From a virus: a stretch of 64,000 nt of DNA. The stretch lies in IMG/VR virus record IMGVR_UViG_3300048924_000100, positions 150,199-214,198 of that record; one strand, given 5' to 3'. This document shows positions 1-64,000 of the stretch, piece by piece (the first letter of the stretch is position 1; each line of letters starts with the position of its first letter). Below the pieces are notes generated by a model. It saw only the letters and a program-made list of their open reading frames with translations, made no database searches and had not been told where the DNA came from. Made by a program: the position numbers and the translations under genes.

Positions 1-77
1 TGGTGTGCTTGGTGTTTTCGCTTGATGTTTAATTAAACACTCAAATTTCCTTCGTTAACGAAAAAGGATACAACGTA

Positions 78-1349
78 ATGAGCCTGAATCTTCTTGATAT
101 GTACGCCGGTGCCGAAGAACTGGAACTGGAAGGTGGCGCTGGTGGCGCCGCAGTGGTTGACGCCGTTGAAGACGTCGTTAAAACCGAAATCGCCGAAGTG
201 ACCGTCGCTATCGAAGAGCAATCCCAGCAGGTTGAACAGCTGGTTGCCAAGGTCGACGAGCTGGAAGAAGCCGTTGAAGAAGCGACTGAAGTCGTGGAAG
301 GCATGGAGTCGCTGATCAACTCCGGCAACTTCAACAGCCTGGCATTCGCCAACCTGTACAACCGCGGCGTGAAGCTCGGTAACAAGCTGGGCGCAAACAT
401 CGGCGGCGAGCGCATGGGCGCTGAGTCCATCACCGACGCTTCGACCGCTCAGATGTATGCTCGTCAGGGCATCGAAAGCATCATGGACTCCATCAAGGAA
501 TACGGCCGTAAGGCTGTAGAGTTCATCAAGCACATCTTCAACACCGTCATCAACTTCTTCGTGTCGATCTTCGACAAGGCCGCGGCCATCGAGAAGCGTG
601 CTGACCAGCTGAAGAAACGTCTGGAAGACGGCGCCAAGATCAAAGAGCAAGTTAAACTGGGCAGCTGGAACGTCTGGGTTGACTACGCCAAGAACGGTCT
701 GGCCGGCGTTAAGCCAAAAGGCTTCGACGCTTCGCAGGGCGCTCTGGCCAAACTGACCGAGCTGGGCAAGAACGTCAACGGTATCGAACTGGAAGACTTC
801 AAGTCGGCTTACAGCGGCGTGATCGCTGCCATCAAGTCTGACGCCAAGTCGGCTGGCAAGTACAACGAGAAGAAAGCTGGTACTCACGACGTGCTGATCG
901 GCGTCTTGAACGGTATCCGCATCCAGGCTTCTTACATCGACAGCGACATCAAAACCATGGCCGACGCAGCTAACGCCGCTCGTTCCCTGAAGTTCGTTGT
1001 GATGAAAGACCCGGAAGCCAAGAAACTGACCAGCGGTTCCGACGTCAAAGCCAAGGCCGACAAGTCTGCCCTGCTGAAAGAAATCGGCGAAATCCGTGCT
1101 ATCAGCAAGACCCTGCGCGAAGGCAAAGTGGCCAAAGCTTTCAGCGCTGCTGAACGCGACCGCGTGATCGGTTCCCTGAACGCGATCAAAGCTGGCGACA
1201 ACGACAAAGCGTCGGAAGTCAACGGCAAAGTGACCCTGGTTAAGGCAGTGTACAGCTCGACTTCGAGCGTCGGCACCAACCTGACCAAAGTCATCGTCAA
1301 CGCTGCTGGCGCTGCGCTGGACTGCGTTGCGGCTCACATCTCCTTCTAA
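78..1349 (+). CDS. Putative inner-body/head protein with processed N-terminus (423 aa)
   Basis: The first ~116 residues are extremely acidic (Glu/Ala/Val-rich) and end in a GAE tripeptide (114-116), which fits the (S/A/G)-X-E cleavage rule of phiKZ-type prohead proteases. It is followed by a long amphipathic aromatic helix (about 130-168) and then a Lys/Ala-rich helical body. The same plan recurs in the genes at 1491 and 3042, so I infer a paralogous set of internal head proteins that are trimmed during maturation, as known for phiKZ inner-body proteins. Codons are strongly biased to GGC/CTG/ATC/AAC as in the capsid gene, which suggests high expression. AAGGA lies 9 nt before the ATG. A perfect 13-bp hairpin follows the gene. 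The role is inferred from architecture only. Confidence 0.6.
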   Translation: MSLNLLDMYAGAEELELEGGAGGAAVVDAVEDVVKTEIAEVTVAIEEQSQQVEQLVAKVDELEEAVEEATEVVEGMESLINSGNFNSLAFANLYNRGVKLGNKLGANIGGERMGAESITDASTAQMYARQGIESIMDSIKEYGRKAVEFIKHIFNTVINFFVSIFDKAAAIEKRADQLKKRLEDGAKIKEQVKLGSWNVWVDYAKNGLAGVKPKGFDASQGALAKLTELGKNVNGIELEDFKSAYSGVIAAIKSDAKSAGKYNEKKAGTHDVLIGVLNGIRIQASYIDSDIKTMADAANAARSLKFVVMKDPEAKKLTSGSDVKAKADKSALLKEIGEIRAISKTLREGKVAKAFSAAERDRVIGSLNAIKAGDNDKASEVNGKVTLVKAVYSSTSSVGTNLTKVIVNAAGAALDCVAAHISF

Positions 1350-1384
1350 GGCGATGTTGCTGCGGCTGTAACACCGTAAGGTAG

Positions 1385-1414
1385 CTACTAAGGGCGAGCA
1401 ATCGCCCTTAGTAG
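1385..1414 (+). terminator. Hairpin terminator after the first head gene
   Basis: Perfect 13-bp stem (1385-1397 with 1402-1414) with a GCAA loop. The T tract downstream is interrupted. It separates the highly biased gene at 78 from the operon starting at 1491. Confidence 0.7.
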
Positions 1415-1490
1415 TCTTATGGCTGCATTTTGTTTTTTCAAGGGATGCTATAGGTTTTGCTACATATCCTTTTTAACAGGTACTTTTACC

Positions 1491-2543
1491 ATGACGCAAC
1501 CAGTGCTTGCTCGTCGTTTTATCAATACACCTACTGTTGAAGCACTCTACAACGCCGAGAATCCTGAAAGCGTTGTGGAAGCCTCGGATGACAAGATCGA
1601 TGATCTGTCGGATGAATACAACAAGGTGTCTGGAACTGAATCACTCTACTACCAGTACGTCTTCTCACACATCCCTCGCCAGCATGATCTTAACCGTGCG
1701 GGCAACGAAGGTTTCGTGAGCTGGATCGGTGATATGGTGAATGCTCTAATCACTGCTGTGAAGAACTTCTTCAAGTGGGTGTTCAGTTTCTTCACCGGTA
1801 AGAAAGAAGTAGCCGCTCGTCAGAATAAGGACCTCTTGGCACAACTGGATAAGAGTGGTGTGCGGAAACACTTCACCCACTACCCCAACGGTTACATGAC
1901 CCTGTGGGCCAGTAAGGCCAAGGTGCCTAACAACCTGGACTGGGTACTCAAGTCGGTTGACGACCTCGAGAAAGCCGCAGCTAAGGTTAAGGCTTACGTT
2001 AAGGAAGTCGGCGACGTCGTAGAGAAGGCCGAAGCAGCCTTTGTGGGCAAACAACTGAGCACGGCCAAGGAGAAGTTCGATAAACTCTTCAAGGATCACC
2101 ACGCTAATCTGGTGAAGATCTTTGGTGGCGATCCAGCTGCCTTTGTAGGCGGGACAACTGTCTCTGTCAACGCACACGGTAAGGTGGTAATGAAGGTAGA
2201 CCCTGATCTACTGGAAGCTGAGAAGAACGCCGGCTACCTGCCTAACGAAACCAAGACCCGTGAGATCGCCAAGGCATTGGACGGTACCAACAAGGTCTTC
2301 GCTGACGTTATCAATGATGCAGTCAAGTTGGAGAACGTGTTCGTCAAGAACCTGCAAGGGAGCCTGGCATTCGCCAAGAGCACAGAACTCGAGAATGAGG
2401 CTGTTGCTAAATCCATGGCAAGCGATCTGAACGAACTCATCCGAAACGGCATGGCCGGTATCAAGATTCTGGAGACCCTGATCTTTAAGGTCTATCAGTC
2501 TGTGTACCTGATTGCCAAGTCCAGCATCGAGACCAAAGGGTAA
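1491..2543 (+). CDS. Putative inner-body/head protein (350 aa)
   Basis: The start at 1491 is preferred over an in-frame upstream start because AACAGG lies at a usable distance and the upstream extension crosses AT-rich leader sequence. The acidic N-terminus ends in GTE at residues 48-50, a candidate prohead-protease site. Next comes an amphipathic, Trp/Phe-rich helix (about 73-100), then a mostly helical Lys/Ala-rich body. This mirrors the proteins at 78 and 3042. The following gene starts 6 bp after the stop, so they are co-transcribed. Proposed role: internal head protein cleaved on maturation. This rests on architecture and position, not on a recognised domain. Confidence 0.55.
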   Translation: MTQPVLARRFINTPTVEALYNAENPESVVEASDDKIDDLSDEYNKVSGTESLYYQYVFSHIPRQHDLNRAGNEGFVSWIGDMVNALITAVKNFFKWVFSFFTGKKEVAARQNKDLLAQLDKSGVRKHFTHYPNGYMTLWASKAKVPNNLDWVLKSVDDLEKAAAKVKAYVKEVGDVVEKAEAAFVGKQLSTAKEKFDKLFKDHHANLVKIFGGDPAAFVGGTTVSVNAHGKVVMKVDPDLLEAEKNAGYLPNETKTREIAKALDGTNKVFADVINDAVKLENVFVKNLQGSLAFAKSTELENEAVAKSMASDLNELIRNGMAGIKILETLIFKVYQSVYLIAKSSIETKG

Positions 2544-2549
2544 GCCACT

Positions 2550-3032
2550 ATGCGCTTGAATTGCTTTAATAAAACGCTGTTGGTCGCTAAGGTCATGGAG
2601 CAACAAGGCATCCAAGGAATGAACCCTCGTTTCGGGGCTGGTCGTTCTGTTAGCGATACCGTGTTCAGCTATCTTGAACTGGGTAGCAGCGGCACCGGGT
2701 TGCTTATTGACAAGGTTGACCTGGGCGAACTGTTTAAAGGTATCCCTCAGGACATCTCTGGTCTGACCTTCGATACTCCAGAACAAGTGAGCCTGGATGC
2801 GTTGCAGGTATTGGTAGACGACAAGGTAGAAGAATGCATTGTTGTCGGCGAAAGCCCCCTTACCGGTCAGGCAGATGACTTGTCGGTCCATTTCTACAAC
2901 TGGTTACGTCTCGTTGGTTTAAGCGACCTGTCCATCTTCGAAGTAGAGCTGGGTACGAGTGAGGGCAACCTCTACGTAACGGCTCGTCGGGCTGCGTACT
3001 ACTGCGGTACCGTGATCATCAAGTATCAATGA
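2550..3032 (+). CDS. Hypothetical protein in head-gene operon (160 aa)
   Basis: Not recognised. It is a mixed alpha/beta protein without membrane segment or signal peptide. It contains a Gly/Ser-rich stretch (about residues 45-53) and a C-terminal hydrophobic strand region (last ~20 residues). It lies between two putative inner-body genes, 6 bp after one and 9 bp before the next, so it is probably made with them. It could be a minor head protein or an assembly partner; there is no direct evidence for either. Confidence 0.65.
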   Translation: MRLNCFNKTLLVAKVMEQQGIQGMNPRFGAGRSVSDTVFSYLELGSSGTGLLIDKVDLGELFKGIPQDISGLTFDTPEQVSLDALQVLVDDKVEECIVVGESPLTGQADDLSVHFYNWLRLVGLSDLSIFEVELGTSEGNLYVTARRAAYYCGTVIIKYQ

Positions 3033-3041
3033 GGTGTGAGC

Positions 3042-4469
3042 ATGAATTTGTACTTTGAGCTGGGGCTGGTCAGTCTGCTGCTGTCCGGCAAAGCTGGAAA
3101 GCTGGACGCTGAAAAGAATCCAGTGATGGTTGAGTTACTCCGTTCCATGGGTCTCGACTACGTTGTTGACGCTGATAGCACTGACGAGAGTTCTGCTAAA
3201 GAACGTCTCTTCCGTATCGTGGCTGCGCTGGAAGACCGTCTGGCGTATTACGACGGCAGCGAGCTGCTGGTTAACTGGCCGGTGAATCAGTACCTCAATG
3301 AGTTGCTGCAGAACGTTCACACCGGTGACTTCACTCCAGAACGCAATGTGGCCATGCAGGTCTGTGCGTTGGGTAACAAGTCGTCTGACAATATGTCGGG
3401 CAGTGCGGTTACCGAGTGGATCGAGTTCTCTCACAAGAACCTGCGCTACTTCATTGATCTCTACGAGGGCCATGAACAGCCTAACATCGTAGCGATCCAG
3501 TCGCAGATCCGTTCGATCGAATACGCCGAGAAGGTGTTGAACATCGTTGACGTATTTGTGACCAGCCGCTTGGGTATGTTCATGGGTGTGGAGGAGTTTC
3601 ATCCTTCGCAACTGGAAGACTTGCCTGAGCCATCTGAGCCGGACTTCGAGCCACCGGAAGACTGCCAGAAGAATGCTGACTGCGACTGCGGTTGTATTGC
3701 GGATCACACGCTTCAGCTGATTCAAGGTATGGAAGACTACCTGAACGGTGTAAACAGTTATGCGGCTAACTACCTCATCGGTGCCGCCAGTGGCCACAAT
3801 GCCCGTATGAGCGCTGTAGAAGGCACAGAAGGCGCAATCCTTGATGGTATCAAGGAAATGGCAATGAAGGCCTGGGACATGATCACAGAGTCCTTTAAAG
3901 CCATCCAGGGGTGGTTCTCCTCTAACGAGAGCACCTCTGATACCAAAGCGGTAGCCGAAGCAGCGGAATCCAACAAGAAGGACCTAGTAGCGGCCAAGGA
4001 AGGCAGCGGGGATCAAATCAACCCTCAGGCCAAAGCTAGCCTGGTAAAGCTGGCAGCTGAAGCAGATCCATCGGGTGCGTTCAGCGCCATTGTGGGTAGC
4101 CTCAACACCAAGGCTGACGCAGCATCCTGCCTGGACAAGCTCCTGGGTCTGTTGAAAAAGCAAGAGGGCCCAGCAGGTGGTTTGGACGCTCTCCTGGATC
4201 TGGCAAAGGATAAGCTTGCCGAACTGAAGACTGCCGCCAGCAATGTGACTGGTAAAGATGAAAAGAACAAGGAAGTTGTGGGTACTGCTAAGAAGGGTAC
4301 ACAGGAAAGTATTGCGGCGGCCAAAGAAGCGGTTGCACGAGTGAAAGAGAAAGTTACCGCGCACAAGAAACTGGTGTCTGGTATCCGCAAAGCAGTTAGC
4401 GGGATCAACACCAAGATCTTCCCAGCTGTAGAGCCTAAAGAAGCGCCTAAAGGCGATAAGAAGGAGTAA
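3042..4469 (+). CDS. Putative inner-body/head protein with cysteine cluster (475 aa)
   Basis: GAGGTG precedes the ATG at 3042; a GTG two codons upstream is less likely. The N-terminal ~255 residues form a separate domain with a Cys cluster at 208-218 (four Cys within 11 residues). Then AVE (258-260) and GTE (261-263) form a double candidate protease site. An amphipathic Trp/Phe-containing helix follows (about 264-295), then a Lys/Ala-rich helical tail. The downstream part is organised like the proteins at 78 and 1491, so this looks like the third paralogue with a much larger N-terminal region. The propeptide function is inferred. The next gene begins 5 bp after the stop. Confidence 0.55.
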   Translation: MNLYFELGLVSLLLSGKAGKLDAEKNPVMVELLRSMGLDYVVDADSTDESSAKERLFRIVAALEDRLAYYDGSELLVNWPVNQYLNELLQNVHTGDFTPERNVAMQVCALGNKSSDNMSGSAVTEWIEFSHKNLRYFIDLYEGHEQPNIVAIQSQIRSIEYAEKVLNIVDVFVTSRLGMFMGVEEFHPSQLEDLPEPSEPDFEPPEDCQKNADCDCGCIADHTLQLIQGMEDYLNGVNSYAANYLIGAASGHNARMSAVEGTEGAILDGIKEMAMKAWDMITESFKAIQGWFSSNESTSDTKAVAEAAESNKKDLVAAKEGSGDQINPQAKASLVKLAAEADPSGAFSAIVGSLNTKADAASCLDKLLGLLKKQEGPAGGLDALLDLAKDKLAELKTAASNVTGKDEKNKEVVGTAKKGTQESIAAAKEAVARVKEKVTAHKKLVSGIRKAVSGINTKIFPAVEPKEAPKGDKKE

Positions 4470-4474
4470 CGGTA

Positions 4475-5179
4475 ATGGCCTTGGAAAACGTTCACCCGGT
4501 GGTTCTCGAGCGTATCAAGAACCAGCTACCCGACGGCTTCACGGTTCTGAGCGCTGTTGCTGAATCCGAAAGCAAAACTGCGTTCTTGGTTGAACAGAAC
4601 GGTATTACTCAAAAGGCCTACATGCTCAAGGGTAATCTCTTGCAGGTGATGGCTCACAAGGCGCCTGAGGTCTCAGCCAAAGAAGGGGATCTCCTGGGCG
4701 CTGTCGTGCAAGAACTGTCTGATGCGTACCAGCTCCACCTGTTGGATAAGGTGGACTACAACGTCGACGACCTGTTGGTCGAGTTCGTGGGTAAAGATCA
4801 GGTCCAGGTTTCTGTTTCGATCCTGCCCACCAGTACCAGTCTCAGCGGTGTGCTGATCTTCACCGTCAGGAACAAGGATGCGGCTGCTCGTCCTCTGAAG
4901 CAGAGCACCCTCGATCTGGAAGAGCATCGTGTCCGGTTAGCCCTGGCAGGTAAAGTGTTTGAAGTTACTGACCCTGAACCGGTTAACCCCGACAAGACTC
5001 TTACGCAAGAGTTCGCTGAACAGCTGGAAGAGTTTGTAGGCTCGCTGGGTTTCACAACACCGCCTACGGCTGATGACTTCCAGTTGGCTGACGTGCTCAG
5101 CCAGTTGCATGACGGTATCTCGGCTCTGGTGATTATCAAGTTGCCAAGTGACCTGGTTGTTCCTGTGCGCTGGAAGTAA
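4475..5179 (+). CDS. Hypothetical protein closing the head operon (234 aa)
   Basis: Not recognised. AAGGAG lies just upstream of the ATG. The sequence is rich in Val/Leu/Asp and alternates predicted beta strands and helices; no transmembrane segment or catalytic motif is visible. It is the last gene before a terminator hairpin at 5193-5219, so it belongs to the 1491-5179 unit of putative inner-head genes. A minor virion or assembly role is a guess from context. Confidence 0.6.
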   Translation: MALENVHPVVLERIKNQLPDGFTVLSAVAESESKTAFLVEQNGITQKAYMLKGNLLQVMAHKAPEVSAKEGDLLGAVVQELSDAYQLHLLDKVDYNVDDLLVEFVGKDQVQVSVSILPTSTSLSGVLIFTVRNKDAAARPLKQSTLDLEEHRVRLALAGKVFEVTDPEPVNPDKTLTQEFAEQLEEFVGSLGFTTPPTADDFQLADVLSQLHDGISALVIIKLPSDLVVPVRWK

Positions 5180-5192
5180 CCCTTACTGATCG

Positions 5193-5219
5193 GTAATGGA
5201 AGGTAACCCCTTCCATTAC
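5193..5219 (+). terminator. Rho-independent terminator
   Basis: 11-bp perfect stem (5193-5203 with 5209-5219), followed by a T-rich tract. It ends the 1491-5179 operon. Confidence 0.8.
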
Positions 5220-5253
5220 TTATCTTTTTATTTTCATTATTGAGCATACACCC

Positions 5254-6774
5254 ATGATGCTGAAATCAATGGTAATGTCTGAAGATGACTATGCATCGTT
5301 CTTTCGCCCTGCGGTGTTGGATTCTCTCAGACAAGTTCTAAAGTTCTACAGCTTGGACAATGCCTCGCAAATCATTTATAACGGCGAGAATGATGTTGCC
5401 AAGTTGATTGGCAGTAACTCTGATGACGGTCTGCGTGGTGACATGTACACCGATGGCGTCTTCCGTAACAAACTGTTCATCGTGGTAGAGAAAGAAGACA
5501 CCCCATTTAACACCGGTTATTCCAACCAGCGTCGTGAACCGACCGAACGCCCGGTATGGTTAACCGATGACGAAGAGCCTATGGGGCTGTACCCAGCCTT
5601 CTCTGGCGTAAAGGTTAACGTCTCTGTAGTGGCCTCGTTTAACAGCAGCAAGCTGGCAGACCACTACGTGCGCCGTATCAACCGTGTTCGTGATAACCAG
5701 ATGGCTGACATGGCGTTCAGTGCTACGGTCCACCTGGGCGTTAACAACGGTATCCTGGCGTGCATGCAGGATATCCATACACTACTGCTCAAGAACGATC
5801 CGACTACTCCTGAGTTTGGTGAGTGGTTCAACAAGTATTGCCAAGTACCGTTCACTACCATCTCCAACGTGGCAGGTAAGAACAAACGTCTGGTAGTTCC
5901 ACAGCGTTTGGACTTCATCGGTATTCAGTTCTCTGATCCAGAGATCCAGCGTTCTCGTAAAGGTTCCACTATCGGTAAGTATGAAGTCGAGTTCAAATAC
6001 TTCTTCTACTTCAACGAGTTCACCAACTGGGAGTTCTTCTACCCATTGGACGTTTATCAGGATGAGATTCCTGAGAAGTGGATCCCTATCCCTAACGAGC
6101 AGTTTGTTCGACCGTTCAACGTACGGGTGGCCCCTGAAGTAGCCTGGGGTCTGTCTAACCAGACCACCCGTCAGCAGGAAGCCCCTTACTTCATGAAGTT
6201 GCCTAAGCATGATCCTTGGGTAATGAAGCGAGTACCTTTCGTACAGCCTATCATTCAGGCACGGTTGTCGGTGGATAACATCGAGAACCAGGAGCTGGTC
6301 AACATCTTCGAGATTCCAGGCTTTAAATGGAATGAGCAAGTCAAGGCTTACATGCTTCGTCGTCGCGATGTGGCGTTCACTCAATACGCTACGCCGTTCC
6401 TGGTCTGGGTGTACAGCAACAACCTGCGTATTCTGCCTACTCAGTTGAGTATGGACGAGACAGGCTCTGTAAGGCTCTCCAGGCTGCCTACGATGAAAAA
6501 TGTGCACCACATCGTGGTAACCCTCGATTATGCGATCCGGGACTACACAGACGCTTTCTGGGAGGATCTGTATCAGAACCCTCAGGACCTCAATCTGTTG
6601 CCGGCCATTTTCCCGTGGTATCGCTGGGACAAGTTGCCTGAACCTTGGCTGGATCATATCCACCAGATCCGCAAAGACATCGATAAGGGCTTAGGGCTGC
6701 CGGGGGATAATCCAACCCGGTACATGATGAACCTCGGTCTTAACAGTTACGTATTGGTAGAGGACAAACGCTAA
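5254..6774 (+). CDS. Probable virion structural protein (506 aa)
   Basis: No catalytic motif is visible. The protein is rich in aromatic residues and Asn/Asp, with many predicted beta strands, as in phage baseplate or neck proteins. Three in-frame ATGs lie at 5254, 5269 and 5275; none has a strong ribosome site, so the start may be a few residues later. It opens a four-gene block in which the next genes start at 6774 (1-bp overlap), 8060 (4-bp overlap) and 8803, implying translational coupling and probably one assembly. In phiKZ-like genomes such blocks upstream of the capsid gene encode virion proteins. Confidence 0.55.
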   Translation: MMLKSMVMSEDDYASFFRPAVLDSLRQVLKFYSLDNASQIIYNGENDVAKLIGSNSDDGLRGDMYTDGVFRNKLFIVVEKEDTPFNTGYSNQRREPTERPVWLTDDEEPMGLYPAFSGVKVNVSVVASFNSSKLADHYVRRINRVRDNQMADMAFSATVHLGVNNGILACMQDIHTLLLKNDPTTPEFGEWFNKYCQVPFTTISNVAGKNKRLVVPQRLDFIGIQFSDPEIQRSRKGSTIGKYEVEFKYFFYFNEFTNWEFFYPLDVYQDEIPEKWIPIPNEQFVRPFNVRVAPEVAWGLSNQTTRQQEAPYFMKLPKHDPWVMKRVPFVQPIIQARLSVDNIENQELVNIFEIPGFKWNEQVKAYMLRRRDVAFTQYATPFLVWVYSNNLRILPTQLSMDETGSVRLSRLPTMKNVHHIVVTLDYAIRDYTDAFWEDLYQNPQDLNLLPAIFPWYRWDKLPEPWLDHIHQIRKDIDKGLGLPGDNPTRYMMNLGLNSYVLVEDKR

Positions 6775-8063
6775 TGGGCCTAAAGACCACTCCCTTGGGG
6801 CAGGAACTTCCTCCAGAACCGGAACGTCCCAAGATTTATAGCAACACGTACAAGCACACCATTGTAGACTCGGCCTATACGCCTGAGACGTCGTTACTGA
6901 CAATGGTAGACGGTACTCCGCGGTTGATGGAGTACTATCGTCGGGAACTGGGACCTGACGAAGAGTTGAGTACCTTCCAACCGGATAACTCGGCTGTCTA
7001 TCAGAGCTACGCCCGCATCAAGAACCTGGTCGGTAAACAGGACGGTGCCGGCGCTTACGCCTTCGACCCGACTACCGGTCAATCCAGCGGTACGTTCGAG
7101 ATGTGGTTGGCGTTCGATCTGAACCCGTTGCAGTATGACGTGGCGATCATGGACATCGGTGAGGGCCGCGCAGGTCTGTTCCACATCACCCAGCAACCAG
7201 AGATCCGTAACGACACCTCCAACAAGGTCTACCTCTGTACCTTTGAGAAACTCGGTATCCTTACCGAAGATCTCTTTGCGCAGTTGGATATCCGTGTTGT
7301 TAAGGAATGGGTCTACTCGAAGGACTCGGCGCTGCACGGTGGTATCGCTATCATTACTGATAACGAGTTCACTACGGCCAAGGAGTTGTTCGACTGGCGT
7401 CTGACGATTGCTAACTGGTTGATGAACACCTTCTACTGGAACCCTGAGCGGACAATTGCCTGGGAAGACGGTAACGGGCGGAAGATCTACGACCAATACC
7501 TGGTGAAGTTCCTGGCGGCTCAAATGCCGGCTGACCTCAGAACCTCCTATCCTCCAATTAACCTGTTCTCTACGCAGTACGGTGGACGGGAATACGGTGG
7601 CTTTGGTGATATCACCATCTGGGAGATTCTGATGCGCGGAGACTTCAATCTCCTGCCCATGGTCAAGAACTCCGAGATAACGATCGTCTCCACCAACCGT
7701 CTGATCAATACCCGTCAATACGGTAACTTGCGTTCCAGCAAGTTCGATTGGGTGGTTGTAGCGGATCCCGAACGTTACCAGATCCAACGGGCGTATTTCA
7801 ACATGGATGGCTTCCCACTGTTAGCCTCCAGCCCGGAATACAAAACGACCTACTTGTTCACCCCTCAGTTCTACGAAGGCCTACCCCAGAATGAGTTTGA
7901 ACACCTGGTGGTAGATGCCCTGAAGAACCAGATGGTAGACCGGGAGAAACTCCTCGCTTATTGCAAGGGGTACTTCGCTCTGGACAAGTGGCAACAACTC
8001 TACCACGGCGCGATCCTGTTGCTGTTGATTCAGGTGAGCCGTAAGTTCGGACCTCCGATATGA
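6774..8063 (+). CDS. Probable virion structural protein (429 aa)
   Basis: The ATG overlaps the stop of the previous gene by one base, and its own stop overlaps the next start. The protein begins with a Pro/Glu-rich segment, then shows an aromatic, mixed alpha/beta sequence with many Trp/Tyr and no membrane segment apart from a hydrophobic Leu-rich run near the C-terminus (about 413-422). No family is recognised. Tight coupling to its neighbours and the lack of enzyme motifs suggest a structural subunit of the same complex as the 5254 product. Confidence 0.55.
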   Translation: MGLKTTPLGQELPPEPERPKIYSNTYKHTIVDSAYTPETSLLTMVDGTPRLMEYYRRELGPDEELSTFQPDNSAVYQSYARIKNLVGKQDGAGAYAFDPTTGQSSGTFEMWLAFDLNPLQYDVAIMDIGEGRAGLFHITQQPEIRNDTSNKVYLCTFEKLGILTEDLFAQLDIRVVKEWVYSKDSALHGGIAIITDNEFTTAKELFDWRLTIANWLMNTFYWNPERTIAWEDGNGRKIYDQYLVKFLAAQMPADLRTSYPPINLFSTQYGGREYGGFGDITIWEILMRGDFNLLPMVKNSEITIVSTNRLINTRQYGNLRSSKFDWVVVADPERYQIQRAYFNMDGFPLLASSPEYKTTYLFTPQFYEGLPQNEFEHLVVDALKNQMVDREKLLAYCKGYFALDKWQQLYHGAILLLLIQVSRKFGPPI

Positions 8064-8800
8064 AAATGCTTTATCCTCGTTACGGCGCTGTGCGGAATCG
8101 GTTGATTGAACTGCACGGCGTGTTGAACCATCGGGTCTATGGAGTCTGGGTGGCTCCTAAGTCCCTGATGTCGATGGATGACCTCCGCGAACGTTACCAC
8201 AATAACCAGCAGGGGTTTGCCAACGATACCAACTACTACGACGAACCCCAGCTGCGGCAAATGAAGGTTCCACAGATCCTGAGCTTCATGGGTAATCTGT
8301 TGGGACCCGAGGACATCGGCTTCCAGAAGGCTAACGATGCAATCCCAGGTATTTACGAATCCATTCAAGAGTACCTGGCGTTGTGGTGTGAGATGATCCG
8401 GACGGTACCAGAGTTCAAGGCCCCTCCTCGTGAGGAGCTACGACAGCTGGAGAGTCTGGCGTACATGCTGTTTCCTACGTATGCGAAGATCAAGCCCTTT
8501 GTGGTTAACCAGGCTATCCGTGATGCTGGTAAGGATAACAAGGCTCAGGAAGGCATGGGTCTGGCATCGCTTGGTATGCTGTTTACCATGACCCCTATGC
8601 TGAACAAGGGTGTTGGTCAGGATATCAGCTTTGTGAGCCACCTGGACGAGCTGGACAACCACGAGCAGCATCAGTACCAGGTCGACCACCAACAACCGGC
8701 TCCAGGTAACTTCTTCCCAACGCTGAAGATCTCCACTGACAGCTTACGGGACCTGGATACTTCAACCGACACTAACGACTGGATCTTCAAAGGAGACTAA
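8060..8800 (+). CDS. Hypothetical structural-block protein (246 aa)
   Basis: It starts inside an ATGA overlap with the previous gene, a sign of coupled translation. The protein is largely helical, with a hydrophilic His/Gln/Asp-rich segment around 200-225. A hydrophobic Gly/Met/Leu stretch (about 168-190) is probably not membrane spanning. It is not recognised. An AGGAG ribosome site for the next gene lies at its 3' end, so the four-gene block is likely one transcript. Confidence 0.55.
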   Translation: MKMLYPRYGAVRNRLIELHGVLNHRVYGVWVAPKSLMSMDDLRERYHNNQQGFANDTNYYDEPQLRQMKVPQILSFMGNLLGPEDIGFQKANDAIPGIYESIQEYLALWCEMIRTVPEFKAPPREELRQLESLAYMLFPTYAKIKPFVVNQAIRDAGKDNKAQEGMGLASLGMLFTMTPMLNKGVGQDISFVSHLDELDNHEQHQYQVDHQQPAPGNFFPTLKISTDSLRDLDTSTDTNDWIFKGD

Positions 8801-8802
8801 TC

Positions 8803-10161
8803 ATGGAGATGCCAAAGCCAATAGCCAACATCATCGCTCACGCTAATGCCCTTGATCAAGTGGGTAATGAGCGGATCTTTACTGTTGACGCCATGGTGGT
8901 CACTCCTACTGAGCAGATCCCCTTGTTGATCCCTAACGGGTTTGCCTGCTTGTCGTTGTTCGGACCTGCCCATGGGGGTGGTATCTCCCACAGCGACAAC
9001 GCGCGTATCAAGGCACAGATCCAACCGGGTGTCTACATGCGTAAGGTATTGCCCAATAAGGATAACCTCTTCATTGAGGTGACCGAGCGGGTAGGCTTCC
9101 AGCAGGTGATGCGCCGCTGGCGTGCAGTGCCCCTGGGTGACTCTGATCCAGAGATGCAGGGTGGTAACTCGGCAATGGCTGACTTGTCAACCAAAGACGA
9201 CACCAACATGATTACCGTATCCTTCCAGTTGTTTGAGACAGGTTATGCCTTGCTCAAGAACGAGTTGGTTTCGGATACCCTGTTGATGGCCACGCTTAAG
9301 GATGTGCTGCATGGCATTCTGACGGATTACGGTAGTCGACTTACCCTGACAGGTGGTGATGCGTTTAAGGGCGTGAACATCGAAGAGCCTGTGGACAATG
9401 CTCGGGTCTTCAGTCATGTGGCTATTCCTGCTGCCGTACCTCTGGTTAAACTGGGGATGTGGATGCAGGAGCATGACGAGTTCGGGTTCTACAACACGGG
9501 CTTGGGGATGTACTACAGGAAGGGTATGTGGTGGGTTTACCCACAGTACCGCACAGGACGGTATGAGACGGCTCCTAAGGTACTTAACGTGTACCGGGTG
9601 CCTGAAGACGTGATACCCACTCTGAAGCGCTCCTACTTCCAGGAAGGGAAGGCTCTGACGGTTCTGTCTACTGGTGGTGGGGTTACCAAAGACGGATCCG
9701 ACATCAAGAAGCAGAACGTGGGTACGGGTAAGCGGATTGTTACCGCAGATGCGGCTATGGCTGAGACTGGGGTGTACTACAACAAAGGTCAGGCCATGAC
9801 CACCCGTGCTGACTCCCTGTCCGAGTACCAGACCTCTAAGCGTGCCAGTGGCGAAGAGATGGTGAGCTATCATGCAGAGCCTACCAACAACCTCTGTAAG
9901 CACCTGACAGAGAACGCAAAGAACGACGGTAACCTGGTGCAGGTATCTTGGCACAACTCTGACGCTTCGCTGATTGATCCGGCTATGCCTGTTCGTTACT
10001 TCTACATGAGCGGTAGTAACAACCTCGTGTACAAGGAAGGCACTGTGCATGTAATCAAGTCAGAGTGGCAGATGGATACCCAAAGCACTGGGCAACCTAC
10101 CTTCAGGGAGATTTCTCTTTTGGGGCTGTTCATCTCCGATGACGAGATACTGGTGGAATAA
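8803..10161 (+). CDS. Probable virion structural protein (452 aa)
   Basis: AGGAG is well placed before the ATG. The sequence is beta-rich, with short strands broken by Gly/Asn/Asp turns, and holds a Trp/Tyr-dense patch around 235-260. A disordered Ser/Thr/Lys/Gly-rich region follows (about 285-345) before a final beta region. This pattern is common in baseplate or neck proteins, but I do not recognise a family. It is the last gene of the 5254-10161 block; a hairpin terminator lies 100 bp downstream. Confidence 0.55.
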   Translation: MEMPKPIANIIAHANALDQVGNERIFTVDAMVVTPTEQIPLLIPNGFACLSLFGPAHGGGISHSDNARIKAQIQPGVYMRKVLPNKDNLFIEVTERVGFQQVMRRWRAVPLGDSDPEMQGGNSAMADLSTKDDTNMITVSFQLFETGYALLKNELVSDTLLMATLKDVLHGILTDYGSRLTLTGGDAFKGVNIEEPVDNARVFSHVAIPAAVPLVKLGMWMQEHDEFGFYNTGLGMYYRKGMWWVYPQYRTGRYETAPKVLNVYRVPEDVIPTLKRSYFQEGKALTVLSTGGGVTKDGSDIKKQNVGTGKRIVTADAAMAETGVYYNKGQAMTTRADSLSEYQTSKRASGEEMVSYHAEPTNNLCKHLTENAKNDGNLVQVSWHNSDASLIDPAMPVRYFYMSGSNNLVYKEGTVHVIKSEWQMDTQSTGQPTFREISLLGLFISDDEILVE

Positions 10162-10257
10162 ATCTTCAGCCAGTTCCCTATGCCTATGCTCGAAAGAGTA
10201 GAACTCTTGGGAAACCAGGGGGGAGGGAAGGTGGGAAATTCACGATATAGACTAAGC

Positions 10258-10276
10258 CCCTTACCGTAGGTAAGGG
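10258..10276 (+). terminator. Terminator after the structural block
   Basis: 8-bp stem (10258-10265 with 10269-10276), GTA loop, then TTTC. It lies in the 148-bp gap after 10161; the rest of that gap is Gly/purine-rich and holds no convincing gene. Confidence 0.65.
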
Positions 10277-10309
10277 TTTCATTCTTCTGCTGTGGGGAGT
10301 AGGCGTCAA

Positions 10310-10507
10310 ATGAAAAGAACATTAAGTATCATTCCACCATCATTGTTGCGAAGCCATGTTAAACAAAATGGTCTGGTGCCGGTACCTGAACCTTTTAACC
10401 GTGAACTGTTGCCTTCGACAGCAACCCTGCTCGGTTTCATGCGTACTTGGGTTCAAAATGCTGAGGCCACGACCAAAGGACTGGAGGAACTGGGAAATGC
10501 TAAATAA
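10310..10507 (+). CDS. Small hypothetical protein (65 aa)
   Basis: Short basic-then-acidic protein with a central Pro-rich segment (residues ~25-38) and a C-terminal helix. A G-rich purine stretch upstream could serve as ribosome site. It overlaps the next small gene by 11 bp in another frame, an arrangement more typical of a real gene pair than of chance frames. Function unknown. Confidence 0.5.
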   Translation: MKRTLSIIPPSLLRSHVKQNGLVPVPEPFNRELLPSTATLLGFMRTWVQNAEATTKGLEELGNAK

Positions 10508-10640
10508 CCTTACCAAGAAAAAACTGACCATACTTGGCCTGATCTTCCCAAAGCCCTCCAAAAAGCAGCAAGAGGCGCGAGCGGAACTTGCCAAGGCAGA
10601 TCACGACAAATTGATTGAAAGCGCTCTACGCGTGTTGTAG
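10497..10640 (+). CDS. Small hypothetical protein (47 aa)
   Basis: The ATG at 10497 has GGAGG upstream, inside the end of the previous gene. The product is Lys-rich and helical with a short hydrophobic N-terminal run (LTILGLIF). It ends just before the bidirectional terminator at 10659-10698. Function unknown; it is too short for the family to be guessed. Confidence 0.45.
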   Translation: MLNNLTKKKLTILGLIFPKPSKKQQEARAELAKADHDKLIESALRVL

Positions 10641-10658
10641 CTCGTTGTAGCGGCTATA

Positions 10659-10698
10659 TTAATACCCTAACCGCTCGTAGGAGCGGTTAGGGTATTAA
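10659..10698. terminator. Bidirectional terminator between convergent units
   Basis: Perfect 18-bp inverted repeat (10659-10676 with 10681-10698) with a GTAG loop, placed between the rightward small genes and the leftward helicase. A/T-rich flanks on both sides let it work in both directions. Confidence 0.85.
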
Positions 10699-10715
10699 GC
10701 TCCATTATATTTTCT

Positions 10716-12260
10716 TTATGCGGCTACACCGAAGTGATCGAAGTCATTCTCTAATTCGCCATTCTCATTTAGTCGTTGTGTCAAGCTACGACGGAAAGCA
10801 GGTTTCTTGTTAATGTCGTGAATCAAGCCTTGGTCAGGATGGAGATCATAGATCCCGAACCGTTCCTCTGGCAGACAACCCTCGCCCCGTTGTTTACCTA
10901 CGCAATAGGTGAAGTAAACTTTGAAGGTTGTTTTGGCCACATGGATGGTGATGACCACATCCACTTCGTTGGTAATCTTGGTCGATGTTTCAGTAAGCGA
11001 CTTACCAGAAACCTCTCGAGCAAAATATACCTCAGACTCTTCGTCAGATTCCTGTAGCTTCATCTTGGCTGCTGGAGACAATTGATGAGGAGTAAGGAAG
11101 CTGATACCGCGAGCAATAATGAAACCCCTGATCTTCCGGAAGTGCATTTGCAGCTTGTCGGACTTTGTTTCGCCAGGGATCTTGTCGATGTTTTGCAGAC
11201 CGCAGTAGTCGTAGGCCCAGAAGATAATCTCGTGACCTTTGAGTTCCAGTTGACGGCAACGGGCGAACATGGTGTTAGCCGAGTCTTTACTGGAATCAAT
11301 TTGGTTGATGATGAGATACCAACCATTTTCTTTAAAGCAACCCACAATAGCGCTAACGATATCGTCGTTGGCAGCCAGTTGGAAGTCAGACGTCTCGCCA
11401 TGACGTGCAGAGAGCGCCAACTTGTACATGCGCATGATGATCAGGTCCATGGTGTCTTCAGCAGACTCCAGGAGGATCGTAGGGATCTTGGCTTTGTCCC
11501 TGAGCATTGGTTTGTTGTACAGTCCAATACTCGCTACCATGTGACTTGTTGCCAAAGACTTACCTCGGTTAGTAAGTGCTTCGATCATGTACATCTTGCC
11601 ACGGCGGAAACCACCGTCAGGATTCAGGGCAATGTTCAAACCCTGGATACCGGTCTTCATGATACCTTCCAGACTGTTCTCACGCTTAGCCATGTCAATG
11701 ACTGCGTTAAACGAATCAGGAGTTTCAGAAGTAACTTGAGCAACTACTTCAGACTGTCGCTCTTCAAAGCCTTGGTTAACACCAGACTGTACCAGATCGA
11801 TCAGGTTAGCCCAATCGTCTTTGCCCATGTCATTCAGATCTTTGAAGTAGAAGTCCTTAATAGCCTTCTTGAACTTCTTGGAGAACTCTTCACCTTCTGA
11901 GTTCAAACGGATCTCAGAGATGTGCTGATAGATCAGTTTGCGGGTCTGTTCATCCGTCGCTTGATCTTCCAACCCGTGAGTGATGGCCTCTTTCAGACCG
12001 TCATCGTTCTTGATGAACATGTTCACACGTTGCAACAATGCTGATTTTATGACCGGTTCATCTTCAGGCTGTTTTAACAGCCAGTGGATAGTTGCGCGAA
12101 TGCTGTCTCGAATACCTTTGTCTTGTGTGAAAACATCAGCATTGGGTACAGGCAACTCGTTTAACGTATCTACCAGTTCCGTGATTAGGTTAGTGTCCTT
12201 CAGCTTCTTAGCCTGATACAACGCGGACAACAACTTAACCAGTACCAATAAATCGTTCAT
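10716..12260 (-). CDS. DnaB/RecA-like replicative helicase (514 aa)
   Basis: The N-terminal ~190 residues are helical, as in DnaB-like N-domains. The core begins with a GxxNRGKS Walker A (227-235: EALTNRGKS). It continues with a glutamate-containing strand (LLESAED), a hydrophobic Walker B ending in Asp (IIFWAYD, ~residue 327) and a TPHQLSP segment at the position of the DnaB sensor motif. These support a hexameric NTPase that unwinds the phage DNA fork. It is transcribed leftward, against nearly all neighbours, and its start is only 23 bp from a divergent gene. A RecA-type recombinase is possible, but the large N-domain favours helicase. Confidence 0.75.
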   Translation of the reverse strand: MNDLLVLVKLLSALYQAKKLKDTNLITELVDTLNELPVPNADVFTQDKGIRDSIRATIHWLLKQPEDEPVIKSALLQRVNMFIKNDDGLKEAITHGLEDQATDEQTRKLIYQHISEIRLNSEGEEFSKKFKKAIKDFYFKDLNDMGKDDWANLIDLVQSGVNQGFEERQSEVVAQVTSETPDSFNAVIDMAKRENSLEGIMKTGIQGLNIALNPDGGFRRGKMYMIEALTNRGKSLATSHMVASIGLYNKPMLRDKAKIPTILLESAEDTMDLIIMRMYKLALSARHGETSDFQLAANDDIVSAIVGCFKENGWYLIINQIDSSKDSANTMFARCRQLELKGHEIIFWAYDYCGLQNIDKIPGETKSDKLQMHFRKIRGFIIARGISFLTPHQLSPAAKMKLQESDEESEVYFAREVSGKSLTETSTKITNEVDVVITIHVAKTTFKVYFTYCVGKQRGEGCLPEERFGIYDLHPDQGLIHDINKKPAFRRSLTQRLNENGELENDFDHFGVAA

Positions 12261-12283
12261 TAGGAAACCCCTAGGAGCTGAAA

Positions 12284-12832
12284 ATGATTCTTAAGACCCC
12301 CCAAGGGAAGTCAGTCCGTATTTTTTACCTGACCAGCGATATGCAACAGTTGCTGGCCCGTCAAGCAATTCCTGGCAGCGAGATCGCAAAGCTGTCAACA
12401 TATCATCAGAAGTTGACCTTCGGTGAAATCGCTAGCATCCTGAAGTTCCAATATATTGTGGCTCAACAGCTCGGCGTGTTGATGATCGATCCTAAACATC
12501 TGTTCGGTGAAGGTTACAACGCCGGCATGGTCGAGGCTGCATTTAATAGCCTGGACGGTGAAAGCTTATCCGCGATTGCTAAGGATACAAAGTCCTTCAG
12601 TTGCATCGATGCGGGCATGAATACCATTATCTTTCTATTTAATGGGGAGAACGCTCCTAAGGCTCCTGGCTTCGACACGCTGGAGTGTGTCACTTTCTCT
12701 AGCGCTTTGCTGGAAACAATTTTTGCTAAGGTGGGGTACATGGAATCCCACAATGGCAAAATCCCAAAACCTAACCAGGGTGAATTTACCTTGGCAGAGG
12801 TTTACAAACTGGTTAGTATCCAAAACCCGTAA
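12284..12832 (+). CDS. Hypothetical protein preceding the capsid gene (182 aa)
   Basis: AGGAG sits 5 nt before the ATG, inside the 23-bp gap shared with the divergent helicase. The protein is mixed alpha/beta, with no catalytic motif, signal peptide or membrane segment. It is the gene directly before the major capsid gene (76-bp gap). Function unknown. Confidence 0.6.
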   Translation: MILKTPQGKSVRIFYLTSDMQQLLARQAIPGSEIAKLSTYHQKLTFGEIASILKFQYIVAQQLGVLMIDPKHLFGEGYNAGMVEAAFNSLDGESLSAIAKDTKSFSCIDAGMNTIIFLFNGENAPKAPGFDTLECVTFSSALLETIFAKVGYMESHNGKIPKPNQGEFTLAEVYKLVSIQNP

Positions 12833-12908
12833 CTTCACTGTATTTTATGTGTAGCGCTAATACACAGACAAATATATTTGTTCACATCCTCAGTAAAGGA
12901 TTCGAGTC

Positions 12909-15089
12909 ATGGCCTTTAAACAAGTCACCGCGTCTCTGAAGAATACCGGAAACCTCTTCAGCGCCGTTCGTCAAGCCCTGGGCAACCAACAACTCAACAC
13001 CGTCATTGGTGCTGAGAGCTTCGAAGTGTTCCAAGACGGCGTCAATCAGATCACTGGCGTCGAAAGCCACCAACTGACCACGCTGTTCAAGTCGGTCACT
13101 CCGAAGTCCTACGACGCGTTCTCTGGTTCCCTGAACCGTGCCTCTGTTCCTGGCACCGAAATGGCAATCATGAACGAAGCCGCTAAGGCTCTGGCCGAAG
13201 TAACTGGTATCGAGGGTTTCTCGCTCCAGAACTTCAAAGGCAGCGAGATGGACATCAAGGCAGCTAACCTGACCTTGAACGCCCAGTCGCACCTGCAGAC
13301 TCCAGCCGCCGAAGCACTGTTCTCCACCATCACCGTTCGTTACGAAGACGAAGGCGCTAACCTGGTAGTCCGCGCTGCGGGTATCGGTTCGTACGCCTAC
13401 GGTAACAGCGCATGGCAGTCGGCTTCCGAGCTGCGTCCGATCTTCGGTCTGCTGCGCTCCGGCGAAATGTTCAAGGACGAAGTTCTGGCCGTGCATCCGG
13501 TATATCCGGACGACGCTGGTGACGACAACCGCGACTTCTTCGTTGATACCGCGATCATCGCCGCTTCCACCGCTACCTACCCAGAAGCCGACGCTTATGG
13601 CCGTAGCAGCCACGCCACCCAGTACCTGAAAGTTCCGAACACCATTCCGAACCTTCTGGCTCTGACTCAGGTTCCTGGCCAGCGTCCATGGACCAGCACC
13701 GATGAACTCGAGTCCAACTCGCTGGTCATCAAAGAAGTTCTGGCTTCGGCTAAGTTGGGTAACACCAACATCAACTTCTTCATCAACACCATTTCGATCT
13801 CGAACAACACCTTCGGCCCTACCAGCCAAGGCCAGTCGTCCGACGACCGTGAAGTGAACCTGCACCTGCGCGCTCTGCCAGGCTTCAGCGTGCTGGACAA
13901 AACCGGCGCTACCGTCGGCGAAACCCTGTTCGCTTCGTTCAAGACCGCTGGTTACGAGCCTCTGCTCAACATCAGCATGAACGGCAACTACCAGCGTCAG
14001 ACCAACGAAATGCGTCTGAACTCTGGCCAGGTGACCGTCCACGGTCTGCGTGACCTGACCAACGGCAACGTTGTCACCATGCACAAAGCTGACGCAACTC
14101 AGAAAGCGCTGATCAAGTCCCTGACTCTGGGTGCTGTGACCGGTATCGATCTGGGCGGCAACGTCTCCAACACCTCCCGCGGTAACTTCGGCTACCGTAT
14201 CGAAGTGTTCGATGCTGACAAGCGTCTGTCCGTTCGTCGCAACAGCCCAGTGTCGGTGAAATACCCGGTATCGGCTGACGACGTTAACCAGGGTTCCCTG
14301 GACTTCGCGATTCAGCAAATGTCGATCGCGATCAACAACCAGTGCTCGAAGAAAGCTTTCGATGTGGCTCAGGAACACCTGAAGTACATCACTTCGATCG
14401 ACGGCTCCCCAGTTGTCGGCAACCAACAGGGCTCCAACGTCCTGCCAGGTCAGCACTACGTTTCGGCTGCAGCTGTTAACCGTTCGTTCAAGATCAAGGA
14501 CCGTGTATCGTCCCTGGACTCGATCGACGTGTTCGACAACGTTGCTGCTGTGTTCCTGAACGAAATCAGCGACATCACTGCTGCCCTGAACACCAAGTCG
14601 GGTCTGGCTGCGATCGCTGAATACGGCGGCACTGACAAGATCGAATGGACCGTCGTGGTTCACCAGAACTTGGCGCGCTTCCTGATGCGTTCGGGCGATG
14701 CTCGTTCCCTGGGTCCGGTCACTCCAATGACCATCGTTGAGACCAACTTCGACAGCCAAATCGGCCAACTGCTGATCGTTCCGAAGAACACGTCCACCAA
14801 CGACTTCATCAACCCACTGGGCGGCATCGGCGTGAACATCTCGAAAGAGAACATCGTCGTGCAAGGCAACGTGACTCGTGACCAACAGGACTTCGGTGTG
14901 GTTATGACCATGCCTACCTACCGTCACTGGCCACTGAACGTTATCATCGGCTCGCTGACCATCGAAGATGCTCACGAGTTCCTGGGTGATGACGGTCTGC
15001 TGACCAAGCTGGCTAAACAGGTTGTTGAAGTCCAAGGTATGAGCGATCTGATCGCTGCTACCGAAGGCAACGCGCCAGTAACCCCGTAA
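12909..15089 (+). CDS. Major capsid protein, phiKZ gp120-like (726 aa)
   Basis: Length and sequence character match the phiKZ-type major capsid protein (about 750 aa), which has an HK97 fold with a cleaved N-terminal propeptide. Residues 133-135 are AAE followed by ALFSTITVRY, an ideal (S/A/G)-X-E prohead-protease site, giving a mature protein of about 591 residues. Downstream are an Ala/Gly-rich beta region and an Asn/Thr-rich surface region. Codon use is the most biased in the window (GGC, CTG, ATC, AAC, TCG), as expected for the most abundant virion protein. AAAGGA lies before the ATG, and the gene stands alone between leader sequence and two hairpins. Confidence 0.88.
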   Translation: MAFKQVTASLKNTGNLFSAVRQALGNQQLNTVIGAESFEVFQDGVNQITGVESHQLTTLFKSVTPKSYDAFSGSLNRASVPGTEMAIMNEAAKALAEVTGIEGFSLQNFKGSEMDIKAANLTLNAQSHLQTPAAEALFSTITVRYEDEGANLVVRAAGIGSYAYGNSAWQSASELRPIFGLLRSGEMFKDEVLAVHPVYPDDAGDDNRDFFVDTAIIAASTATYPEADAYGRSSHATQYLKVPNTIPNLLALTQVPGQRPWTSTDELESNSLVIKEVLASAKLGNTNINFFINTISISNNTFGPTSQGQSSDDREVNLHLRALPGFSVLDKTGATVGETLFASFKTAGYEPLLNISMNGNYQRQTNEMRLNSGQVTVHGLRDLTNGNVVTMHKADATQKALIKSLTLGAVTGIDLGGNVSNTSRGNFGYRIEVFDADKRLSVRRNSPVSVKYPVSADDVNQGSLDFAIQQMSIAINNQCSKKAFDVAQEHLKYITSIDGSPVVGNQQGSNVLPGQHYVSAAAVNRSFKIKDRVSSLDSIDVFDNVAAVFLNEISDITAALNTKSGLAAIAEYGGTDKIEWTVVVHQNLARFLMRSGDARSLGPVTPMTIVETNFDSQIGQLLIVPKNTSTNDFINPLGGIGVNISKENIVVQGNVTRDQQDFGVVMTMPTYRHWPLNVIIGSLTIEDAHEFLGDDGLLTKLAKQVVEVQGMSDLIAATEGNAPVTP

Positions 15090-15110
15090 TAAGGGTTGCC
15101 GCAGCTTACT

Positions 15111-15140
15111 ACGGAGTCTTGACTCCCGAGTAGACTCCGT
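15111..15140 (+). terminator. First hairpin after the capsid gene
   Basis: 9-bp perfect stem (15111-15119 with 15132-15140) with a 12-nt loop. No T tract follows, so it may stabilise the 3' end of the capsid mRNA rather than terminate. Confidence 0.5.
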
Positions 15141-15183
15141 TGTTGCGTCTGCTGTTGTAACCCCTTTCACAAGGGACTAAATG

Positions 15184-15221
15184 TAAACCCCTCTCCTGCC
15201 TTCGGGTGGGGGAGGGGTTTA
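15184..15221 (+). terminator. Second, strong terminator after the capsid gene
   Basis: Stem of about 13 bp including G-T pairs, centred on 15184-15196 with 15209-15221, with an inner CC-TTCG-GG tetraloop. A T-rich tract follows. The rest of the gap up to 15322 is AT-rich leader for the next gene. Confidence 0.75.
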
Positions 15222-15322
15222 TGTTGCTTTTAGATAATTTGCTAAGATATTTCAAACCTACATTATCAAAAGGATAAGTAACTACGAATTGGCTTTTAAG
15301 GAAGCCGGAAGAGGTTCTCAAC

Positions 15323-16459
15323 ATGACTACTGAACTCAATTGCTTCCAACTCAACTACCGTATCACCAATATCTCCAGCAAAGAGATCATTGTCAAGATC
15401 AAAGGCGGGTTGAGTTACATTGTGCAGCGTGGGAGTGAAGCCACCTACATCAATGAACAACAGATCCACGTGGTCATCGAGAACGTCTATCTGGACAACC
15501 TCAGGATCGATCACAACGCTGCTCTGACTAAGCTGGACAAATTCATCTTGGTGGAGTTGTCTAAGGAACATGAGCGGCTGAAGAAAAGCAACACTGAATA
15601 CCACATCCGTATGCCGGTGACCATGCGTGTCCAATTGGACCTGGTTAAAAGCATGGTGGAGCGTAATAACGCAATCCACAGCGAACTGCTCGGCATTACC
15701 ATGTACCTGGGTAGCGAGAACTTGGATCAACCTTGTCTCAATACTCCAGCCTTCACTATGAAGGAACTCTTCGAGAATCCTGGCGATGAGTCTGTACAAG
15801 GTAAAGCAGCACTGCACTACTTTGTTTACGTAAATGACCCACAACGGGTTAACAAACCACTCTACACGAACATCATGGGTAAATCGACTGAGGTACCGGT
15901 TGACTGTGATGTAAACAAACAACCCGGATTGTATGTTGGCATTTCCCGCGGTATTGAACCACGGGGGACCCAATATTACGCCTTCGGCGAATTGGATGAC
16001 CAGAAACTAACACATCTGGGTCTATTCAAGACTAAAGCCGAGTGTGATGCAGGAGGTAATACAGAACGGTTCTTGACGGCAGAGAGCAAGAACCGAGACC
16101 TTAATAAAGACGCCAACAGCATGCGTACCCAGATTGAAAACCTTACTGAGGCATTGGGTAAGTCTGAAACCAATGTCTTCCGCCTTAGCAATGATTTGAC
16201 TAAATTGAAAGACGAGCACAAGCTCGAGATGAATGCTGTCAAGATGGAGCACCGTATGGAAGCTAACACCTTGAAGCATTCTGGCAAGATGGCATCGGAC
16301 TTGTTTAAGTTCGAGACCCGTATTAAGGATACAGTGAACAAGGCGAACACTGATCTGGTAAAACAAAAGGGCGCCCAAAATTCCTGGGGGGATTTCGCTA
16401 AGGCTGTAGGTACCTTGGCGGGCGTAGCAATCACGGGGTATAAATTGCTAACTGCATAA
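15323..16459 (+). CDS. Coiled-coil protein after the capsid gene (378 aa)
   Basis: The N-terminal ~235 residues are beta-rich and mixed. From about 255 to 345 a long hydrophilic coiled coil runs (Lys/Glu/Asn heptads), followed by a Gly/Ala/Val-rich C-terminal helix (about 355-378) that could touch a membrane or pack against another helix. AAGAGG precedes the start. It is followed 10 bp later by the probable RNA polymerase gene. No family is recognised; the same position in phiKZ holds a gene between the capsid and gp123. Confidence 0.55.
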   Translation: MTTELNCFQLNYRITNISSKEIIVKIKGGLSYIVQRGSEATYINEQQIHVVIENVYLDNLRIDHNAALTKLDKFILVELSKEHERLKKSNTEYHIRMPVTMRVQLDLVKSMVERNNAIHSELLGITMYLGSENLDQPCLNTPAFTMKELFENPGDESVQGKAALHYFVYVNDPQRVNKPLYTNIMGKSTEVPVDCDVNKQPGLYVGISRGIEPRGTQYYAFGELDDQKLTHLGLFKTKAECDAGGNTERFLTAESKNRDLNKDANSMRTQIENLTEALGKSETNVFRLSNDLTKLKDEHKLEMNAVKMEHRMEANTLKHSGKMASDLFKFETRIKDTVNKANTDLVKQKGAQNSWGDFAKAVGTLAGVAITGYKLLTA

Positions 16460-16469
16460 CGGAGCATCC

Positions 16470-18131
16470 ATGTCACTGAAATTAGCCAAGGCCATCGATA
16501 ACTCAATGGCGCGGTTTAACACCACCATCACGGAAGGGTTCCACCAGAACGAATTTGAAGGTGCTGTTCACTATTACGAGAATGCTCTGCGGATGATTTT
16601 TAAGAGCATCGAAAAACGTGGCGTGTTCTTCAAATGTGTGAAAGAGGTATCTCCGGATGAGTACATCAGTCACCTGATCCAAAGTAGCACCAAGCTGTTC
16701 GATATCCACAAGGAAACCTTGTACCCGGTCAAGTTGATGTTTGAATACGTCAACCGAGCTGGTGAGATCATCGAGATGCAGCAGTACACCATGCTACCGT
16801 ATACCGATGTCTATGGTGACTTGTGGTTGCGCGGTACCCAGTACAGCTTGCAGTTTGTATTGGCGGAACGTGGATTGCCGGTAACAAAAGAGAATGCCTT
16901 GTTTGTCAAGGTGTTGGGCTTCAAGTTCAAGATCGGTACTGAGCACTTCAAGTTCTCCCAGGTCCTCACCGACACGGGTAACCTGACGTACAAGACCACT
17001 GAGTTGAACCTGGCTGCTAACCGGTTCTACAGTCCTACCGAGTCACGCAAGATCAGCGACACCAAAACCCCTATGCCGTTGCTGGCATGGTACACCTTTG
17101 CTGATATGGGCTTCAGCAAGGCGATTGATCTCTTTGGGGAATGTGACTATGAGATCGCGCCTATCGAGGTGTTGGTAGCTGAATGCAGTCCTGAGGATCG
17201 TTGGGAGATCTTTACCCGCGCTTCTCGCTCCGGCAACGCTAAGTACTTGGGAGAGTTTGTCCCCCACGACTACGGCATCGCCATCCGTAACAAAAGCAGT
17301 AAGCGTAAAGAACTCAGCGCAATGGGCTTGCAGTATGCCAGTGCCCTGCTGTTCGTAGTAGATTGCCTTTCGTCGTACTTCGATATTGACAACATCGATA
17401 ACCCGGATTACTGGAAACTCATTATCGGTCGTTGCTCGGTTAAATCCGGTGACAGTAATGAGTACATCATGCGCTTGATGAATGAGCACTTTGATTCCAT
17501 TAACGAGTACCTCGACGAAGATTCGATCAAGAAGTTTGCCAGTCAGTCAATTGTAGTCAGCAACATGTTCGAGTTGTTTAACTACATCATTGCTAACCGC
17601 AGTGAGATTGTGCAAACCACGGATCGCGCAGACATGTTCCACAAGGAACTGGCGAGTCTGGAGTTTACGTTGGACAAGCTGATTACAGCCGCCAACAAGT
17701 TCAAGCACGAGATCAAAAACAACTCCGAGCTCAACCAGAAAAAGGTTGCTCGTTTCCTGACTAACAACTTTCACATTAAGGAGATTGACAATTCGCGCAC
17801 AACCAATCTCATTCAGGAAGCGACGCCAACCGATAACCCGTATGTGGACTATGTGTTGGGTTGTATGCCTCAGCATCGTGTTTATACGAATTCGACTAAA
17901 GCGAAGAAGCGTGGGGAGTTTGATCCCACGGACAGTGCAGGCAGCGCGCATGCGTCTATTGCATTCGTCAACAGCTTCCTTCGGGTAACTGGACCCTACC
18001 CGGATGGTCGAGGTTATCTCAACCCATGTGTATATTTGATTCAGGGCAAAACAACAGCGTTGGATCCTTCGCTGAAGTGGTTGTATCTGAAAACGGATAA
18101 GCGCCTACGCCACCGTGAACCCTTTGCTTAA
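16470..18131 (+). CDS. Putative nvRNAP beta-subunit N-terminal fragment, phiKZ gp123-like (553 aa)
   Basis: phiKZ phages encode a split multi-subunit RNA polymerase; in phiKZ the N-terminal part of beta of the non-virion enzyme is gp123, a few genes after the capsid gene gp120. This gene has the same relative place and a similar size. Residues ~108-140 (LPYTDVYGDLWLRGTQYSLQ...) resemble the bacterial beta segment in which a fixed Pro-(x)n-Gly-x-(F/L)-x-(I/L)-x-G-x-(E/Q) strand precedes the promoter-side lobe. No Mg-binding aspartate motif is expected in this fragment, and none is seen. The enzyme would transcribe late phage genes. The call relies on synteny plus one weak motif. Confidence 0.5.
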   Translation: MSLKLAKAIDNSMARFNTTITEGFHQNEFEGAVHYYENALRMIFKSIEKRGVFFKCVKEVSPDEYISHLIQSSTKLFDIHKETLYPVKLMFEYVNRAGEIIEMQQYTMLPYTDVYGDLWLRGTQYSLQFVLAERGLPVTKENALFVKVLGFKFKIGTEHFKFSQVLTDTGNLTYKTTELNLAANRFYSPTESRKISDTKTPMPLLAWYTFADMGFSKAIDLFGECDYEIAPIEVLVAECSPEDRWEIFTRASRSGNAKYLGEFVPHDYGIAIRNKSSKRKELSAMGLQYASALLFVVDCLSSYFDIDNIDNPDYWKLIIGRCSVKSGDSNEYIMRLMNEHFDSINEYLDEDSIKKFASQSIVVSNMFELFNYIIANRSEIVQTTDRADMFHKELASLEFTLDKLITAANKFKHEIKNNSELNQKKVARFLTNNFHIKEIDNSRTTNLIQEATPTDNPYVDYVLGCMPQHRVYTNSTKAKKRGEFDPTDSAGSAHASIAFVNSFLRVTGPYPDGRGYLNPCVYLIQGKTTALDPSLKWLYLKTDKRLRHREPFA

Positions 18132-18155
18132 GCCAGGGGGTGTTAGGAGTGTGTA

Positions 18156-20474
18156 ATGATTAAACCAACAAACCCAGCTGCTGTGCAGATCCCGGACGGG
18201 CCTAACAACTCGATGAATCCGATGGGTCGGCCAGGTTACAACATGAACCAACAGCAAATGAACACCGCCCAGCAGTCTCCGGGTGATGTCATTCGCAACA
18301 TTCTGTCGCAAAACCTGAACAACACCAATGCTGCAACTGGTGGTGGTTTTAACTGGGGCGCTGCGGGCGGTAGTCTTTACGAAGACGATGCACTCCGCTC
18401 GTTGCGTACCAGTCAGGAAAACGATCCAACCAGCAACGCCTACTTGATTGACCGGGTAGCCGGTGCAATGCAAATGTTCCTGCAACAGATCTATCACCGT
18501 GCTGGACCTTTCTTTGAAGAGTACCGTAAAGCGCGCGAAGACTTCCGCATGAACGAGATGCAGCAAGTCGATGAGATTCGCAATGCATTTATTGATGACG
18601 TTAACAAGCAGCACGAGTTCACCCGCATCATCGCGATTAACTCCATGCCGTTCTTCGGTAAGGGTCTGATCGAGCTGTTGCGTACTGGCAACCGTGATCA
18701 GCTGCAACAGGCTGAATATCTGAACACGGCGTTTATTGCCTGTCGTAACGTGCTGTTCTTTGAAATGATTAACTGGTTGATGAAGTCGCCTAACGGCCGC
18801 CGTTATACCAACCGGTTGACTAAAGCTATCCAGTCGCGTATCAGCAACCTGGAGAACTTTAAGGAAGCTGCCGCAGCGGTATACGAAGTCTTTAACCAGA
18901 CCTCGCCGTACAACAACCTGGAGTTCAAGCGACCTGAATCGACCCGTACCGATTACAACATGCTTTACGGTCCGGCGTCAGATTACATTCAGCGTTCGTT
19001 CGAGCCCCAAGCTGTGCCGTCAGCAGCGTATCAGGATGAAGCCATGCGTGATATTTACAACATGGTAAACCAGAACGCAAACAACCGGGGCCAGTTCCAG
19101 CGTCCCCCTCAGGATAGATCACTTGTGATTGGAGGTGAGGTTATGCAAAGTTGGGATGAGGTGCGTAAAGACTTCAACAATCTGAAACCCGATAACCGTG
19201 GTGAGTTCCGGCTTAACCGGTTCTTCTACAGCATCGGGAAACCAAATCACTACTTCATCCCGGAGAGTGACTGGAAGAAGATTCAACACGCTTACCACCG
19301 TCACGAGGAACAGAAGGCAGAAGAAACAGTTCTCAAGGACTGCTTCCGTATTGTCATCATCGACCTCGAGAACGACGACGGCTGGTTCAGTACAATCGTC
19401 CGTAAAGAGGGCCTCGATATGCAAAGTGTCCTCACGGACCCGGCTAAGTTATTGCCGCTGTTGGAAAACCCAGACGAGTTGGATGACTCCTGGGTGGTTA
19501 AGCCTTATCCGTTGGCAGACGTCGTGGTTGAGAAAACCATGGACATCCCAATCGAAACCGTCGAGAAGATGGAACAGGCTGTACCGGTTATCGCAGTTGA
19601 TGATGCTGTTATCGGCAACTCTAGCGAAGGCCTGCTGACCACAATCAACACTGTTAACGATCGACTGACGTCCCGCTTCACCAAAATTAACGCCGTTGGT
19701 TTCAACGCTGTTAACTGGGACACTTACACCTGCAAGTCGAAAGAAGAGAAAGACCTGCTGCACGAAGACCTGGCGTTCCTGTTCAAGGACAACGACGGTC
19801 GCGCAAGCTTTGTCAATGCTGTTGCTGCTGTTGCTCGTTACGAACTCCAGAAAAAGGTTAGCCCTGACCTGATCAAGTTCATTGGTGGTCATCTGACTCA
19901 GGTGGTCAACAACTGGCTGATTAACTGTGCGGGCTACAACCCGAACAAGAACGGTAAGGGTCACCTGTCGGTTAGCAACATCCTGACTGACTATCGCGAG
20001 CTGATTGATTGGCTGAAACAACGCGATCCTGAAACCATGCTGCACCTGGTAGAAATGGAAAAAGCCAACTACCTCAACGAATCGGTCCGTATGTTCGACT
20101 TCGTCAACCCTTACACGTTGACTGAAGGCAAAGAACCGACGGCTATCGATCTGTTGAAAGCAGAACTGGAACTGACCGTAGGTCGCCGCATGTATGTTAA
20201 TGTGGTGAACAAGCGTACTGGTCCAGCGTATACCGAAGCTAATGTTCCAGTGCGTATCAAGCGCAGCAAGTGGCCGGAATACTTCAAGATGATTGAAGAC
20301 GGCTTCGATGAAACCATGGGTGAACTCGGCGACGTAACTGTCACTGACAAACTGCTGCGCTTCTCTGAAAGTGGCGGGCTGTGGTTGTTCAGTTACTCCA
20401 TCATCGATCGTAACGTTGCTACACTGCGCTTCGTGTCTCATGATAAGCCACTGTGCTTGCTGGGACTCTGCTAA
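18156..20474 (+). CDS. Large hypothetical protein with disordered Asn/Gln-rich N-terminus (772 aa)
   Basis: AGGAG lies 7 nt before the ATG. Residues 1-70 are low complexity (Asn/Gln/Met/Pro/Gly). Then comes a helical domain (about 95-255), a Tyr/Pro/Gln-rich linker (about 270-330), an acidic alpha/beta region (330-480) and a C-terminal helical/beta domain. No enzyme motif is recognised. It ends the capsid-RNA polymerase unit and is followed by a strong terminator. It could be a virion protein or an intracellular scaffold; the sequence alone does not decide. Confidence 0.6.
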   Translation: MIKPTNPAAVQIPDGPNNSMNPMGRPGYNMNQQQMNTAQQSPGDVIRNILSQNLNNTNAATGGGFNWGAAGGSLYEDDALRSLRTSQENDPTSNAYLIDRVAGAMQMFLQQIYHRAGPFFEEYRKAREDFRMNEMQQVDEIRNAFIDDVNKQHEFTRIIAINSMPFFGKGLIELLRTGNRDQLQQAEYLNTAFIACRNVLFFEMINWLMKSPNGRRYTNRLTKAIQSRISNLENFKEAAAAVYEVFNQTSPYNNLEFKRPESTRTDYNMLYGPASDYIQRSFEPQAVPSAAYQDEAMRDIYNMVNQNANNRGQFQRPPQDRSLVIGGEVMQSWDEVRKDFNNLKPDNRGEFRLNRFFYSIGKPNHYFIPESDWKKIQHAYHRHEEQKAEETVLKDCFRIVIIDLENDDGWFSTIVRKEGLDMQSVLTDPAKLLPLLENPDELDDSWVVKPYPLADVVVEKTMDIPIETVEKMEQAVPVIAVDDAVIGNSSEGLLTTINTVNDRLTSRFTKINAVGFNAVNWDTYTCKSKEEKDLLHEDLAFLFKDNDGRASFVNAVAAVARYELQKKVSPDLIKFIGGHLTQVVNNWLINCAGYNPNKNGKGHLSVSNILTDYRELIDWLKQRDPETMLHLVEMEKANYLNESVRMFDFVNPYTLTEGKEPTAIDLLKAELELTVGRRMYVNVVNKRTGPAYTEANVPVRIKRSKWPEYFKMIEDGFDETMGELGDVTVTDKLLRFSESGGLWLFSYSIIDRNVATLRFVSHDKPLCLLGLC

Positions 20475-20501
20475 ATATCTGCATGGATATTTAAGGTAAG
20501 T

Positions 20502-20531
20502 AACCTAACAGGGGTGACGCCCTGTTAGGTT
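20502..20531 (+). terminator. Terminator closing the capsid/RNAP unit
   Basis: 12-bp perfect stem (20502-20513 with 20520-20531), loop GTGACG, then a T-rich stretch. It lies directly upstream of an early promoter, so it insulates the early island from late read-through. Confidence 0.8.
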
Positions 20532-20553
20532 GCACCTATGGTGTGCTTTGTTT

Positions 20554-20608
20554 TTTAAGATACAGTTAATCTCACGTCTATATTACTTGGGTGATTAAGA
20601 CAATAAAG
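20554..20608 (+). promoter_or_regulatory. Early promoter with TATATTAC core (copy A)
   Basis: TATATTAC occurs at 20579-20586, the octamer described as the core of phiKZ early promoters used by the virion RNA polymerase. The flanks from TTTAAGATACAG to ATAAAG are nearly identical to 56756-56808. It sits 56 bp before the glycine-zipper gene at 20642 and directly behind a terminator. Confidence 0.75.
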
Positions 20609-20641
20609 TCTTTCATACTTATCCCAGCTGGAGTAATAAAC

Positions 20642-20974
20642 ATGACTTCTTTGAATCAAACAGAACGCGCCGCAATCGAAAAATCTTTCCGTGGCGACCG
20701 CAACGACGGCGTGAGTGTTGGTCAAATCGCCGGCGTAGCTGGTGCTCTGATTGGCGCAGCAGCATGTGTATCTCAGGGCAGTTCCCTGGGTGCTGGTATC
20801 GCAGGCGGTATCGCAGGCGGCGTTGCCGGCTATGCAGTAGGTACCTGCTGGGGTCTGGTAGAAGTAAACACCACTGGCAAGATCATCAGTGGCACCATGT
20901 CCGGTCTGTTCGGCGCTGGTGTCGCCAGTTCCATCTGCTCCATCGTTGATTGTTTCGTAAACGAGCCTAAGTAA
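20642..20974 (+). CDS. Early glycine-zipper membrane protein (110 aa)
   Basis: The ATG at 20642 has GGAG at the right distance; an upstream in-frame GTG would lie inside the promoter region. Residues ~22-80 are a dense Gly/Ala repeat with GxxxG spacing (AGVAGALIGAAA, GAGIAGGIAGGVAG), giving two or three short membrane-inserting helices. Four Cys are spread through the protein. The N-terminus is charged and the last residues are hydrophilic. Such zippers form oligomers in membranes. The gene has its own early promoter and its own terminator, so the protein is probably made at the onset of infection. A host-membrane effector or superinfection exclusion role is possible but unproven. Confidence 0.65.
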   Translation: MTSLNQTERAAIEKSFRGDRNDGVSVGQIAGVAGALIGAAACVSQGSSLGAGIAGGIAGGVAGYAVGTCWGLVEVNTTGKIISGTMSGLFGAGVASSICSIVDCFVNEPK

Positions 20975-20985
20975 TCTAGGCTGCA

Positions 20986-21015
20986 AATAAAGGAGAGTGT
21001 GAACTCTCCTTTATT
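20986..21015 (+). terminator. Terminator after the early membrane protein
   Basis: 13-bp stem (20986-20998 with 21003-21015), GTGA loop, then a run of T. It makes 20642 a monocistronic unit. Confidence 0.8.
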
Positions 21016-21040
21016 TTTTGTCTCCTAAGAGGAAATGGCC

Positions 21041-21406
21041 ATGCTCCTGAAACTCCATCCGCAACACGTAATGGGTTTGTCTATTGTTGACCAAATCCTT
21101 GACCACCTTCAAGAGATGATTGTGGCAGGTGACTGGCCGGAAAACATTCGGCCCACCAAAGATATTATCACTGAGCTAGGTATTGTAGTAAGCGGGGATG
21201 ATTTTTCTAATACTCTCAATAGGTATCACGCGTTCCTTTACGTAGGAGCGCCTGAGGGTCTTCCCCGTACGTTTGCAAGCTTCTACCGTAGTCAGCCCTT
21301 CAAGGATTGGATCATCCTCCTTAAACCGAAGGATAACCACCTAGCTGACCCGGTGTATGTTTTCTCTGCCGCCAGCTCAGTAGCTTATTCCCCAACTCTT
21401 CACTAA
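21041..21406 (+). CDS. Hypothetical protein in accessory island (121 aa)
   Basis: The start at 21041 is chosen because AAGAGGA lies 7 nt upstream; the ATG at 21035 is too close to it. Small mixed alpha/beta protein, no Cys, no membrane segment. The first half (helix then a Gly-Asp-Trp-Pro turn) loosely resembles the middle of the next protein (helix then Gly-Lys-Tyr-Pro), hinting at distant paralogy. Function unknown. Confidence 0.55.
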   Translation: MLLKLHPQHVMGLSIVDQILDHLQEMIVAGDWPENIRPTKDIITELGIVVSGDDFSNTLNRYHAFLYVGAPEGLPRTFASFYRSQPFKDWIILLKPKDNHLADPVYVFSAASSVAYSPTLH

Positions 21407-21417
21407 AGGACATTATT

Positions 21418-21972
21418 GTGAAAGACAACGACTTCAAGAATTTGACCGGCGAAGATCTCGGTGCTCTTCTTGGTGTTTACCTGACTACCCGTAGTGACAT
21501 CACCCCGGCAATCTTCAAGGGTGCTGAAACTCCTCGTGGTCAGGAGCTCGTTGAAGAGGTCCAACGCCGTTTGAAACTGTATGAGCCTAACCCACAGGGT
21601 AGTCGTGACACACTGCCGCATCCGCCTTTCACATACCCTCTTGATGCATGCTTTAATCTAGTCGGCATTAATGCTGCAATCAAGGAAGTCCATGACCTAA
21701 TGCAAGCCATGGTGAGTGCTGGTAAGTACCCGACCTGGTGGCCACCTCTTATAACAGCACAGCTCATGTTCGAAGACGTCATCCGGTGGCAACGGAGTGG
21801 CTTATGCGAAAGAGGCGCAATGTTTGCTGAATACATGGTTGTTTTCCCCACCCAAAATAACAAGGTGTTAAAAGCGGTTAACACTGAGAAGCCGAATACC
21901 CGCTACACCTATCCAGCGTTCTTCTTTATAGCAATGAAGAAGGATAAGGCCGATGTATTGGAAACCGAGTAA
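21418..21972 (+). CDS. Hypothetical protein in accessory island (184 aa)
   Basis: Starts with GTG; AAAGGAC lies upstream and the gap to the previous gene is 11 bp, so the two are co-transcribed. The N-terminal ~50 residues are hydrophilic and helical. A Pro-rich linker (about 58-72) leads to a domain with a Trp-Trp-Pro-Pro turn near residue 102-105. No family is recognised. Confidence 0.55.
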   Translation: MKDNDFKNLTGEDLGALLGVYLTTRSDITPAIFKGAETPRGQELVEEVQRRLKLYEPNPQGSRDTLPHPPFTYPLDACFNLVGINAAIKEVHDLMQAMVSAGKYPTWWPPLITAQLMFEDVIRWQRSGLCERGAMFAEYMVVFPTQNNKVLKAVNTEKPNTRYTYPAFFFIAMKKDKADVLETE

Positions 21973-21976
21973 TACG

Positions 21977-21996
21977 TACCCCGCCTAGGCGGGGTA
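21977..21996 (+). terminator. Terminator
   Basis: 9-bp GC-rich stem (21977-21985 with 21988-21996) with a very short TA loop, followed after 14 bases by a T-rich tract. Confidence 0.6.
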
Positions 21997-22092
21997 GTAA
22001 CACCCATTTATTTTTTTGTGTTAAAGAATCTATGGGAGAGAACGTTATGTTCTTTTATAGTACAACTTCCAGAAACCAAAGAGAGTGTAATA

Positions 22093-22740
22093 ATGAGCAT
22101 CCTTAAAGAATACGAACACCTCAGCAACAGCGACGTGGCTGAACACCTGGCCGGTCACCGTCTGGTTCAGGAAGGTCAACGTCAGAAGCGTTTCGAAGGC
22201 GTTGCACTGCCGTTCGGCGAGAAGCTCATCAAGCTGGTCCGTGAGCGTCTGACCGCTCTGACTGGCGATCAGCCTGCTGAACCAGAACAACCGGTACTGG
22301 CTCCGCTGGAACAAACCCTGGCCACCGTATCCGCCATCGGCACTCTGGACGACCTGGTTAACGCCTACGTGACTCTGTTGGCCGCTACCGCTGATCTGGG
22401 CACCGACGAGCAGGTAGACACCGCTCTGGCCGAGATGAAAGACCGTGTTCATGCTGCCGTGGCAGCTACCATCGAACCAGTCCAGGTTGAAGTCCCAGGC
22501 CCAGCTCCAACCGACGAGCAACTGATCGAGCAATTCAGCGCTATCAACAACCTCGCCGACCTGGAAACTGAACTGGCCGGTAGCAACGGCGAAACCGTAG
22601 TGGCTGCTGTTACTGCCATGACCGGTCGTGTGCGTGATGCGGTTATCCGTGATCTGCCAGCTCCAGTAGTTGCAGAAGCAGCACCAGCACCAGAAGCCAA
22701 AGCTGCTAAAACCAGCAAAGAAAAACCAGCTGCACAGTAA
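22093..22740 (+). CDS. Highly biased Ala-rich protein with internal duplication (215 aa)
   Basis: The start at 22093 has GAGAG upstream. After an N-terminal helical region, two units follow: about 79-135 (SAIGTLDDL ... EMKDRVHAAV) and about 149-195 (SAINNLADL ... AMTGRVRDAV), clearly an internal repeat. The last ~22 residues are Ala/Pro/Lys-rich and disordered. Codon use (CTG, GCC, GGC, CGT) is as biased as that of the capsid gene, so it is probably abundant. No domain is recognised. An inverted repeat AGAAC-N5-GTTCT at 22039-22053 lies in its leader. Confidence 0.6.
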   Translation: MSILKEYEHLSNSDVAEHLAGHRLVQEGQRQKRFEGVALPFGEKLIKLVRERLTALTGDQPAEPEQPVLAPLEQTLATVSAIGTLDDLVNAYVTLLAATADLGTDEQVDTALAEMKDRVHAAVAATIEPVQVEVPGPAPTDEQLIEQFSAINNLADLETELAGSNGETVVAAVTAMTGRVRDAVIRDLPAPVVAEAAPAPEAKAAKTSKEKPAAQ

Positions 22741-22752
22741 TCAACCATAAGG

Positions 22753-22788
22753 CTAACCCTCCACTCCCGTAAAGGAGTGGAGGGTTAG
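22753..22788. terminator. Bidirectional terminator
   Basis: 15-bp perfect stem (22753-22767 with 22774-22788), loop CGTAAA, between the convergent 22093 gene and the portal gene. Confidence 0.8.
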
Positions 22789-22815
22789 TTATAGCTGTTT
22801 CTTTTTTGCTACTTA

Positions 22816-25800
22816 CTAGAACGGGTCAAACTTCTTACCACCAGGGGCATCATCCGCCGGAGGAGCATCGTCGTCTTTCGCTGTGTCATCAGCATCAGGC
22901 TCCGCATCATCCGCAACAGTCGGTGCATCATCATCCCCAGGAGGATTGTCACCAGCACCAGAATCATCGATAGGAGCATCAATGTCTTGATCACCGGTAT
23001 CCGCGCCCGTATCCAGAGAAGCATCATCAGTTCCGCCACCAGCGCTAGCATCAGGAATAACCCCATCACCACCTTCCTCGCCTTCGACAGGTTCTTCAGG
23101 TGGCGCAAGTTTCTTCGCCAACTTATCCCCGTACTGTTTCTTAAGCTTCTTGTTGGAGTCCGTGATCCCGTCAATGAGATCAGCCACAAAGCCAGCAGTG
23201 TTGATACGCTGATGCAGCATCTGCTGAACCAGAGACGCAATACCACCACCTTTACCCTCGTTAACAATGTCATCAAATGGCATCGGCAAGTTAAACCGAC
23301 GGAAGGCTTCAGACGTCAACGCAGATTTGACCATGGCCTTAATCTCTACGTCAGTGAAGTCTTCGTTTTCGATGGCCAGTGCCTTCAAGATCTGAGGGAG
23401 TACGCCATTGTTGCCCGCAGCCTCTTCCCAAGCCTGTACAAGCGCAGTTACGGCTTCCAAGCTATCCTTCAGCTTGTTAGTCGACTCGGTGCTTGTAGGC
23501 ACTGGTAGGTAGCAATAAACCGAACTGAAGAAGTCTGCCAAGATAACCTTGACTTTATCCTCGTCGCTGCCTTCCAGAGCTTCTTTACTGTCAGGACCCC
23601 ACAGCTTCTTGTTGTCCAGGATGTACTGAACAAGGTCTTGCATCAGAGGACCGTTAACCCGCGCGTGTTTACGCATGAAGTCAATCAAGAATTCGCAGAT
23701 CATTTCCTGCCAGTTAACAGCCTGGTTAAACACCATCTCGTATTCCGTCACAGCTTCGATCTTGAAGTTGTTCTGGTCATCCGCTACGTCCAGCCATGCA
23801 CGAGGCAGGTTGAAGTAGTTGGAGATAGAGTTCATTACTGCGTCACGGCTATCCTTGTCTACCGGATGGAAGTTATCCTTCTGTTTACCCTGAGTGCTGA
23901 TATCCGGTGTAGGCAAGTGAACGTTGTCACCAGCGTTAACCTTAACCGACAGAGAGGCCTCCCGCAAAGCATCCACTACCTGAGGAACCGACAGTTGAGC
24001 CGTCGACAGGATAGAGTGAAGCTTGGGGTTGCAGTCAAAGAAGGTAGCACGGGCAATCGCAATGGTTTGTTCTGGGTCCGAGTCCTCCTTCTCGATGTTA
24101 ATAACCATCTCGGTATGAGGCTGAGCAGCTTCCAGGTTAGCCAAGGCGTCGGCCAGGTCATAGGCCGCCAGACGAGCGATGTGCATCTTGGCCGCTTGAG
24201 TAAGGGATTGACCAATACCCAGGCGGTTGAACTTGATAGCGCCGTAGGAGACAGCCTCACCCGGTACGTACAAGCAACGCACACCCTGCTTCTTGAAGAT
24301 ACGGGACAGGAAGATCTTGTTGACCTCCTCATCCAGCGTGATACTGATGTTCTTGCCCTTGTCGCTATAAACAGCAGAGATGAATTGACGAACAATACTC
24401 TTCTGAGCCATGTCCGCAAACTCCGACATATCGAAGTCACAAGGATTACCGGACTGTACCGCACGCAAGCTGGAGATCAGCGAGTTATCGCTACCCATCT
24501 TGTTCTTGTTGCCGATGCTTTCCTTGTTCTTCGCCAGCGACTGGTAGAACTCTGGATCATCAGTGTTCTTGAGGAACTCACCGGTCTCTGGGTCGAGCAG
24601 GATGATGTAGTCATCGATCTTGCCGTTACTACCGTTGAAGTGGATCGGGAAGATCGCTTCAGAAGGAATGTGCCAGCTCAGACCACGACCGTAAGGGGCT
24701 ACACTCAACGAGTCATTGGACTTGATGAATTGCAGCGACTGAGAACGAATGTTGCGCGACTTGAACACAGTAGCGTTCAGGTGGTTCAACTGGTCTTCAG
24801 TCAGGTTCTGGGTAGTGGCGTGTGGCTGACCTTTCTTGTCACCCTTAGGCTCTTTATCGTCCTTAGGTGTCTTCTTGTCCTTACCGCCCTTCTTGCTCTC
24901 TTCTTCCTCAGCCTTAGCTGCTTCAGCGTCACGACCCTTCTGGGACTGCATAGCAGAGGAGATGATGTTATCAAAACTCTCTGCACCCATCACCGATGTG
25001 ATATCTCGATTGCGCTTGGCCTCCTGGAACTTCTGGAGGTACAGCACAGACGGGTTATCGGTAATGGTAATGCCGAACAGGTTCTCGGTATCTTCCTTAG
25101 GGTCGAAGATCGGGAACTCTTCCTCAGTGGTTTCAGCACTGGAGGTAAAGAGGGATTCCAGACCGCTGATTGCAGCAGCCTTAGTTGGGTTGTAAGGGTT
25201 GCGAACAAAACGACCTTTGTTACGCACTTTGTTCTTGCCGTCGGCACCAACAACGAACTCAGCATTGAGTGCTGAACAAGCCTTGGTGTACTCTTCGTTA
25301 CCTGTCCGTTTGGAAGGGTCAACTTCAGAGCCGTTGATCAAGTAATCCAGGCCAGGACGGCTCAGGTTAAAGATCGCATAGGACCCGGTATTCCACATGA
25401 TATCGTCGAGCATCTTCTTAAGAAGCGACTCGATCTTATAGTCATTGGTGTAATAATCGTCCCAGATGGACAGCAGACCGGTGTGCATGGCTGCGTTTTT
25501 AATTTTGGTACTCTGGGAATCGTAGGTCAACATCTTGTCCTGTTTCCCGTTAGGGTAGAGGATGATCGTGTTCCAGATCAAGTTGGCCTTATCGATCATC
25601 GGTGTGATGGCCCGTAGGTCATACGCCGAGTTGATGTTATTGCTGATAATGTTGCTCAGCCGTGTAAGCTTGTATTCGTTGATGGTCTTAGTCCCACCAA
25701 CTTCCTCACGATCAGGAGCGACCCCATTCTTAGGCGTCGCGTTGCGCAAGGTAGCCTGGACTGCTGGCGACACATTCTTGATGTTCTCACGAATCTTGGT

Positions 25801-25851
25801 GTAGTCGACCGACTTGTTACCGCTAGTCGCTGCGCGCGTTTCGAACCCCAT
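22816..25851 (-). CDS. Portal vertex protein, phiKZ gp129-like (1011 aa)
   Basis: The start at 25851 is chosen because GTGAGG lies 5-6 nt upstream on the coding strand; an extension to 25902 would overlap the divergent gene. The region around residues 680-760 (NYFNLPRAWLDVADD ... AVTEYEMVFNQAVNWQEMI) has the look of the clip/stem part of phage portals. Size and orientation next to tail genes agree with phiKZ-like portals. A highly charged Lys/Glu/Asp insertion spans about 307-343, and the last ~75 residues are an acidic, Asp/Pro/Gly-rich disordered tail. The protein would form the dodecameric DNA gate at one capsid vertex. Confidence 0.75.
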   Translation of the reverse strand: MGFETRAATSGNKSVDYTKIRENIKNVSPAVQATLRNATPKNGVAPDREEVGGTKTINEYKLTRLSNIISNNINSAYDLRAITPMIDKANLIWNTIILYPNGKQDKMLTYDSQSTKIKNAAMHTGLLSIWDDYYTNDYKIESLLKKMLDDIMWNTGSYAIFNLSRPGLDYLINGSEVDPSKRTGNEEYTKACSALNAEFVVGADGKNKVRNKGRFVRNPYNPTKAAAISGLESLFTSSAETTEEEFPIFDPKEDTENLFGITITDNPSVLYLQKFQEAKRNRDITSVMGAESFDNIISSAMQSQKGRDAEAAKAEEEESKKGGKDKKTPKDDKEPKGDKKGQPHATTQNLTEDQLNHLNATVFKSRNIRSQSLQFIKSNDSLSVAPYGRGLSWHIPSEAIFPIHFNGSNGKIDDYIILLDPETGEFLKNTDDPEFYQSLAKNKESIGNKNKMGSDNSLISSLRAVQSGNPCDFDMSEFADMAQKSIVRQFISAVYSDKGKNISITLDEEVNKIFLSRIFKKQGVRCLYVPGEAVSYGAIKFNRLGIGQSLTQAAKMHIARLAAYDLADALANLEAAQPHTEMVINIEKEDSDPEQTIAIARATFFDCNPKLHSILSTAQLSVPQVVDALREASLSVKVNAGDNVHLPTPDISTQGKQKDNFHPVDKDSRDAVMNSISNYFNLPRAWLDVADDQNNFKIEAVTEYEMVFNQAVNWQEMICEFLIDFMRKHARVNGPLMQDLVQYILDNKKLWGPDSKEALEGSDEDKVKVILADFFSSVYCYLPVPTSTESTNKLKDSLEAVTALVQAWEEAAGNNGVLPQILKALAIENEDFTDVEIKAMVKSALTSEAFRRFNLPMPFDDIVNEGKGGGIASLVQQMLHQRINTAGFVADLIDGITDSNKKLKKQYGDKLAKKLAPPEEPVEGEEGGDGVIPDASAGGGTDDASLDTGADTGDQDIDAPIDDSGAGDNPPGDDDAPTVADDAEPDADDTAKDDDAPPADDAPGGKKFDPF

Positions 25852-25872
25852 ATAAACCTCACGAGTTAAACT

Positions 25873-28050
25873 ATGAATAGTGTCGATCTGGATAAGTATC
25901 ACACGGACACTTTCAGCCTAGTTCGAACCATGGTTATCAAAATCGAGGCCTTGGCCGAACGAGATAACCTGGTGTTAACTAACGCTGGGCATTCCGTTTC
26001 TTCCGACAAAACGACATGGCGTTATTACATGAACCTCAATGGGGATTACCACCCCACTGATGAAGTAATGTGGATCAACTCCATTGATACTGGCGAACAG
26101 ATTGTTTTCAACAAAGACAATCTGAAGTTGCACCTCGCGACGAATCGAGAGTACAGCAAAGGCGGGTATTGGTTTAACCGTCTTGCCGACGTATACCCAG
26201 GGCAGACTGCCTTGATTAACGGCATACTTGCACCGATCCCGTACTCCGAAACCATCGAGGCCAAAGACTATAAGATTCTGCGCTACAATAAGAATCTAGT
26301 GCTGTGGAACGAAGATCAGCTGATCCCTAAATTGCAACAGTTTGTCAACAGTGATGTGCAGCAATCGATCAAAAACGATTACGTCACAACAGACGACCTG
26401 TTCCTAACCTGGATGATCGAAAAGCTGTACGCCATGCTCATCGGGGCCATCCATGCGATCCGCCTGGAAGACTGCTACACCCGTCATACCCATGAGTTCT
26501 TTATCTGGAGCCACATTGACTCCTTTGGCGAATTCTCGCAGTACAAGGCCAGTCTGAACCGCGCTCAAACAATGTGGTTGTTTCGTAATATTGCATGGGT
26601 GCGTAACAATCCAGGCCAGCAACACACGTTTGACAAGCTGATGAAGAACCTGCTGACCACAGCCAGGATTCCATTGGCGCGGTTTGATGTGGTGAGTTCC
26701 ACTGAGAACCAGCTGGAAGATCTGACGCCCACTCCGCTGTATCGTCGTATGCAAATGAACCTGGTAGAGACCTATGGTCGCACTGCTACGTTTATTGACA
26801 CTTTAGCCATGATCAACAAGCAACAGGTTATGGCCAAGGATAACTACGACCAGACGGCGTTCTATCTGGATGATGCCCTGGTCAAGGGTAAGTACAGTTT
26901 GCACTCTGAGCTGCCCACCAAGGCGCTTGAATCGTCCATGATGGACTACACCAACCGACACATCGATACATTGATGAAGGTGGTGTACAACGAGTGGATC
27001 TATCTGGCGGGTAACAAGGTCTTCAACGGCAAGGTAATCACGGTAGACCCCAAGAGCGGTAAGCAGTACAGACTGCCTGTTGGCGATGCGTTCTACATCT
27101 GGAAATACCTGGTAGAGTTTGCCAAGGGTAAAAACCCCCTGGAGATCGAACCGGCTTATTACCAGAACGTGATGAAGCTCAAGCCACCGACCATTGAGGA
27201 GATCATTGAGATCGGCGGTCCCGATTTCATTCGTCCTTATGTAGCTGCTGATATTCAGAAGCTGTGGATCCCCATCGCACCCTTCCTGGCACCGGATTAC
27301 CTGATCCAGTACGCCACTGAAGTCTACACCGCCATGTGGAAGCACAAGAAGCTTTATAGCAAGTGGTATGACCTCAACCTAAGGGCTCGGGCCAAGAACA
27401 GCTGTAAGCTGATGTACGACTCGGGTATTGTTAGCCTGAGCAACTTCACTGATTACGACTCGCTGCTTAAAAGCTACGAGTTGGACTTCACTGACTACAC
27501 AGCTGAAGAAGCCCGCAACTTCTCCTGGGATATCTTTAAACGGGTAACCGGGTGGGATACCAACGCTAAGCCGTCGACACGGGTTAAACAGAGCGATCTG
27601 ATTGACATCATGTCTGAGTTGTCGTCCTACACGATTCACATCGTGAAGAACATCAATGACGGTACGGATCAAACCGAACTGATCAACGAGACCTTTGTAG
27701 GGGACTCCCGTTGGGTAGGTGTCGGCAACGGTAGTTTTGGCGATTTCAAGAATGTCATGATTACCCAGCATTCCAACATGGATACGATCCATGCCCTGGA
27801 AGCCAACATCCCGATTATCATGAATGACGATCCGGTATTGGTTGCTGACAGCGAGATGAAGATTGATATCATCACGCACGACATCTTTGAATCAGTTAAC
27901 CTGAGCAACAGCCTGGCGACCTATGCGGTTAAACTATATGACAACAGTTACCTGCGCATGCTGCCGGATGGTGCTTTGCCACAACTGGTTATCCCAGCAA
28001 CCTATTACGGGGAGCTCGCGCCTGACGTCGACTCTACGGTCCAGCCATGA
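25873..28050 (+). CDS. Probable head-tail or baseplate structural protein (725 aa)
   Basis: Divergent from the portal with only 21 bp between starts. The protein is long and rich in Tyr/Trp/Asn/Asp, mostly helical in the middle (about 120-480), with beta segments at both ends; no enzyme motif or signal. It overlaps the start region of the next gene (GAGG at its stop), opening an operon that runs through 31334. In phiKZ-like phages the gene next to the portal is a virion protein; the exact role is unknown. Confidence 0.55.
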   Translation: MNSVDLDKYHTDTFSLVRTMVIKIEALAERDNLVLTNAGHSVSSDKTTWRYYMNLNGDYHPTDEVMWINSIDTGEQIVFNKDNLKLHLATNREYSKGGYWFNRLADVYPGQTALINGILAPIPYSETIEAKDYKILRYNKNLVLWNEDQLIPKLQQFVNSDVQQSIKNDYVTTDDLFLTWMIEKLYAMLIGAIHAIRLEDCYTRHTHEFFIWSHIDSFGEFSQYKASLNRAQTMWLFRNIAWVRNNPGQQHTFDKLMKNLLTTARIPLARFDVVSSTENQLEDLTPTPLYRRMQMNLVETYGRTATFIDTLAMINKQQVMAKDNYDQTAFYLDDALVKGKYSLHSELPTKALESSMMDYTNRHIDTLMKVVYNEWIYLAGNKVFNGKVITVDPKSGKQYRLPVGDAFYIWKYLVEFAKGKNPLEIEPAYYQNVMKLKPPTIEEIIEIGGPDFIRPYVAADIQKLWIPIAPFLAPDYLIQYATEVYTAMWKHKKLYSKWYDLNLRARAKNSCKLMYDSGIVSLSNFTDYDSLLKSYELDFTDYTAEEARNFSWDIFKRVTGWDTNAKPSTRVKQSDLIDIMSELSSYTIHIVKNINDGTDQTELINETFVGDSRWVGVGNGSFGDFKNVMITQHSNMDTIHALEANIPIIMNDDPVLVADSEMKIDIITHDIFESVNLSNSLATYAVKLYDNSYLRMLPDGALPQLVIPATYYGELAPDVDSTVQP

Positions 28051-28060
28051 GGACAACACC

Positions 28061-28462
28061 TTGAACAGACGAGTCTTGGCGTTGGTCAAACAACGCTACT
28101 GCGAAGACAAAAGGATTAAGGATCGTGATTCAGTTAACTTGTCCTTTACCCAAGTGCAGACTAACGGCGACCCCGTGTTCTATGTTGAAGATGGCAAGGC
28201 TGGCGAGGTGTATGTCTACCCGCGCACGGACCTGAGCGGGTTAACCGCTCACCGTGCGCTGGACATCCCTAAAGAGTACCGGCAACAGTTGGAGAGCAAC
28301 CCCAGTAAAGACTTTATCGCTGACTGGGTGCATCGTTTTACCGGCCACCGGCTCTTGGCCCTTGACATCCGCTATTTAACCCTGGAAAGAAGCGCAGTGG
28401 AGGTTACCTTAGCCCCAGATTCTATGCGCTTTAAAAACAGTTTCCGTATTACCCGACTATAG
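28061..28462 (+). CDS. Small structural-operon protein, TTG start (133 aa)
   Basis: TTG at 28061 is preceded by GAGG 8 nt upstream, which also overlaps the stop of the previous gene. Other in-frame starts would lie deep inside that gene. The protein is basic with an acidic centre and a C-terminal beta segment. It resembles size and place of small baseplate wedge proteins (gp25-like), but I cannot see the family motif. Function uncertain. Confidence 0.5.
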   Translation: MNRRVLALVKQRYCEDKRIKDRDSVNLSFTQVQTNGDPVFYVEDGKAGEVYVYPRTDLSGLTAHRALDIPKEYRQQLESNPSKDFIADWVHRFTGHRLLALDIRYLTLERSAVEVTLAPDSMRFKNSFRITRL

Positions 28463-28474
28463 GGATTTTTGATT

Positions 28475-29404
28475 ATGGCTCTTTCTGCAACCGAACTTCA
28501 AGACCAGAACCGTTCTGAGGTTCCTACTCAGTCGGTGACCAACACAGCCTGGGGCGGGCTGATTGCAAAGTGCTCCAATACCAAACAGAACTTCGTCCTG
28601 CCACAGTACACCACCCTCAACGAGTTCCACGACATCCTGGCTACGGAATCCATCGGCCTGAAGAACGGTAACGACTTCAGCCTGAAGTACTTCGGTGTGG
28701 GTATTCGTGGTGCTGACGCTATCGGCAAGACCCCGCTGGGCACCACCCTGTTGAAGGTCAACCAGCACCAGCCGAAAGACGGCAACCTGTTCGTGCCGAT
28801 CCCTTTCGCCTGCCGTCCAGTAGACAGCGACTTCGACAACATCAACCGTGCGAAGTATCGCATGCGTACTGTTGAAGACGTCAATGGCGTGGCTTACGCG
28901 TTCTACTGGTTGAAGCTGATCAGCTTTGCCAATTACAACCCACAGGTTGTGGTCATTACCCGTGACGACAACAACAACGAAGACCCAGTGCCGTATATCC
29001 CGGTTAAGGATGACTTGTTCAATCCTCAGCCTGTGGACTTCACCAGCACCGGCTCTGTGCCGATCAGCAACCAGTACATGAACAACTCGGCTATCCTGGA
29101 CTGCTCGTTGGATCAAACCGACCTGCGTGAAATGGAAAATGCCTGCCGCATCAAGTTTGGCGACGCCAGCCTGGCTGCTCCAAACGAAGTGGGTATTGCC
29201 TACGGCGTGGATACCAAGACTGATGGTTCTATCGGTCAAGGCGCCACCATCCGTTACGACGAAGTGCTGAGCGCTGTGTATGCTCACTACGTCACCGAGC
29301 GCGATGCCCGTGCTGCACTGAACAACGTGCGCATCCAATACGCCTTCGACCACGGTGCCAGCGAACCAATGCTGCTCCACACCCAGTCGACCACCACGGC
29401 TTAA
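28475..29404 (+). CDS. Probable baseplate/tail protein (309 aa)
   Basis: AGGGA lies 9 nt before the ATG. Beta-rich sequence with Asn/Asp/Pro turns, a lone WYL-like aromatic patch near 140, and no enzyme motif. It is encoded between the portal-adjacent gene and fibre-like genes, 9 bp before the next gene. Codons are more biased than those of its neighbours, suggesting many copies per virion. Assignment is by context. Confidence 0.5.
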   Translation: MALSATELQDQNRSEVPTQSVTNTAWGGLIAKCSNTKQNFVLPQYTTLNEFHDILATESIGLKNGNDFSLKYFGVGIRGADAIGKTPLGTTLLKVNQHQPKDGNLFVPIPFACRPVDSDFDNINRAKYRMRTVEDVNGVAYAFYWLKLISFANYNPQVVVITRDDNNNEDPVPYIPVKDDLFNPQPVDFTSTGSVPISNQYMNNSAILDCSLDQTDLREMENACRIKFGDASLAAPNEVGIAYGVDTKTDGSIGQGATIRYDEVLSAVYAHYVTERDARAALNNVRIQYAFDHGASEPMLLHTQSTTTA

Positions 29405-29413
29405 GGAGGCTCC

Positions 29414-30037
29414 ATGGAGTTTCCCGAAATCCTTAAAGGTGCTCACGTTCCACTGACATCCAGCATGACCAGTGACGACGCAATTAAACTGGCGAACGGA
29501 TTCTATCAGACCGACGTAGACCCTGATCAGTTCAAGAAGTCGCAAGCCTTCTGGAATCCTGACAGTGAACTGCAAATTGATTTGATCGATCCTTACACCG
29601 GTGAAGTGTTTACTAGCTTCGTCAACAAGGCCTCCAAGGTTAATACCGCAGCTGTAGCTGCGCCAGAGTTAATGCTGGCCAACCCTCTGTTGTTAAGCAC
29701 TGCTGAATCCGTCGCTCTGATGGGTCCTGTTATTGTGCTGGGGTCTGCGGTAGAGATCGAGTTCCTGGATGCGGTAGGTTCGGGTGCTACCTACCCTACT
29801 ACCGGTACCGACAACAATGCAGCCTTCGACCTGAAGAACCTGCTCAACGCGTATCAGTTCCTCGGTGGCTGGGTTTCCGGCACACTTGGTGACTATGCGG
29901 TGGGTGGCTTCCGACTGGTCTATAAAGGACCGAGTGACTCTTTGCCTGAAGGGTTCCCAATGGATCCGTCGCCTATGGTGGCTGTCATTGAGATCCTCCA
30001 CGGTCAACAGAAAGGATACATATGCCTGAGGACGTAA
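29414..30037 (+). CDS. Probable baseplate/tail protein (207 aa)
   Basis: AAGGAGG lies before the ATG. Mostly beta with a central Gly/Ala/Val-rich hydrophobic region (about 75-120) that looks like buried strands rather than a membrane segment. It overlaps the next gene by 16 bp. No family is recognised; the neighbours suggest a baseplate component. Confidence 0.5.
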   Translation: MEFPEILKGAHVPLTSSMTSDDAIKLANGFYQTDVDPDQFKKSQAFWNPDSELQIDLIDPYTGEVFTSFVNKASKVNTAAVAAPELMLANPLLLSTAESVALMGPVIVLGSAVEIEFLDAVGSGATYPTTGTDNNAAFDLKNLLNAYQFLGGWVSGTLGDYAVGGFRLVYKGPSDSLPEGFPMDPSPMVAVIEILHGQQKGYICLRT

Positions 30038-30609
30038 AGTCCCCCAATGCGGTACGGGTCCAAGGAAACGACCCGTCCACAACGAATATGGGGGCGTTTA
30101 TCGTAGATGTCAATATCGCCGAGCCTGCCCCTTTTAAACTGGTGTATGCGAACACGATCTATGGTGACAAAGTCATCTACGATATTCCCACGCAATACGA
30201 CGACACGTCTGGTACGAGTGTCTTGGCCCGCAGCTATGGATTGGCACGTGCTAACAATACCCTGATCGACATCTTCCAACCAGACACGGGTATCTGTGAA
30301 GATAACTTCCTGGGGATGTCGGCATTGACCTTCAAGCAGTTGATTCAGTTTGTAGGTCTGTTAACCGGCGGCTATATTGAACGCGGTATCCATGTCAGCA
30401 TGGTACTTCCCAATCTGGCCAAAGGTGCTGTGGGTGCTAACTTCAAGGGCACTCAAAAGGAAGACGTGCGCAAAGGGTTGTTGGAATTCCCTTTGCTGGA
30501 CTGGAATGGCATTGACCTCACGTTAGCGGATGAGCACACCATCGATGCTGGTGCTGTTACCATCTACCGTGCGATCCAGATTGCCAAGAACTTTGGGGTA
30601 TGGAAATGA
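30022..30609 (+). CDS. Probable baseplate/tail protein (195 aa)
   Basis: AAAGGA lies before the ATG, inside the end of the previous gene. The N-terminal third is hydrophilic beta, the middle is Gly/Leu-rich, and the last third is mixed. The stop overlaps the next start as ATGA. No enzyme motif. Tail assignment is by operon context only. Confidence 0.5.
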   Translation: MPEDVKSPNAVRVQGNDPSTTNMGAFIVDVNIAEPAPFKLVYANTIYGDKVIYDIPTQYDDTSGTSVLARSYGLARANNTLIDIFQPDTGICEDNFLGMSALTFKQLIQFVGLLTGGYIERGIHVSMVLPNLAKGAVGANFKGTQKEDVRKGLLEFPLLDWNGIDLTLADEHTIDAGAVTIYRAIQIAKNFGVWK

Positions 30610-31334
30610 CCACCAGCGATACTGCTGTACCAGAGGAAGGTGCACAGGTGGAGCCCGCACCTTCCTTTGAGGAAAGAATAGAGCAGCGACTCACCAACAT
30701 GGACCAGCGAGTTACCCAGCTGGTTTGTGAACTTATCAGCCGTGTTGACGCTACCAGTGGTCGTAATCGTGCTTCTGTGACCAAGACGGTAACTGAAGAG
30801 ACGCAGCCAGGGCCTCTGGAAGAGTACACAGGGTCTCAGGATGAGTCAGGTGCAATGACATCAGTCCTGGACAACCAAGACCCCTCTGCGATCCTTGCAG
30901 ACGCTCAGTCGTCCACTGTGGTAAAGAAGGTTACTCGTACAGTCACTCCTGTAGGGATTGAACGTGAAGTCTTTGGTATGTGGTCGGTTATGCTGCGCAA
31001 CGCTGGCGGTATTCTCGCTGCAACCACCACCTGCATCATTGCTATTGTAAACGCCTACACCACTTACATGTCGGTAACCAGCGGACACGGATGGCCTTCC
31101 GAGACCACTATGTTCATTGCCAACATCGGCCCTATTGTGGTGGCGTGGACGTTTATGAACTCCAGTAAGACTATCTCTACCATCATGCAAGTGCGTGGTG
31201 TACAAGACCGTCTGAAGAACGCCATGTCAGGGTTCCTCTCGAACCAGGATAACAACCGCCGGTCTACTGATGTTGACAGACCGGATACACCGCCTCCTGC
31301 TCCACCGCCTGGACCTGTACCACCGCAATACTGA
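30606..31334 (+). CDS. Candidate holin: two-transmembrane protein (242 aa)
   Basis: The start at 30606 forms an ATGA overlap with the previous stop and has GGGG 7 nt upstream. Residues 1-120 are hydrophilic. Two hydrophobic helices follow (about 131-155, rich in Ala/Ile/Thr, and about 168-187, IANIGPIVVAWTF), then a charged segment and a Pro-rich tail. Two membrane helices with a charged cytoplasmic tail, placed opposite a spanin pair, suggest a holin that would permeabilise the inner membrane. A membrane-anchored tail-assembly factor is an alternative. No endolysin was found in this window. Confidence 0.45.
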   Translation: MTTSDTAVPEEGAQVEPAPSFEERIEQRLTNMDQRVTQLVCELISRVDATSGRNRASVTKTVTEETQPGPLEEYTGSQDESGAMTSVLDNQDPSAILADAQSSTVVKKVTRTVTPVGIEREVFGMWSVMLRNAGGILAATTTCIIAIVNAYTTYMSVTSGHGWPSETTMFIANIGPIVVAWTFMNSSKTISTIMQVRGVQDRLKNAMSGFLSNQDNNRRSTDVDRPDTPPPAPPPGPVPPQY

Positions 31335-31349
31335 TAAAGCAACCATATA

Positions 31350-31383
31350 CCTAACCAGGAGCCCGCAAAGGCTCCTGGTTAGG
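31350..31383. terminator. Bidirectional terminator between tail operon and spanin operon
   Basis: 14-bp perfect stem (31350-31363 with 31370-31383), loop CGCAAA, between convergent genes. To its right lie six short ATTAC/GTTAC repeats (31386-31437). Confidence 0.8.
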
Positions 31384-31433
31384 CTATTACGCATTACATC
31401 CCATTACTACCCATTACTTCCGTTGTTACTGCG

Positions 31434-32024
31434 TTACTGCGGTGGTCTATCCGGGGGAGGCCCCTGAACAGGAGGTGGCGGGGACGGCATAATCGCTTTC
31501 TGAATAGCAACCTTTACCCCATCGGGTTTTAGGGAGTCACTCTTTTTCTCCAGTCCGGAGATAATAAAGTTGATATTAGAAACCAACTGTGCGATCGTTT
31601 GTTTGGCAGCCCAGTCATCCAGGTTTTGTTGATCCAACTTCTGTGTAGTAAGAATGAGTTGGGTCACTGTCATCTGGTAACAATACTTCTTGTCAGTTGC
31701 CTTCAGACAGTTATTGTCGTCCAGAAACGCTGCCAGGGGTACCGTCAGGCTAGTGGGTGGGTTCGGGGACACCTGTTGGAACCGGGGTAACACTGCCGTT
31801 AAGTCCGTCCTGGTTCTTTCCAGCTGCATTCGGTAACTGTCGATCTCTACTTGTATTGCCTGAGCCTGTAGATACGTCGACGCTTCGTTTACCGTTGTCT
31901 GGTGGGAGCACCCCAACATTAATAATAGTGGAACCAGGAGCAGCACTCTGATAACCAGCTCCAGGGGCGTCCATTTGCGTAGGGTCCAACCCATACCGTT
32001 GAAGCATTTTAACGTAAACATCAT
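31434..32024 (-). CDS. Outer-membrane lipoprotein spanin, Rz1-like (196 aa)
   Basis: AAGGTG lies 6 nt before the ATG at 32024; another ATG at 31994 would give a shorter signal. A hydrophobic signal sequence ends in LLLMLGC (Cys39 of the longer form), a lipoprotein processing site. The mature part is helical and hydrophilic, ending in a Pro-rich tail (PPPP, PPP). About 275 bp of it lies inside the inner-spanin gene in another frame, the classic nested Rz/Rz1 layout. It is larger than lambda Rz1. The role is to join the inner spanin and fuse the two membranes at lysis. The -3/-2 lipobox residues (Met-Leu) are not ideal. Confidence 0.7.
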   Translation of the reverse strand: MMFTLKCFNGMGWTLRKWTPLELVIRVLLLVPLLLMLGCSHQTTVNEASTYLQAQAIQVEIDSYRMQLERTRTDLTAVLPRFQQVSPNPPTSLTVPLAAFLDDNNCLKATDKKYCYQMTVTQLILTTQKLDQQNLDDWAAKQTIAQLVSNINFIISGLEKKSDSLKPDGVKVAIQKAIMPSPPPPVQGPPPDRPPQ

Positions 32025-32298
32025 CACGTTCACCTTTTTGCAATTCAAGCGTTCGGCTTAGGGTATCCCTGAGCTGAGCCGACTCGTTAGCCTGCCGTTC
32101 AAAATTGTCAGCGGCACTCTTAAGCTGCTTACTGACTTCCTGGAGAGTGGAAAGCGACTTCTCGTCGAGGTTGCTGGAAGTCTGGCGAGGGAAAGCCCAG
32201 CTACCCGCAATAAGGACGACAATGATCAGCATGAATAATGCACTGACGATACTTCGTAGCTTATCCGTGAAGAACATATCTTTGATCTCCGCACCCAT
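31750..32298 (-). CDS. Inner-membrane spanin, Rz-like (182 aa)
   Basis: AGAGGA lies 9 nt before the ATG. One N-terminal membrane helix (about residues 15-35, VSALFMLIIVVLIAGSWAF) is followed by a periplasmic coiled coil (about 42-100) and a Gly/Pro/Asn-rich C-terminus. This is the standard topology of an inner spanin. The outer spanin gene starts within it in another frame. It starts 5 bp after the stop of the 32304-33542 gene, so all three leftward genes share a transcript. Confidence 0.7.
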   Translation of the reverse strand: MGAEIKDMFFTDKLRSIVSALFMLIIVVLIAGSWAFPRQTSSNLDEKSLSTLQEVSKQLKSAADNFERQANESAQLRDTLSRTLELQKGERDDVYVKMLQRYGLDPTQMDAPGAGYQSAAPGSTIINVGVLPPDNGKRSVDVSTGSGNTSRDRQLPNAAGKNQDGLNGSVTPVPTGVPEPTH

Positions 32299-32303
32299 GT
32301 GGT

Positions 32304-33542
32304 TTAGTCCTCTTGAATCAGACCACGTATATAAAGAAGATACCCTGTGTGTAGAGCACTTGGCTTAAACCGGTTGGTATACCCGTGGAAGACACTACCT
32401 TCATTGTAGGGACCGGTCGTTTCGTTGAGGTACTTCCGTTGTGTTCCGATGTCTATGTCGAGCAACCTCCTGTTGATGATCTTGCGAGTCCAGTACTTAG
32501 GGAAGAGCCCACCGCCGGTAAGGAAAGGAAGCGGACGGGTTTCTTCTGTGTGGTACGTGAATGGATACTGGTAGACTACCAGCGGTTTAATCTCTGTATA
32601 GAGATGTGGGTTGTCCAACACAATCAAGAAGCTTGAAGGGTCGGTCAGAAGTTTCGTGAAGAAGTCATCAGTGCTGAAGAAGTCGTCTGGAACCACTTGA
32701 CGTTCTTGGGCGATAATAGACGACAGGTCGATGTAGTCCTTGGAATCGAAGATCCGAGAGAACCAGTCCACCATCTCCGTATTAACAACCAAGGAGTCCT
32801 CACCACGAGCTTGCAGGATGTCGTTTAAGTACAGACGACCCCCAATGGAAGCCCACACCGTCTTACCTACCAGAGACACCGGAGAGGTGATGTGCAGGAA
32901 ACGGAAACGGTCGTGTGTTTCCAGTTGCAGCATGTCAGCGGTAATCGGGTAGCACTTCAACTTGGAGACGGTGTTGAAGTTCAGGTTGTTGACGTGGATG
33001 TTGTCATTGACCCGGAAGTGTTTACCGGCACCTAACAAGTACACACACTCAGTGCCTTCAACAGCACGCACCAGATGGTTGTTCACCACCCACAGCGAGC
33101 TATCCACCAGCTTGTCGTATTCAACCGCCGAACCATCGGTCTTGGTAACCCGAATGTCGTTGGCGTTATGAACAGTCAATAGATCCTGGTGGTCATCACC
33201 GCGGGTAACATCACCGGGCTTCAGGGAGAACCATTGGTACTGGATGTCATGCGACGTCACATAACGGTATTCACCGCCAGGCAGTGTGTTCGAGGTGATC
33301 AGTGGGACACTAGCGTTAGCGGTCAACCAATCCTGAATCACCCCAGTAAAAGAAGTGAGCTGATTCTGATAGTAAGAAGCATCCAGTGCCACGTCCTGAA
33401 AGGCCAACTCATCAGTAATCACAATGATCAGATTATCAAACTTAGTGAAGAGGTCCTTAGTTTGAATAGTGCTGATGTCTAAAAGTTCTTCTCCTCTGGG
33501 ATTCAGTCGGCTGATCCCGACCGCCCTTTTATACGTATACAT
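32304..33542 (-). CDS. Probable tail/baseplate protein on the minus strand (412 aa)
   Basis: AAGGAG lies 9 nt before the ATG. Beta-rich protein with many Asp/Asn/Tyr turns, an aromatic Tyr/Phe/Pro patch near 325-340 and no membrane segment. It heads the leftward operon with the spanins. The company of tail genes on both sides suggests a virion role, though coexpression with lysis genes leaves room for another function. A hairpin with a leftward T6 tract lies just upstream (33572-33601). Confidence 0.5.
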   Translation of the reverse strand: MYTYKRAVGISRLNPRGEELLDISTIQTKDLFTKFDNLIIVITDELAFQDVALDASYYQNQLTSFTGVIQDWLTANASVPLITSNTLPGGEYRYVTSHDIQYQWFSLKPGDVTRGDDHQDLLTVHNANDIRVTKTDGSAVEYDKLVDSSLWVVNNHLVRAVEGTECVYLLGAGKHFRVNDNIHVNNLNFNTVSKLKCYPITADMLQLETHDRFRFLHITSPVSLVGKTVWASIGGRLYLNDILQARGEDSLVVNTEMVDWFSRIFDSKDYIDLSSIIAQERQVVPDDFFSTDDFFTKLLTDPSSFLIVLDNPHLYTEIKPLVVYQYPFTYHTEETRPLPFLTGGGLFPKYWTRKIINRRLLDIDIGTQRKYLNETTGPYNEGSVFHGYTNRFKPSALHTGYLLYIRGLIQED

Positions 33543-33571
33543 TGGGCTAGACTCCTTGCGATTCTATGAAA

Positions 33572-33601
33572 AAACTAGCCTCTACAGGCTACTGTAGAGG
33601 C
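33572..33601 (-). terminator. Hairpin with leftward U tract upstream of the 32304-33542 gene
   Basis: 10-bp perfect stem (33578-33587 with 33592-33601), loop GCTA. Read leftward it is followed by TTTTTT, so it would stop leftward transcription entering from the fibre region. It also argues against extending the 33662 gene upstream to 33566. Confidence 0.6.
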
Positions 33602-33661
33602 CGGTATCACTATGTGGGGCAGGTCATAAGATGCCCTTTTATTGCACCTTGGAGCTCTGAA

Positions 33662-34444
33662 ATGGCCAACATTGTTTACCAATGGAACCCCTTCCAACAA
33701 AACATCAACAACCGCATTACGGATGAGACCATCAAGACCGCCGACTTCGCGACCGGTCGGGTGGAGTTCGTTCCCCGTGCAGCTCCTTTCTTCAGCCGTA
33801 ACTTCGAACTCTACCGTCAGGGCAGTGTTGATCCTCTGATCCTGGGCTACGACTACTGCTTCGCCCACGCCTTCGACAGGTTCATTGGCGGCTACCTTAC
33901 AGTGGACGGCGCTGCGGTACCGGGCTACAACCGTAACGCCTTCGGTTCTATCATCATGCTGCGTCCTATGGCCGGTGATGTGCTGCTTCCGAAGTATGAC
34001 ACCATTGGCGGTCCTTTCACGCTGGATGAAGTGGCGTTCGCTGAGCTGGTAGCCAACATCGTTAACTCCCCTCGTGTGTCTGACTGGGCGGATCTCGATC
34101 CAGCTACTATCCCTGTGGACTTCCCGGCTGATCCTCATGATCACCCTGCTGGCCAGACCTACGACTACTACGAGATGATGACTCAGTTGAAGAGTCTTAT
34201 CCTGTCGGTTACTGACAACAGCCAAAGCGTTACGCTGAAGTCGCTGTTGGAAGAACACATCTCGTTGCCACTGATCGAAGCTCACTTGGCACAGAAGTCT
34301 GACATCGGTCTTCCGTTGACCCCGAACATGGCCCCTGCTGAGAAAGATGACCTTTCCGGCAACAGTGCCAACCTCATCGTTACTGTGGATGTCTTGAAAG
34401 AAGCGTTCCGTCAGCTGGCTCAAGGCACCCTGAACCTCAACTAA
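33662..34444 (+). CDS. Short tail protein sharing the fibre N-terminal module (260 aa)
   Basis: The start at 33662 has GGAG 8 nt upstream; the longer frame would run through a hairpin. Residues ~28-165 hold the same module as the N-termini of the two giant fibre genes downstream: an APFF motif, a D-Y turn, a hydrophobic strand and a DPHDH motif like their PPHxH. The C-terminal ~90 residues are helical. It looks like a stand-alone attachment module, perhaps an adaptor that seats the fibres on the baseplate. No enzyme motif is seen. Confidence 0.6.
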   Translation: MANIVYQWNPFQQNINNRITDETIKTADFATGRVEFVPRAAPFFSRNFELYRQGSVDPLILGYDYCFAHAFDRFIGGYLTVDGAAVPGYNRNAFGSIIMLRPMAGDVLLPKYDTIGGPFTLDEVAFAELVANIVNSPRVSDWADLDPATIPVDFPADPHDHPAGQTYDYYEMMTQLKSLILSVTDNSQSVTLKSLLEEHISLPLIEAHLAQKSDIGLPLTPNMAPAEKDDLSGNSANLIVTVDVLKEAFRQLAQGTLNLN

Positions 34445-34454
34445 GGAACTGGAT

Positions 34455-37400
34455 ATGCATTTCCCTATTGTCCGTGAATATCAAGAGGACCTTGAAGGGC
34501 TTAATCCGGAAAACAAAATTACGGACGAGCCTAAATCCACGCCCGCCGGTATCTGGACGCGGATCATTGTTCCTGAACATGCACCCTTCTTCACCAAGTC
34601 GCTGACGGTTAAAGCATCCAACGGTCAACCCCTTGACCTGGGTGTGCATTACCAGATCTTTAGCATCATGCCACGCCTCACTGATCTGGCCGGTCAACCG
34701 GTAGCCTGCTTCATCGAGCTGTTGGACCCGGACCTCACCGACGTGCTGCTTGATTATCATGTCGTGGGGGAATACTCGTTAATTGACAACCGCATGCTGC
34801 AAATGATCTTCTCGGCTGTCAATGACGATCGTCCAGTGTTCTGGGAGAACCTGAAAGACAAGCCTGTGGTCTTCCCGCCACACCTGCACAGTCACAGCCT
34901 GATCCGTACGGTTATCTGCTGGCAGGACACGCTGGACGTCATGGACCTCTACCTGGCCATGAAGGCGGCTAACGGTCGGGAACCCACCCAGATCCGTATC
35001 GACCACTTCTACGACCTGCTGACGAACTACATCCACGTCTACAGCGACATGTTGACCGAGTTCTTGACCCGCCATATGCGGACCAACAATGAACACGGTT
35101 TGACTGCTGCTCAGGTGAACCTGGAAAAGGTCGACAACTTCGAAACCGCTAACAGCGGTAACGTGTTGCAGGCACGGTCTGACCAACATCTGACCCCACA
35201 AGGGTTGGAAACCATTATCGAGACCTTTGGTTTCGACAGCTCGCAATACCTGAAGACTGGTCTGTTGCCTATCTCGCGATTCGGTAACACCAACTTCATT
35301 CCTGCCAACATCGACGGTTCGTTCGAAGGTTTCGGTGGGTTCAGTGAAGCAGCCGCAATCACGTTGGAGTCTGATGGTTCGCTGGCCTATCTGTGGAACC
35401 GTTTCGACGGACGCACGACTGGCCTGTACTACTCAGTGCTGACTGACTCCGATGACCAGGCTAACGGTAAGTTGCTGTACACTGGCTACAAGTACGTTCA
35501 CCCTCGTATCGCAATTGACGGTGCTAACGTTAACTTGATTGCACAGGGTAGCGGTGAGGAAGTTATCCTGGTTGGCGACAAGGCACGTGAACTCTATTAC
35601 ATCGGTGTAACCAACGGTTCGCTGGATCCAGCGAAACACGTGTACTCGCCGATTGATTTGAGACCGCTGGTTAACGCTATCTTCACCAACCCTGGTGCTC
35701 ACGGTGTTAGTGATGTATTCGATTGGGTTAGTGTCGCTCTGATCGGGCAGTGGATCTACATTTTCCATAGCGCGTCAACAGGCGTACCGGCAGCGACCCC
35801 GTTCCTTGAGCAGGACATGCGCTTCAAGTTCTTCTACCGGGTTCCGCTGGCCAGTGTTAAGGCACAGGTTGCTGTAACGGCGACTCGACAGAACATTACG
35901 TTTCAGGATGCCGAGGGTGTTCAGTGGAATAACTCCCCTTACCACCGCTGGTGTGACAAGCTTGTAGACGGCAATGGTTTTGTGACCAAGTGCCTTTTCC
36001 CGTTTGTCCAACCCTGCAACAACATGATCGGGTTCTACCGTTCTGCGTTGACTCTGGTGGCGGAGAACCCAGCTGTACCTGGGCAGTTCGCGATGAAGTT
36101 CCTGACCGCGTTCTATGGAGCTTTAACAGGACCAACCCTCAACACGCAGTTCAGTTACGTGCCGGAGTTGAATTATAACTTCGATCCAAACACTGGGGTC
36201 TTGTCGCTGACCAGTAAGACTGCGGTCTTCCCTGTTGATTTCTCGCTGCCGGATCCTGCTGTCGCACACAAGCAGAATTACGCGATATACCTCATGGCGT
36301 TCTACTACTCCGGGCAGGGCGCTAACGTTTTGGCCGATGGACGGGTAGCGGGGTCTGGTTCTCCTGGGTTCGCTGGCTTCCCACGTGCAGCAATCGTGGC
36401 TACAATCCCGGGTTCCCATACTCGGTATACAACCATCTCGAGACTGTTCGGGTTGGGCGACAACTTCACACAGAAGTCATGGAACGAGGTGCTCACAAGT
36501 CCGTTGGCATCGTCGATTAGTCCACGTGGTCATGTCTATACGCCAACAGGTGAGTTCTTTATTGCCGGTGGTAAGACTCAGCAGATCAACTCTAAGCTGT
36601 TCTTCAAGACCATTGCTGGGCGATTTGCGGTAAGGCCTGAAGTAACCAACCTCAACGTTGGTACGGTGGTGTCGCGTCCACTAACTGGGGATATTCGGCC
36701 AGTGAACGCATTGCCGGGTATGGGCATGGCGACTGTGGTGTTTGACACAGCGTCCTTGTCAGCCTACGGCGTGGATGTGGGGGACGGTGCGTTCTGCATG
36801 AGTTCTCAGACCAAGCACTTCGACAGATCACTGGTTGGGACGGCTTGGCCAGCTAACACTGCTAACCCAAATGACGTACTGTTGGTGGCTAACCACAACA
36901 ACCGCATTGAACCAGACGGGTCGATAACCATCGTACCTACTCTCGAGATCCTCTACCCAGAGGCTATCGTCAATGTACTGCTTGCACAGATCCAGTTCCC
37001 GGGGATGGCAACGCGGTTCAAGTTCATTACGATCTGTGACCCGACCTACTCTGCAATGTCTGCTCGAGCTGGTTGGTTACCAGTCTGTGTGTCGATTCAG
37101 TACGGCCCTCCAGGCGGTGCGGACGTCAACACGCTGTACACAACGTTCATGACCATCCAGCCAACCTACGCGGCTGTTAATGGACGGTATCAGGTTACCG
37201 GATTCACGGTGCTTGACATTGTTCACAACATCGGTCAAGGGCAGGCTGTTTACACCACCCAGCGTATCTACGGGGCCGTTGATGACTATGAGTCCGTATC
37301 GTCGATGCACTGCCCAATGCGCTGCCGCTATTACCTGAGCGGTAACAACTTGCAAGTGTACATGGGTGCGGGGATCTTCTCGTATACGGCTGGCGATGCG

Positions 37401-38003
37401 TACATGCAGGACTGGATCTTCTCCTACAACGATCGTAACACTCGGCGTTGGAGTTCGAACCTCAGGCAGGACACCAGTACTGGCTACCCAACGGTCTGCA
37501 TTACACCAGATAACGGGATCAGTCGTTCCTTTGGCTGGGCGGAGTCTACAGGTGCCGCGGCTACCATCCAGGCGGGTCCAGTTAACAACGCGGTAGTGGG
37601 TTCGGTTTATCCACAAACGGGTTGGGTGGTGTTCTTCAAAACTGATATCAACGTGATCTTCAATGGTCGGCCATTTGTACTGGCTGCAGGTTCCATTGAC
37701 TTGCGTGATATCGACCCTGCTCCGCAAAACAAGACGTTCTACATTTATGCGTTCTTGAGAGACGGTGCTGCACAGTACGAGATCACCACGCTCAAGCGGT
37801 TGGAAAGTCAGTACCAACTGTGGGTTGGCAAGATCACCACGAACGCCAGTCAGATTCTTACCATTGACCGGTACAACGTGATCGCCATGAACGGCCACCG
37901 CATCAGTGAGCTTAAACGCGGTAACTCCATTCCAGCTTCGTCTGGTCTGGTCAATGAGGAAGGACAAATCCCTTGGTTCTACCAGAGTGAAATCCTTCCT
38001 TAA
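34455..38003 (+). CDS. Tail fibre-like protein A (1182 aa)
   Basis: Very long, beta-rich and Gly/Asn/Thr-rich. N-terminal module (~35-165) with HAPFF and PPHLHSH. Next comes an EHGLTAAQVNLEKVDNF segment (about 220), then a GSFEGFGG hinge (about 295) that introduces a long beta region resembling a propeller or receptor-binding head. The C-terminus has SIDLRDIDPAPQNKTFYIYA and ends in QSEILP. All these blocks recur in the next gene, so the two are paralogues. A role in host recognition or adsorption is inferred. AAGGAA precedes the ATG. Confidence 0.7.
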   Translation: MHFPIVREYQEDLEGLNPENKITDEPKSTPAGIWTRIIVPEHAPFFTKSLTVKASNGQPLDLGVHYQIFSIMPRLTDLAGQPVACFIELLDPDLTDVLLDYHVVGEYSLIDNRMLQMIFSAVNDDRPVFWENLKDKPVVFPPHLHSHSLIRTVICWQDTLDVMDLYLAMKAANGREPTQIRIDHFYDLLTNYIHVYSDMLTEFLTRHMRTNNEHGLTAAQVNLEKVDNFETANSGNVLQARSDQHLTPQGLETIIETFGFDSSQYLKTGLLPISRFGNTNFIPANIDGSFEGFGGFSEAAAITLESDGSLAYLWNRFDGRTTGLYYSVLTDSDDQANGKLLYTGYKYVHPRIAIDGANVNLIAQGSGEEVILVGDKARELYYIGVTNGSLDPAKHVYSPIDLRPLVNAIFTNPGAHGVSDVFDWVSVALIGQWIYIFHSASTGVPAATPFLEQDMRFKFFYRVPLASVKAQVAVTATRQNITFQDAEGVQWNNSPYHRWCDKLVDGNGFVTKCLFPFVQPCNNMIGFYRSALTLVAENPAVPGQFAMKFLTAFYGALTGPTLNTQFSYVPELNYNFDPNTGVLSLTSKTAVFPVDFSLPDPAVAHKQNYAIYLMAFYYSGQGANVLADGRVAGSGSPGFAGFPRAAIVATIPGSHTRYTTISRLFGLGDNFTQKSWNEVLTSPLASSISPRGHVYTPTGEFFIAGGKTQQINSKLFFKTIAGRFAVRPEVTNLNVGTVVSRPLTGDIRPVNALPGMGMATVVFDTASLSAYGVDVGDGAFCMSSQTKHFDRSLVGTAWPANTANPNDVLLVANHNNRIEPDGSITIVPTLEILYPEAIVNVLLAQIQFPGMATRFKFITICDPTYSAMSARAGWLPVCVSIQYGPPGGADVNTLYTTFMTIQPTYAAVNGRYQVTGFTVLDIVHNIGQGQAVYTTQRIYGAVDDYESVSSMHCPMRCRYYLSGNNLQVYMGAGIFSYTAGDAYMQDWIFSYNDRNTRRWSSNLRQDTSTGYPTVCITPDNGISRSFGWAESTGAAATIQAGPVNNAVVGSVYPQTGWVVFFKTDINVIFNGRPFVLAAGSIDLRDIDPAPQNKTFYIYAFLRDGAAQYEITTLKRLESQYQLWVGKITTNASQILTIDRYNVIAMNGHRISELKRGNSIPASSGLVNEEGQIPWFYQSEILP

Positions 38004-38019
38004 CACTTAGGTCCGGATA

Positions 38020-38042
38020 GCCGGGGAGTATCCCTCCCCGGC
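38020..38042 (+). terminator. Terminator between fibre genes A and B
   Basis: 8-bp GC-rich stem (38020-38027 with 38035-38042) followed by TCCTTTCTTTTT. It probably causes partial termination inside the fibre cluster. Confidence 0.65.
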
Positions 38043-38071
38043 GTCCTTTCTTTTTGAATAAGGTTAAAGTG

Positions 38072-41000
38072 ATGGATTCCATTCCGCTCTTAGTGTTTGA
38101 CATCCGTGGCACCAATCCTGTCAACACCATCCCTGGTGAAAAGATCCCACTCACGGATAAAACCCTGAACTGGACGATTCCTAACGGGGCTCCTTTCTTT
38201 AACGAACCTGGTCTGCTCGTGGTTCGTAACCAAGCGGGTGGCATTCTCACTCGTGACCGTGACTACTTTGTAGAAGGTGAGTTTGTTCCCTTCTGTGAGA
38301 TCACTGGTCGTTCCATTTGTTCCTTCATCCGCGTCTCTGACGAAATCCTGGCAGCTAACGATTTCATTACTGTTGACTACCAGAGCATCGGGGCGTGGTT
38401 TGTACCCCGTAACGACCTGCAAGAGTGGCTGGACAAGATGCACGAGGGTAGCACTCCGATCCCTTGGAGCAAGGTGTTCTTTGTACCACCTACCCTGCCA
38501 CCGCAGTACCACACGCACAACATCAAAACCGAAATCATGGACTGGTATGATTTCACCTACTTCTTCGCTCAGCTGGAAGGTATCCGTAGTACTCGGGATC
38601 CTGACTTCGATGACAAGCTGACCGCGGCAGTGGATGATGCTTACCAGAAGTTGTATGCAGCACGGGATGAGCAATTGACCCGACTGCAAGCACACGACAA
38701 GAACTACAACAACCCGCATGAAGCTGATGCGTTCGACATTGTCATGGGTAACCACGACAACTACCGTACTGCCACCCTTGCAGAGGACCTGGCAGGCGTT
38801 AAGAGCGACGTTCTCAGTACACCCCATGGCGTGGTAGCCCTGGCGAAGAGTTACGTCCCAGACACCGATAAGGCGATGCTGTCGGGTATCTTCCCAATCA
38901 GCTCGTACAGTGGTGAATCCTTCTTGCCACCAAACATCAGTGGCTCGTTTGAAGGGATGGGGCAGCAGACTGAATGTTCCGGCATCTGCCTGGAGCCAAG
39001 TGGTCTGATGATGTTGTTGTCTAACCACAACGACGGCCGTACTCAGGGTCTGTACTTCTCCGTGGTTGAGAACTACAACAAGGACAATATCCGGGTTACC
39101 TACAGCAACTACAAGTATCGTCCACCAGCGCTGACGGCCCTTGGCATCGACGTTAACCGGATCATTGCGGGTAGTGGCAACAAGGTGATCATGACGGGTG
39201 TAGCAGGAACCGACGATTGGTTCATCTGCTTGACCAACGGTTCGTTCGATCCAGGTGCTCACGCTTACGTTCGTTGCAACATGAGCGCTATCACCGCGGT
39301 CTTCGGTTCTCCGTACGGCAACGCGCCAGTGTTTGGTCATAATGACCAGGCCACTATTCACCACATGGGTGCTTACCTCGTGCTGGTGCAGGCTTACGTG
39401 TCAAACGGTATTGGTAAGAGCCGTTTCTACCGCGTGAGAACCGCGGATGTGGTTAACGGGCTCGGGGTGACTTGGGAAGCCATTCCTCTTACCTACACGG
39501 ACTGGGACGGTAACCAGTTTAGCGGCGTACTGGACTATCAGGCCCAGCAACCGATCCTAGACGGTAACGGGAAGATTGTTCGTTTCGGGCGTTTCAACTT
39601 GCAGCAGCCTGCTACGAACGCGTATATCTTGCGCCGTGACTTGAACCTGTCTTGGCCACAAACAGGGGGAGGTGGTAACTACTACTTCCATACGGTACAG
39701 TTCTACCACATGACCTACTACGACCGTCCTGTGGATCCGTTGTTTGTGCAGATCATGGGTGGGATTACAGAAATGTACCACCTGTTTAATCCGGCTAACG
39801 GCGTTATGTCAACGCAGAGTAAGTCACCTCCGATTAGCATTAACTTCTTGTCGTTGGCGCCTGACGCTGGTGCGCAAGGACTTGCTAATTACCAGCACCT
39901 CTACAACACGTTAGTTACATACCAGCAACCGTCGACGGTAGTCCTATCGACTGGTGAACTGGTGACGACGATGGTATTTGAGGGTGCAGCTGAATTTCCT
40001 TGCCGATTGAACGTACTCAAAATGCAAGGTGTTAACAGTGCAGAACAGTTGCTGTCCAGAATGTTGGACGACACCACCAGACCAGTAGAACGCCAGTCCG
40101 TGCATACCCCAAGGGTACAGCCGGCTACGAGAAACGGGGTGTACAGCACCACGATGACGTTTGAAGCTGACGGAGAAGTGTTCGGTGCTGCTGACATGTC
40201 AACACCTGATCTGGCGCGCAAGGTTTTCTTCCGCAAGGTCAGCGGTGGGTATGCAATCCGGGATGGTGTAAACAACCTGACACTGGGCGCAAACATCTAC
40301 TCTCGCCCGCTGACTACAGAGATCTATACAACCAACCTACTTCGTACTGACGGTATGTTGGGGATCACTGGTTCGGGAGCTGAGTTGGCTGCGGCAGGAG
40401 TCGACCAGGGGAGCGGGTCGGCAAGTTTCTGTGCCTACTCGAGCCTTTACCCAGCAAGCCAGCATCTACCGCTTTGCCCACAGCTGCGGGCGCCAGCGAG
40501 TGGCAACGTTTTGGTATCGTTCCCACGGACGTACACCAAGGCACTGGACGCAATCAACAAGGTGGCAACCTACTCGGCAACCAGCTTCTACGGTTTCCGT
40601 CAGAACGTCATCGACCAGGTCCATGCGTTAACGGGTAATGCGGCCCAGTGGTCATTCACGGTCAACCACTTGGGGGCTGAGAACGGAGGGATGTTCCGAG
40701 GTTTAAATCACTCGGTGGTCATGGTCAACTGGATTGTTGATGGCACTGGACGGTTCCGTTCTCGTGTATTGATCGGTGTCCCTGTGGTTGAAGCTCCGAA
40801 TGCAGACCATCCTGGTATCTACCTCATCACGGGCTTTAACTGGGTGTCCGCACCTGCTGATGTCTCTACGTGTCCTTGGGCGGTACTGCAAGGGAATACG
40901 CAATGGCACTATCTGGACACCTACTACATCTGCAAGCCAATGCTGACTGCGTATCGTGATGGTAACTACATCAAGATATCTCTGGTGGCTGGGCATGCGC

Positions 41001-41674
41001 ATGTGGTGGCTACGTCTAACAACGTCCCTATCTGCATCTTTGACCTTAACCTGGGCAATAGTCAGATCGAGAACTTGGCAGTGGGTTCGCTTGGGCGAAA
41101 CCTAGGTGATGTGGCGGTGATGTGGCCTGGTGTTGGTATGACCGACGTCAGTATCACGGACCAGTCCGGCTTCGACGGTAAGCTCATCTCGCAAACCCTG
41201 TTCCCGTATACCTACACGGGTGGTGGTGCGGCCATCTACTTGAAGACAGGTGTGGGGTACATTGTTTCTACGACGGTCTATCCAGAAGTCGGCTGGCTGC
41301 TGTTTATCCAGGACAACATCCGGATGATGGTCAACGGGACTTCTTACTCTATTCAGGGTGGGACGATCGATCTACGGGATGTGGATGCTGCTCCGCAGAA
41401 CAAAACGTTTTACATGTACGCGACCATCGAGGACGAAACGCCTAAGTATCTGTTGTCGGTAACACCACTCCGTAAGAGTGGGTCCATGTTGCGGGTGGCG
41501 ACTATCGTTACCAACGATAAACAGATCCTGACGATTACTCGCGAACAGCCGTTTATGGTGGGCGATCTGCTGCTGAGCTATACCCGTGAAGGTGGGACGA
41601 TTCCTATGTCCGCGGGCTACCCTCAAGATGAAGGCTTGTTTGTATTCCTTCATCAGGCTGAGCTGTTGCCTTAA
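38072..41674 (+). CDS. Tail fibre-like protein B, paralogue of A (1200 aa)
   Basis: The start at 38072 has AAGG 8 nt upstream; an in-frame TTG at 38054 is unlikely. Same layout as protein A: NGAPFF, then PPQYHTH (about 145), PHEADAFDIVMGNHDNYRTA (about 220), SGSFEGMGQ (about 290), a long beta body and the C-terminal block TIDLRDVDAAPQNKTFYMYA ending in QAELLP. The bodies are much more diverged than the ends, as expected for receptor-binding parts. Encoded between A and C; probably a separate fibre with a different specificity or position. Confidence 0.7.
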   Translation: MDSIPLLVFDIRGTNPVNTIPGEKIPLTDKTLNWTIPNGAPFFNEPGLLVVRNQAGGILTRDRDYFVEGEFVPFCEITGRSICSFIRVSDEILAANDFITVDYQSIGAWFVPRNDLQEWLDKMHEGSTPIPWSKVFFVPPTLPPQYHTHNIKTEIMDWYDFTYFFAQLEGIRSTRDPDFDDKLTAAVDDAYQKLYAARDEQLTRLQAHDKNYNNPHEADAFDIVMGNHDNYRTATLAEDLAGVKSDVLSTPHGVVALAKSYVPDTDKAMLSGIFPISSYSGESFLPPNISGSFEGMGQQTECSGICLEPSGLMMLLSNHNDGRTQGLYFSVVENYNKDNIRVTYSNYKYRPPALTALGIDVNRIIAGSGNKVIMTGVAGTDDWFICLTNGSFDPGAHAYVRCNMSAITAVFGSPYGNAPVFGHNDQATIHHMGAYLVLVQAYVSNGIGKSRFYRVRTADVVNGLGVTWEAIPLTYTDWDGNQFSGVLDYQAQQPILDGNGKIVRFGRFNLQQPATNAYILRRDLNLSWPQTGGGGNYYFHTVQFYHMTYYDRPVDPLFVQIMGGITEMYHLFNPANGVMSTQSKSPPISINFLSLAPDAGAQGLANYQHLYNTLVTYQQPSTVVLSTGELVTTMVFEGAAEFPCRLNVLKMQGVNSAEQLLSRMLDDTTRPVERQSVHTPRVQPATRNGVYSTTMTFEADGEVFGAADMSTPDLARKVFFRKVSGGYAIRDGVNNLTLGANIYSRPLTTEIYTTNLLRTDGMLGITGSGAELAAAGVDQGSGSASFCAYSSLYPASQHLPLCPQLRAPASGNVLVSFPRTYTKALDAINKVATYSATSFYGFRQNVIDQVHALTGNAAQWSFTVNHLGAENGGMFRGLNHSVVMVNWIVDGTGRFRSRVLIGVPVVEAPNADHPGIYLITGFNWVSAPADVSTCPWAVLQGNTQWHYLDTYYICKPMLTAYRDGNYIKISLVAGHAHVVATSNNVPICIFDLNLGNSQIENLAVGSLGRNLGDVAVMWPGVGMTDVSITDQSGFDGKLISQTLFPYTYTGGGAAIYLKTGVGYIVSTTVYPEVGWLLFIQDNIRMMVNGTSYSIQGGTIDLRDVDAAPQNKTFYMYATIEDETPKYLLSVTPLRKSGSMLRVATIVTNDKQILTITREQPFMVGDLLLSYTREGGTIPMSAGYPQDEGLFVFLHQAELLP

Positions 41675-41681
41675 CACATCC

Positions 41682-41702
41682 GGGGGGTACTTCGGTGCCC
41701 CC
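41682..41702 (+). terminator. UUCG hairpin between fibre genes B and C
   Basis: 8-bp stem with one G-T pair closed by a TTCG loop (41683-41690 with 41695-41702). The following T run is weak, so it may act as mRNA stabiliser or partial terminator. Confidence 0.5.
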
Positions 41703-41722
41703 TACTTTAACGGAGAGTGGCT

Positions 41723-44617
41723 ATGATTATTTTGGGTGGGGAACCGCCATTCATCGAAAACCCGGCACCTCGGTTTGGTGAGGTGATCAAGAAGTTCAAC
41801 AAACTCACCTACGCCATTCAGCTGGCCACGGAAGAATTCAACCGCAACAACGCAGAAAAGCTGGAAACCATCGGCGAGAACGTAGACATCTTCGTTGACA
41901 CGGTGGCTGCTCCAATTGATGTGCACTTGGACTCTCGGGGTGCTCAACACGGTGAAACCCGCGCGTCGATTGGCCTGAGCAAGAAGGATAACTTCCGGAC
42001 GGCTACCAAGGCTGAACAGATTGCATTGGCACCGGTACAGGCCTTTGTAACGCCTGAGGGCGCCAAGGCTTCCCTGGTGGCTAACAACGCGTCGTTTGTG
42101 TTGGCTGACTACCAGTTGAACGACTTGTACCAGTTTGCGTCGTTCTTCTATCCAGACCAGTACCCTATTCCTACGCCTACTCGGGTAGAGCCAGTGCGCT
42201 ACTTTGGCGCCAGCAAGAAAACGGGTCTGTTGCTGAATGCTGACCGCCTGATCTTCTCGCCTTACTCCGATACTGCTCAGTACCTGAACCAGTCAATCTT
42301 TACCAGTATGCCGCTGGGGGGCTCCAAAGGTGCTAAGCTGGGAGAAACTGTTGGGTTAAGCTCTAACTTCCTGACTGCTTCCTGGAACACGGTAGGTTGT
42401 GACGCAGCTGACGGATCTACCGCCTTCTTTAAACCGTTGGCGGACAAGCAGATCTATCAGTACAAGAACAACCTCGCCATGCCCGGCAGTAACAAGAACT
42501 ACCTGTTGTACAGCTTGACGGGTAGCGCTACTTACAAAGGGTTGGCGGTTAGTGTGGCTCCGTCTGGTCCTGGTGGTAATACGGTACTGGCGTTGTACCA
42601 CAAGTTCTTCTACACGGCTAACCCTGGTACTGATCCAACTTTGGTTGAGCTGGTGTCGGGTTCTTACTCGGCATTGTTCAATCGGATGGACACAGCGACC
42701 TACTCTGGTCCAGCTAACGGCAGTCAAGCCATTCCTTTGGCTAACTACGTTAACTTGCCAGCGGGGGCAACTGTCGAAATCTCCGGTGGTAGCCACGGTA
42801 TTGTTACCACGTTAATGTGGAACGTGGTTAACGCGGAAATGTACCTCCATGTGGCAGTTCCTGTAACGGCTCGTTTGGGTGGGGTTTCTCGACCTCTGGT
42901 CTTCAGCTTCATGATGTCGATCATTCCTGGGTCGTTGTTGGCAGGTGGTGGTGCGTCGTTCACCATGCTCGGTACTCGTACCCCAGATACCTTGGGCCCG
43001 GATTTGTTGCCGGTTGGCACGGCTAACTACTTCCAGGACGGTAACCAGTTTGACCTGCTGAACCTCGTGCAGTACCCAGGGGCCATGTTGACATCGGGTG
43101 AGTTGGTTAAAGCTTGTTCTACCAAGAACGGCATGCGGGTTAAACGCTTCGCTACAGCCTATAAAGGCCTCAAGGACTTCCTGCTGGCTAAACGCCCTAC
43201 GGTTGACCCTAAGCTGGCTGTGTCCGAGGTGTACGCGCCTAGTCGTCATGCCTGCTTCGGGTTGTTGCCTGAACGCATCCTGCCTTATACCAACGGTGGT
43301 GGGCAATCCTCCTTCCTGGTGTACGGGGCTAACTCCAAAACGGGTCGCTTCGGTTGGCAGGAGTTTGGTTGGACATCCGACAGTATCGTCAGTACGCAGA
43401 GTGGCGATGGAACCTTCGGGATCCGCTTGCCTGATTCGATTGACGACAACGAAAACATGGCAGACATGCCGGCCAGTATGTCGGTCTATGTGAACCAGGT
43501 AGGTGTTGGGGCAGCTCCTTCGGCGTTGGTGTTCAATGAGAACAACCACTTCGTCGGGAAGAGTACGTTCCAGTTCACTAACCACACGTTGACAGTTGGT
43601 CCTTCTGTTGCACTGGCGGTTGGCAGTGTCATGGCGATCAAGGCTGCCAGTGGTAGCGTGATGGCTCGTGCAGCAGCAGCTAACCCTGCTCAGCTGGCGT
43701 CGTATCGAGTGCCACAGATCCAGGTATTCGGTTTGACCAACGGGCGTGCTGTGTTGGTGATCAGTGACGGTCTCTGCTATGCAGAAGCGGCTGTGGTAGG
43801 GTTGGTGGTAAACGGCTCTACAGCTACTCTGGACTTCACCCTGACCAACGGCTTGAAGTTGAAGCCAGTGACTGCAGGTGGGCAGCCGGCAATGACGGGT
43901 AACCGTACGTCTGCGTCGGGTGATGATGTCTGGTTGACCTACTCGGACCTGTTGGCGGTATACGTTGCACAGGACACGTTCCAGGTCGTAGTGACTCGGG
44001 CCTTCGGCAATGTGTACGGTGATCTCAGCTTCACGATCAATGGCTTCGCTACGGCAACACCTTCGTTTGTGAACGGTACGGTCAACAAGGCTCGGTTGTA
44101 CCAACGGAATGATGCCTTCGATACTGTCGAGGAACTCTATCCACCGCTGCTCTTGGCGGGTAAGGGTGTGTACCAGCATGTGCCCGCTAACACTCGTTTC
44201 ACTACACTGATGAATGAGGTTGGTGGTGGTGCTGCGAAGATCGATCCTTTCAATGTCAACGAAGCTGGATGGGTGAGACTGCCTGCTGGTTCTCGTGTGG
44301 TGTTGAACGGCCGTACCACGATCCTGGATCGCGACTATGCAGTTAAGGTGGGAACCTCCGGTACCTACTACTGCTACCTGCAACGTCTGGGTACCACGCT
44401 GATTGCGGTAGCTTCCCCTGTACCACGTCAACCCGTTAACAACGAGGTGTTGTTCGGTATCGCAACCAACGGTGTCCTGGTGTTGCAAAAGAACTACATC
44501 GTGATGGACAGTAAATCCATTAGCCCAACACGACATGGTTCTGCGGTTCCTTACTTCGCTGATAATGGCGGACAAGGCGTCAACCAGTTCTTCACAGCTC
44601 GAGATGTAAAGGCGTAA
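41723..44617 (+). CDS. Tail fibre-like protein C (964 aa)
   Basis: GGAGAG lies before the ATG at 41723. The APFF/PPHxH module of A and B is missing. The following segment is present: HLDSRGAQHGETRASIGLSK then NFRTATKAEQ and TPEG (about 70-115). The body is a Gly/Val/Ser/Asn-rich beta structure. The C-terminus (GWVRLPAGSRVVLNGRTTI... FGIATNGVLVLQKNYIV) is a degenerate form of the C-terminal block of A and B. It is therefore a more distant member of the same fibre family, ending the rightward tail operon at a strong terminator. Confidence 0.65.
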   Translation: MIILGGEPPFIENPAPRFGEVIKKFNKLTYAIQLATEEFNRNNAEKLETIGENVDIFVDTVAAPIDVHLDSRGAQHGETRASIGLSKKDNFRTATKAEQIALAPVQAFVTPEGAKASLVANNASFVLADYQLNDLYQFASFFYPDQYPIPTPTRVEPVRYFGASKKTGLLLNADRLIFSPYSDTAQYLNQSIFTSMPLGGSKGAKLGETVGLSSNFLTASWNTVGCDAADGSTAFFKPLADKQIYQYKNNLAMPGSNKNYLLYSLTGSATYKGLAVSVAPSGPGGNTVLALYHKFFYTANPGTDPTLVELVSGSYSALFNRMDTATYSGPANGSQAIPLANYVNLPAGATVEISGGSHGIVTTLMWNVVNAEMYLHVAVPVTARLGGVSRPLVFSFMMSIIPGSLLAGGGASFTMLGTRTPDTLGPDLLPVGTANYFQDGNQFDLLNLVQYPGAMLTSGELVKACSTKNGMRVKRFATAYKGLKDFLLAKRPTVDPKLAVSEVYAPSRHACFGLLPERILPYTNGGGQSSFLVYGANSKTGRFGWQEFGWTSDSIVSTQSGDGTFGIRLPDSIDDNENMADMPASMSVYVNQVGVGAAPSALVFNENNHFVGKSTFQFTNHTLTVGPSVALAVGSVMAIKAASGSVMARAAAANPAQLASYRVPQIQVFGLTNGRAVLVISDGLCYAEAAVVGLVVNGSTATLDFTLTNGLKLKPVTAGGQPAMTGNRTSASGDDVWLTYSDLLAVYVAQDTFQVVVTRAFGNVYGDLSFTINGFATATPSFVNGTVNKARLYQRNDAFDTVEELYPPLLLAGKGVYQHVPANTRFTTLMNEVGGGAAKIDPFNVNEAGWVRLPAGSRVVLNGRTTILDRDYAVKVGTSGTYYCYLQRLGTTLIAVASPVPRQPVNNEVLFGIATNGVLVLQKNYIVMDSKSISPTRHGSAVPYFADNGGQGVNQFFTARDVKA

Positions 44618-44626
44618 AAATAACCC

Positions 44627-44663
44627 CTAACCCCACTAGCCCTACAAAGGCTAGTGGGGTTAG
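44627..44663. terminator. Bidirectional terminator after the fibre cluster
   Basis: 15-bp perfect stem (44627-44641 with 44649-44663), loop CTACAAA, between convergent fibre C and spike genes. Confidence 0.82.
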
Positions 44664-44671
44664 TAAGGTTG

Positions 44672-45670
44672 TTAAGCAGGAATAGGTGGGGTTGTAATAC
44701 CCTCGCCATTCTGAACACCGGCGTGTTCATGGAGGTTAAGACTAACGGTTGCGGTTTGTACGTCAGTGAGGCCTCTAACAACACCAGTGCTGGTTGAGTT
44801 ACCAGTACGGTTGGTGTCACCCGTTTGTTCGTAATCACCTTCCTGGGTGAAGTTACCGGTTTGAGTGTAGTCACCGATTTGCGCTACGTCACCCGTGTGC
44901 TCCCACCTGCCTTTCCACTGAGTCAATTCCACATCAGCCTGGATCAGCTTAGCCTGCAGCTTCAGCGTCTCAGTCTTGATGTTGATGTTCTTCTCAATGA
45001 AGAGGTTCAGCGTGTCAGGCATCACTACCGTCATGGACTTCTTGTCCACTTTAAAGACAGCACCATCCGCGTTGGTGTAGGTGAACGAGTGATTCAACTC
45101 ATCCCAGACGATGAAGCCGTTCTCACTACCACCGAGATGCAACACCCCATCCATCGCATTGATCTGGATGTCAAACGCTACCTTCTCCCCGTTAGCCTGC
45201 GACGTCCGTAACGCCATCAAGCCTTCGTGAGTGGATACTTTCATTTGATAGGTGTTGTTAATGTCACCCGGGGTGTTCTCGCTGACCTCTGGAGAAGCAC
45301 TCCAATTGTAGAACACCGTTTCCAGACGCATGGTGTCAACGTTAACACCGTCTAGGGTCCAGTACAGCTTGTTCTGCCCGGGTACCTGGTATATAGCAAC
45401 CTTGGAACCTTCCCGTACGTCAGGCGAGCTGGTACGGTTGCCATCAGTCATGTTCTTCCAGACGGCAGGCAGTACGTTACTGTGCAGCAGGTTACTCTTT
45501 ACCTCTTCCCCCTGGGCGTTCAGACTGGTGCGTTCGACCTGTTTAGGGTTCGCACTAATACGACCATCGGCGTTGGGAAACATGCTAGGAATGTAAACAA
45601 AGATCTGATCAGTATTGGTATCTTTGGTGGCCGCCACCACACCGATACCAATGCAGTGCATTATGTTCAT
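44672..45670 (-). CDS. Baseplate central spike protein, gpV/Gp45-like (332 aa)
   Basis: AGGAC lies before the ATG. The N-terminal ~110 residues look like an OB-fold hub domain. A beta region follows (about 140-250). From 257 to 297 there are short repeats around T-G-D/N and Q-x-G-D-Y (GDYTQTGNFTQEGDYEQTGD), typical of a triple-stranded beta-helix needle. The protein ends in LHEHAGVQNGEG...TPPIPA, the HxH-containing tip signature of phage baseplate spike proteins that bind a metal ion. The trimer would sit at the tail tip and pierce the outer membrane. It is the only leftward gene of its unit. Confidence 0.75.
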   Translation of the reverse strand: MNIMHCIGIGVVAATKDTNTDQIFVYIPSMFPNADGRISANPKQVERTSLNAQGEEVKSNLLHSNVLPAVWKNMTDGNRTSSPDVREGSKVAIYQVPGQNKLYWTLDGVNVDTMRLETVFYNWSASPEVSENTPGDINNTYQMKVSTHEGLMALRTSQANGEKVAFDIQINAMDGVLHLGGSENGFIVWDELNHSFTYTNADGAVFKVDKKSMTVVMPDTLNLFIEKNINIKTETLKLQAKLIQADVELTQWKGRWEHTGDVAQIGDYTQTGNFTQEGDYEQTGDTNRTGNSTSTGVVRGLTDVQTATVSLNLHEHAGVQNGEGITTPPIPA

Positions 45671-45722
45671 ACTTGACGTCCTATTCTGTAGACCCTTTAA
45701 TTTTCTTAAATAAGAATTCTTT

Positions 45723-48188
45723 ATGCTACTTAAACTAATTCTAGAGAACTATGTTCCACTCTTGAGTAGCAATATTCATAAAGTGGAACTCGATACCGAA
45801 CATATGATCAACCTCTTCATCTCGCTTAACGGCGTAGGCAAGAGCTCGATCCTCAAGGAGATGAACCCCCTACCGCCTGAGAATGGCAACTACGAGAATG
45901 GACGTAAGTTCGTTCAGTGGAAGGTTGGGAGTAAAGTCTACACCATGGACTCCTACACCGGCATTGGTAACGGTCACAGCTTCAAGATCGACGACGGTGA
46001 GGAACTCAACAAGAACGGTACCTTCAGCGTACAGAAAGAGTTGTGCGAAACACACTTTAAACTGGACAGCGGTATGGTTAAGGTGATCAGCGGTATTCGT
46101 ATTGCGGATCGCTTGTCGGCTATGTCTCCAGCCAGACGTAAAGACGTCCTCATGCAGATCTATCCGAATGACACCGACTATGCACTGGGTGTTTACAACC
46201 GCTTGAAGTCTGCTCGTAATGAATTGAAAGCAGCGATCAAGAACCAGGTGGCTCGTTATACCGAAGAGAACCGCAAGCTCTCTTACATTAACGAGTGTGG
46301 GGTAGAGGAATTGGAACGTCGTGTTCGCAGTGTAGAAGAAGAGCTGAAACAATCCCTTCTACTGCGCGGTAGTCTGGAATCGGTTAGACTGGATCCGGCT
46401 ACTCATGCCAAGAAGGTCGAACTCGATCTGTTGACAGACCAGTTACTCACCAACAAGCTCAGCCTGGTGTGGTTCAGCAAGCGTGAATACATCGACGCTA
46501 TCGAACAAGCCCGCCGTATGCTGGATGGTTACAGAGACCAGGCCAACGTGCTGCACGGTGTGATCAGTGAACACGCTGGCATGCTGGACGGCTTGGAAGA
46601 GTTCCTGAAGGATCCCGATACCTTTAAGGCTCAGACCAAACACGTTAAGAGCGACATTGCCGAGACTTTAATCAAGTTGGAACTGATCGACACGGCCCTC
46701 AAGCAATACCCGGTCTTCTGTGACCCTGAGAGCCCCCTGGACGGTCTTCCGCAGATAGTGTCGGCATTGGTACCGTTTCTTAATCGCGTGACTCCTGCGA
46801 GCACTACGGAGCTTACAGGTAACCAGTACAAGGCTTACCAAAGTCGTCTGGAAGTGGTGGCTACCACGCTACGCGATCTGAACAGCAATCTGTCTAACTG
46901 GCAGCACAAGTACAAGCACTACGAACAAGCCGAAACCGTTTCGTGTCCTGACTGTACCCATGAGTTCAAACTCGGGATGACACCTAAACAAGTCGGCGAA
47001 TTGAAAACGACCATTGACTACTCCTTGGGTCAGATCGCTAAATTAGAAGCCGAGAAGAAGGATCTCGAAAGTAAGCTGGAAAACGATTCGGAATGGTTTG
47101 TCAGCATGAACCAGTTGTTCGGGTTTATTCGCGAGAACAGCCACGTCCGTATCCTGCCTGAACTGGTTAAACAGTTTGAGGTAGGTCGTCACGCCAGTCC
47201 CCGTCTACAGAACGCCCTGGAACTCGTTAGCCGCAAAGCTGAGCTGTTAGGCTACCGTGACACCCTGAGCGAAGAAGAAAAGCTCCTGGACGCTCGTATC
47301 GCCCTCCTAGACCGTAATAAGGTATTGGATGTGGCGATCTACGTTAGCACCACTGAAAAAGAGCTGGTAGCGGTTAACAACAAGATCCTTTTCTACAAGG
47401 CCAAGATCGACGCGCTGAGCGGTACCCTACGGGGTATTCAAACCTATGGGGAAGATTTAAAGCGACTGGAACAATTGCGGTTCGAGATTCTGCAAGGTTT
47501 GGAGTATGAGGGTAAAGTAAATTTGCGTGTTGCGGTGGATCATCGCATCAGTGAATTGACCTCAGACAAAGAACACTACATGACCTCGATCATCAAGAGT
47601 CGTTCCCTGACAGCGGTGGTGCAATCCATCTCCGCCGACATCGCTCGCTTGAAACGACGCTTAACCATCGTTGAAGTGCATATGGACGGTCTGTGCCCTA
47701 ACAAGGGTTTGATCGGTAAGTTGATGAGTGACTTCATTAGCTCCATTTGCGGCAACATGAATGCGGTGGTTAACAAAATCTGGAACACCCCACTGTTCAT
47801 CAAACCGTGCAGCAAAGAGAACGGTGATCTGACCTACAAGTTCCCTGTGGTTAAAGGTGAGAAATCCCCTACCCCTGATGTAGCAGATTGCAGTGGCGGC
47901 GAAACTGATATTTTAGATTGGGCATTTCGCTTCGTGTTATTGGGGTACCTCGGATTCCCGCTTCCTCTGATCATGGATGAGGTGGGGCCATTCCTGGATG
48001 AAATCAAACGCGGCAGGTTCTTTAACTTTGTGGAGGAATACACACAGAGTAACGACGCCCGCCAACTGTTCCTGGTGTCCCATTACTTTAATCAGCTCGG
48101 GGTCTTCAGAGATCCTAACATCATTGCCTTGCGTTACGAAGGCCTTACTCTACCGGGTGAGGTGAACCAGCACTCAATAGTAATTTAA
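45723..48188 (+). CDS. Rad50/SbcC-like ATPase, recombination nuclease subunit (821 aa)
   Basis: Walker A is NGVGKSS (36-42), the ABC signature is SGGE (724-727) and Walker B is LPLIMDE (747-753). Two long coiled coils (about 190-400 and 415-640) flank a CPDC zinc hook (408-411). This is a complete SMC/Rad50 layout, shorter than SbcC and in the size range of T4 gp46-like proteins. Such ATPases pair with an Mre11/SbcD nuclease to process DNA ends in replication and recombination; no such partner is in this window. The start has only a weak ribosome site. Confidence 0.85.
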   Translation: MLLKLILENYVPLLSSNIHKVELDTEHMINLFISLNGVGKSSILKEMNPLPPENGNYENGRKFVQWKVGSKVYTMDSYTGIGNGHSFKIDDGEELNKNGTFSVQKELCETHFKLDSGMVKVISGIRIADRLSAMSPARRKDVLMQIYPNDTDYALGVYNRLKSARNELKAAIKNQVARYTEENRKLSYINECGVEELERRVRSVEEELKQSLLLRGSLESVRLDPATHAKKVELDLLTDQLLTNKLSLVWFSKREYIDAIEQARRMLDGYRDQANVLHGVISEHAGMLDGLEEFLKDPDTFKAQTKHVKSDIAETLIKLELIDTALKQYPVFCDPESPLDGLPQIVSALVPFLNRVTPASTTELTGNQYKAYQSRLEVVATTLRDLNSNLSNWQHKYKHYEQAETVSCPDCTHEFKLGMTPKQVGELKTTIDYSLGQIAKLEAEKKDLESKLENDSEWFVSMNQLFGFIRENSHVRILPELVKQFEVGRHASPRLQNALELVSRKAELLGYRDTLSEEEKLLDARIALLDRNKVLDVAIYVSTTEKELVAVNNKILFYKAKIDALSGTLRGIQTYGEDLKRLEQLRFEILQGLEYEGKVNLRVAVDHRISELTSDKEHYMTSIIKSRSLTAVVQSISADIARLKRRLTIVEVHMDGLCPNKGLIGKLMSDFISSICGNMNAVVNKIWNTPLFIKPCSKENGDLTYKFPVVKGEKSPTPDVADCSGGETDILDWAFRFVLLGYLGFPLPLIMDEVGPFLDEIKRGRFFNFVEEYTQSNDARQLFLVSHYFNQLGVFRDPNIIALRYEGLTLPGEVNQHSIVI

Positions 48189-48191
48189 ACC

Positions 48192-48199
48192 TATATTAC
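48192..48199 (+). promoter_or_regulatory. Early promoter core TATATTAC
   Basis: Exact match to the phiKZ early promoter octamer, in the context AAACCTATATTAC shared with 58703-58715. It stands right after the Rad50-like gene and 100 bp before the gene at 48299. A GAGACA/TGTCTC hairpin followed by TTTT (48209-48234) lies in the leader. Confidence 0.7.
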
Positions 48200-48208
48200 T
48201 AGCAGGTA

Positions 48209-48234
48209 GAGACATAAGTGTCGTTGTCTCTTTT
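48209..48234 (+). promoter_or_regulatory. Leader hairpin with short U tract
   Basis: 6-bp stem (48209-48214 with 48225-48230), 10-nt loop, then TTTT. It could act as a weak terminator for the upstream gene or as an attenuator of the early transcript. Confidence 0.4.
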
Positions 48235-48298
48235 AGTTGTATTCGTACTGCAAGGTCCTGTTTATGACAGCCTACTACTTCTGGAAGAGATAACGATC

Positions 48299-48580
48299 AT
48301 GCAAACTGCACAGATCTCGATTGCGCAAAACACTGATGGCTCCTATTCCCCCCACGATCAAGGTATGGGGATGGCGTTCGTGAGCTACAACTACGACATC
48401 AGCGGCAAAACCGCTATCATCAACTTCGCCGGCATCAATCAGGCCAGCGTTACCTTCGATGAGACAGGCAGCACCGTGGTGTCTTACCACATGCTGAACC
48501 TGAACGCTACAGCGTCGGATATGACCACGGTCGAGAACATCGCCCGTTACCTCACTTCGGCGGTTGCTACCCTTCATTGA
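48299..48580 (+). CDS. Small early protein (93 aa)
   Basis: The start at 48299 is preferred because GGAAGAGA lies upstream. Small, Thr/Ser/Ala-rich, probably all-beta in the first two thirds, then a helix; no Cys and no membrane segment. It is the first gene behind the early promoter at 48192 and has strongly biased codons (AAC, GGC, ATC), which suggests high early expression. Function unknown. Confidence 0.6.
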   Translation: MQTAQISIAQNTDGSYSPHDQGMGMAFVSYNYDISGKTAIINFAGINQASVTFDETGSTVVSYHMLNLNATASDMTTVENIARYLTSAVATLH

Positions 48581-48587
48581 GTGCGTT

Positions 48588-49055
48588 ATGAATGTATTAA
48601 GGTTCTTTATCAAAGACCCGGATCGGTTTACCGAACCTTTTGAACCAGTAGTGGTGCAGTTCGCACTGGCTGGGGAAAAGGTTCTGGTAGAGGTAGGACT
48701 CGTTAAGGATAACGGAAGGTTGCATTTCTCTATCGGGAAGCGGTTAACTGGCGATGGATCGCTACTTATTCTAGACCAGAAGCCCGTGTCTTCTGTGTCG
48801 CAACTAACGTTCCAGGCACGTCCTAAACGTTGGAGTGAAAGTCCTCTGTATACCCGTGAGTTCCTCCGGCATGCTTTCGAGGATTTTGTTTTGAATTCGC
48901 CTTTCGAAGGCTTTATAAGAAAGAATGTGAATCCACTGGATATCACTCAAATGTTTGCCAAACTAAGGGACACGAGTTCCCACTTAATCAACTTTCAATT
49001 GGGTATAGGTCATGAGAAAGGACGACGTGATTGTACAGTACATGGCATTGGTTAG
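48588..49055 (+). CDS. Hypothetical protein (155 aa)
   Basis: Starts 7 bp after the previous stop; no strong ribosome site, so translation may be coupled. The N-terminal half is beta-rich (VVVQFALAGEKVLVEVGLV), the second half helical with Arg/Phe-rich segments. Its last 44 bp overlap the nucleotidyltransferase-like gene in another frame, so the extreme C-terminus is unusual. Not recognised. Confidence 0.5.
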   Translation: MNVLRFFIKDPDRFTEPFEPVVVQFALAGEKVLVEVGLVKDNGRLHFSIGKRLTGDGSLLILDQKPVSSVSQLTFQARPKRWSESPLYTREFLRHAFEDFVLNSPFEGFIRKNVNPLDITQMFAKLRDTSSHLINFQLGIGHEKGRRDCTVHGIG

Positions 49056-49449
49056 TGAGCTGGGCGAGAGCGCACACAACGTAGTACTGAGCGCTGGGTC
49101 GGCTGCTGTTATGATGGACATCCGCAATGAAACGGATGATTTGGACGTCGATGTATTGCCCGGTGTATTCAAGTGGGCAGCGAGTAGCAAGACGATCCTT
49201 AAAGAAGAAGGGGTCAACGATCGGATAAAGTATTCCGATAAGGTTGATCTGCACGTACTGGATGAAGACCGGGGAAGGGTTTGCATCGACGGCGTGTGGG
49301 TTTACAGTCCCCGTGAACTGCTTATGCAAAAACGTGCAATGCTCCGTATCCCTGGACGCGGCATGGGTAAGCTGGTGCGAGACCAGATCGAAATCACCCA
49401 GCTGGAACAAATGGGTCAATCAACTAAATTTACTGCTAAAGCTGTTTAG
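49012..49449 (+). CDS. Nucleotidyltransferase-fold protein, intact motif (145 aa)
   Basis: Minimal NTase layout: SAGSAA (27-32, the G-S motif), TDDLDVDV with acidic pair at 43-47, and a third aspartate in KVDLHVLDE (79). A helix follows with LLMQKRAML and GKLVRDQIEI, matching the K...(R/K)D..(D/E)I pattern of MNT/AbiEii-like antitoxin-toxin NTases. Such proteins transfer nucleotides to proteins or tRNA ends. It sits 9 bp before a degenerate paralogue. Substrate unknown; the fold call is from motif pattern only. Confidence 0.55.
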   Translation: MRKDDVIVQYMALVSELGESAHNVVLSAGSAAVMMDIRNETDDLDVDVLPGVFKWAASSKTILKEEGVNDRIKYSDKVDLHVLDEDRGRVCIDGVWVYSPRELLMQKRAMLRIPGRGMGKLVRDQIEITQLEQMGQSTKFTAKAV

Positions 49450-49458
49450 GGAAGTACC

Positions 49459-49926
49459 ATGTTTAAACTTGAAGTTGATGTGTGGCTGGCCGCTAAAGAA
49501 CGTATCCTTAAGCAGCTCGCTGTCCTGACCGACCAAGAACGTATCCCGGTCGAGAGTATCTGTTTGGGCGGCAGTGCGGCAATGGTGCTGATGAGCATCC
49601 GTAACGAAGCACGCGATGTCAACGTGTGGGTGGATTCGCCTTACTTCGAACGTCTGGCTGAAGACCACAAAGTCCTGGTACACCCGCTGCGTGATTCGGT
49701 TGTGCACATTCCGGACACCGAGGTTTATGTCCGCCGTCGTAACCGTTACTTCCAAAGCCACACCCTGGATAACGGCATTGATGTATTCGACGAGCTGACC
49801 CTGCTGATACTCAAGCGCACCAGCTACATCGATCCACACCGGTCTCTGGAACAACGGGAGAAAGACTTCCGGGATATCCAGATTCTGAACGACCTTCTGG
49901 CTGTCCGTAATAAAGTTGCTCCTTGA
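49459..49926 (+). CDS. Degenerate nucleotidyltransferase-fold paralogue (155 aa)
   Basis: Matches the preceding protein: CLGGSAAMVLMSIRNEARDV (35-54) corresponds to LSAGSAAVMMDIRNETDD, and the C-terminal LLILK...REKDFRDIQIL matches its K/RD helix. The acidic motif is changed: DVN (53-55) replaces DLD, and TEVYV replaces the third-Asp strand (VDLHV). It is therefore probably catalytically weak or inactive and may regulate or complex with its partner. Biased codons suggest good expression. A terminator follows. Confidence 0.55.
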   Translation: MFKLEVDVWLAAKERILKQLAVLTDQERIPVESICLGGSAAMVLMSIRNEARDVNVWVDSPYFERLAEDHKVLVHPLRDSVVHIPDTEVYVRRRNRYFQSHTLDNGIDVFDELTLLILKRTSYIDPHRSLEQREKDFRDIQILNDLLAVRNKVAP

Positions 49927-49927
49927 C

Positions 49928-49965
49928 GATTAGGCATTGGCGGGTAACTCCCCCAGTGCCTAATC
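49928..49965 (+). terminator. Rho-independent terminator
   Basis: 13-bp stem with one G-T pair (49928-49940 with 49953-49965) followed by TTTTT. It closes the early unit 48299-49926. Confidence 0.82.
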
Positions 49966-50000
49966 TTTTTATAGCGCATTTTGGTTTTTAGGTAACAGTG

Positions 50001-50291
50001 ATGACTGCCATTATTGCATCGCTAATAAGCGTTGGTTGTCTTTTCTTTTTCCTCGAAATGACCACTGGGCCATGGAAGTGGCTAGACCGTCTTACGGGTT
50101 GGGATGATCATCCTTCGCCTAAAGAGATCAACCAGATCCAACTGGACATATTGCTGAACCAGGAAGACCTCAGCGTTAGAGGCAACCGGGTAATCTGCAA
50201 CGAATGTTTACGAGAGAGCTGCGGCTTCTGTTTAAACGGCCCTGTGATACGTCAGGCACAAGAATTGTTAGATACGCGGGGTGAGCTATGA
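50001..50291 (+). CDS. Small membrane protein with two CxxC pairs (96 aa)
   Basis: The ATG at 50001 follows AGGTAA; a GTG one codon earlier is possible. Residues 2-22 form one membrane helix (IIASLISVGCLFFFLEM) followed by a Trp-rich segment. The C-terminal part holds CNEC and CGFC (about 68-78), a likely zinc or redox centre on the cytoplasmic side. The stop overlaps the ligase start by 4 bp, so the proteins are made together. Function unknown. Confidence 0.6.
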   Translation: MTAIIASLISVGCLFFFLEMTTGPWKWLDRLTGWDDHPSPKEINQIQLDILLNQEDLSVRGNRVICNECLRESCGFCLNGPVIRQAQELLDTRGEL

Positions 50292-52258
50292 ATGTACCAA
50301 ACATCTACGAGATGATGAAAGCTCTCCAGGAAGAGATCACTCGCCTCAACACCGAGTTCCACCAGAATGACAAGGAATTGATTCCCAACGCTGAGTTCGA
50401 TCAGAAGCAGCTACGGTTTGATGAGCTGTGTGAACTCTATCCGGACGTTGCCAAAAGTCTGGTTACCGACAATGCCCCTGTTCCCATGGCGGCTCCTGTT
50501 GGTGGGCTAGAGCTTGTGGAATTCAAGGAACCCATGCTCAGCCTCAAAAAGGCCACGAGTATTGAAGCCTTGGATAAATGGCTGGGTAAGCTTCCACCGG
50601 ATGTTGTCGTTATCTGGGAGTTGAAGCTGGACGGGTTGGCGTTGGACCTGTTGTATGAGTTCCGTCAATTGGTACGTATGTGTACACGTCGGGATGGTTT
50701 GTTTGGTGAGGATGTTACTCACTCGATTAACCTGTTCAACAACATACCCCTGACGCTCCCTCCTGGCTACCCTGACGAGTTTTCTATTCGTGGTGAGGGG
50801 ATATTGCCGTTTGTTGCATTCGAGGCCTACAACGAGGCTGTAGAGAAGCCTATGGTTACTCCTCGTAATGCGGCAAGTGGTTGGGTACGTACCAGTCGTG
50901 GTAATCAGAATCCCGAAGCTGTGGGCAAACTACGTTTTATTGCGTACGGCTCCAGTAATCGATTCAGCGCCAAGACCTACATGGACCAGCGGAAGATGTT
51001 CCGGGAAGCCGGGTTTGAAGTGTCACCTGTTCTCTCCCTGGAAGATCTCAAGGGTGGTGAGCGTGATGATGTCTTGCCTACTGATGGTGTAGTGGGTAAG
51101 GTCAACAACTTCGAAACCCAGGAAGAACTGGGCGTAACCAACAAGTTCCCTAACTGGGGGATTGCTTACAAGTACCCGGATGAAGAGGTGGAGGCAGTTT
51201 ACGACCGTACTATCTGGAAAACAGGTAAGACCGGTCGAGTTAACCCAACCATCCTCTATCACCCTGTAAAGGTGGGCGGTGTAACCTGTAGTCGTGCAAG
51301 CATTGACAACTACCACCAGTTCATGGAGCTAGGACTGCGTGAGGACTCCACCCTGGCGGTTCGTCGTAACAACGATGTTATCCCACGGGTTCACCGTGTC
51401 ATTGATCCTGGAGCCGGTGAGCGGGTTAAAGCACCAGAAGAGTGTCCAAGCTGTGGTAGCAAGCTCCGGCTTAAAACCAGTGATGCAAGCGCCTTTCTAT
51501 ATTGCGACAACATTACCGGTTGCAAGAGTCAGTTGCTGAATCGTTGTTTGGCTTTTGTTAGCCGTGGATGTTTGGACATTGATGGTTTTGGTCCAGTGCT
51601 GCTGGCTGAGCTTATTGACCAAGGTGATGTCGAGTATCCGGCAGATATCCTGTTTCTGGATGCGGCTACGGTTAACGGTAACGTTTGGGAAAGCCTGAGT
51701 AATGTCTGGTTCACCCCGTTCCACAAAGCAATCCTGGCACTGGGGTTACCTGGTATCGATGTTATCCGAGCCAAGAAACTAGCAGTGGCCATGAATAAGG
51801 TTGGAACCGACCAAGGCTACCGCAATCCTGTTAGCTGGATTAACAGCGAAGTAGTTATCGAATGGCTGTCCAATAAAGACAACCTGAAGAAAATCCATGG
51901 CTTCGGTGCTAAGTTGGCAGACCCAATTGTGGCTGCCGTGAAGACTGATGCTTTCGTTAATAACTGTCGTCGGCTGTTCAAACGGATTGAAGTGACTTAC
52001 AAGGAGAATGTCACCGAACGGAAGATCTGTATCACTGGGGACGTGGGTCTTCCACGCGAAAGCTTAAAGGATCTCCTGGAACTGGCGGGTATTGAATTGG
52101 CGGATAGCTTCACCAAGGACTGCCAGTTACTTCTCGTGGGGGAGAAGCCAGGTGAAAAGAAACTGTTAAAAGCAACCGAGCTGGATATACCTATGGTAAC
52201 TATCGCCAGGGTTTCCAGTATTGAAGACTTGATCACACAGATCAATAACCATAGCTAA
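50288..52258 (+). CDS. ligA: NAD+-dependent DNA ligase (656 aa)
   Basis: Complete LigA layout: a helical N-domain (1-70), the adenylation domain with catalytic lysine in ELKLDG (Lys113) and SIRGE, an OB domain with LAVRRNNDVIPRV (357-369), a four-Cys zinc finger (386, 389, 406, 412), helix-hairpin-helix repeats (about 420-560) and a BRCT domain (about 575-656). It seals nicks in DNA using NAD+ and acts in phage replication or repair. The length is as in bacterial LigA. The N-terminal NAD-binding Ia domain is recognisable but diverged. It overlaps the upstream membrane gene by 4 bp. Confidence 0.92.
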   Translation: MNVPNIYEMMKALQEEITRLNTEFHQNDKELIPNAEFDQKQLRFDELCELYPDVAKSLVTDNAPVPMAAPVGGLELVEFKEPMLSLKKATSIEALDKWLGKLPPDVVVIWELKLDGLALDLLYEFRQLVRMCTRRDGLFGEDVTHSINLFNNIPLTLPPGYPDEFSIRGEGILPFVAFEAYNEAVEKPMVTPRNAASGWVRTSRGNQNPEAVGKLRFIAYGSSNRFSAKTYMDQRKMFREAGFEVSPVLSLEDLKGGERDDVLPTDGVVGKVNNFETQEELGVTNKFPNWGIAYKYPDEEVEAVYDRTIWKTGKTGRVNPTILYHPVKVGGVTCSRASIDNYHQFMELGLREDSTLAVRRNNDVIPRVHRVIDPGAGERVKAPEECPSCGSKLRLKTSDASAFLYCDNITGCKSQLLNRCLAFVSRGCLDIDGFGPVLLAELIDQGDVEYPADILFLDAATVNGNVWESLSNVWFTPFHKAILALGLPGIDVIRAKKLAVAMNKVGTDQGYRNPVSWINSEVVIEWLSNKDNLKKIHGFGAKLADPIVAAVKTDAFVNNCRRLFKRIEVTYKENVTERKICITGDVGLPRESLKDLLELAGIELADSFTKDCQLLLVGEKPGEKKLLKATELDIPMVTIARVSSIEDLITQINNHS

Positions 52259-52271
52259 GGGAAGCAAACTC

Positions 52272-53771
52272 ATGACCACCGCAACTGAAAAGAAAGCCAA
52301 TGCAACCGAACAACAAAGTGCTCTGTCCAAACTCGCTATTCCGCACGTCAATCCCAAGCAAGTGGACAAAGCGGTTAAAGCGCTTGAAAAAGTTGCCGAC
52401 AAAGGTAAAGCGGTTTCTGCTGATAAGCCTCAACCGGTAAAGATCGTTAACAGCAGTTTTTCCGGCACTAACGGCGCTAAAGTGAAACCTAAAGGCATGG
52501 GCCTGTCGCCATCGCACGGCAAAGTCCTTTCCGAAACCGTGGAAGAAGCTGTCGGCCGCATCAAGATGGATCCACCGCGGTTTGGACTGGCTAACGGACC
52601 ATGGGGTGGCTTGGAACTCAAGTACTACTCCAAGGAAGAGCTGGCCGCTATGAAGACTCCTTGGGTCATGGTCAAGGGTGTGTTGATCGAACCGAAGCAG
52701 ACAGGTATCAAGGAAGCCGGTCGCATCTCCACCGACTCCGGCCATACCTTCTGGCTGAACATGCCACGCGCTCTTTATCGCGAGAAAGAAGAACCACGCG
52801 TCTTCTCGCACTACGTGATCGAGTCGGACGGTATTACTGTGCAGCTGCTCCTCGACGAGAAGTCGTCTGTGCAGATCAACAGCTTCGACATCTATCGCGG
52901 TGGCTACCAGGCGATGGACATCAACCGTCATATGGTCAACCAAGCCGTTCTGACGAATACCGACAGCACCCACGATACCTTCCTGGGTGAAGTGATTCTG
53001 GAGAACCAGTCGACCAACAGTTGCGTGTTCAACAGTTCCACCGTCAGTTCGCAACCACGCTTTGATCAGCAGCAAGCACCTTGGGTGGTGCAGCGTAACC
53101 GCGAATCCCCTCGTCAGGTTTTGAAGTACTCGTCGCTCAGCCGTTCGTCGGTGTTCAACAGTGTGATCAGTGATTCGATCCAGCTGTTGGATACCACGAT
53201 TGACGACAGTAATATCAAAACCAACGAGGGCTTCTCTGCGGCTAACTCGCGTTTGAAGGAAGCTACCATCAAGGGTCACCGTGCACGCCTGAAGTTTGCG
53301 CAACTGGAAAAGACTTACATTCCTTCGACCGGTTCTATCCTCATCGTGAACACCATCATGAAGGACGAATCCCTGGGCGACAAACCGCTGTACGTCCCGA
53401 ACAAGTTCTGCACGCTGAAAGTTGACCTGCCGCATGATCATCTGTCCATGCGCCGTGAAACGCTGACGAAGGTTGGCATTACCGTTGGCTATCGTCAGCC
53501 GGTTGATATCGAGATCGACGCCACGATGGATGTGATCGACGCCAAGGTCCGCGAAGTACTGCGCGACTCCAGCTACCACAATCCGCTTGATCCTGACATG
53601 AAGGACCCGGTGGTTTCCAATCTGATCCATTACGTAGTGCAAGCGATTCGTTCGCGTCTGCGTGTGATCAAGATGCTGGACAGCGCTGTCCGTACGGCTC
53701 GTGTGGTAACCGGTGAAGCTTTCCGGGACGAGAGTGAGTACGGCGACTTCTCGTACCAGCGTCCGTTTTAA
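52272..53771 (+). CDS. Hypothetical protein with beta-helix-like core (499 aa)
   Basis: AAGGGAAG lies before the ATG. Residues 1-85 are Lys/Ala-rich and disordered. A mixed domain follows, then from about 235 to 365 a run of short strands with Ser/Asn turns (ENQSTNSCVFNSSTVSS, SLSRSSVFNSVISDSI, DSNIKT) like a right-handed beta-helix or pentapeptide-type stack. A helical C-terminus completes it. Codons are highly biased, suggesting abundance. It could be a virion protein despite lying among nucleic-acid enzymes. No family recognised. Confidence 0.6.
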   Translation: MTTATEKKANATEQQSALSKLAIPHVNPKQVDKAVKALEKVADKGKAVSADKPQPVKIVNSSFSGTNGAKVKPKGMGLSPSHGKVLSETVEEAVGRIKMDPPRFGLANGPWGGLELKYYSKEELAAMKTPWVMVKGVLIEPKQTGIKEAGRISTDSGHTFWLNMPRALYREKEEPRVFSHYVIESDGITVQLLLDEKSSVQINSFDIYRGGYQAMDINRHMVNQAVLTNTDSTHDTFLGEVILENQSTNSCVFNSSTVSSQPRFDQQQAPWVVQRNRESPRQVLKYSSLSRSSVFNSVISDSIQLLDTTIDDSNIKTNEGFSAANSRLKEATIKGHRARLKFAQLEKTYIPSTGSILIVNTIMKDESLGDKPLYVPNKFCTLKVDLPHDHLSMRRETLTKVGITVGYRQPVDIEIDATMDVIDAKVREVLRDSSYHNPLDPDMKDPVVSNLIHYVVQAIRSRLRVIKMLDSAVRTARVVTGEAFRDESEYGDFSYQRPF

Positions 53772-53782
53772 TCCCTAACCAT

Positions 53783-53811
53783 AACCCACCCTACTAACCA
53801 TGGGGTGGGTT
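53783..53811 (+). terminator. Hairpin between 52272 gene and RNase H gene
   Basis: 9-bp stem (53783-53791 with 53803-53811), 11-nt loop, followed by only a short T stretch. Partial terminator or mRNA processing element. Confidence 0.5.
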
Positions 53812-53824
53812 TAAGAGAATCGTT

Positions 53825-54307
53825 ATGAGCAAGAAAGAACCCCCTATTACCTACAAGGTGCATACGGACGGCAGTGCGCTGGGTAACCCAGGTCCTGGAG
53901 GTTATGGGATTGTAGCGAGATGCGGAGACGAGGTTGTCACACTCTCGAAAGGTTACAAGCGTACGACTAATAACCGTATGGAACTCTTGGGCGTAATTGT
54001 AGCCCTTGAGACAAACGCTAAGCCCGGTGTACTGTTTGAGATCACCACAGATTCCATGTACGTGATCAATGGCGCTACCAAGTGGATCAGCAGCTGGCAG
54101 CGTAGCAACTGGATCACCTGGAAGACCCAGGAGCCTGTGAAGAACAAAGACCTGTGGCAGCGGATCGCTCCTTTGCTTAAAGCCAACAAGGTTAAGTTCT
54201 TCTGGGTTAAAGGCCATACGGGCGTACCGGATAACGAGCTGGCAGACAAGCTGGCGGTAGAAGCGGCTAACAATCCAACTGAAGTCGACGAAGGCTTCCT
54301 GGGGTAA
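53825..54307 (+). CDS. rnhA: Ribonuclease HI (160 aa)
   Basis: All catalytic residues are visible: Asp15 (HTDGSALGNPGPGG), Glu53 (NNRMELLG), Asp76 (TTDSMYV), His131 and Asp141 (KGHTG...NELAD). The length matches bacterial RNase HI. It cleaves RNA in RNA-DNA hybrids, for example Okazaki primers or R-loops. It heads a compact operon with a DHH phosphodiesterase and a 2H phosphoesterase. Confidence 0.92.
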   Translation: MSKKEPPITYKVHTDGSALGNPGPGGYGIVARCGDEVVTLSKGYKRTTNNRMELLGVIVALETNAKPGVLFEITTDSMYVINGATKWISSWQRSNWITWKTQEPVKNKDLWQRIAPLLKANKVKFFWVKGHTGVPDNELADKLAVEAANNPTEVDEGFLG

Positions 54308-54311
54308 TCAA

Positions 54312-54593
54312 GTGTCTAACGCTAAATGCGCATTTAAATACGTCGTGTTCCTTAACGGCATCGTCACCCACTTCCGCAACATGACCCTCGGTCGCGGTAA
54401 CAGCAAGAGCATGACGCAAGTGGCTGAACATCGCTTCTCCCGTTGTATCCAGCGCATCGTGATTACAAAAATCGTGCCTGCTCCTTCCGAGCTGACGCCA
54501 GAAGTACTTTACGCCGGACGACTGGACATGGCGGTAGATGAGGCCATTGCTGATGGCAGCGCTCACAAGCTGTTCAGTAAGTACGCGCGCTAA
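54312..54593 (+). CDS. Small hypothetical protein, GTG start (93 aa)
   Basis: GTG at 54312 lies 4 bp after the RNase H stop with GGGG upstream. Basic N-terminal half (Arg/Lys/His), two Cys, helical C-terminal half; no membrane segment. It could bind nucleic acid given its charge. Placed between two nucleases in the operon. Function unknown. Confidence 0.5.
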   Translation: MSNAKCAFKYVVFLNGIVTHFRNMTLGRGNSKSMTQVAEHRFSRCIQRIVITKIVPAPSELTPEVLYAGRLDMAVDEAIADGSAHKLFSKYAR

Positions 54594-54623
54594 CAACAAC
54601 ATTCATTAGGGGGACGTGGGGCA

Positions 54624-55547
54624 ATGGCTTTGAAGACTGATACTGAGTTTAAACCTGTTCTGTGCATCTATCACAAAGACTGTCTGGACGGCATCGGTGC
54701 CGCATGGGTGGTGTGGCGCCATTTCAAGAACATGGGTATTGACATCGAGTTGGTGGCTGCTGCTTACAAAGACAAGCTGCCGGTCGTCGATGGCAAGGTG
54801 GTTTACGTAGTTGACTTCAGTTATCCGCGCGATGTCATGGTAGAACTGTTAGGGCGTGCGCATGACGTGGTGGTTCTGGATCACCATACCAGTGCCAAAA
54901 GAAACCTGGAAGGGCTCTTCGTTGTCGACGAGAGTCATTCTGGCGCCATGCTGGCCTGGAAGTATTTCAATAGCACTCCTCCACCAGAAGGTTTGCTGTA
55001 CGTTGAAGACCGAGACCTGTGGAAGTTCAAATACCCGAATACCAACAATTGGGTAACCGCAGCGTTCTCCTATCCGTTCAACGTTGAGCAGTTCGATGCA
55101 CTGATGAACAGCGACCCACTGGACCTCATCCACGAGGGCAAGATCCTGTTGCGTAAGCACCAGCAAGACACCGGTCGTGTAGCATTGAACGCCCGCATGA
55201 TGAAGTGCATGGGGTATACGGTACCCGTGGTAAACGCCAACATTTTCTTTGCGTCTGACCTGGGCGACATGCTCTCCAAGGATTACCCGTTCGCACTGAT
55301 CTACATGGATCTACCACACGGACGTAAGTACTCCATTCGCTGCCAGAAGAAGTGTATGGACGTTTCCAAGATCGCCGAATACTTTGGTGGTGGCGGTCAT
55401 GCTGACGCCTCGGGTTTCTCGATCCGTTATGACGACAAGCGTTTTGCCCGTAGTCATGAAGTGCTCGACTATTCGTTGCGCGACAAGATCATGGCTTATC
55501 TGAAGAACCCAATCGTCACGCTGAAGTTTCTACTAGGGAAGAAGTAA
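54624..55547 (+). CDS. DHH/DHHA1 phosphodiesterase, NrnB-like (307 aa)
   Basis: Motif I is YHKDCLDG (16-23), motif II is VVDFS (Asp64), motif III is LDHHTS (85-90) and motif IV is VEDRDLW (127-133). The C-terminal DHHA1 signature is GGGGHADASGF (about 258). These define a two-metal DHH phosphodiesterase. Known members degrade short oligonucleotides (nanoRNA), pAp, or linear products of cyclic dinucleotides. Encoded in the same operon as the 2H-type protein at 56021, which could feed it linear products. Precise substrate unknown. G-rich ribosome site before the ATG. Confidence 0.8.
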   Translation: MALKTDTEFKPVLCIYHKDCLDGIGAAWVVWRHFKNMGIDIELVAAAYKDKLPVVDGKVVYVVDFSYPRDVMVELLGRAHDVVVLDHHTSAKRNLEGLFVVDESHSGAMLAWKYFNSTPPPEGLLYVEDRDLWKFKYPNTNNWVTAAFSYPFNVEQFDALMNSDPLDLIHEGKILLRKHQQDTGRVALNARMMKCMGYTVPVVNANIFFASDLGDMLSKDYPFALIYMDLPHGRKYSIRCQKKCMDVSKIAEYFGGGGHADASGFSIRYDDKRFARSHEVLDYSLRDKIMAYLKNPIVTLKFLLGKK

Positions 55548-55835
55548 ATGCGGGCAGTCAAATTCTTTCGTTACGCTGGGATCTGGCGTTATAAAGAGAT
55601 CGGCAAGGATGTGGCGGACAAGGTAGATACGCGTGCCCTGGAAAGCATCCTGGGGGTCATGGGTGGTCCGTTGGTGTATGTTTGCCGTGACACTGGTAAG
55701 CCAGAGATGGAGAAGCTGCGCATCGAAGTGCGTAACGGGTTTGTCGTCCGCGCTTCTATGGCGGAACACGACAACGTACCTTTTGCTGAAGGTACCGAAG
55801 TCGAAGAGTTCTACATTCGACCATTGAGCAATTAA
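55548..55835 (+). CDS. Small hypothetical protein (95 aa)
   Basis: The ATG follows the DHH stop directly, with GGGAAG just upstream, so the two are translationally coupled. Small mixed alpha/beta protein ending in an acidic strand (GTEVEEFYIRPL). No known motif. Confidence 0.5.
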   Translation: MRAVKFFRYAGIWRYKEIGKDVADKVDTRALESILGVMGGPLVYVCRDTGKPEMEKLRIEVRNGFVVRASMAEHDNVPFAEGTEVEEFYIRPLSN

Positions 55836-55848
55836 AGAGATGCGACTC

Positions 55849-56016
55849 ATGGAAAGCGATAACCTGTTCTTTGTAGAAAGTGATCGTTACGGGTTCGGGT
55901 ACCTGATGGCCCCAGAGCGTTATGACGATATCCTCATCGCCACCGAGCGGCTGAAGACCCGTATCCAATCAGGCGCCACCCTGGTGCGTGTGGAAGTCAA
56001 ACGTACCAAGGGTTAA
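55849..56016 (+). CDS. Very small hypothetical protein (55 aa)
   Basis: ATG at 55849 with AAAGAG 9 nt upstream; an in-frame ATG at 55840 would put the ribosome site too close. The sequence begins MESDNLFFVESD, followed by a helix and a basic C-terminus (VEVKRTKG). It fills the gap between the 55548 and 56021 genes exactly, 4 bp before the next start, which supports it being real. Function unknown. Confidence 0.45.
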   Translation: MESDNLFFVESDRYGFGYLMAPERYDDILIATERLKTRIQSGATLVRVEVKRTKG

Positions 56017-56020
56017 GCAC

Positions 56021-56470
56021 ATGAAACCGGATTACAGTTACATCAGTGTGCAGCTTAAGTCAGAGATGCAGGCCGAGATCATTTCTACTCTGATCCTGGC
56101 GGGTATCTCTCCAGAAGCCAAACATGAACTACACGCCACCATGGTGTATGACGATCGCAGCATCGCAGCGCCGTTGTGCGACCTGGCGCCATCTTCCAAG
56201 GAATTCTCGGCGAACGTCATTGCCCTGGAAACTTTGGGGGACGGTCTGGTGTTCAAACTCACCAGCGTTGATATGCTGGAAGAGTTTCGCCGTTTAAAGG
56301 AAGCCGGGTATCAACACTCTTACGGCACGCCTTTGTTCCACATGTCGCTGAAGTATGACTTCGATAAGTATGACATCCTCGCGCTTAATCAGGCGTTTGC
56401 TAATTGGGGTGGTCGTACGCTGATCTTCAACAACGAGCAGTACGGTATCACGAAACCAAAGAAAACGTAA
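56021..56470 (+). CDS. 2H-family phosphoesterase, candidate anti-CBASS nuclease Acb1-like (149 aa)
   Basis: Two HxS/T motifs are present: ELHATMVYD (His38, Thr40) and FHMSLKYD (His107, Ser109), the signature of 2H phosphoesterases. The two histidines are 69 residues apart. The T4 anti-CBASS protein Acb1 (152 aa) is, from memory, built on the same H-x-T pair (His44, His113) with the same spacing. The flanking GYQHSYGTPLF before motif two also fits its E/Y-x-P-H context. Acb1 cuts cyclic oligonucleotide second messengers and so blinds CBASS immunity. Start at 56021 sits 4 bp after the previous stop. Alternatives: LigT/CPDase-like RNA phosphodiesterase. 2H membership is fairly firm, the anti-CBASS role is inferred. 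Confidence 0.6.
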   Translation: MKPDYSYISVQLKSEMQAEIISTLILAGISPEAKHELHATMVYDDRSIAAPLCDLAPSSKEFSANVIALETLGDGLVFKLTSVDMLEEFRRLKEAGYQHSYGTPLFHMSLKYDFDKYDILALNQAFANWGGRTLIFNNEQYGITKPKKT

Positions 56471-56477
56471 CTCGGTA

Positions 56478-56512
56478 CTACTCCTACTCCCTTTATCGGG
56501 GAGTAGGAGTAG
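56478..56512 (+). terminator. Rho-independent terminator closing the nuclease operon
   Basis: 14-bp perfect stem (56478-56491 with 56499-56512), followed after 7 bases by a T-rich tract. It ends the 53825-56470 operon. Confidence 0.85.
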
Positions 56513-56606
56513 GATACCTTTATTTTTTGCTTTTTGAGTTACAGCTTATTTCAGAACTACATCATCCGTGTGTATAAACAACATACTTCTTTTAGGAGTT
56601 ATCGAA

Positions 56607-56747
56607 ATGAGAACCGCGCTGTTCCTTATCGGGATGTTAAGCATTGTAACTTCCTGCGTAATGGTCGCGGGTCAGCTTGATACTTCCGACAACCTCAATA
56701 GCACTGAGTACATCACTCGGGGCATTATGCAAGCCATACAACGGTAA
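56607..56747 (+). CDS. Very small membrane or secreted peptide (46 aa)
   Basis: TAGGAG lies 8 nt before the ATG. Residues 2-24 are hydrophobic (ALFLIGMLSIVTSCVMVAG) and form a membrane helix or uncleaved signal; the Cys at 17 is not in a convincing lipobox. The C-terminal half is polar. It sits alone between the terminator at 56478 and the early promoter at 56781. Function unknown. Confidence 0.5.
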   Translation: MRTALFLIGMLSIVTSCVMVAGQLDTSDNLNSTEYITRGIMQAIQR

Positions 56748-56755
56748 TGTAGAAA

Positions 56756-56808
56756 TTTAAGATACAGTTGGTTTCACGTCTATATTACTTGTGTGATTAA
56801 TAATAAAG
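56756..56808 (+). promoter_or_regulatory. Early promoter with TATATTAC core (copy B)
   Basis: TATATTAC at 56781-56788. The surrounding block (TTTAAGATACAGTT, TCACGTC before the core; TTG-GTGATTAA after it) is almost identical to 20554-20608. It lies 70 bp before the glycine-zipper protein gene at 56858. Confidence 0.75.
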
Positions 56809-56857
56809 ATTATTCGTATCTAAGAATAGTCTAACCCAATTTAACAGGAGCACCGCT

Positions 56858-58006
56858 ATGAATACCAAGAACCAAGAAGTTGCCAACATCGCTTCCATGA
56901 TGGTAGCGGTCATCACCCAACTTCGTACTGATGGCGCACCGGAGCCGATTCAATTGGCTTATGCTAAAACGGTGATGATGGATCAGGAACAGGTCAATAC
57001 TCGTGACCGCCAGCCTGTGCTTCAACTGGTGAACAACCAGCTCGGTACCAAATGGTCTTTCAACCAGATCAAGAAAGCCGAGAACTTCGTCCAGAACAAT
57101 GAACCAATCAAGGTTCAAGAACTGAACGGTACTGCACAGGTCAATGTCTCCGGCCAACCTGCTGAAGCCACTTTCGTTGAGAAGGCTCCTCAGGTTGATG
57201 GCCACGTGCACCTGCAACAAACCAACAACGCAGAAACCACTGCGCCTGACCAAGCCGGTCAAACTTCTTCTATCAACTCCACTGCAAACGAACAGGAAAA
57301 CGACACCATGAACGCACAAGTAAACGCTACCTCCAACATCGCTGAAAACGTTAAAGCCTTCGCACTGGCCATGTCCCTGGTCGGCCGCAACACCGCTGAA
57401 CAACGCGCCGAAGCCTGGACCGCGTTCATTGCTACCTCGCCTGAACAAGCTGCTCTGTGGGCTCTGTTCTCGGCAACTGCTGACGCCACCAAGTCGTTCG
57501 ACGAGAACTTCGTCACGTTCAGCGAAGGCCTGGGCGAAGAAGAAGGCAAGACTCTGGTCACCAACTTCATGCGCTGGTCTGCAGCTAACCAGCCAAAAGG
57601 TGATGCTCACTACTCCGACAAGTCGCGTTACAGCCTGATGGGCGATCGTGACGAAGGCATTCGTACCAGCTGGATCGCAGTAGGCTCCGCAGTGATCGGC
57701 GGTGGTATGGAAGCATTCGCCCGTGGTGGTCTGAACGTCGGTTCGGCGGTCGGTACCGTAGTGGGTGGTGTTGCTGCATTCTTCGCTGGTGAGCAGGTTG
57801 ACCAGCACGTAGAGAGCCAGTTCGGTCGCTACGTAGTCGGCGGCATGATCGGTCTGGGCCTGGGTGGTGCTGGTGCGGCCCTGGGTCGTAGCGTCCTGCC
57901 TGGTAACCCACTGCTCGAAATGAACAACAACGTCGCTGCTGCACCGGCTCGTATCGAAGCTCAGCCTACCGCGCCACAAGGCTCGCTCGGCTTCTTCGGC
58001 ATGTAA
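56858..58006 (+). CDS. Early two-domain protein with C-terminal glycine-zipper membrane region (382 aa)
   Basis: Residues 1-80 form a small helical domain. A Thr/Asn/Gln-rich linker (about 95-148) follows, then a second helical domain starting at an internal Met (151). From about 270 to 345 Gly/Ala-rich zippers (VGSAVIGGGMEAFARGG, GSAVGTVVGGVAAFFAG, VVGGMIGLGLGGAGAALG) predict membrane insertion and oligomerisation. Codon bias rises sharply after residue 150, and AGGA lies 10 nt before the internal ATG (57308), so a shorter 232-aa product may also be made. It stands alone behind an early promoter. Function unknown; a membrane effector made at infection onset is plausible. Confidence 0.6.
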   Translation: MNTKNQEVANIASMMVAVITQLRTDGAPEPIQLAYAKTVMMDQEQVNTRDRQPVLQLVNNQLGTKWSFNQIKKAENFVQNNEPIKVQELNGTAQVNVSGQPAEATFVEKAPQVDGHVHLQQTNNAETTAPDQAGQTSSINSTANEQENDTMNAQVNATSNIAENVKAFALAMSLVGRNTAEQRAEAWTAFIATSPEQAALWALFSATADATKSFDENFVTFSEGLGEEEGKTLVTNFMRWSAANQPKGDAHYSDKSRYSLMGDRDEGIRTSWIAVGSAVIGGGMEAFARGGLNVGSAVGTVVGGVAAFFAGEQVDQHVESQFGRYVVGGMIGLGLGGAGAALGRSVLPGNPLLEMNNNVAAAPARIEAQPTAPQGSLGFFGM

Positions 58007-58019
58007 CTCGCCGTAGCTG

Positions 58020-58044
58020 TAAAGGGGATCGAAAGGTCCCCTTA
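58020..58044 (+). terminator. Rho-independent terminator
   Basis: 9-bp stem (58020-58028 with 58036/37-58044) with a GAAA-containing loop, followed by TTTTTT. Confidence 0.8.
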
Positions 58045-58108
58045 TTTTTTATTAACACCCAACCCTTTTGTAACACACCCCATTAACTCATTTTGAAGGA
58101 ACAAAATC

Positions 58109-58426
58109 ATGACTGAAGAATTCAAAGTCCGCGACAAAGTAATCGTGGCAAACGAAGAAAATGCTAACGCCAACCGTGTGGTTGAGTTGGTTGCTTACGT
58201 ACACCCTGGCAACACCGTGCACCACTTCGACGGTTACTTTACCGCTGATGTGGAAGGTGGCTGGATTGTTACTGCGCAAGACCTGGTTCGCAAGACCAAC
58301 TTCCGCGGGGAGATCATCAGCGACTTCGCTTTGGTGAAGCCATCTGAAATCCGTGAACTTGGTGCCGAGGAGGTTGCTTTCCTCCCAAAGCCCAAGGTGA
58401 ATAACCGTTACATGGTAGCAGCCTAA
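58109..58426 (+). CDS. Small beta-barrel-like protein (105 aa)
   Basis: GAAGGAAC lies before the ATG. All-beta sequence starting with a VRDKVIV strand and a central GGWIVTAQDLV segment that recurs as DGWIVSGDDLW in the protein at 58743; together with strand spacing this suggests an SH3-like small barrel. Expressed singly, with biased codons. Function unknown. Confidence 0.55.
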   Translation: MTEEFKVRDKVIVANEENANANRVVELVAYVHPGNTVHHFDGYFTADVEGGWIVTAQDLVRKTNFRGEIISDFALVKPSEIRELGAEEVAFLPKPKVNNRYMVAA

Positions 58427-58483
58427 CATTGTTTTACTGCTGAACCTATCTTATCCCTTACCCGCAATAAAAGGATTTATACA

Positions 58484-58636
58484 GTGGTCCATACACGTCG
58501 TGTTATTACTTCCCTGCCTGCCAGCATGTATTCCTCTAATGGGAGTGCAGACTATCAGCGCTACATCAAAGGGGTTGGACGCCCGGCAGCAAAACGCAAC
58601 CTACTGAAAAAGATCTGTGACTGGATCTGGGGATAG
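58484..58636 (+). CDS. Very small basic protein, GTG start (50 aa)
   Basis: GTG at 58484 with AAGGA 9 nt upstream. The product is Arg/Lys-rich (VHTRRVITS, RPAAKRNLLKK) and ends in a Trp-rich tail (CDWIWG). A terminator follows 7 bp after the stop, which supports it being a gene. A small nucleic-acid- or protein-binding inhibitor is conceivable; nothing shows it. Confidence 0.5.
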   Translation: MVHTRRVITSLPASMYSSNGSADYQRYIKGVGRPAAKRNLLKKICDWIWG

Positions 58637-58643
58637 TGCGGTA

Positions 58644-58675
58644 TACTACTTCCTGGGCTTGCCTGGGAAGTAGTA
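58644..58675 (+). terminator. Terminator hairpin
   Basis: 10-bp stem (58644-58653 with 58666-58675), 12-nt loop, without a strong T run. It separates the 58484 gene from the next early promoter. Confidence 0.6.
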
Positions 58676-58707
58676 CTATTCACACAACTTTTAATTTTTC
58701 ATAAACC

Positions 58708-58715
58708 TATATTAC
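58708..58715 (+). promoter_or_regulatory. Early promoter core TATATTAC
   Basis: Exact octamer in the context AAACCTATATTAC, the same as at 48192. It is 28 bp upstream of the 58743 start, so it drives the operon that continues to the window end. Confidence 0.72.
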
Positions 58716-58742
58716 CTGTCTGATAAAGGATCGGTCGTCAAG

Positions 58743-59066
58743 ATGAACTACCAGAATCTGCAAGTAGGGGATATCTGCATCGTTGTAACAAGTGACCCCA
58801 AAATTGAAATCAATAATCTCGGTCGTTGTGTAACGCTCGAGAAGTTTGTTCCTGCTGGCGCGGGGCATCTGGAGTTTAACGGTGTTAAATACCAGTGTAT
58901 CTCCGAAGACGGCTGGATTGTAAGCGGTGACGATCTCTGGTGCTGGTCAATGCGCGACGGATACCACAAGTCTGCACACACCGGTGTTTACGCTCGTCGC
59001 CTAAGAAAGATTGGCGATAAAGATTGTTCCAACATTAAATCAACTGGAAGGGAAGTAACAGCATGA
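58743..59066 (+). CDS. Small early protein, SH3-like barrel (107 aa)
   Basis: First gene behind the early promoter at 58708. The N-terminal half is beta-rich (VGDICIVVTSD), then comes GVKYQCISEDGWIVSGDDLW, which parallels the middle of the 58109 protein; the C-terminus is basic. Cys residues are scattered. It overlaps the next gene by 4 bp. Probably a distant paralogue of 58109. Function unknown. Confidence 0.55.
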   Translation: MNYQNLQVGDICIVVTSDPKIEINNLGRCVTLEKFVPAGAGHLEFNGVKYQCISEDGWIVSGDDLWCWSMRDGYHKSAHTGVYARRLRKIGDKDCSNIKSTGREVTA

Positions 59067-60583
59067 AGAAAATTAACCTGCTCCCGTTTTTCGATCTGTA
59101 TGCGGGTACCTGGAGCCAGCAGGACCTGTTTAAGGAAGTCCTTACCGTCTATGACGAAGAGTTAGCTATAAAGGTGATCAACAGCATCGGCAAGCACATG
59201 CTGTCGGTTGGTACACCGTCTGGCCAGAACCTGAACACTGACTGCGTGCTGGAGCGTTTCCGCAGCAACACCTACGACATCGACCTGGTCGTTGATTGGC
59301 TTCGTTCTGAAGACGGTGACCTTGCAGATCGTGAACATGGCTACGGGGCTCTCTGGGTGGGCGAAGGTTTCCAGATCGCGTTCAAGAATCGTCCGGAAGG
59401 TGCTGAAAAGTACTACGATCCTAAACCAGCTTTGGATCGGGTCAGGGTAATCGACCTGAAGGCCTACTTCACCAAGTCGGCGTTGCATATTTCGGAGAGC
59501 CGTAAGTTCTGGAATGAAAATCAGTCGGCTATTGCTGACTTCGTTGGGACTATCGAAACGCATAACGCCTGGGATATTCAGCGCTTCATGGTCAAGGTGG
59601 ATAACGCGATTGCGGATCCGCGTGTATCTGACGCTGAAGAGGCTTACCTGATACTGGGTAAGTTGTACGACATCTCCAGCGCCAACTATATCAACGAGCG
59701 GTTGCAGAAGATCGTCACCGACCTTGTGCTCTCACATCCTGAGCGCGATGCTCGATTCATTGTGGCGACTGTTCCGAAAGAGGTAAAGGCAGGGGAAGGG
59801 CGTTTCTACCACGAACGCCAGGCTGGTCGTCATCGTTCTGGTCAGTGGGGTCATATCAGTGATGAAATGATTGCTGAACTGCTCAACCACTTCGCTGTAA
59901 CACAGATCCTGCCGTTCCCACCCTTTGCAACCAACATGCCGATTCCTAATGGCCTGGATCTGGTGAACCTGATACAAGAACGGCTGGGTCGTAACTCGCA
60001 AACGCAGTACGCCGGCTACGGTCATGGTGAACGGCCTGGCTTTATGCACCAGCAGGCCTCGATGTACCGTACCAACTTCAACGGACCTGGTTACAGCTAC
60101 TTCAACCAACAAATGAATGAATTTTCGGCGCCGCCGGTGAGTAACGGGGAGTACCGCCGTCAGAGTCATACCGGTGGTTGGGTGTGGTATCCAAACACTC
60201 CGTTGTTCATGTCGATCAACGTGGGCCCGATAGATGCCTCTCTTCCAGGTACTCTGGACAAACTCCTCCTTGAGATCGCCAAGAACATGGAGGGTTACGC
60301 CCAAGCGGGAGAACGCCACATCAACGACATGCTGAAAGAGATCAAAGTTACACTCGAGAACCATCCAGACACACCCAAACTGTTACTGGAGAACGATCAA
60401 GTTACTTTGTTTGTTGGCAGGCGGGAGCATATCTATCCGTTTGTAAGTGCAGTCACTGACACCTACTTCACTAACTGGGCGTTGGCCAGTGGTGCCTGGA
60501 ATCCCCAGGAAGAATACAAGCCAGCCCAGGTGATCAACACCTGCCAGGGTATTGGTACACGTATTCCTGGTTGGTATTTCTAA
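59063..60583 (+). CDS. Hypothetical early-operon protein (506 aa)
   Basis: Starts within an ATGA overlap with the previous gene; GGGAAG is upstream. Mixed alpha/beta, with a His/Arg/Gly-rich segment (about 250-265), a Gly/Tyr/Gln/Asn-rich low-complexity stretch (about 310-360) and a C-terminal helical domain. No catalytic signature recognised and no membrane segment. It is the largest protein of the right-hand operon; function unknown. Confidence 0.6.
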   Translation: MKKINLLPFFDLYAGTWSQQDLFKEVLTVYDEELAIKVINSIGKHMLSVGTPSGQNLNTDCVLERFRSNTYDIDLVVDWLRSEDGDLADREHGYGALWVGEGFQIAFKNRPEGAEKYYDPKPALDRVRVIDLKAYFTKSALHISESRKFWNENQSAIADFVGTIETHNAWDIQRFMVKVDNAIADPRVSDAEEAYLILGKLYDISSANYINERLQKIVTDLVLSHPERDARFIVATVPKEVKAGEGRFYHERQAGRHRSGQWGHISDEMIAELLNHFAVTQILPFPPFATNMPIPNGLDLVNLIQERLGRNSQTQYAGYGHGERPGFMHQQASMYRTNFNGPGYSYFNQQMNEFSAPPVSNGEYRRQSHTGGWVWYPNTPLFMSINVGPIDASLPGTLDKLLLEIAKNMEGYAQAGERHINDMLKEIKVTLENHPDTPKLLLENDQVTLFVGRREHIYPFVSAVTDTYFTNWALASGAWNPQEEYKPAQVINTCQGIGTRIPGWYF

Positions 60584-60598
60584 CCCGTAACTGAATAG

Positions 60599-60622
60599 CC
60601 GTGGGGAAACAACTCCCCACGG
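60599..60622 (+). terminator. Hairpin between 59063 and 60650 genes
   Basis: 8-9-bp GC-rich stem (60599-60607 with 60614-60622), followed by TTTAACTT. It may attenuate the long operon. Confidence 0.6.
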
Positions 60623-60649
60623 TTTAACTTGACTATTAAGGAACGTATC

Positions 60650-61144
60650 GTGGATCCACAAGAAATCGTAGCAGACCTGTCCCCTATCGAACAGGAAAAC
60701 CAAGTGCTGGAGTATTTCAAAAATAACTTCACAACTAATCCTAAGAAGCTGTGCAAAATGGCTCGTCGGATTTGGAATGATCAGCCTGAGTTCATCCAGC
60801 GTGGTCTGTTGCAGAACATTCTCGATGATGTGAACCCTGCCAAGATGTTGAAGATGTTTTTCAAGATGATGGCTGAGTGGAAACAGATCGTACCTGACCT
60901 GATTGCTGATGGCGCTCACGGTATGATCGTCGACAACAAGAACGTCATCTACGGCATCGAGGTCAAGGCCAACCCGAAATGGTTGCGTGAAAACGATCGC
61001 TGGGATCTTGGGCAGGAAGCTGACATCCAGGACGAAGTTATTAAGCAGTGGATGGCTGATCAAGGCCTTAAACACTTCCACGGAAAGATTGCTTTGTTTG
61101 ACGAGTTCGGCTTCTCAGGGATGGCACGGGAGATCTTTCTGTGA
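60650..61144 (+). CDS. Hypothetical protein, GTG start (164 aa)
   Basis: GTG at 60650 has AAGGAAC 5 nt upstream; the TTG at 60629 has none. Helical N-terminal two thirds (Lys/Met/Leu-rich), then a short beta segment VDNKNVIYGIEVKAN (94-108). The D...E-x-K spacing there recalls PD-(D/E)xK nucleases, but the surrounding fold is not evident. Overlaps the next gene by 4 bp. Function unknown. Confidence 0.55.
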   Translation: MDPQEIVADLSPIEQENQVLEYFKNNFTTNPKKLCKMARRIWNDQPEFIQRGLLQNILDDVNPAKMLKMFFKMMAEWKQIVPDLIADGAHGMIVDNKNVIYGIEVKANPKWLRENDRWDLGQEADIQDEVIKQWMADQGLKHFHGKIALFDEFGFSGMAREIFL

Positions 61145-61500
61145 CGGATAAACCGCATTACAACTATGATGTGGCTAAGATCGTAGGCGATGCTATCGGC
61201 GCACAGCTTAAAGACCTTAATAAAGAACACGTCATGGCGGCCATCGAGGAAATCCTGGATGACTACACTTATGGTGTGTTCGGTGTGAGTGTGATCGATG
61301 CGTTGCGCCGTGTAAAGCTTCCTGGTAAGGGGGCGACTCAATGCATTCAAACACTGGCTGAAGGTCGAGCTGTTTTGGTCTCGTCCTACGGCTTTAACGT
61401 AAAGACTGATACCAAATGTAAGTGCGGTCGCGCTTTCTTGGTGTTGGACGAAATGAACCGTCAAGACTTTGACGACGAGATGGAAAACATGGGGGGCTAG
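61141..61500 (+). CDS. Hypothetical protein, GTG start (119 aa)
   Basis: GTG overlaps the previous stop (GTGA). Helical protein with a CKCG motif near residue 92-95 that is too short for a full zinc finger. A conserved-looking LPGKGATQCIQTL helix sits in the middle. No family recognised. Confidence 0.5.
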   Translation: MTDKPHYNYDVAKIVGDAIGAQLKDLNKEHVMAAIEEILDDYTYGVFGVSVIDALRRVKLPGKGATQCIQTLAEGRAVLVSSYGFNVKTDTKCKCGRAFLVLDEMNRQDFDDEMENMGG

Positions 61501-62175
61501 ATGGCTATTGATAGAGCGCTCGAACGAGCTAAACTTCTTTGTATTAAAGCAGGCTTAAATCCGGAAGGGCTCCAGCGGTTTGAAGGTGAGGAAGGTCCCT
61601 GCTTCCTGACTGCTGATTGCCGGCACGGGCTCACGCCAGGTCTCGATGAGTTCCTGAAGATGAGTGAAGAATTTGTGTCTATGAAAATGCTGATCAATCA
61701 GGAGCTTCCTCAATCCGGTTACACTGTTCGGACGAATGATGCTTTCGAGTTCGATCGCAGGGCTCCTACGTTGTCTCATGCTGTTGACGGGACGGTGGAC
61801 GTCAGTCAGGTCAAGAACCTCGCTAGAATGTTTGAGGGGCTAAGCTTTGGCCGTAGTGCCCCGACTGCTATTGGCCATGAGCACGGCTCCAGAGATCGCT
61901 ATGGCAACGTTCTCCTTAATCCAGCACCGTGCCCAACCTGTGGACGTGAAGATCCAGAGCCTGAGTTCACAGAACCCGGTAACCGCCGTATGGTGCGCTC
62001 TGAGTGGCTGGTCTGGTATGCACTCAAGCATGACCTGGGTTTAACGCATGCCTGGGAAGCAGCTGCTAAAAAGGTTATCGAAAACGAGTTTGGTGAAAAG
62101 ACCCGTTGGCGTGTAACTGCTTACCGTGATCCGCATGATCCTCGCTTAGTAAGGATTAAATACAACGACGAATGA
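61501..62175 (+). CDS. Hypothetical protein (224 aa)
   Basis: ATG directly follows the previous stop, with GGGGG a few bases upstream. A Cys/His-containing first third, a central His-rich part (IGHEHGSRDRYG), one CPTCG pair (about 140-144) and a helical/beta C-terminus with many Arg/Lys. It could bind zinc, but only one Cys pair is clear. Not recognised. Confidence 0.55.
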   Translation: MAIDRALERAKLLCIKAGLNPEGLQRFEGEEGPCFLTADCRHGLTPGLDEFLKMSEEFVSMKMLINQELPQSGYTVRTNDAFEFDRRAPTLSHAVDGTVDVSQVKNLARMFEGLSFGRSAPTAIGHEHGSRDRYGNVLLNPAPCPTCGREDPEPEFTEPGNRRMVRSEWLVWYALKHDLGLTHAWEAAAKKVIENEFGEKTRWRVTAYRDPHDPRLVRIKYNDE

Positions 62176-62183
62176 GGTGTCCA

Positions 62184-62534
62184 ATGAACGAATCGTTATT
62201 AGATCGACTGGCTGTAGATGTTTCCCTCACGCTGAACTCGGGCAAAGAGTTTATTATCAAGCCCGTACCAATTGTGTCGGCTGAGGGATTTGCTACAGTG
62301 GGTATTATTGACCCCGCTGATCCTAAACACGGTGTACTGGCGTTGATCGAAGTTAATCTCCTCACGCCTACCATCGAAATGATCATGACCAACTTCGAAC
62401 CGTCTGACGTGCAATATCAGATCCAGCGTAACCGGTTCGTTCATTGGAAAAACCCATTAGCTGACCGTCCATTGCGTGAAGAACTCTGGGGCAAGTTGGC
62501 GGACTACCTTGATAAGGGAATGAAAGATGTCTGA
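62184..62534 (+). CDS. Hypothetical protein (116 aa)
   Basis: GAGGTG is well placed before the ATG at 62184. Small mixed alpha/beta protein, probably a beta sheet with C-terminal helices; no Cys or membrane segment. Overlaps the next gene by 8 bp. Function unknown. Confidence 0.55.
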   Translation: MNESLLDRLAVDVSLTLNSGKEFIIKPVPIVSAEGFATVGIIDPADPKHGVLALIEVNLLTPTIEMIMTNFEPSDVQYQIQRNRFVHWKNPLADRPLREELWGKLADYLDKGMKDV

Positions 62535-63285
62535 AGCAATCGAGTACTACATTCCGGCTGAAGATGAACCAAGTGTCTTCTGCTCTGCTGTCAACGTTAA
62601 TGAGTACGGTAGTGCACGCTATGATACCAGTTATTGGAGCTGGGCTAACTGGTTTAATGCGAAACAAAAAGCCGAGTACTTCGCAAGCTGGAAAGAGAAA
62701 AACCCTGGGCAGCCGGTTTTTCTCTGTCCGCCTTCGTGGTTTGCTACTCACGATCCGATAGCAATGGGTCTCGGGCTGATTGTGCGGTTACGGGAAGAAC
62801 TGAAGGCTAACCGGATGCCAGGTCCTCCTGTCTTCGACCCAGCACCCACCATGTTTATCGGGGATACCCGCCAGATCAGTTTGCGTTGGGTCTTGCAGCA
62901 TGCCCGGGACAACAACGTAACTCCGGAGGAGGCTGCATTGGTTGCTGAGCAGGAACGCGACATGGGCGGCTTAACGCTAGATAACCAGGAATACTGGCGA
63001 GACCGCTGGTGGAAGGATATTCTGACATTGCCTGGCTACGGTTACCCTATCTGGCGTTACACGTCGGACAAGGATGTGGTCGCTGTTCCTTACCTGTTAA
63101 TGCCCGGTCCGCGCAGTGAATCGATTGTCATTGTCCAGGTACACGAGAAGAACCCAAACATCTCCTACAAACTGGTTACTATCAGGGAAAAGGGTGGTGA
63201 AGTGGTTGGTGAGTTTACCGGCTACGAAGGGTTTGGTCAGCAGCAACTGACCGCGCTTCTCAATACGTTCTGGGCTGGTTTCTAA
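62527..63285 (+). CDS. Hypothetical Trp-rich protein (252 aa)
   Basis: AAGGGA lies in the end of the previous gene, before the ATG. The N-terminal half is rich in Trp/Tyr/Pro (WSWANWF, PPSWF); a helical stretch with Glu/Ala follows (about 118-145), then a beta-rich C-terminal domain (VVAVPYLLM, ESIVIVQV). No catalytic signature is visible. Part of the right-hand operon. Function unknown. Confidence 0.55.
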   Translation: MSEAIEYYIPAEDEPSVFCSAVNVNEYGSARYDTSYWSWANWFNAKQKAEYFASWKEKNPGQPVFLCPPSWFATHDPIAMGLGLIVRLREELKANRMPGPPVFDPAPTMFIGDTRQISLRWVLQHARDNNVTPEEAALVAEQERDMGGLTLDNQEYWRDRWWKDILTLPGYGYPIWRYTSDKDVVAVPYLLMPGPRSESIVIVQVHEKNPNISYKLVTIREKGGEVVGEFTGYEGFGQQQLTALLNTFWAGF

Positions 63286-63298
63286 TTAGGAGGCTATC

Positions 63299-64000
63299 AT
63301 GTCTAAAAAGAAAAGAACGTTCGGGGTAAGTCCTAAGGGCGCACTCATTCTGCGGGAACGGGAAGAGCAACGTCGTCGCAATCTCCCACGGGTTGAAGTA
63401 ATCCGTGATGGTGCGGTGAAGCGGGTTGAAGAGAACCCAATGCTCAAGTTGATGGCAGAGTTTCCGATGTTGCCGCCGATTGATATTGATGTCGTGATCA
63501 ACCCAGACTTGCAGGGCGCGCTTGATCTGGCTTTGTTGACGGTACGTGGTGGCGCGGTTGCTCGTAATAAGCTGCCGTGGAACCAGCCTTTCACCGGTAG
63601 GCACTACATCACCCATCCCGAAAACACAGACCTCCTGAAGCAAGTGACCGATCATCTGATCAAACCTTTAAGGGTCTTCGATCCTACCTGGGAAGGTAAG
63701 GTGATCAATATGCCAGGTGATCAGCCAGATGAGAAGTTTCTTCTCGAGCCAGGTATTACGCTTAACAACAAGTTCAGCTGTGAGCTTATTGAAAGCGATA
63801 ACCAGCCGATCAGTAACTGGTTGAAGACCTGGTACCCTGATGGCGGCGGGATGCCGTTTGTGATCAAGCCCGAGGATGATGCACCTGATCGTCTTCGTTA
63901 CAAAATGCGCAGAGCCAATGCGAGTGCCGAGGTAGGCTTTGCTGATAACAACTACCGGGATTTCGTTGACGTAATCCATTCGTGGTATACCAGGGATGGA
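63299..64000 (+). CDS. Hypothetical protein, truncated by the window end (234+ aa)
   Basis: TAGGAGG lies 6 nt before the ATG. The frame stays open to the last base. The N-terminus is strongly basic (SKKKRTF, REREEQRRR), followed by Pro/Asp-rich and mixed regions. No known motif in the visible part. Continues the 58743 operon. Confidence 0.55.
   Translation, partial: MSKKKRTFGVSPKGALILREREEQRRRNLPRVEVIRDGAVKRVEENPMLKLMAEFPMLPPIDIDVVINPDLQGALDLALLTVRGGAVARNKLPWNQPFTGRHYITHPENTDLLKQVTDHLIKPLRVFDPTWEGKVINMPGDQPDEKFLLEPGITLNNKFSCELIESDNQPISNWLKTWYPDGGGMPFVIKPEDDAPDRLRYKMRRANASAEVGFADNNYRDFVDVIHSWYTRDG

Follow-up and report, generated by a model that had tools for sequence, protein, structure and literature searches.

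The gene described here, acb1, encodes a 149-aa protein that, judged from homology, is certainly a member of the Acb1 family of 2H phosphoesterases, and this protein probably opens the adenine-ring cyclic oligonucleotides of CBASS-type defences. It lies in a window of 64,000 nucleotides, the whole stretch of DNA analysed, which forms the final 64 kb of a virus record that is 214,198 bases long. A sequence-only reading of the window had proposed an Acb1-like 2H phosphoesterase on the strength of an open reading frame with both 2H motifs, and translation reproduced its coordinates, length and motifs: the frame at 56021-56470 (+) has no internal stop and carries H38-A-T40 and H107-M-S109, 69 residues apart. 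The features of the locus are as follows.

53825..54307, + strand: RNase H, conserved neighbour and yardstick of vertical inheritance
54624..55547, + strand: DHH/DHHA1 phosphoesterase, 307 aa (phrog_4771, 5e-83; DHH and GGGH motifs visible)
55840..56016, + strand: 58-aa open reading frame, probably co-transcribed with acb1, its stop 4 nt upstream of the acb1 start
56008..56012, + strand: probable ribosome binding site AAGGG, 8 nt upstream of the ATG at 56021 (from the sequence)
56021..56470, + strand: acb1 gene, Acb1-family 2H phosphoesterase, 149 aa (translation, profile, fold, alignment)
56474..56518, + strand: hairpin, probable intrinsic terminator directly 3' of acb1, with a T-rich tract downstream at 56519-56536
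56858..58006, + strand: 382-aa protein, no Pfam or PHROG match, glycine-rich C-terminal part

The ATG at 56021 occupies the same start position in close relatives. The region 56465-56540 has a fold energy of -31.9 kcal/mol (z -5.8 vs shuffles), and the hairpin at 56474-56518 was absent from the list of a simple consensus terminator scan. From these signals, acb1 is apparently the last gene of an operon. Between its terminator and the 382-aa gene lies a small ORF (56607-56747, +), whose start, MRTALFLIGMLSIVTSC, resembles a lipoprotein or secretion signal.

The assignment to the Acb1 family is carried by homology. In Pfam, the product matches one family, Acb1 (PF23474), with an E-value of 7.2e-8 and a score of 32.7 bits, above the curated cut-off of 27, and in PHROGs it matches phrog_755 (8e-18). 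When 18 family members encoded on related viral contigs are aligned, Y7, H38, T40, H107 and S109 are invariant. All 18 aligned proteins match PF23474 (best 1.3e-15), and the generic 2_5_RNA_ligase2 family is matched by nine of them (best 3e-5). The score above the cut-off, the phrog_755 match and the invariant tetrad together make the homology certain. The length and the His-His spacing resemble those of T4 Acb1 (57B), as the earlier reading had noted; the T4 protein has 152 aa with H44 and H113 at the identical spacing. The motif pair on its own is not rare, since two Hx[ST] motifs 60-80 residues apart occur in 1.5% of shuffles of the acb1 product and in 3 of the window's 91 ORFs that are 100 aa or longer; it was therefore rejected as sole proof, and the case for Acb1 rests on homology.

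Comparison with solved structures agrees with this assignment. With phmmer, the single protein gave only spurious repeat-protein matches against the PDB, and the 18-sequence profile was needed, which detected the Acb1 chains 9q2g (3.2e-8), 9q2y and 7t26 (7.2e-6) and no other significant match. An AlphaFold2 model of the product (mean pLDDT 88.8, pTM 0.80) was then compared by Foldseek with the PDB, and its five best matches were all solved Acb1 structures. The closest is a Burkholderia phage BCSR5 phosphodiesterase, named Acb1 in the PDB (9q2g, 9q2y), at 1.9e-7 and TM 0.72 for 9q2y, with 19% identity to the acb1 product and no place in the neighbourhood analysed here; the FBB1 Acb1 structures follow (7t26, 4.8e-5; 7t27, 1.3e-4). 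Among viral models (BFVD), the RisingSun 'Anti-CBASS protein Acb1' was matched at 5.5e-15 and TM 0.86, below it came further jumbo-phage proteins named Acb1 in UniProt, and the top named matches were all Acb1. The Acb1 family is already established, and in UniProt its name is assigned automatically to the RisingSun, Miami and other homologues. EL gp126, RisingSun gp120, Aphrodite1 gp165, OBP_061 and Miami gp080 are direct homologues, about 28-48% identical where aligned full-length.

In RefSeq these five homologues are called 'RNA ligase', as is phrog_755 in PHROGs, which would fit a housekeeping 2',3'-cyclic phosphodiesterase or a 2'-5' RNA ligase-like enzyme of phage RNA metabolism. Such a role is also favoured by the adjoining genes for RNase H, DNA ligase and a DHH phosphoesterase, and by the co-divergence of acb1 with RNase H in the manner of a core gene. 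However, T4 57B, a proven Acb1 (NC_000866), bears the same 'RNA ligase' label, and so do many RefSeq records of jumbo phages; the label is an old misnomer of the 2H superfamily and a widespread misannotation, and it thus has no weight for ligase function. The LigT, ThpR and CPDase models of Pfam and NCBIfam gave no match to the product even at E 10. The LigT, ThpR and CNPase enzymes have the 2H fold and the paired HxT/S motifs in common with it, but their fold matches are far weaker: 5.5e-3 for the ThpR-like 1vdx, 2.2e-2 for LigT (5ldk) and about 4e-2 for CNPase. CPDase is likewise a far poorer fold match than Acb1, and the poxvirus cGAMP PDE is matched at about 2e-2. The comparison of Acb1 with LigT and ThpR, which the sequence-only reading had proposed as a refuting test, thus came out on the side of Acb1, and RNA processing is a very improbable role for this protein.

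The active site of T4 Acb1 comprises the catalytic residues H44, T46, H113 and T115, the base-stacking residues Y12, W74, F107 and W147, the adenine contact E141 and a lid formed by residues 145-152 (PMC9117128). These residues were mapped onto the acb1 product under five alignment settings with a sequence-based strand register. The T4 and FBB1 enzymes have the 2H fold, the HxT/HxT(S) tetrad, the 69-residue spacing and a near-identical length in common with it, and the aromatics Y12 and F107 have counterparts. Six positions are kept (Y12-Y7, H44-H38, T46-T40, F107-Y101, H113-H107 and T115-S109), with Ser in place of T115. Catalysis by the product is accordingly predicted to be intact from the alignment. 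That the protein is an inactive relic or a binding-only sponge, as its altered pocket residues might suggest, is extremely improbable: the four catalytic positions do not vary in the 18 sequences, and dN/dS is about 0.1.

The base-reading half of the pocket differs from that of T4 and FBB1 Acb1. In the same register under all five settings, W74 corresponds to L72 and E141 to G142, while W147 aligns to K148 in four settings and to a gap in one; the lid tryptophan is missing, and the C-terminal lid region is a short Lys-rich tail (block pLDDT 71). The adenine-reading E141, a specificity residue of T4 and FBB1 that defines neither fold nor family, is thus missing. E139 was considered as its equivalent and rejected, since the full family alignment and four more settings pair E139 with E138 and G142 with E141. 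The changes belong to the EL lineage as a whole: the W74 column holds Leu in 13 of 13 EL-lineage proteins, the E141 column Gly in 11 and Ser in two, and the lid position Lys or nothing. Among 11 T4-clade proteins, E141 is present in all, W147 in nine and W or F at position 74 in ten, although position 74 varies (W/F/S) within this sample. BCSR5 Acb1 retains a Trp in the W74 region. In the midpoint-rooted tree, a T4 clade splits from a jumbo-phage clade with support of 91/91, and the acb1 product, about 16% identical to T4 Acb1 over the whole alignment, falls within a well-supported EL-type group. With W74, E141 and W147, three of the five base contacts described for T4 and FBB1, changed in the EL lineage, the base selection of T4 Acb1 cannot be transferred to this protein.

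The rebuilt half of the pocket gives rise to another reading, in which an Acb1-family enzyme opens a cyclic nucleotide that is not among the adenine-containing di- and trinucleotides of CBASS, for instance a ring built only of guanine or of pyrimidines, or some different signal derived from nucleotides. Its support lies in the replacement of E141 by Gly142 or Ser, of W74 by Leu72 throughout the EL-lineage sample and in the loss of the lid W147, all stable to the alignment settings, together with the finding that E141 accounts for the requirement of T4 Acb1 for adenine (PMC9117128). We consider it unlikely, since the adenine contact could come from other pocket residues, the related Gorgonvirinae retain Glu at the E141 column, and the register of the last strand comes from sequence alignment. 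It is doubtful in the same measure that the EL-lineage Acb1 forms a subfamily that acts on other signals than T4 Acb1 or on a broader set of them, extending for example to adenine-free rings.

With an intact tetrad and a fold nearest to Acb1, the reading with the best support is that the acb1 product opens a ring-shaped oligonucleotide, and cleavage of such molecules by it is likely.

The carrier had been taken for a phiKZ-like phage that shields its DNA in a nucleus, and the sequence supports a phage of this predicted type. No close nucleotide relative was found in the phage collection; at the protein level, the best relatives are phages of the Pseudomonas EL type (48%). A nuclear shell protein is encoded (phrog_4795, 4.5e-115 in PHROGs; ChmA profile, 3.5e-9), and the record holds EL-type RNA polymerase subunits of the phiKZ type that are 53-60% identical to those of EL. 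The phiKZ chimallin as a single-sequence query missed the whole EL group, and the shell protein was detected by the profile and PHROGs. EL and OBP are listed among the chimallin-encoding phages (PMC10299810). The gene content supports a jumbo, phiKZ-like and EL-like phage of the nucleus type. Tad2 (PF11195) was not found in the same genome; the Acb2/Tad1 hairpin (PF24729) also gave no match there, in a search that missed phiKZ as well and is therefore uninformative for Tad1. As a separate observation, residues 1-247 and 613-1036 of the EL gp39 RNA polymerase match back to back at 8169-11441 of a piece of the same genome outside the window, and parts of EL gp39 243-622 match a separate place downstream. 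The pattern looks like an intein or similar insert in EL gp39 that the present genome lacks, and a related element stands free in the vicinity.

The gene order around acb1, namely ligase, p499, RNase H, DHH, Acb1 and p382, is that of EL gp122-gp127, so that EL has the entire neighbourhood in common with this locus. T4 Acb1 sits in the 57A/ipI locus, whereas the EL-lineage neighbourhood is of replication type (ligase, RNase H, DHH), with no obvious anti-defence island. In 13 of 13 distinct EL-like loci, the first conserved gene after acb1 is the 382-aa gene; the opposite strand at 56831-57979 is also a 382-aa open frame. Beyond it, two adjacent small proteins (58109-58426 and 58743-59066, +), both of phrog_2529, are apparently paralogues. 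In 9 of the 13 EL-like loci, the DHH/DHHA1 gene lies near acb1, and the enzyme it encodes could break down the short linear molecules that Acb1 would release. A two-step DHH-Acb1 degradation unit with DHH as an obligate partner was nevertheless rejected, because DHH is absent near acb1 in the other four loci as well as in the RisingSun and Aphrodite relatives.

In the Escherichia jumbo phage EJP2 (positions 853-7186 of a piece of its genome), a homologue lies among genes for nicotinamide phosphoribosyltransferase, NMN adenylyltransferase and SIR2, and in GAP32 the Acb1 homologue is close to Sir2. Nicotinamide phosphoribosyltransferase and NMN adenylyltransferase are a known NAD-restoring counter-defence of phages. 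The EJP2 genes are possibly an anti-defence cluster, and they hint at a setting of this kind.

Pairwise identities of Acb1 and of the neighbouring RNase H across 18 phages are closely correlated (Mantel r 0.92, p 0.0001). The dN/dS of acb1 against close relatives, about 0.1, is like that of RNase H, although synonymous sites are near saturation and the ratio is rough. acb1 has been inherited vertically over a long time under purifying selection. Its distribution among nucleus-type phages is patchy: among the phages checked, Acb1 is present in EL, RisingSun, Aphrodite1, OBP and the Raoultella, Stenotrophomonas and Miami relatives, and it was not found in phiKZ, 201phi2-1, Noxifer, Goslar, RAY and Eowyn.

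A counter-defence of this kind makes sense in such a phage. CBASS type III-C blocks a phiKZ-like phage that forms a nucleus by a factor above 10^5 (PMC10889362), so that phages of this type need a counter. The phage nucleus would be unable to block CBASS because the signal and the effectors act outside it. In the proposed mechanism, the acb1 product would be made in the host cytoplasm as a metal-independent 2H phosphodiesterase and would bind the small cyclic oligonucleotide alarm signal of CBASS or a related cyclase system. Cleavage of 3'3'-cGAMP and cAAA has been shown for T4 Acb1 and nine of its homologues; Acb1 turns one base so that the 2'-OH can attack the 3'-5' bond, and the metal-free reaction proceeds by way of a cyclic phosphate (PMC9117128). 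Here, the H38xT40/H107xS109 tetrad may likewise drive the attack of the ribose 2'-OH on the 3'-5' bond; the ring would open by way of a 2',3'-cyclic phosphate and end as a linear molecule, and the CBASS effector would never be switched on. The product may in this way cover a defence beyond the reach of the phage nucleus.

For jumbo phages, a 2026 review names no described anti-defence protein other than Tad1 (PMC13282480), and the parts consulted of this and another review of jumbo and nucleus-forming phages (PMC12908238) do not mention Acb1. According to the former, Tad1 of phiKZ has an anti-CBASS role in a nucleus-forming jumbo phage, but Tad1 is a sponge and the acb1 product a predicted enzyme. 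Within the open-licence papers searched, one was found that brings together Acb1 and Chimalliviridae, through a database match in Pseudomonas phage Milchi (PMC11780129), and no report was found of the pocket changes of the EL lineage, the core-like inheritance or the patchy distribution among nucleus phages.

Nucleus-forming phages exclude DNA-cutting defences, yet they are exposed to defences that act through small-molecule signals. Acb1 is inherited vertically in the lineages of EL, RisingSun, Aphrodite and OBP, and it was not found in phiKZ, 201phi2-1, Noxifer, Goslar, RAY and Eowyn. From this distribution it is predicted that nucleus-type phages with Acb1 would withstand adenine-based CBASS better than those that lack any comparable counter-defence. 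The changed pocket of the EL lineage allows direct tests of substrate specificity within the Acb1 family. Should these proteins form a subfamily with a rebuilt pocket, the EL-lineage Acb1 would be a distinct anti-signalling, near-core enzyme, alternating with counter-defences such as Tad1 across this group of phages.
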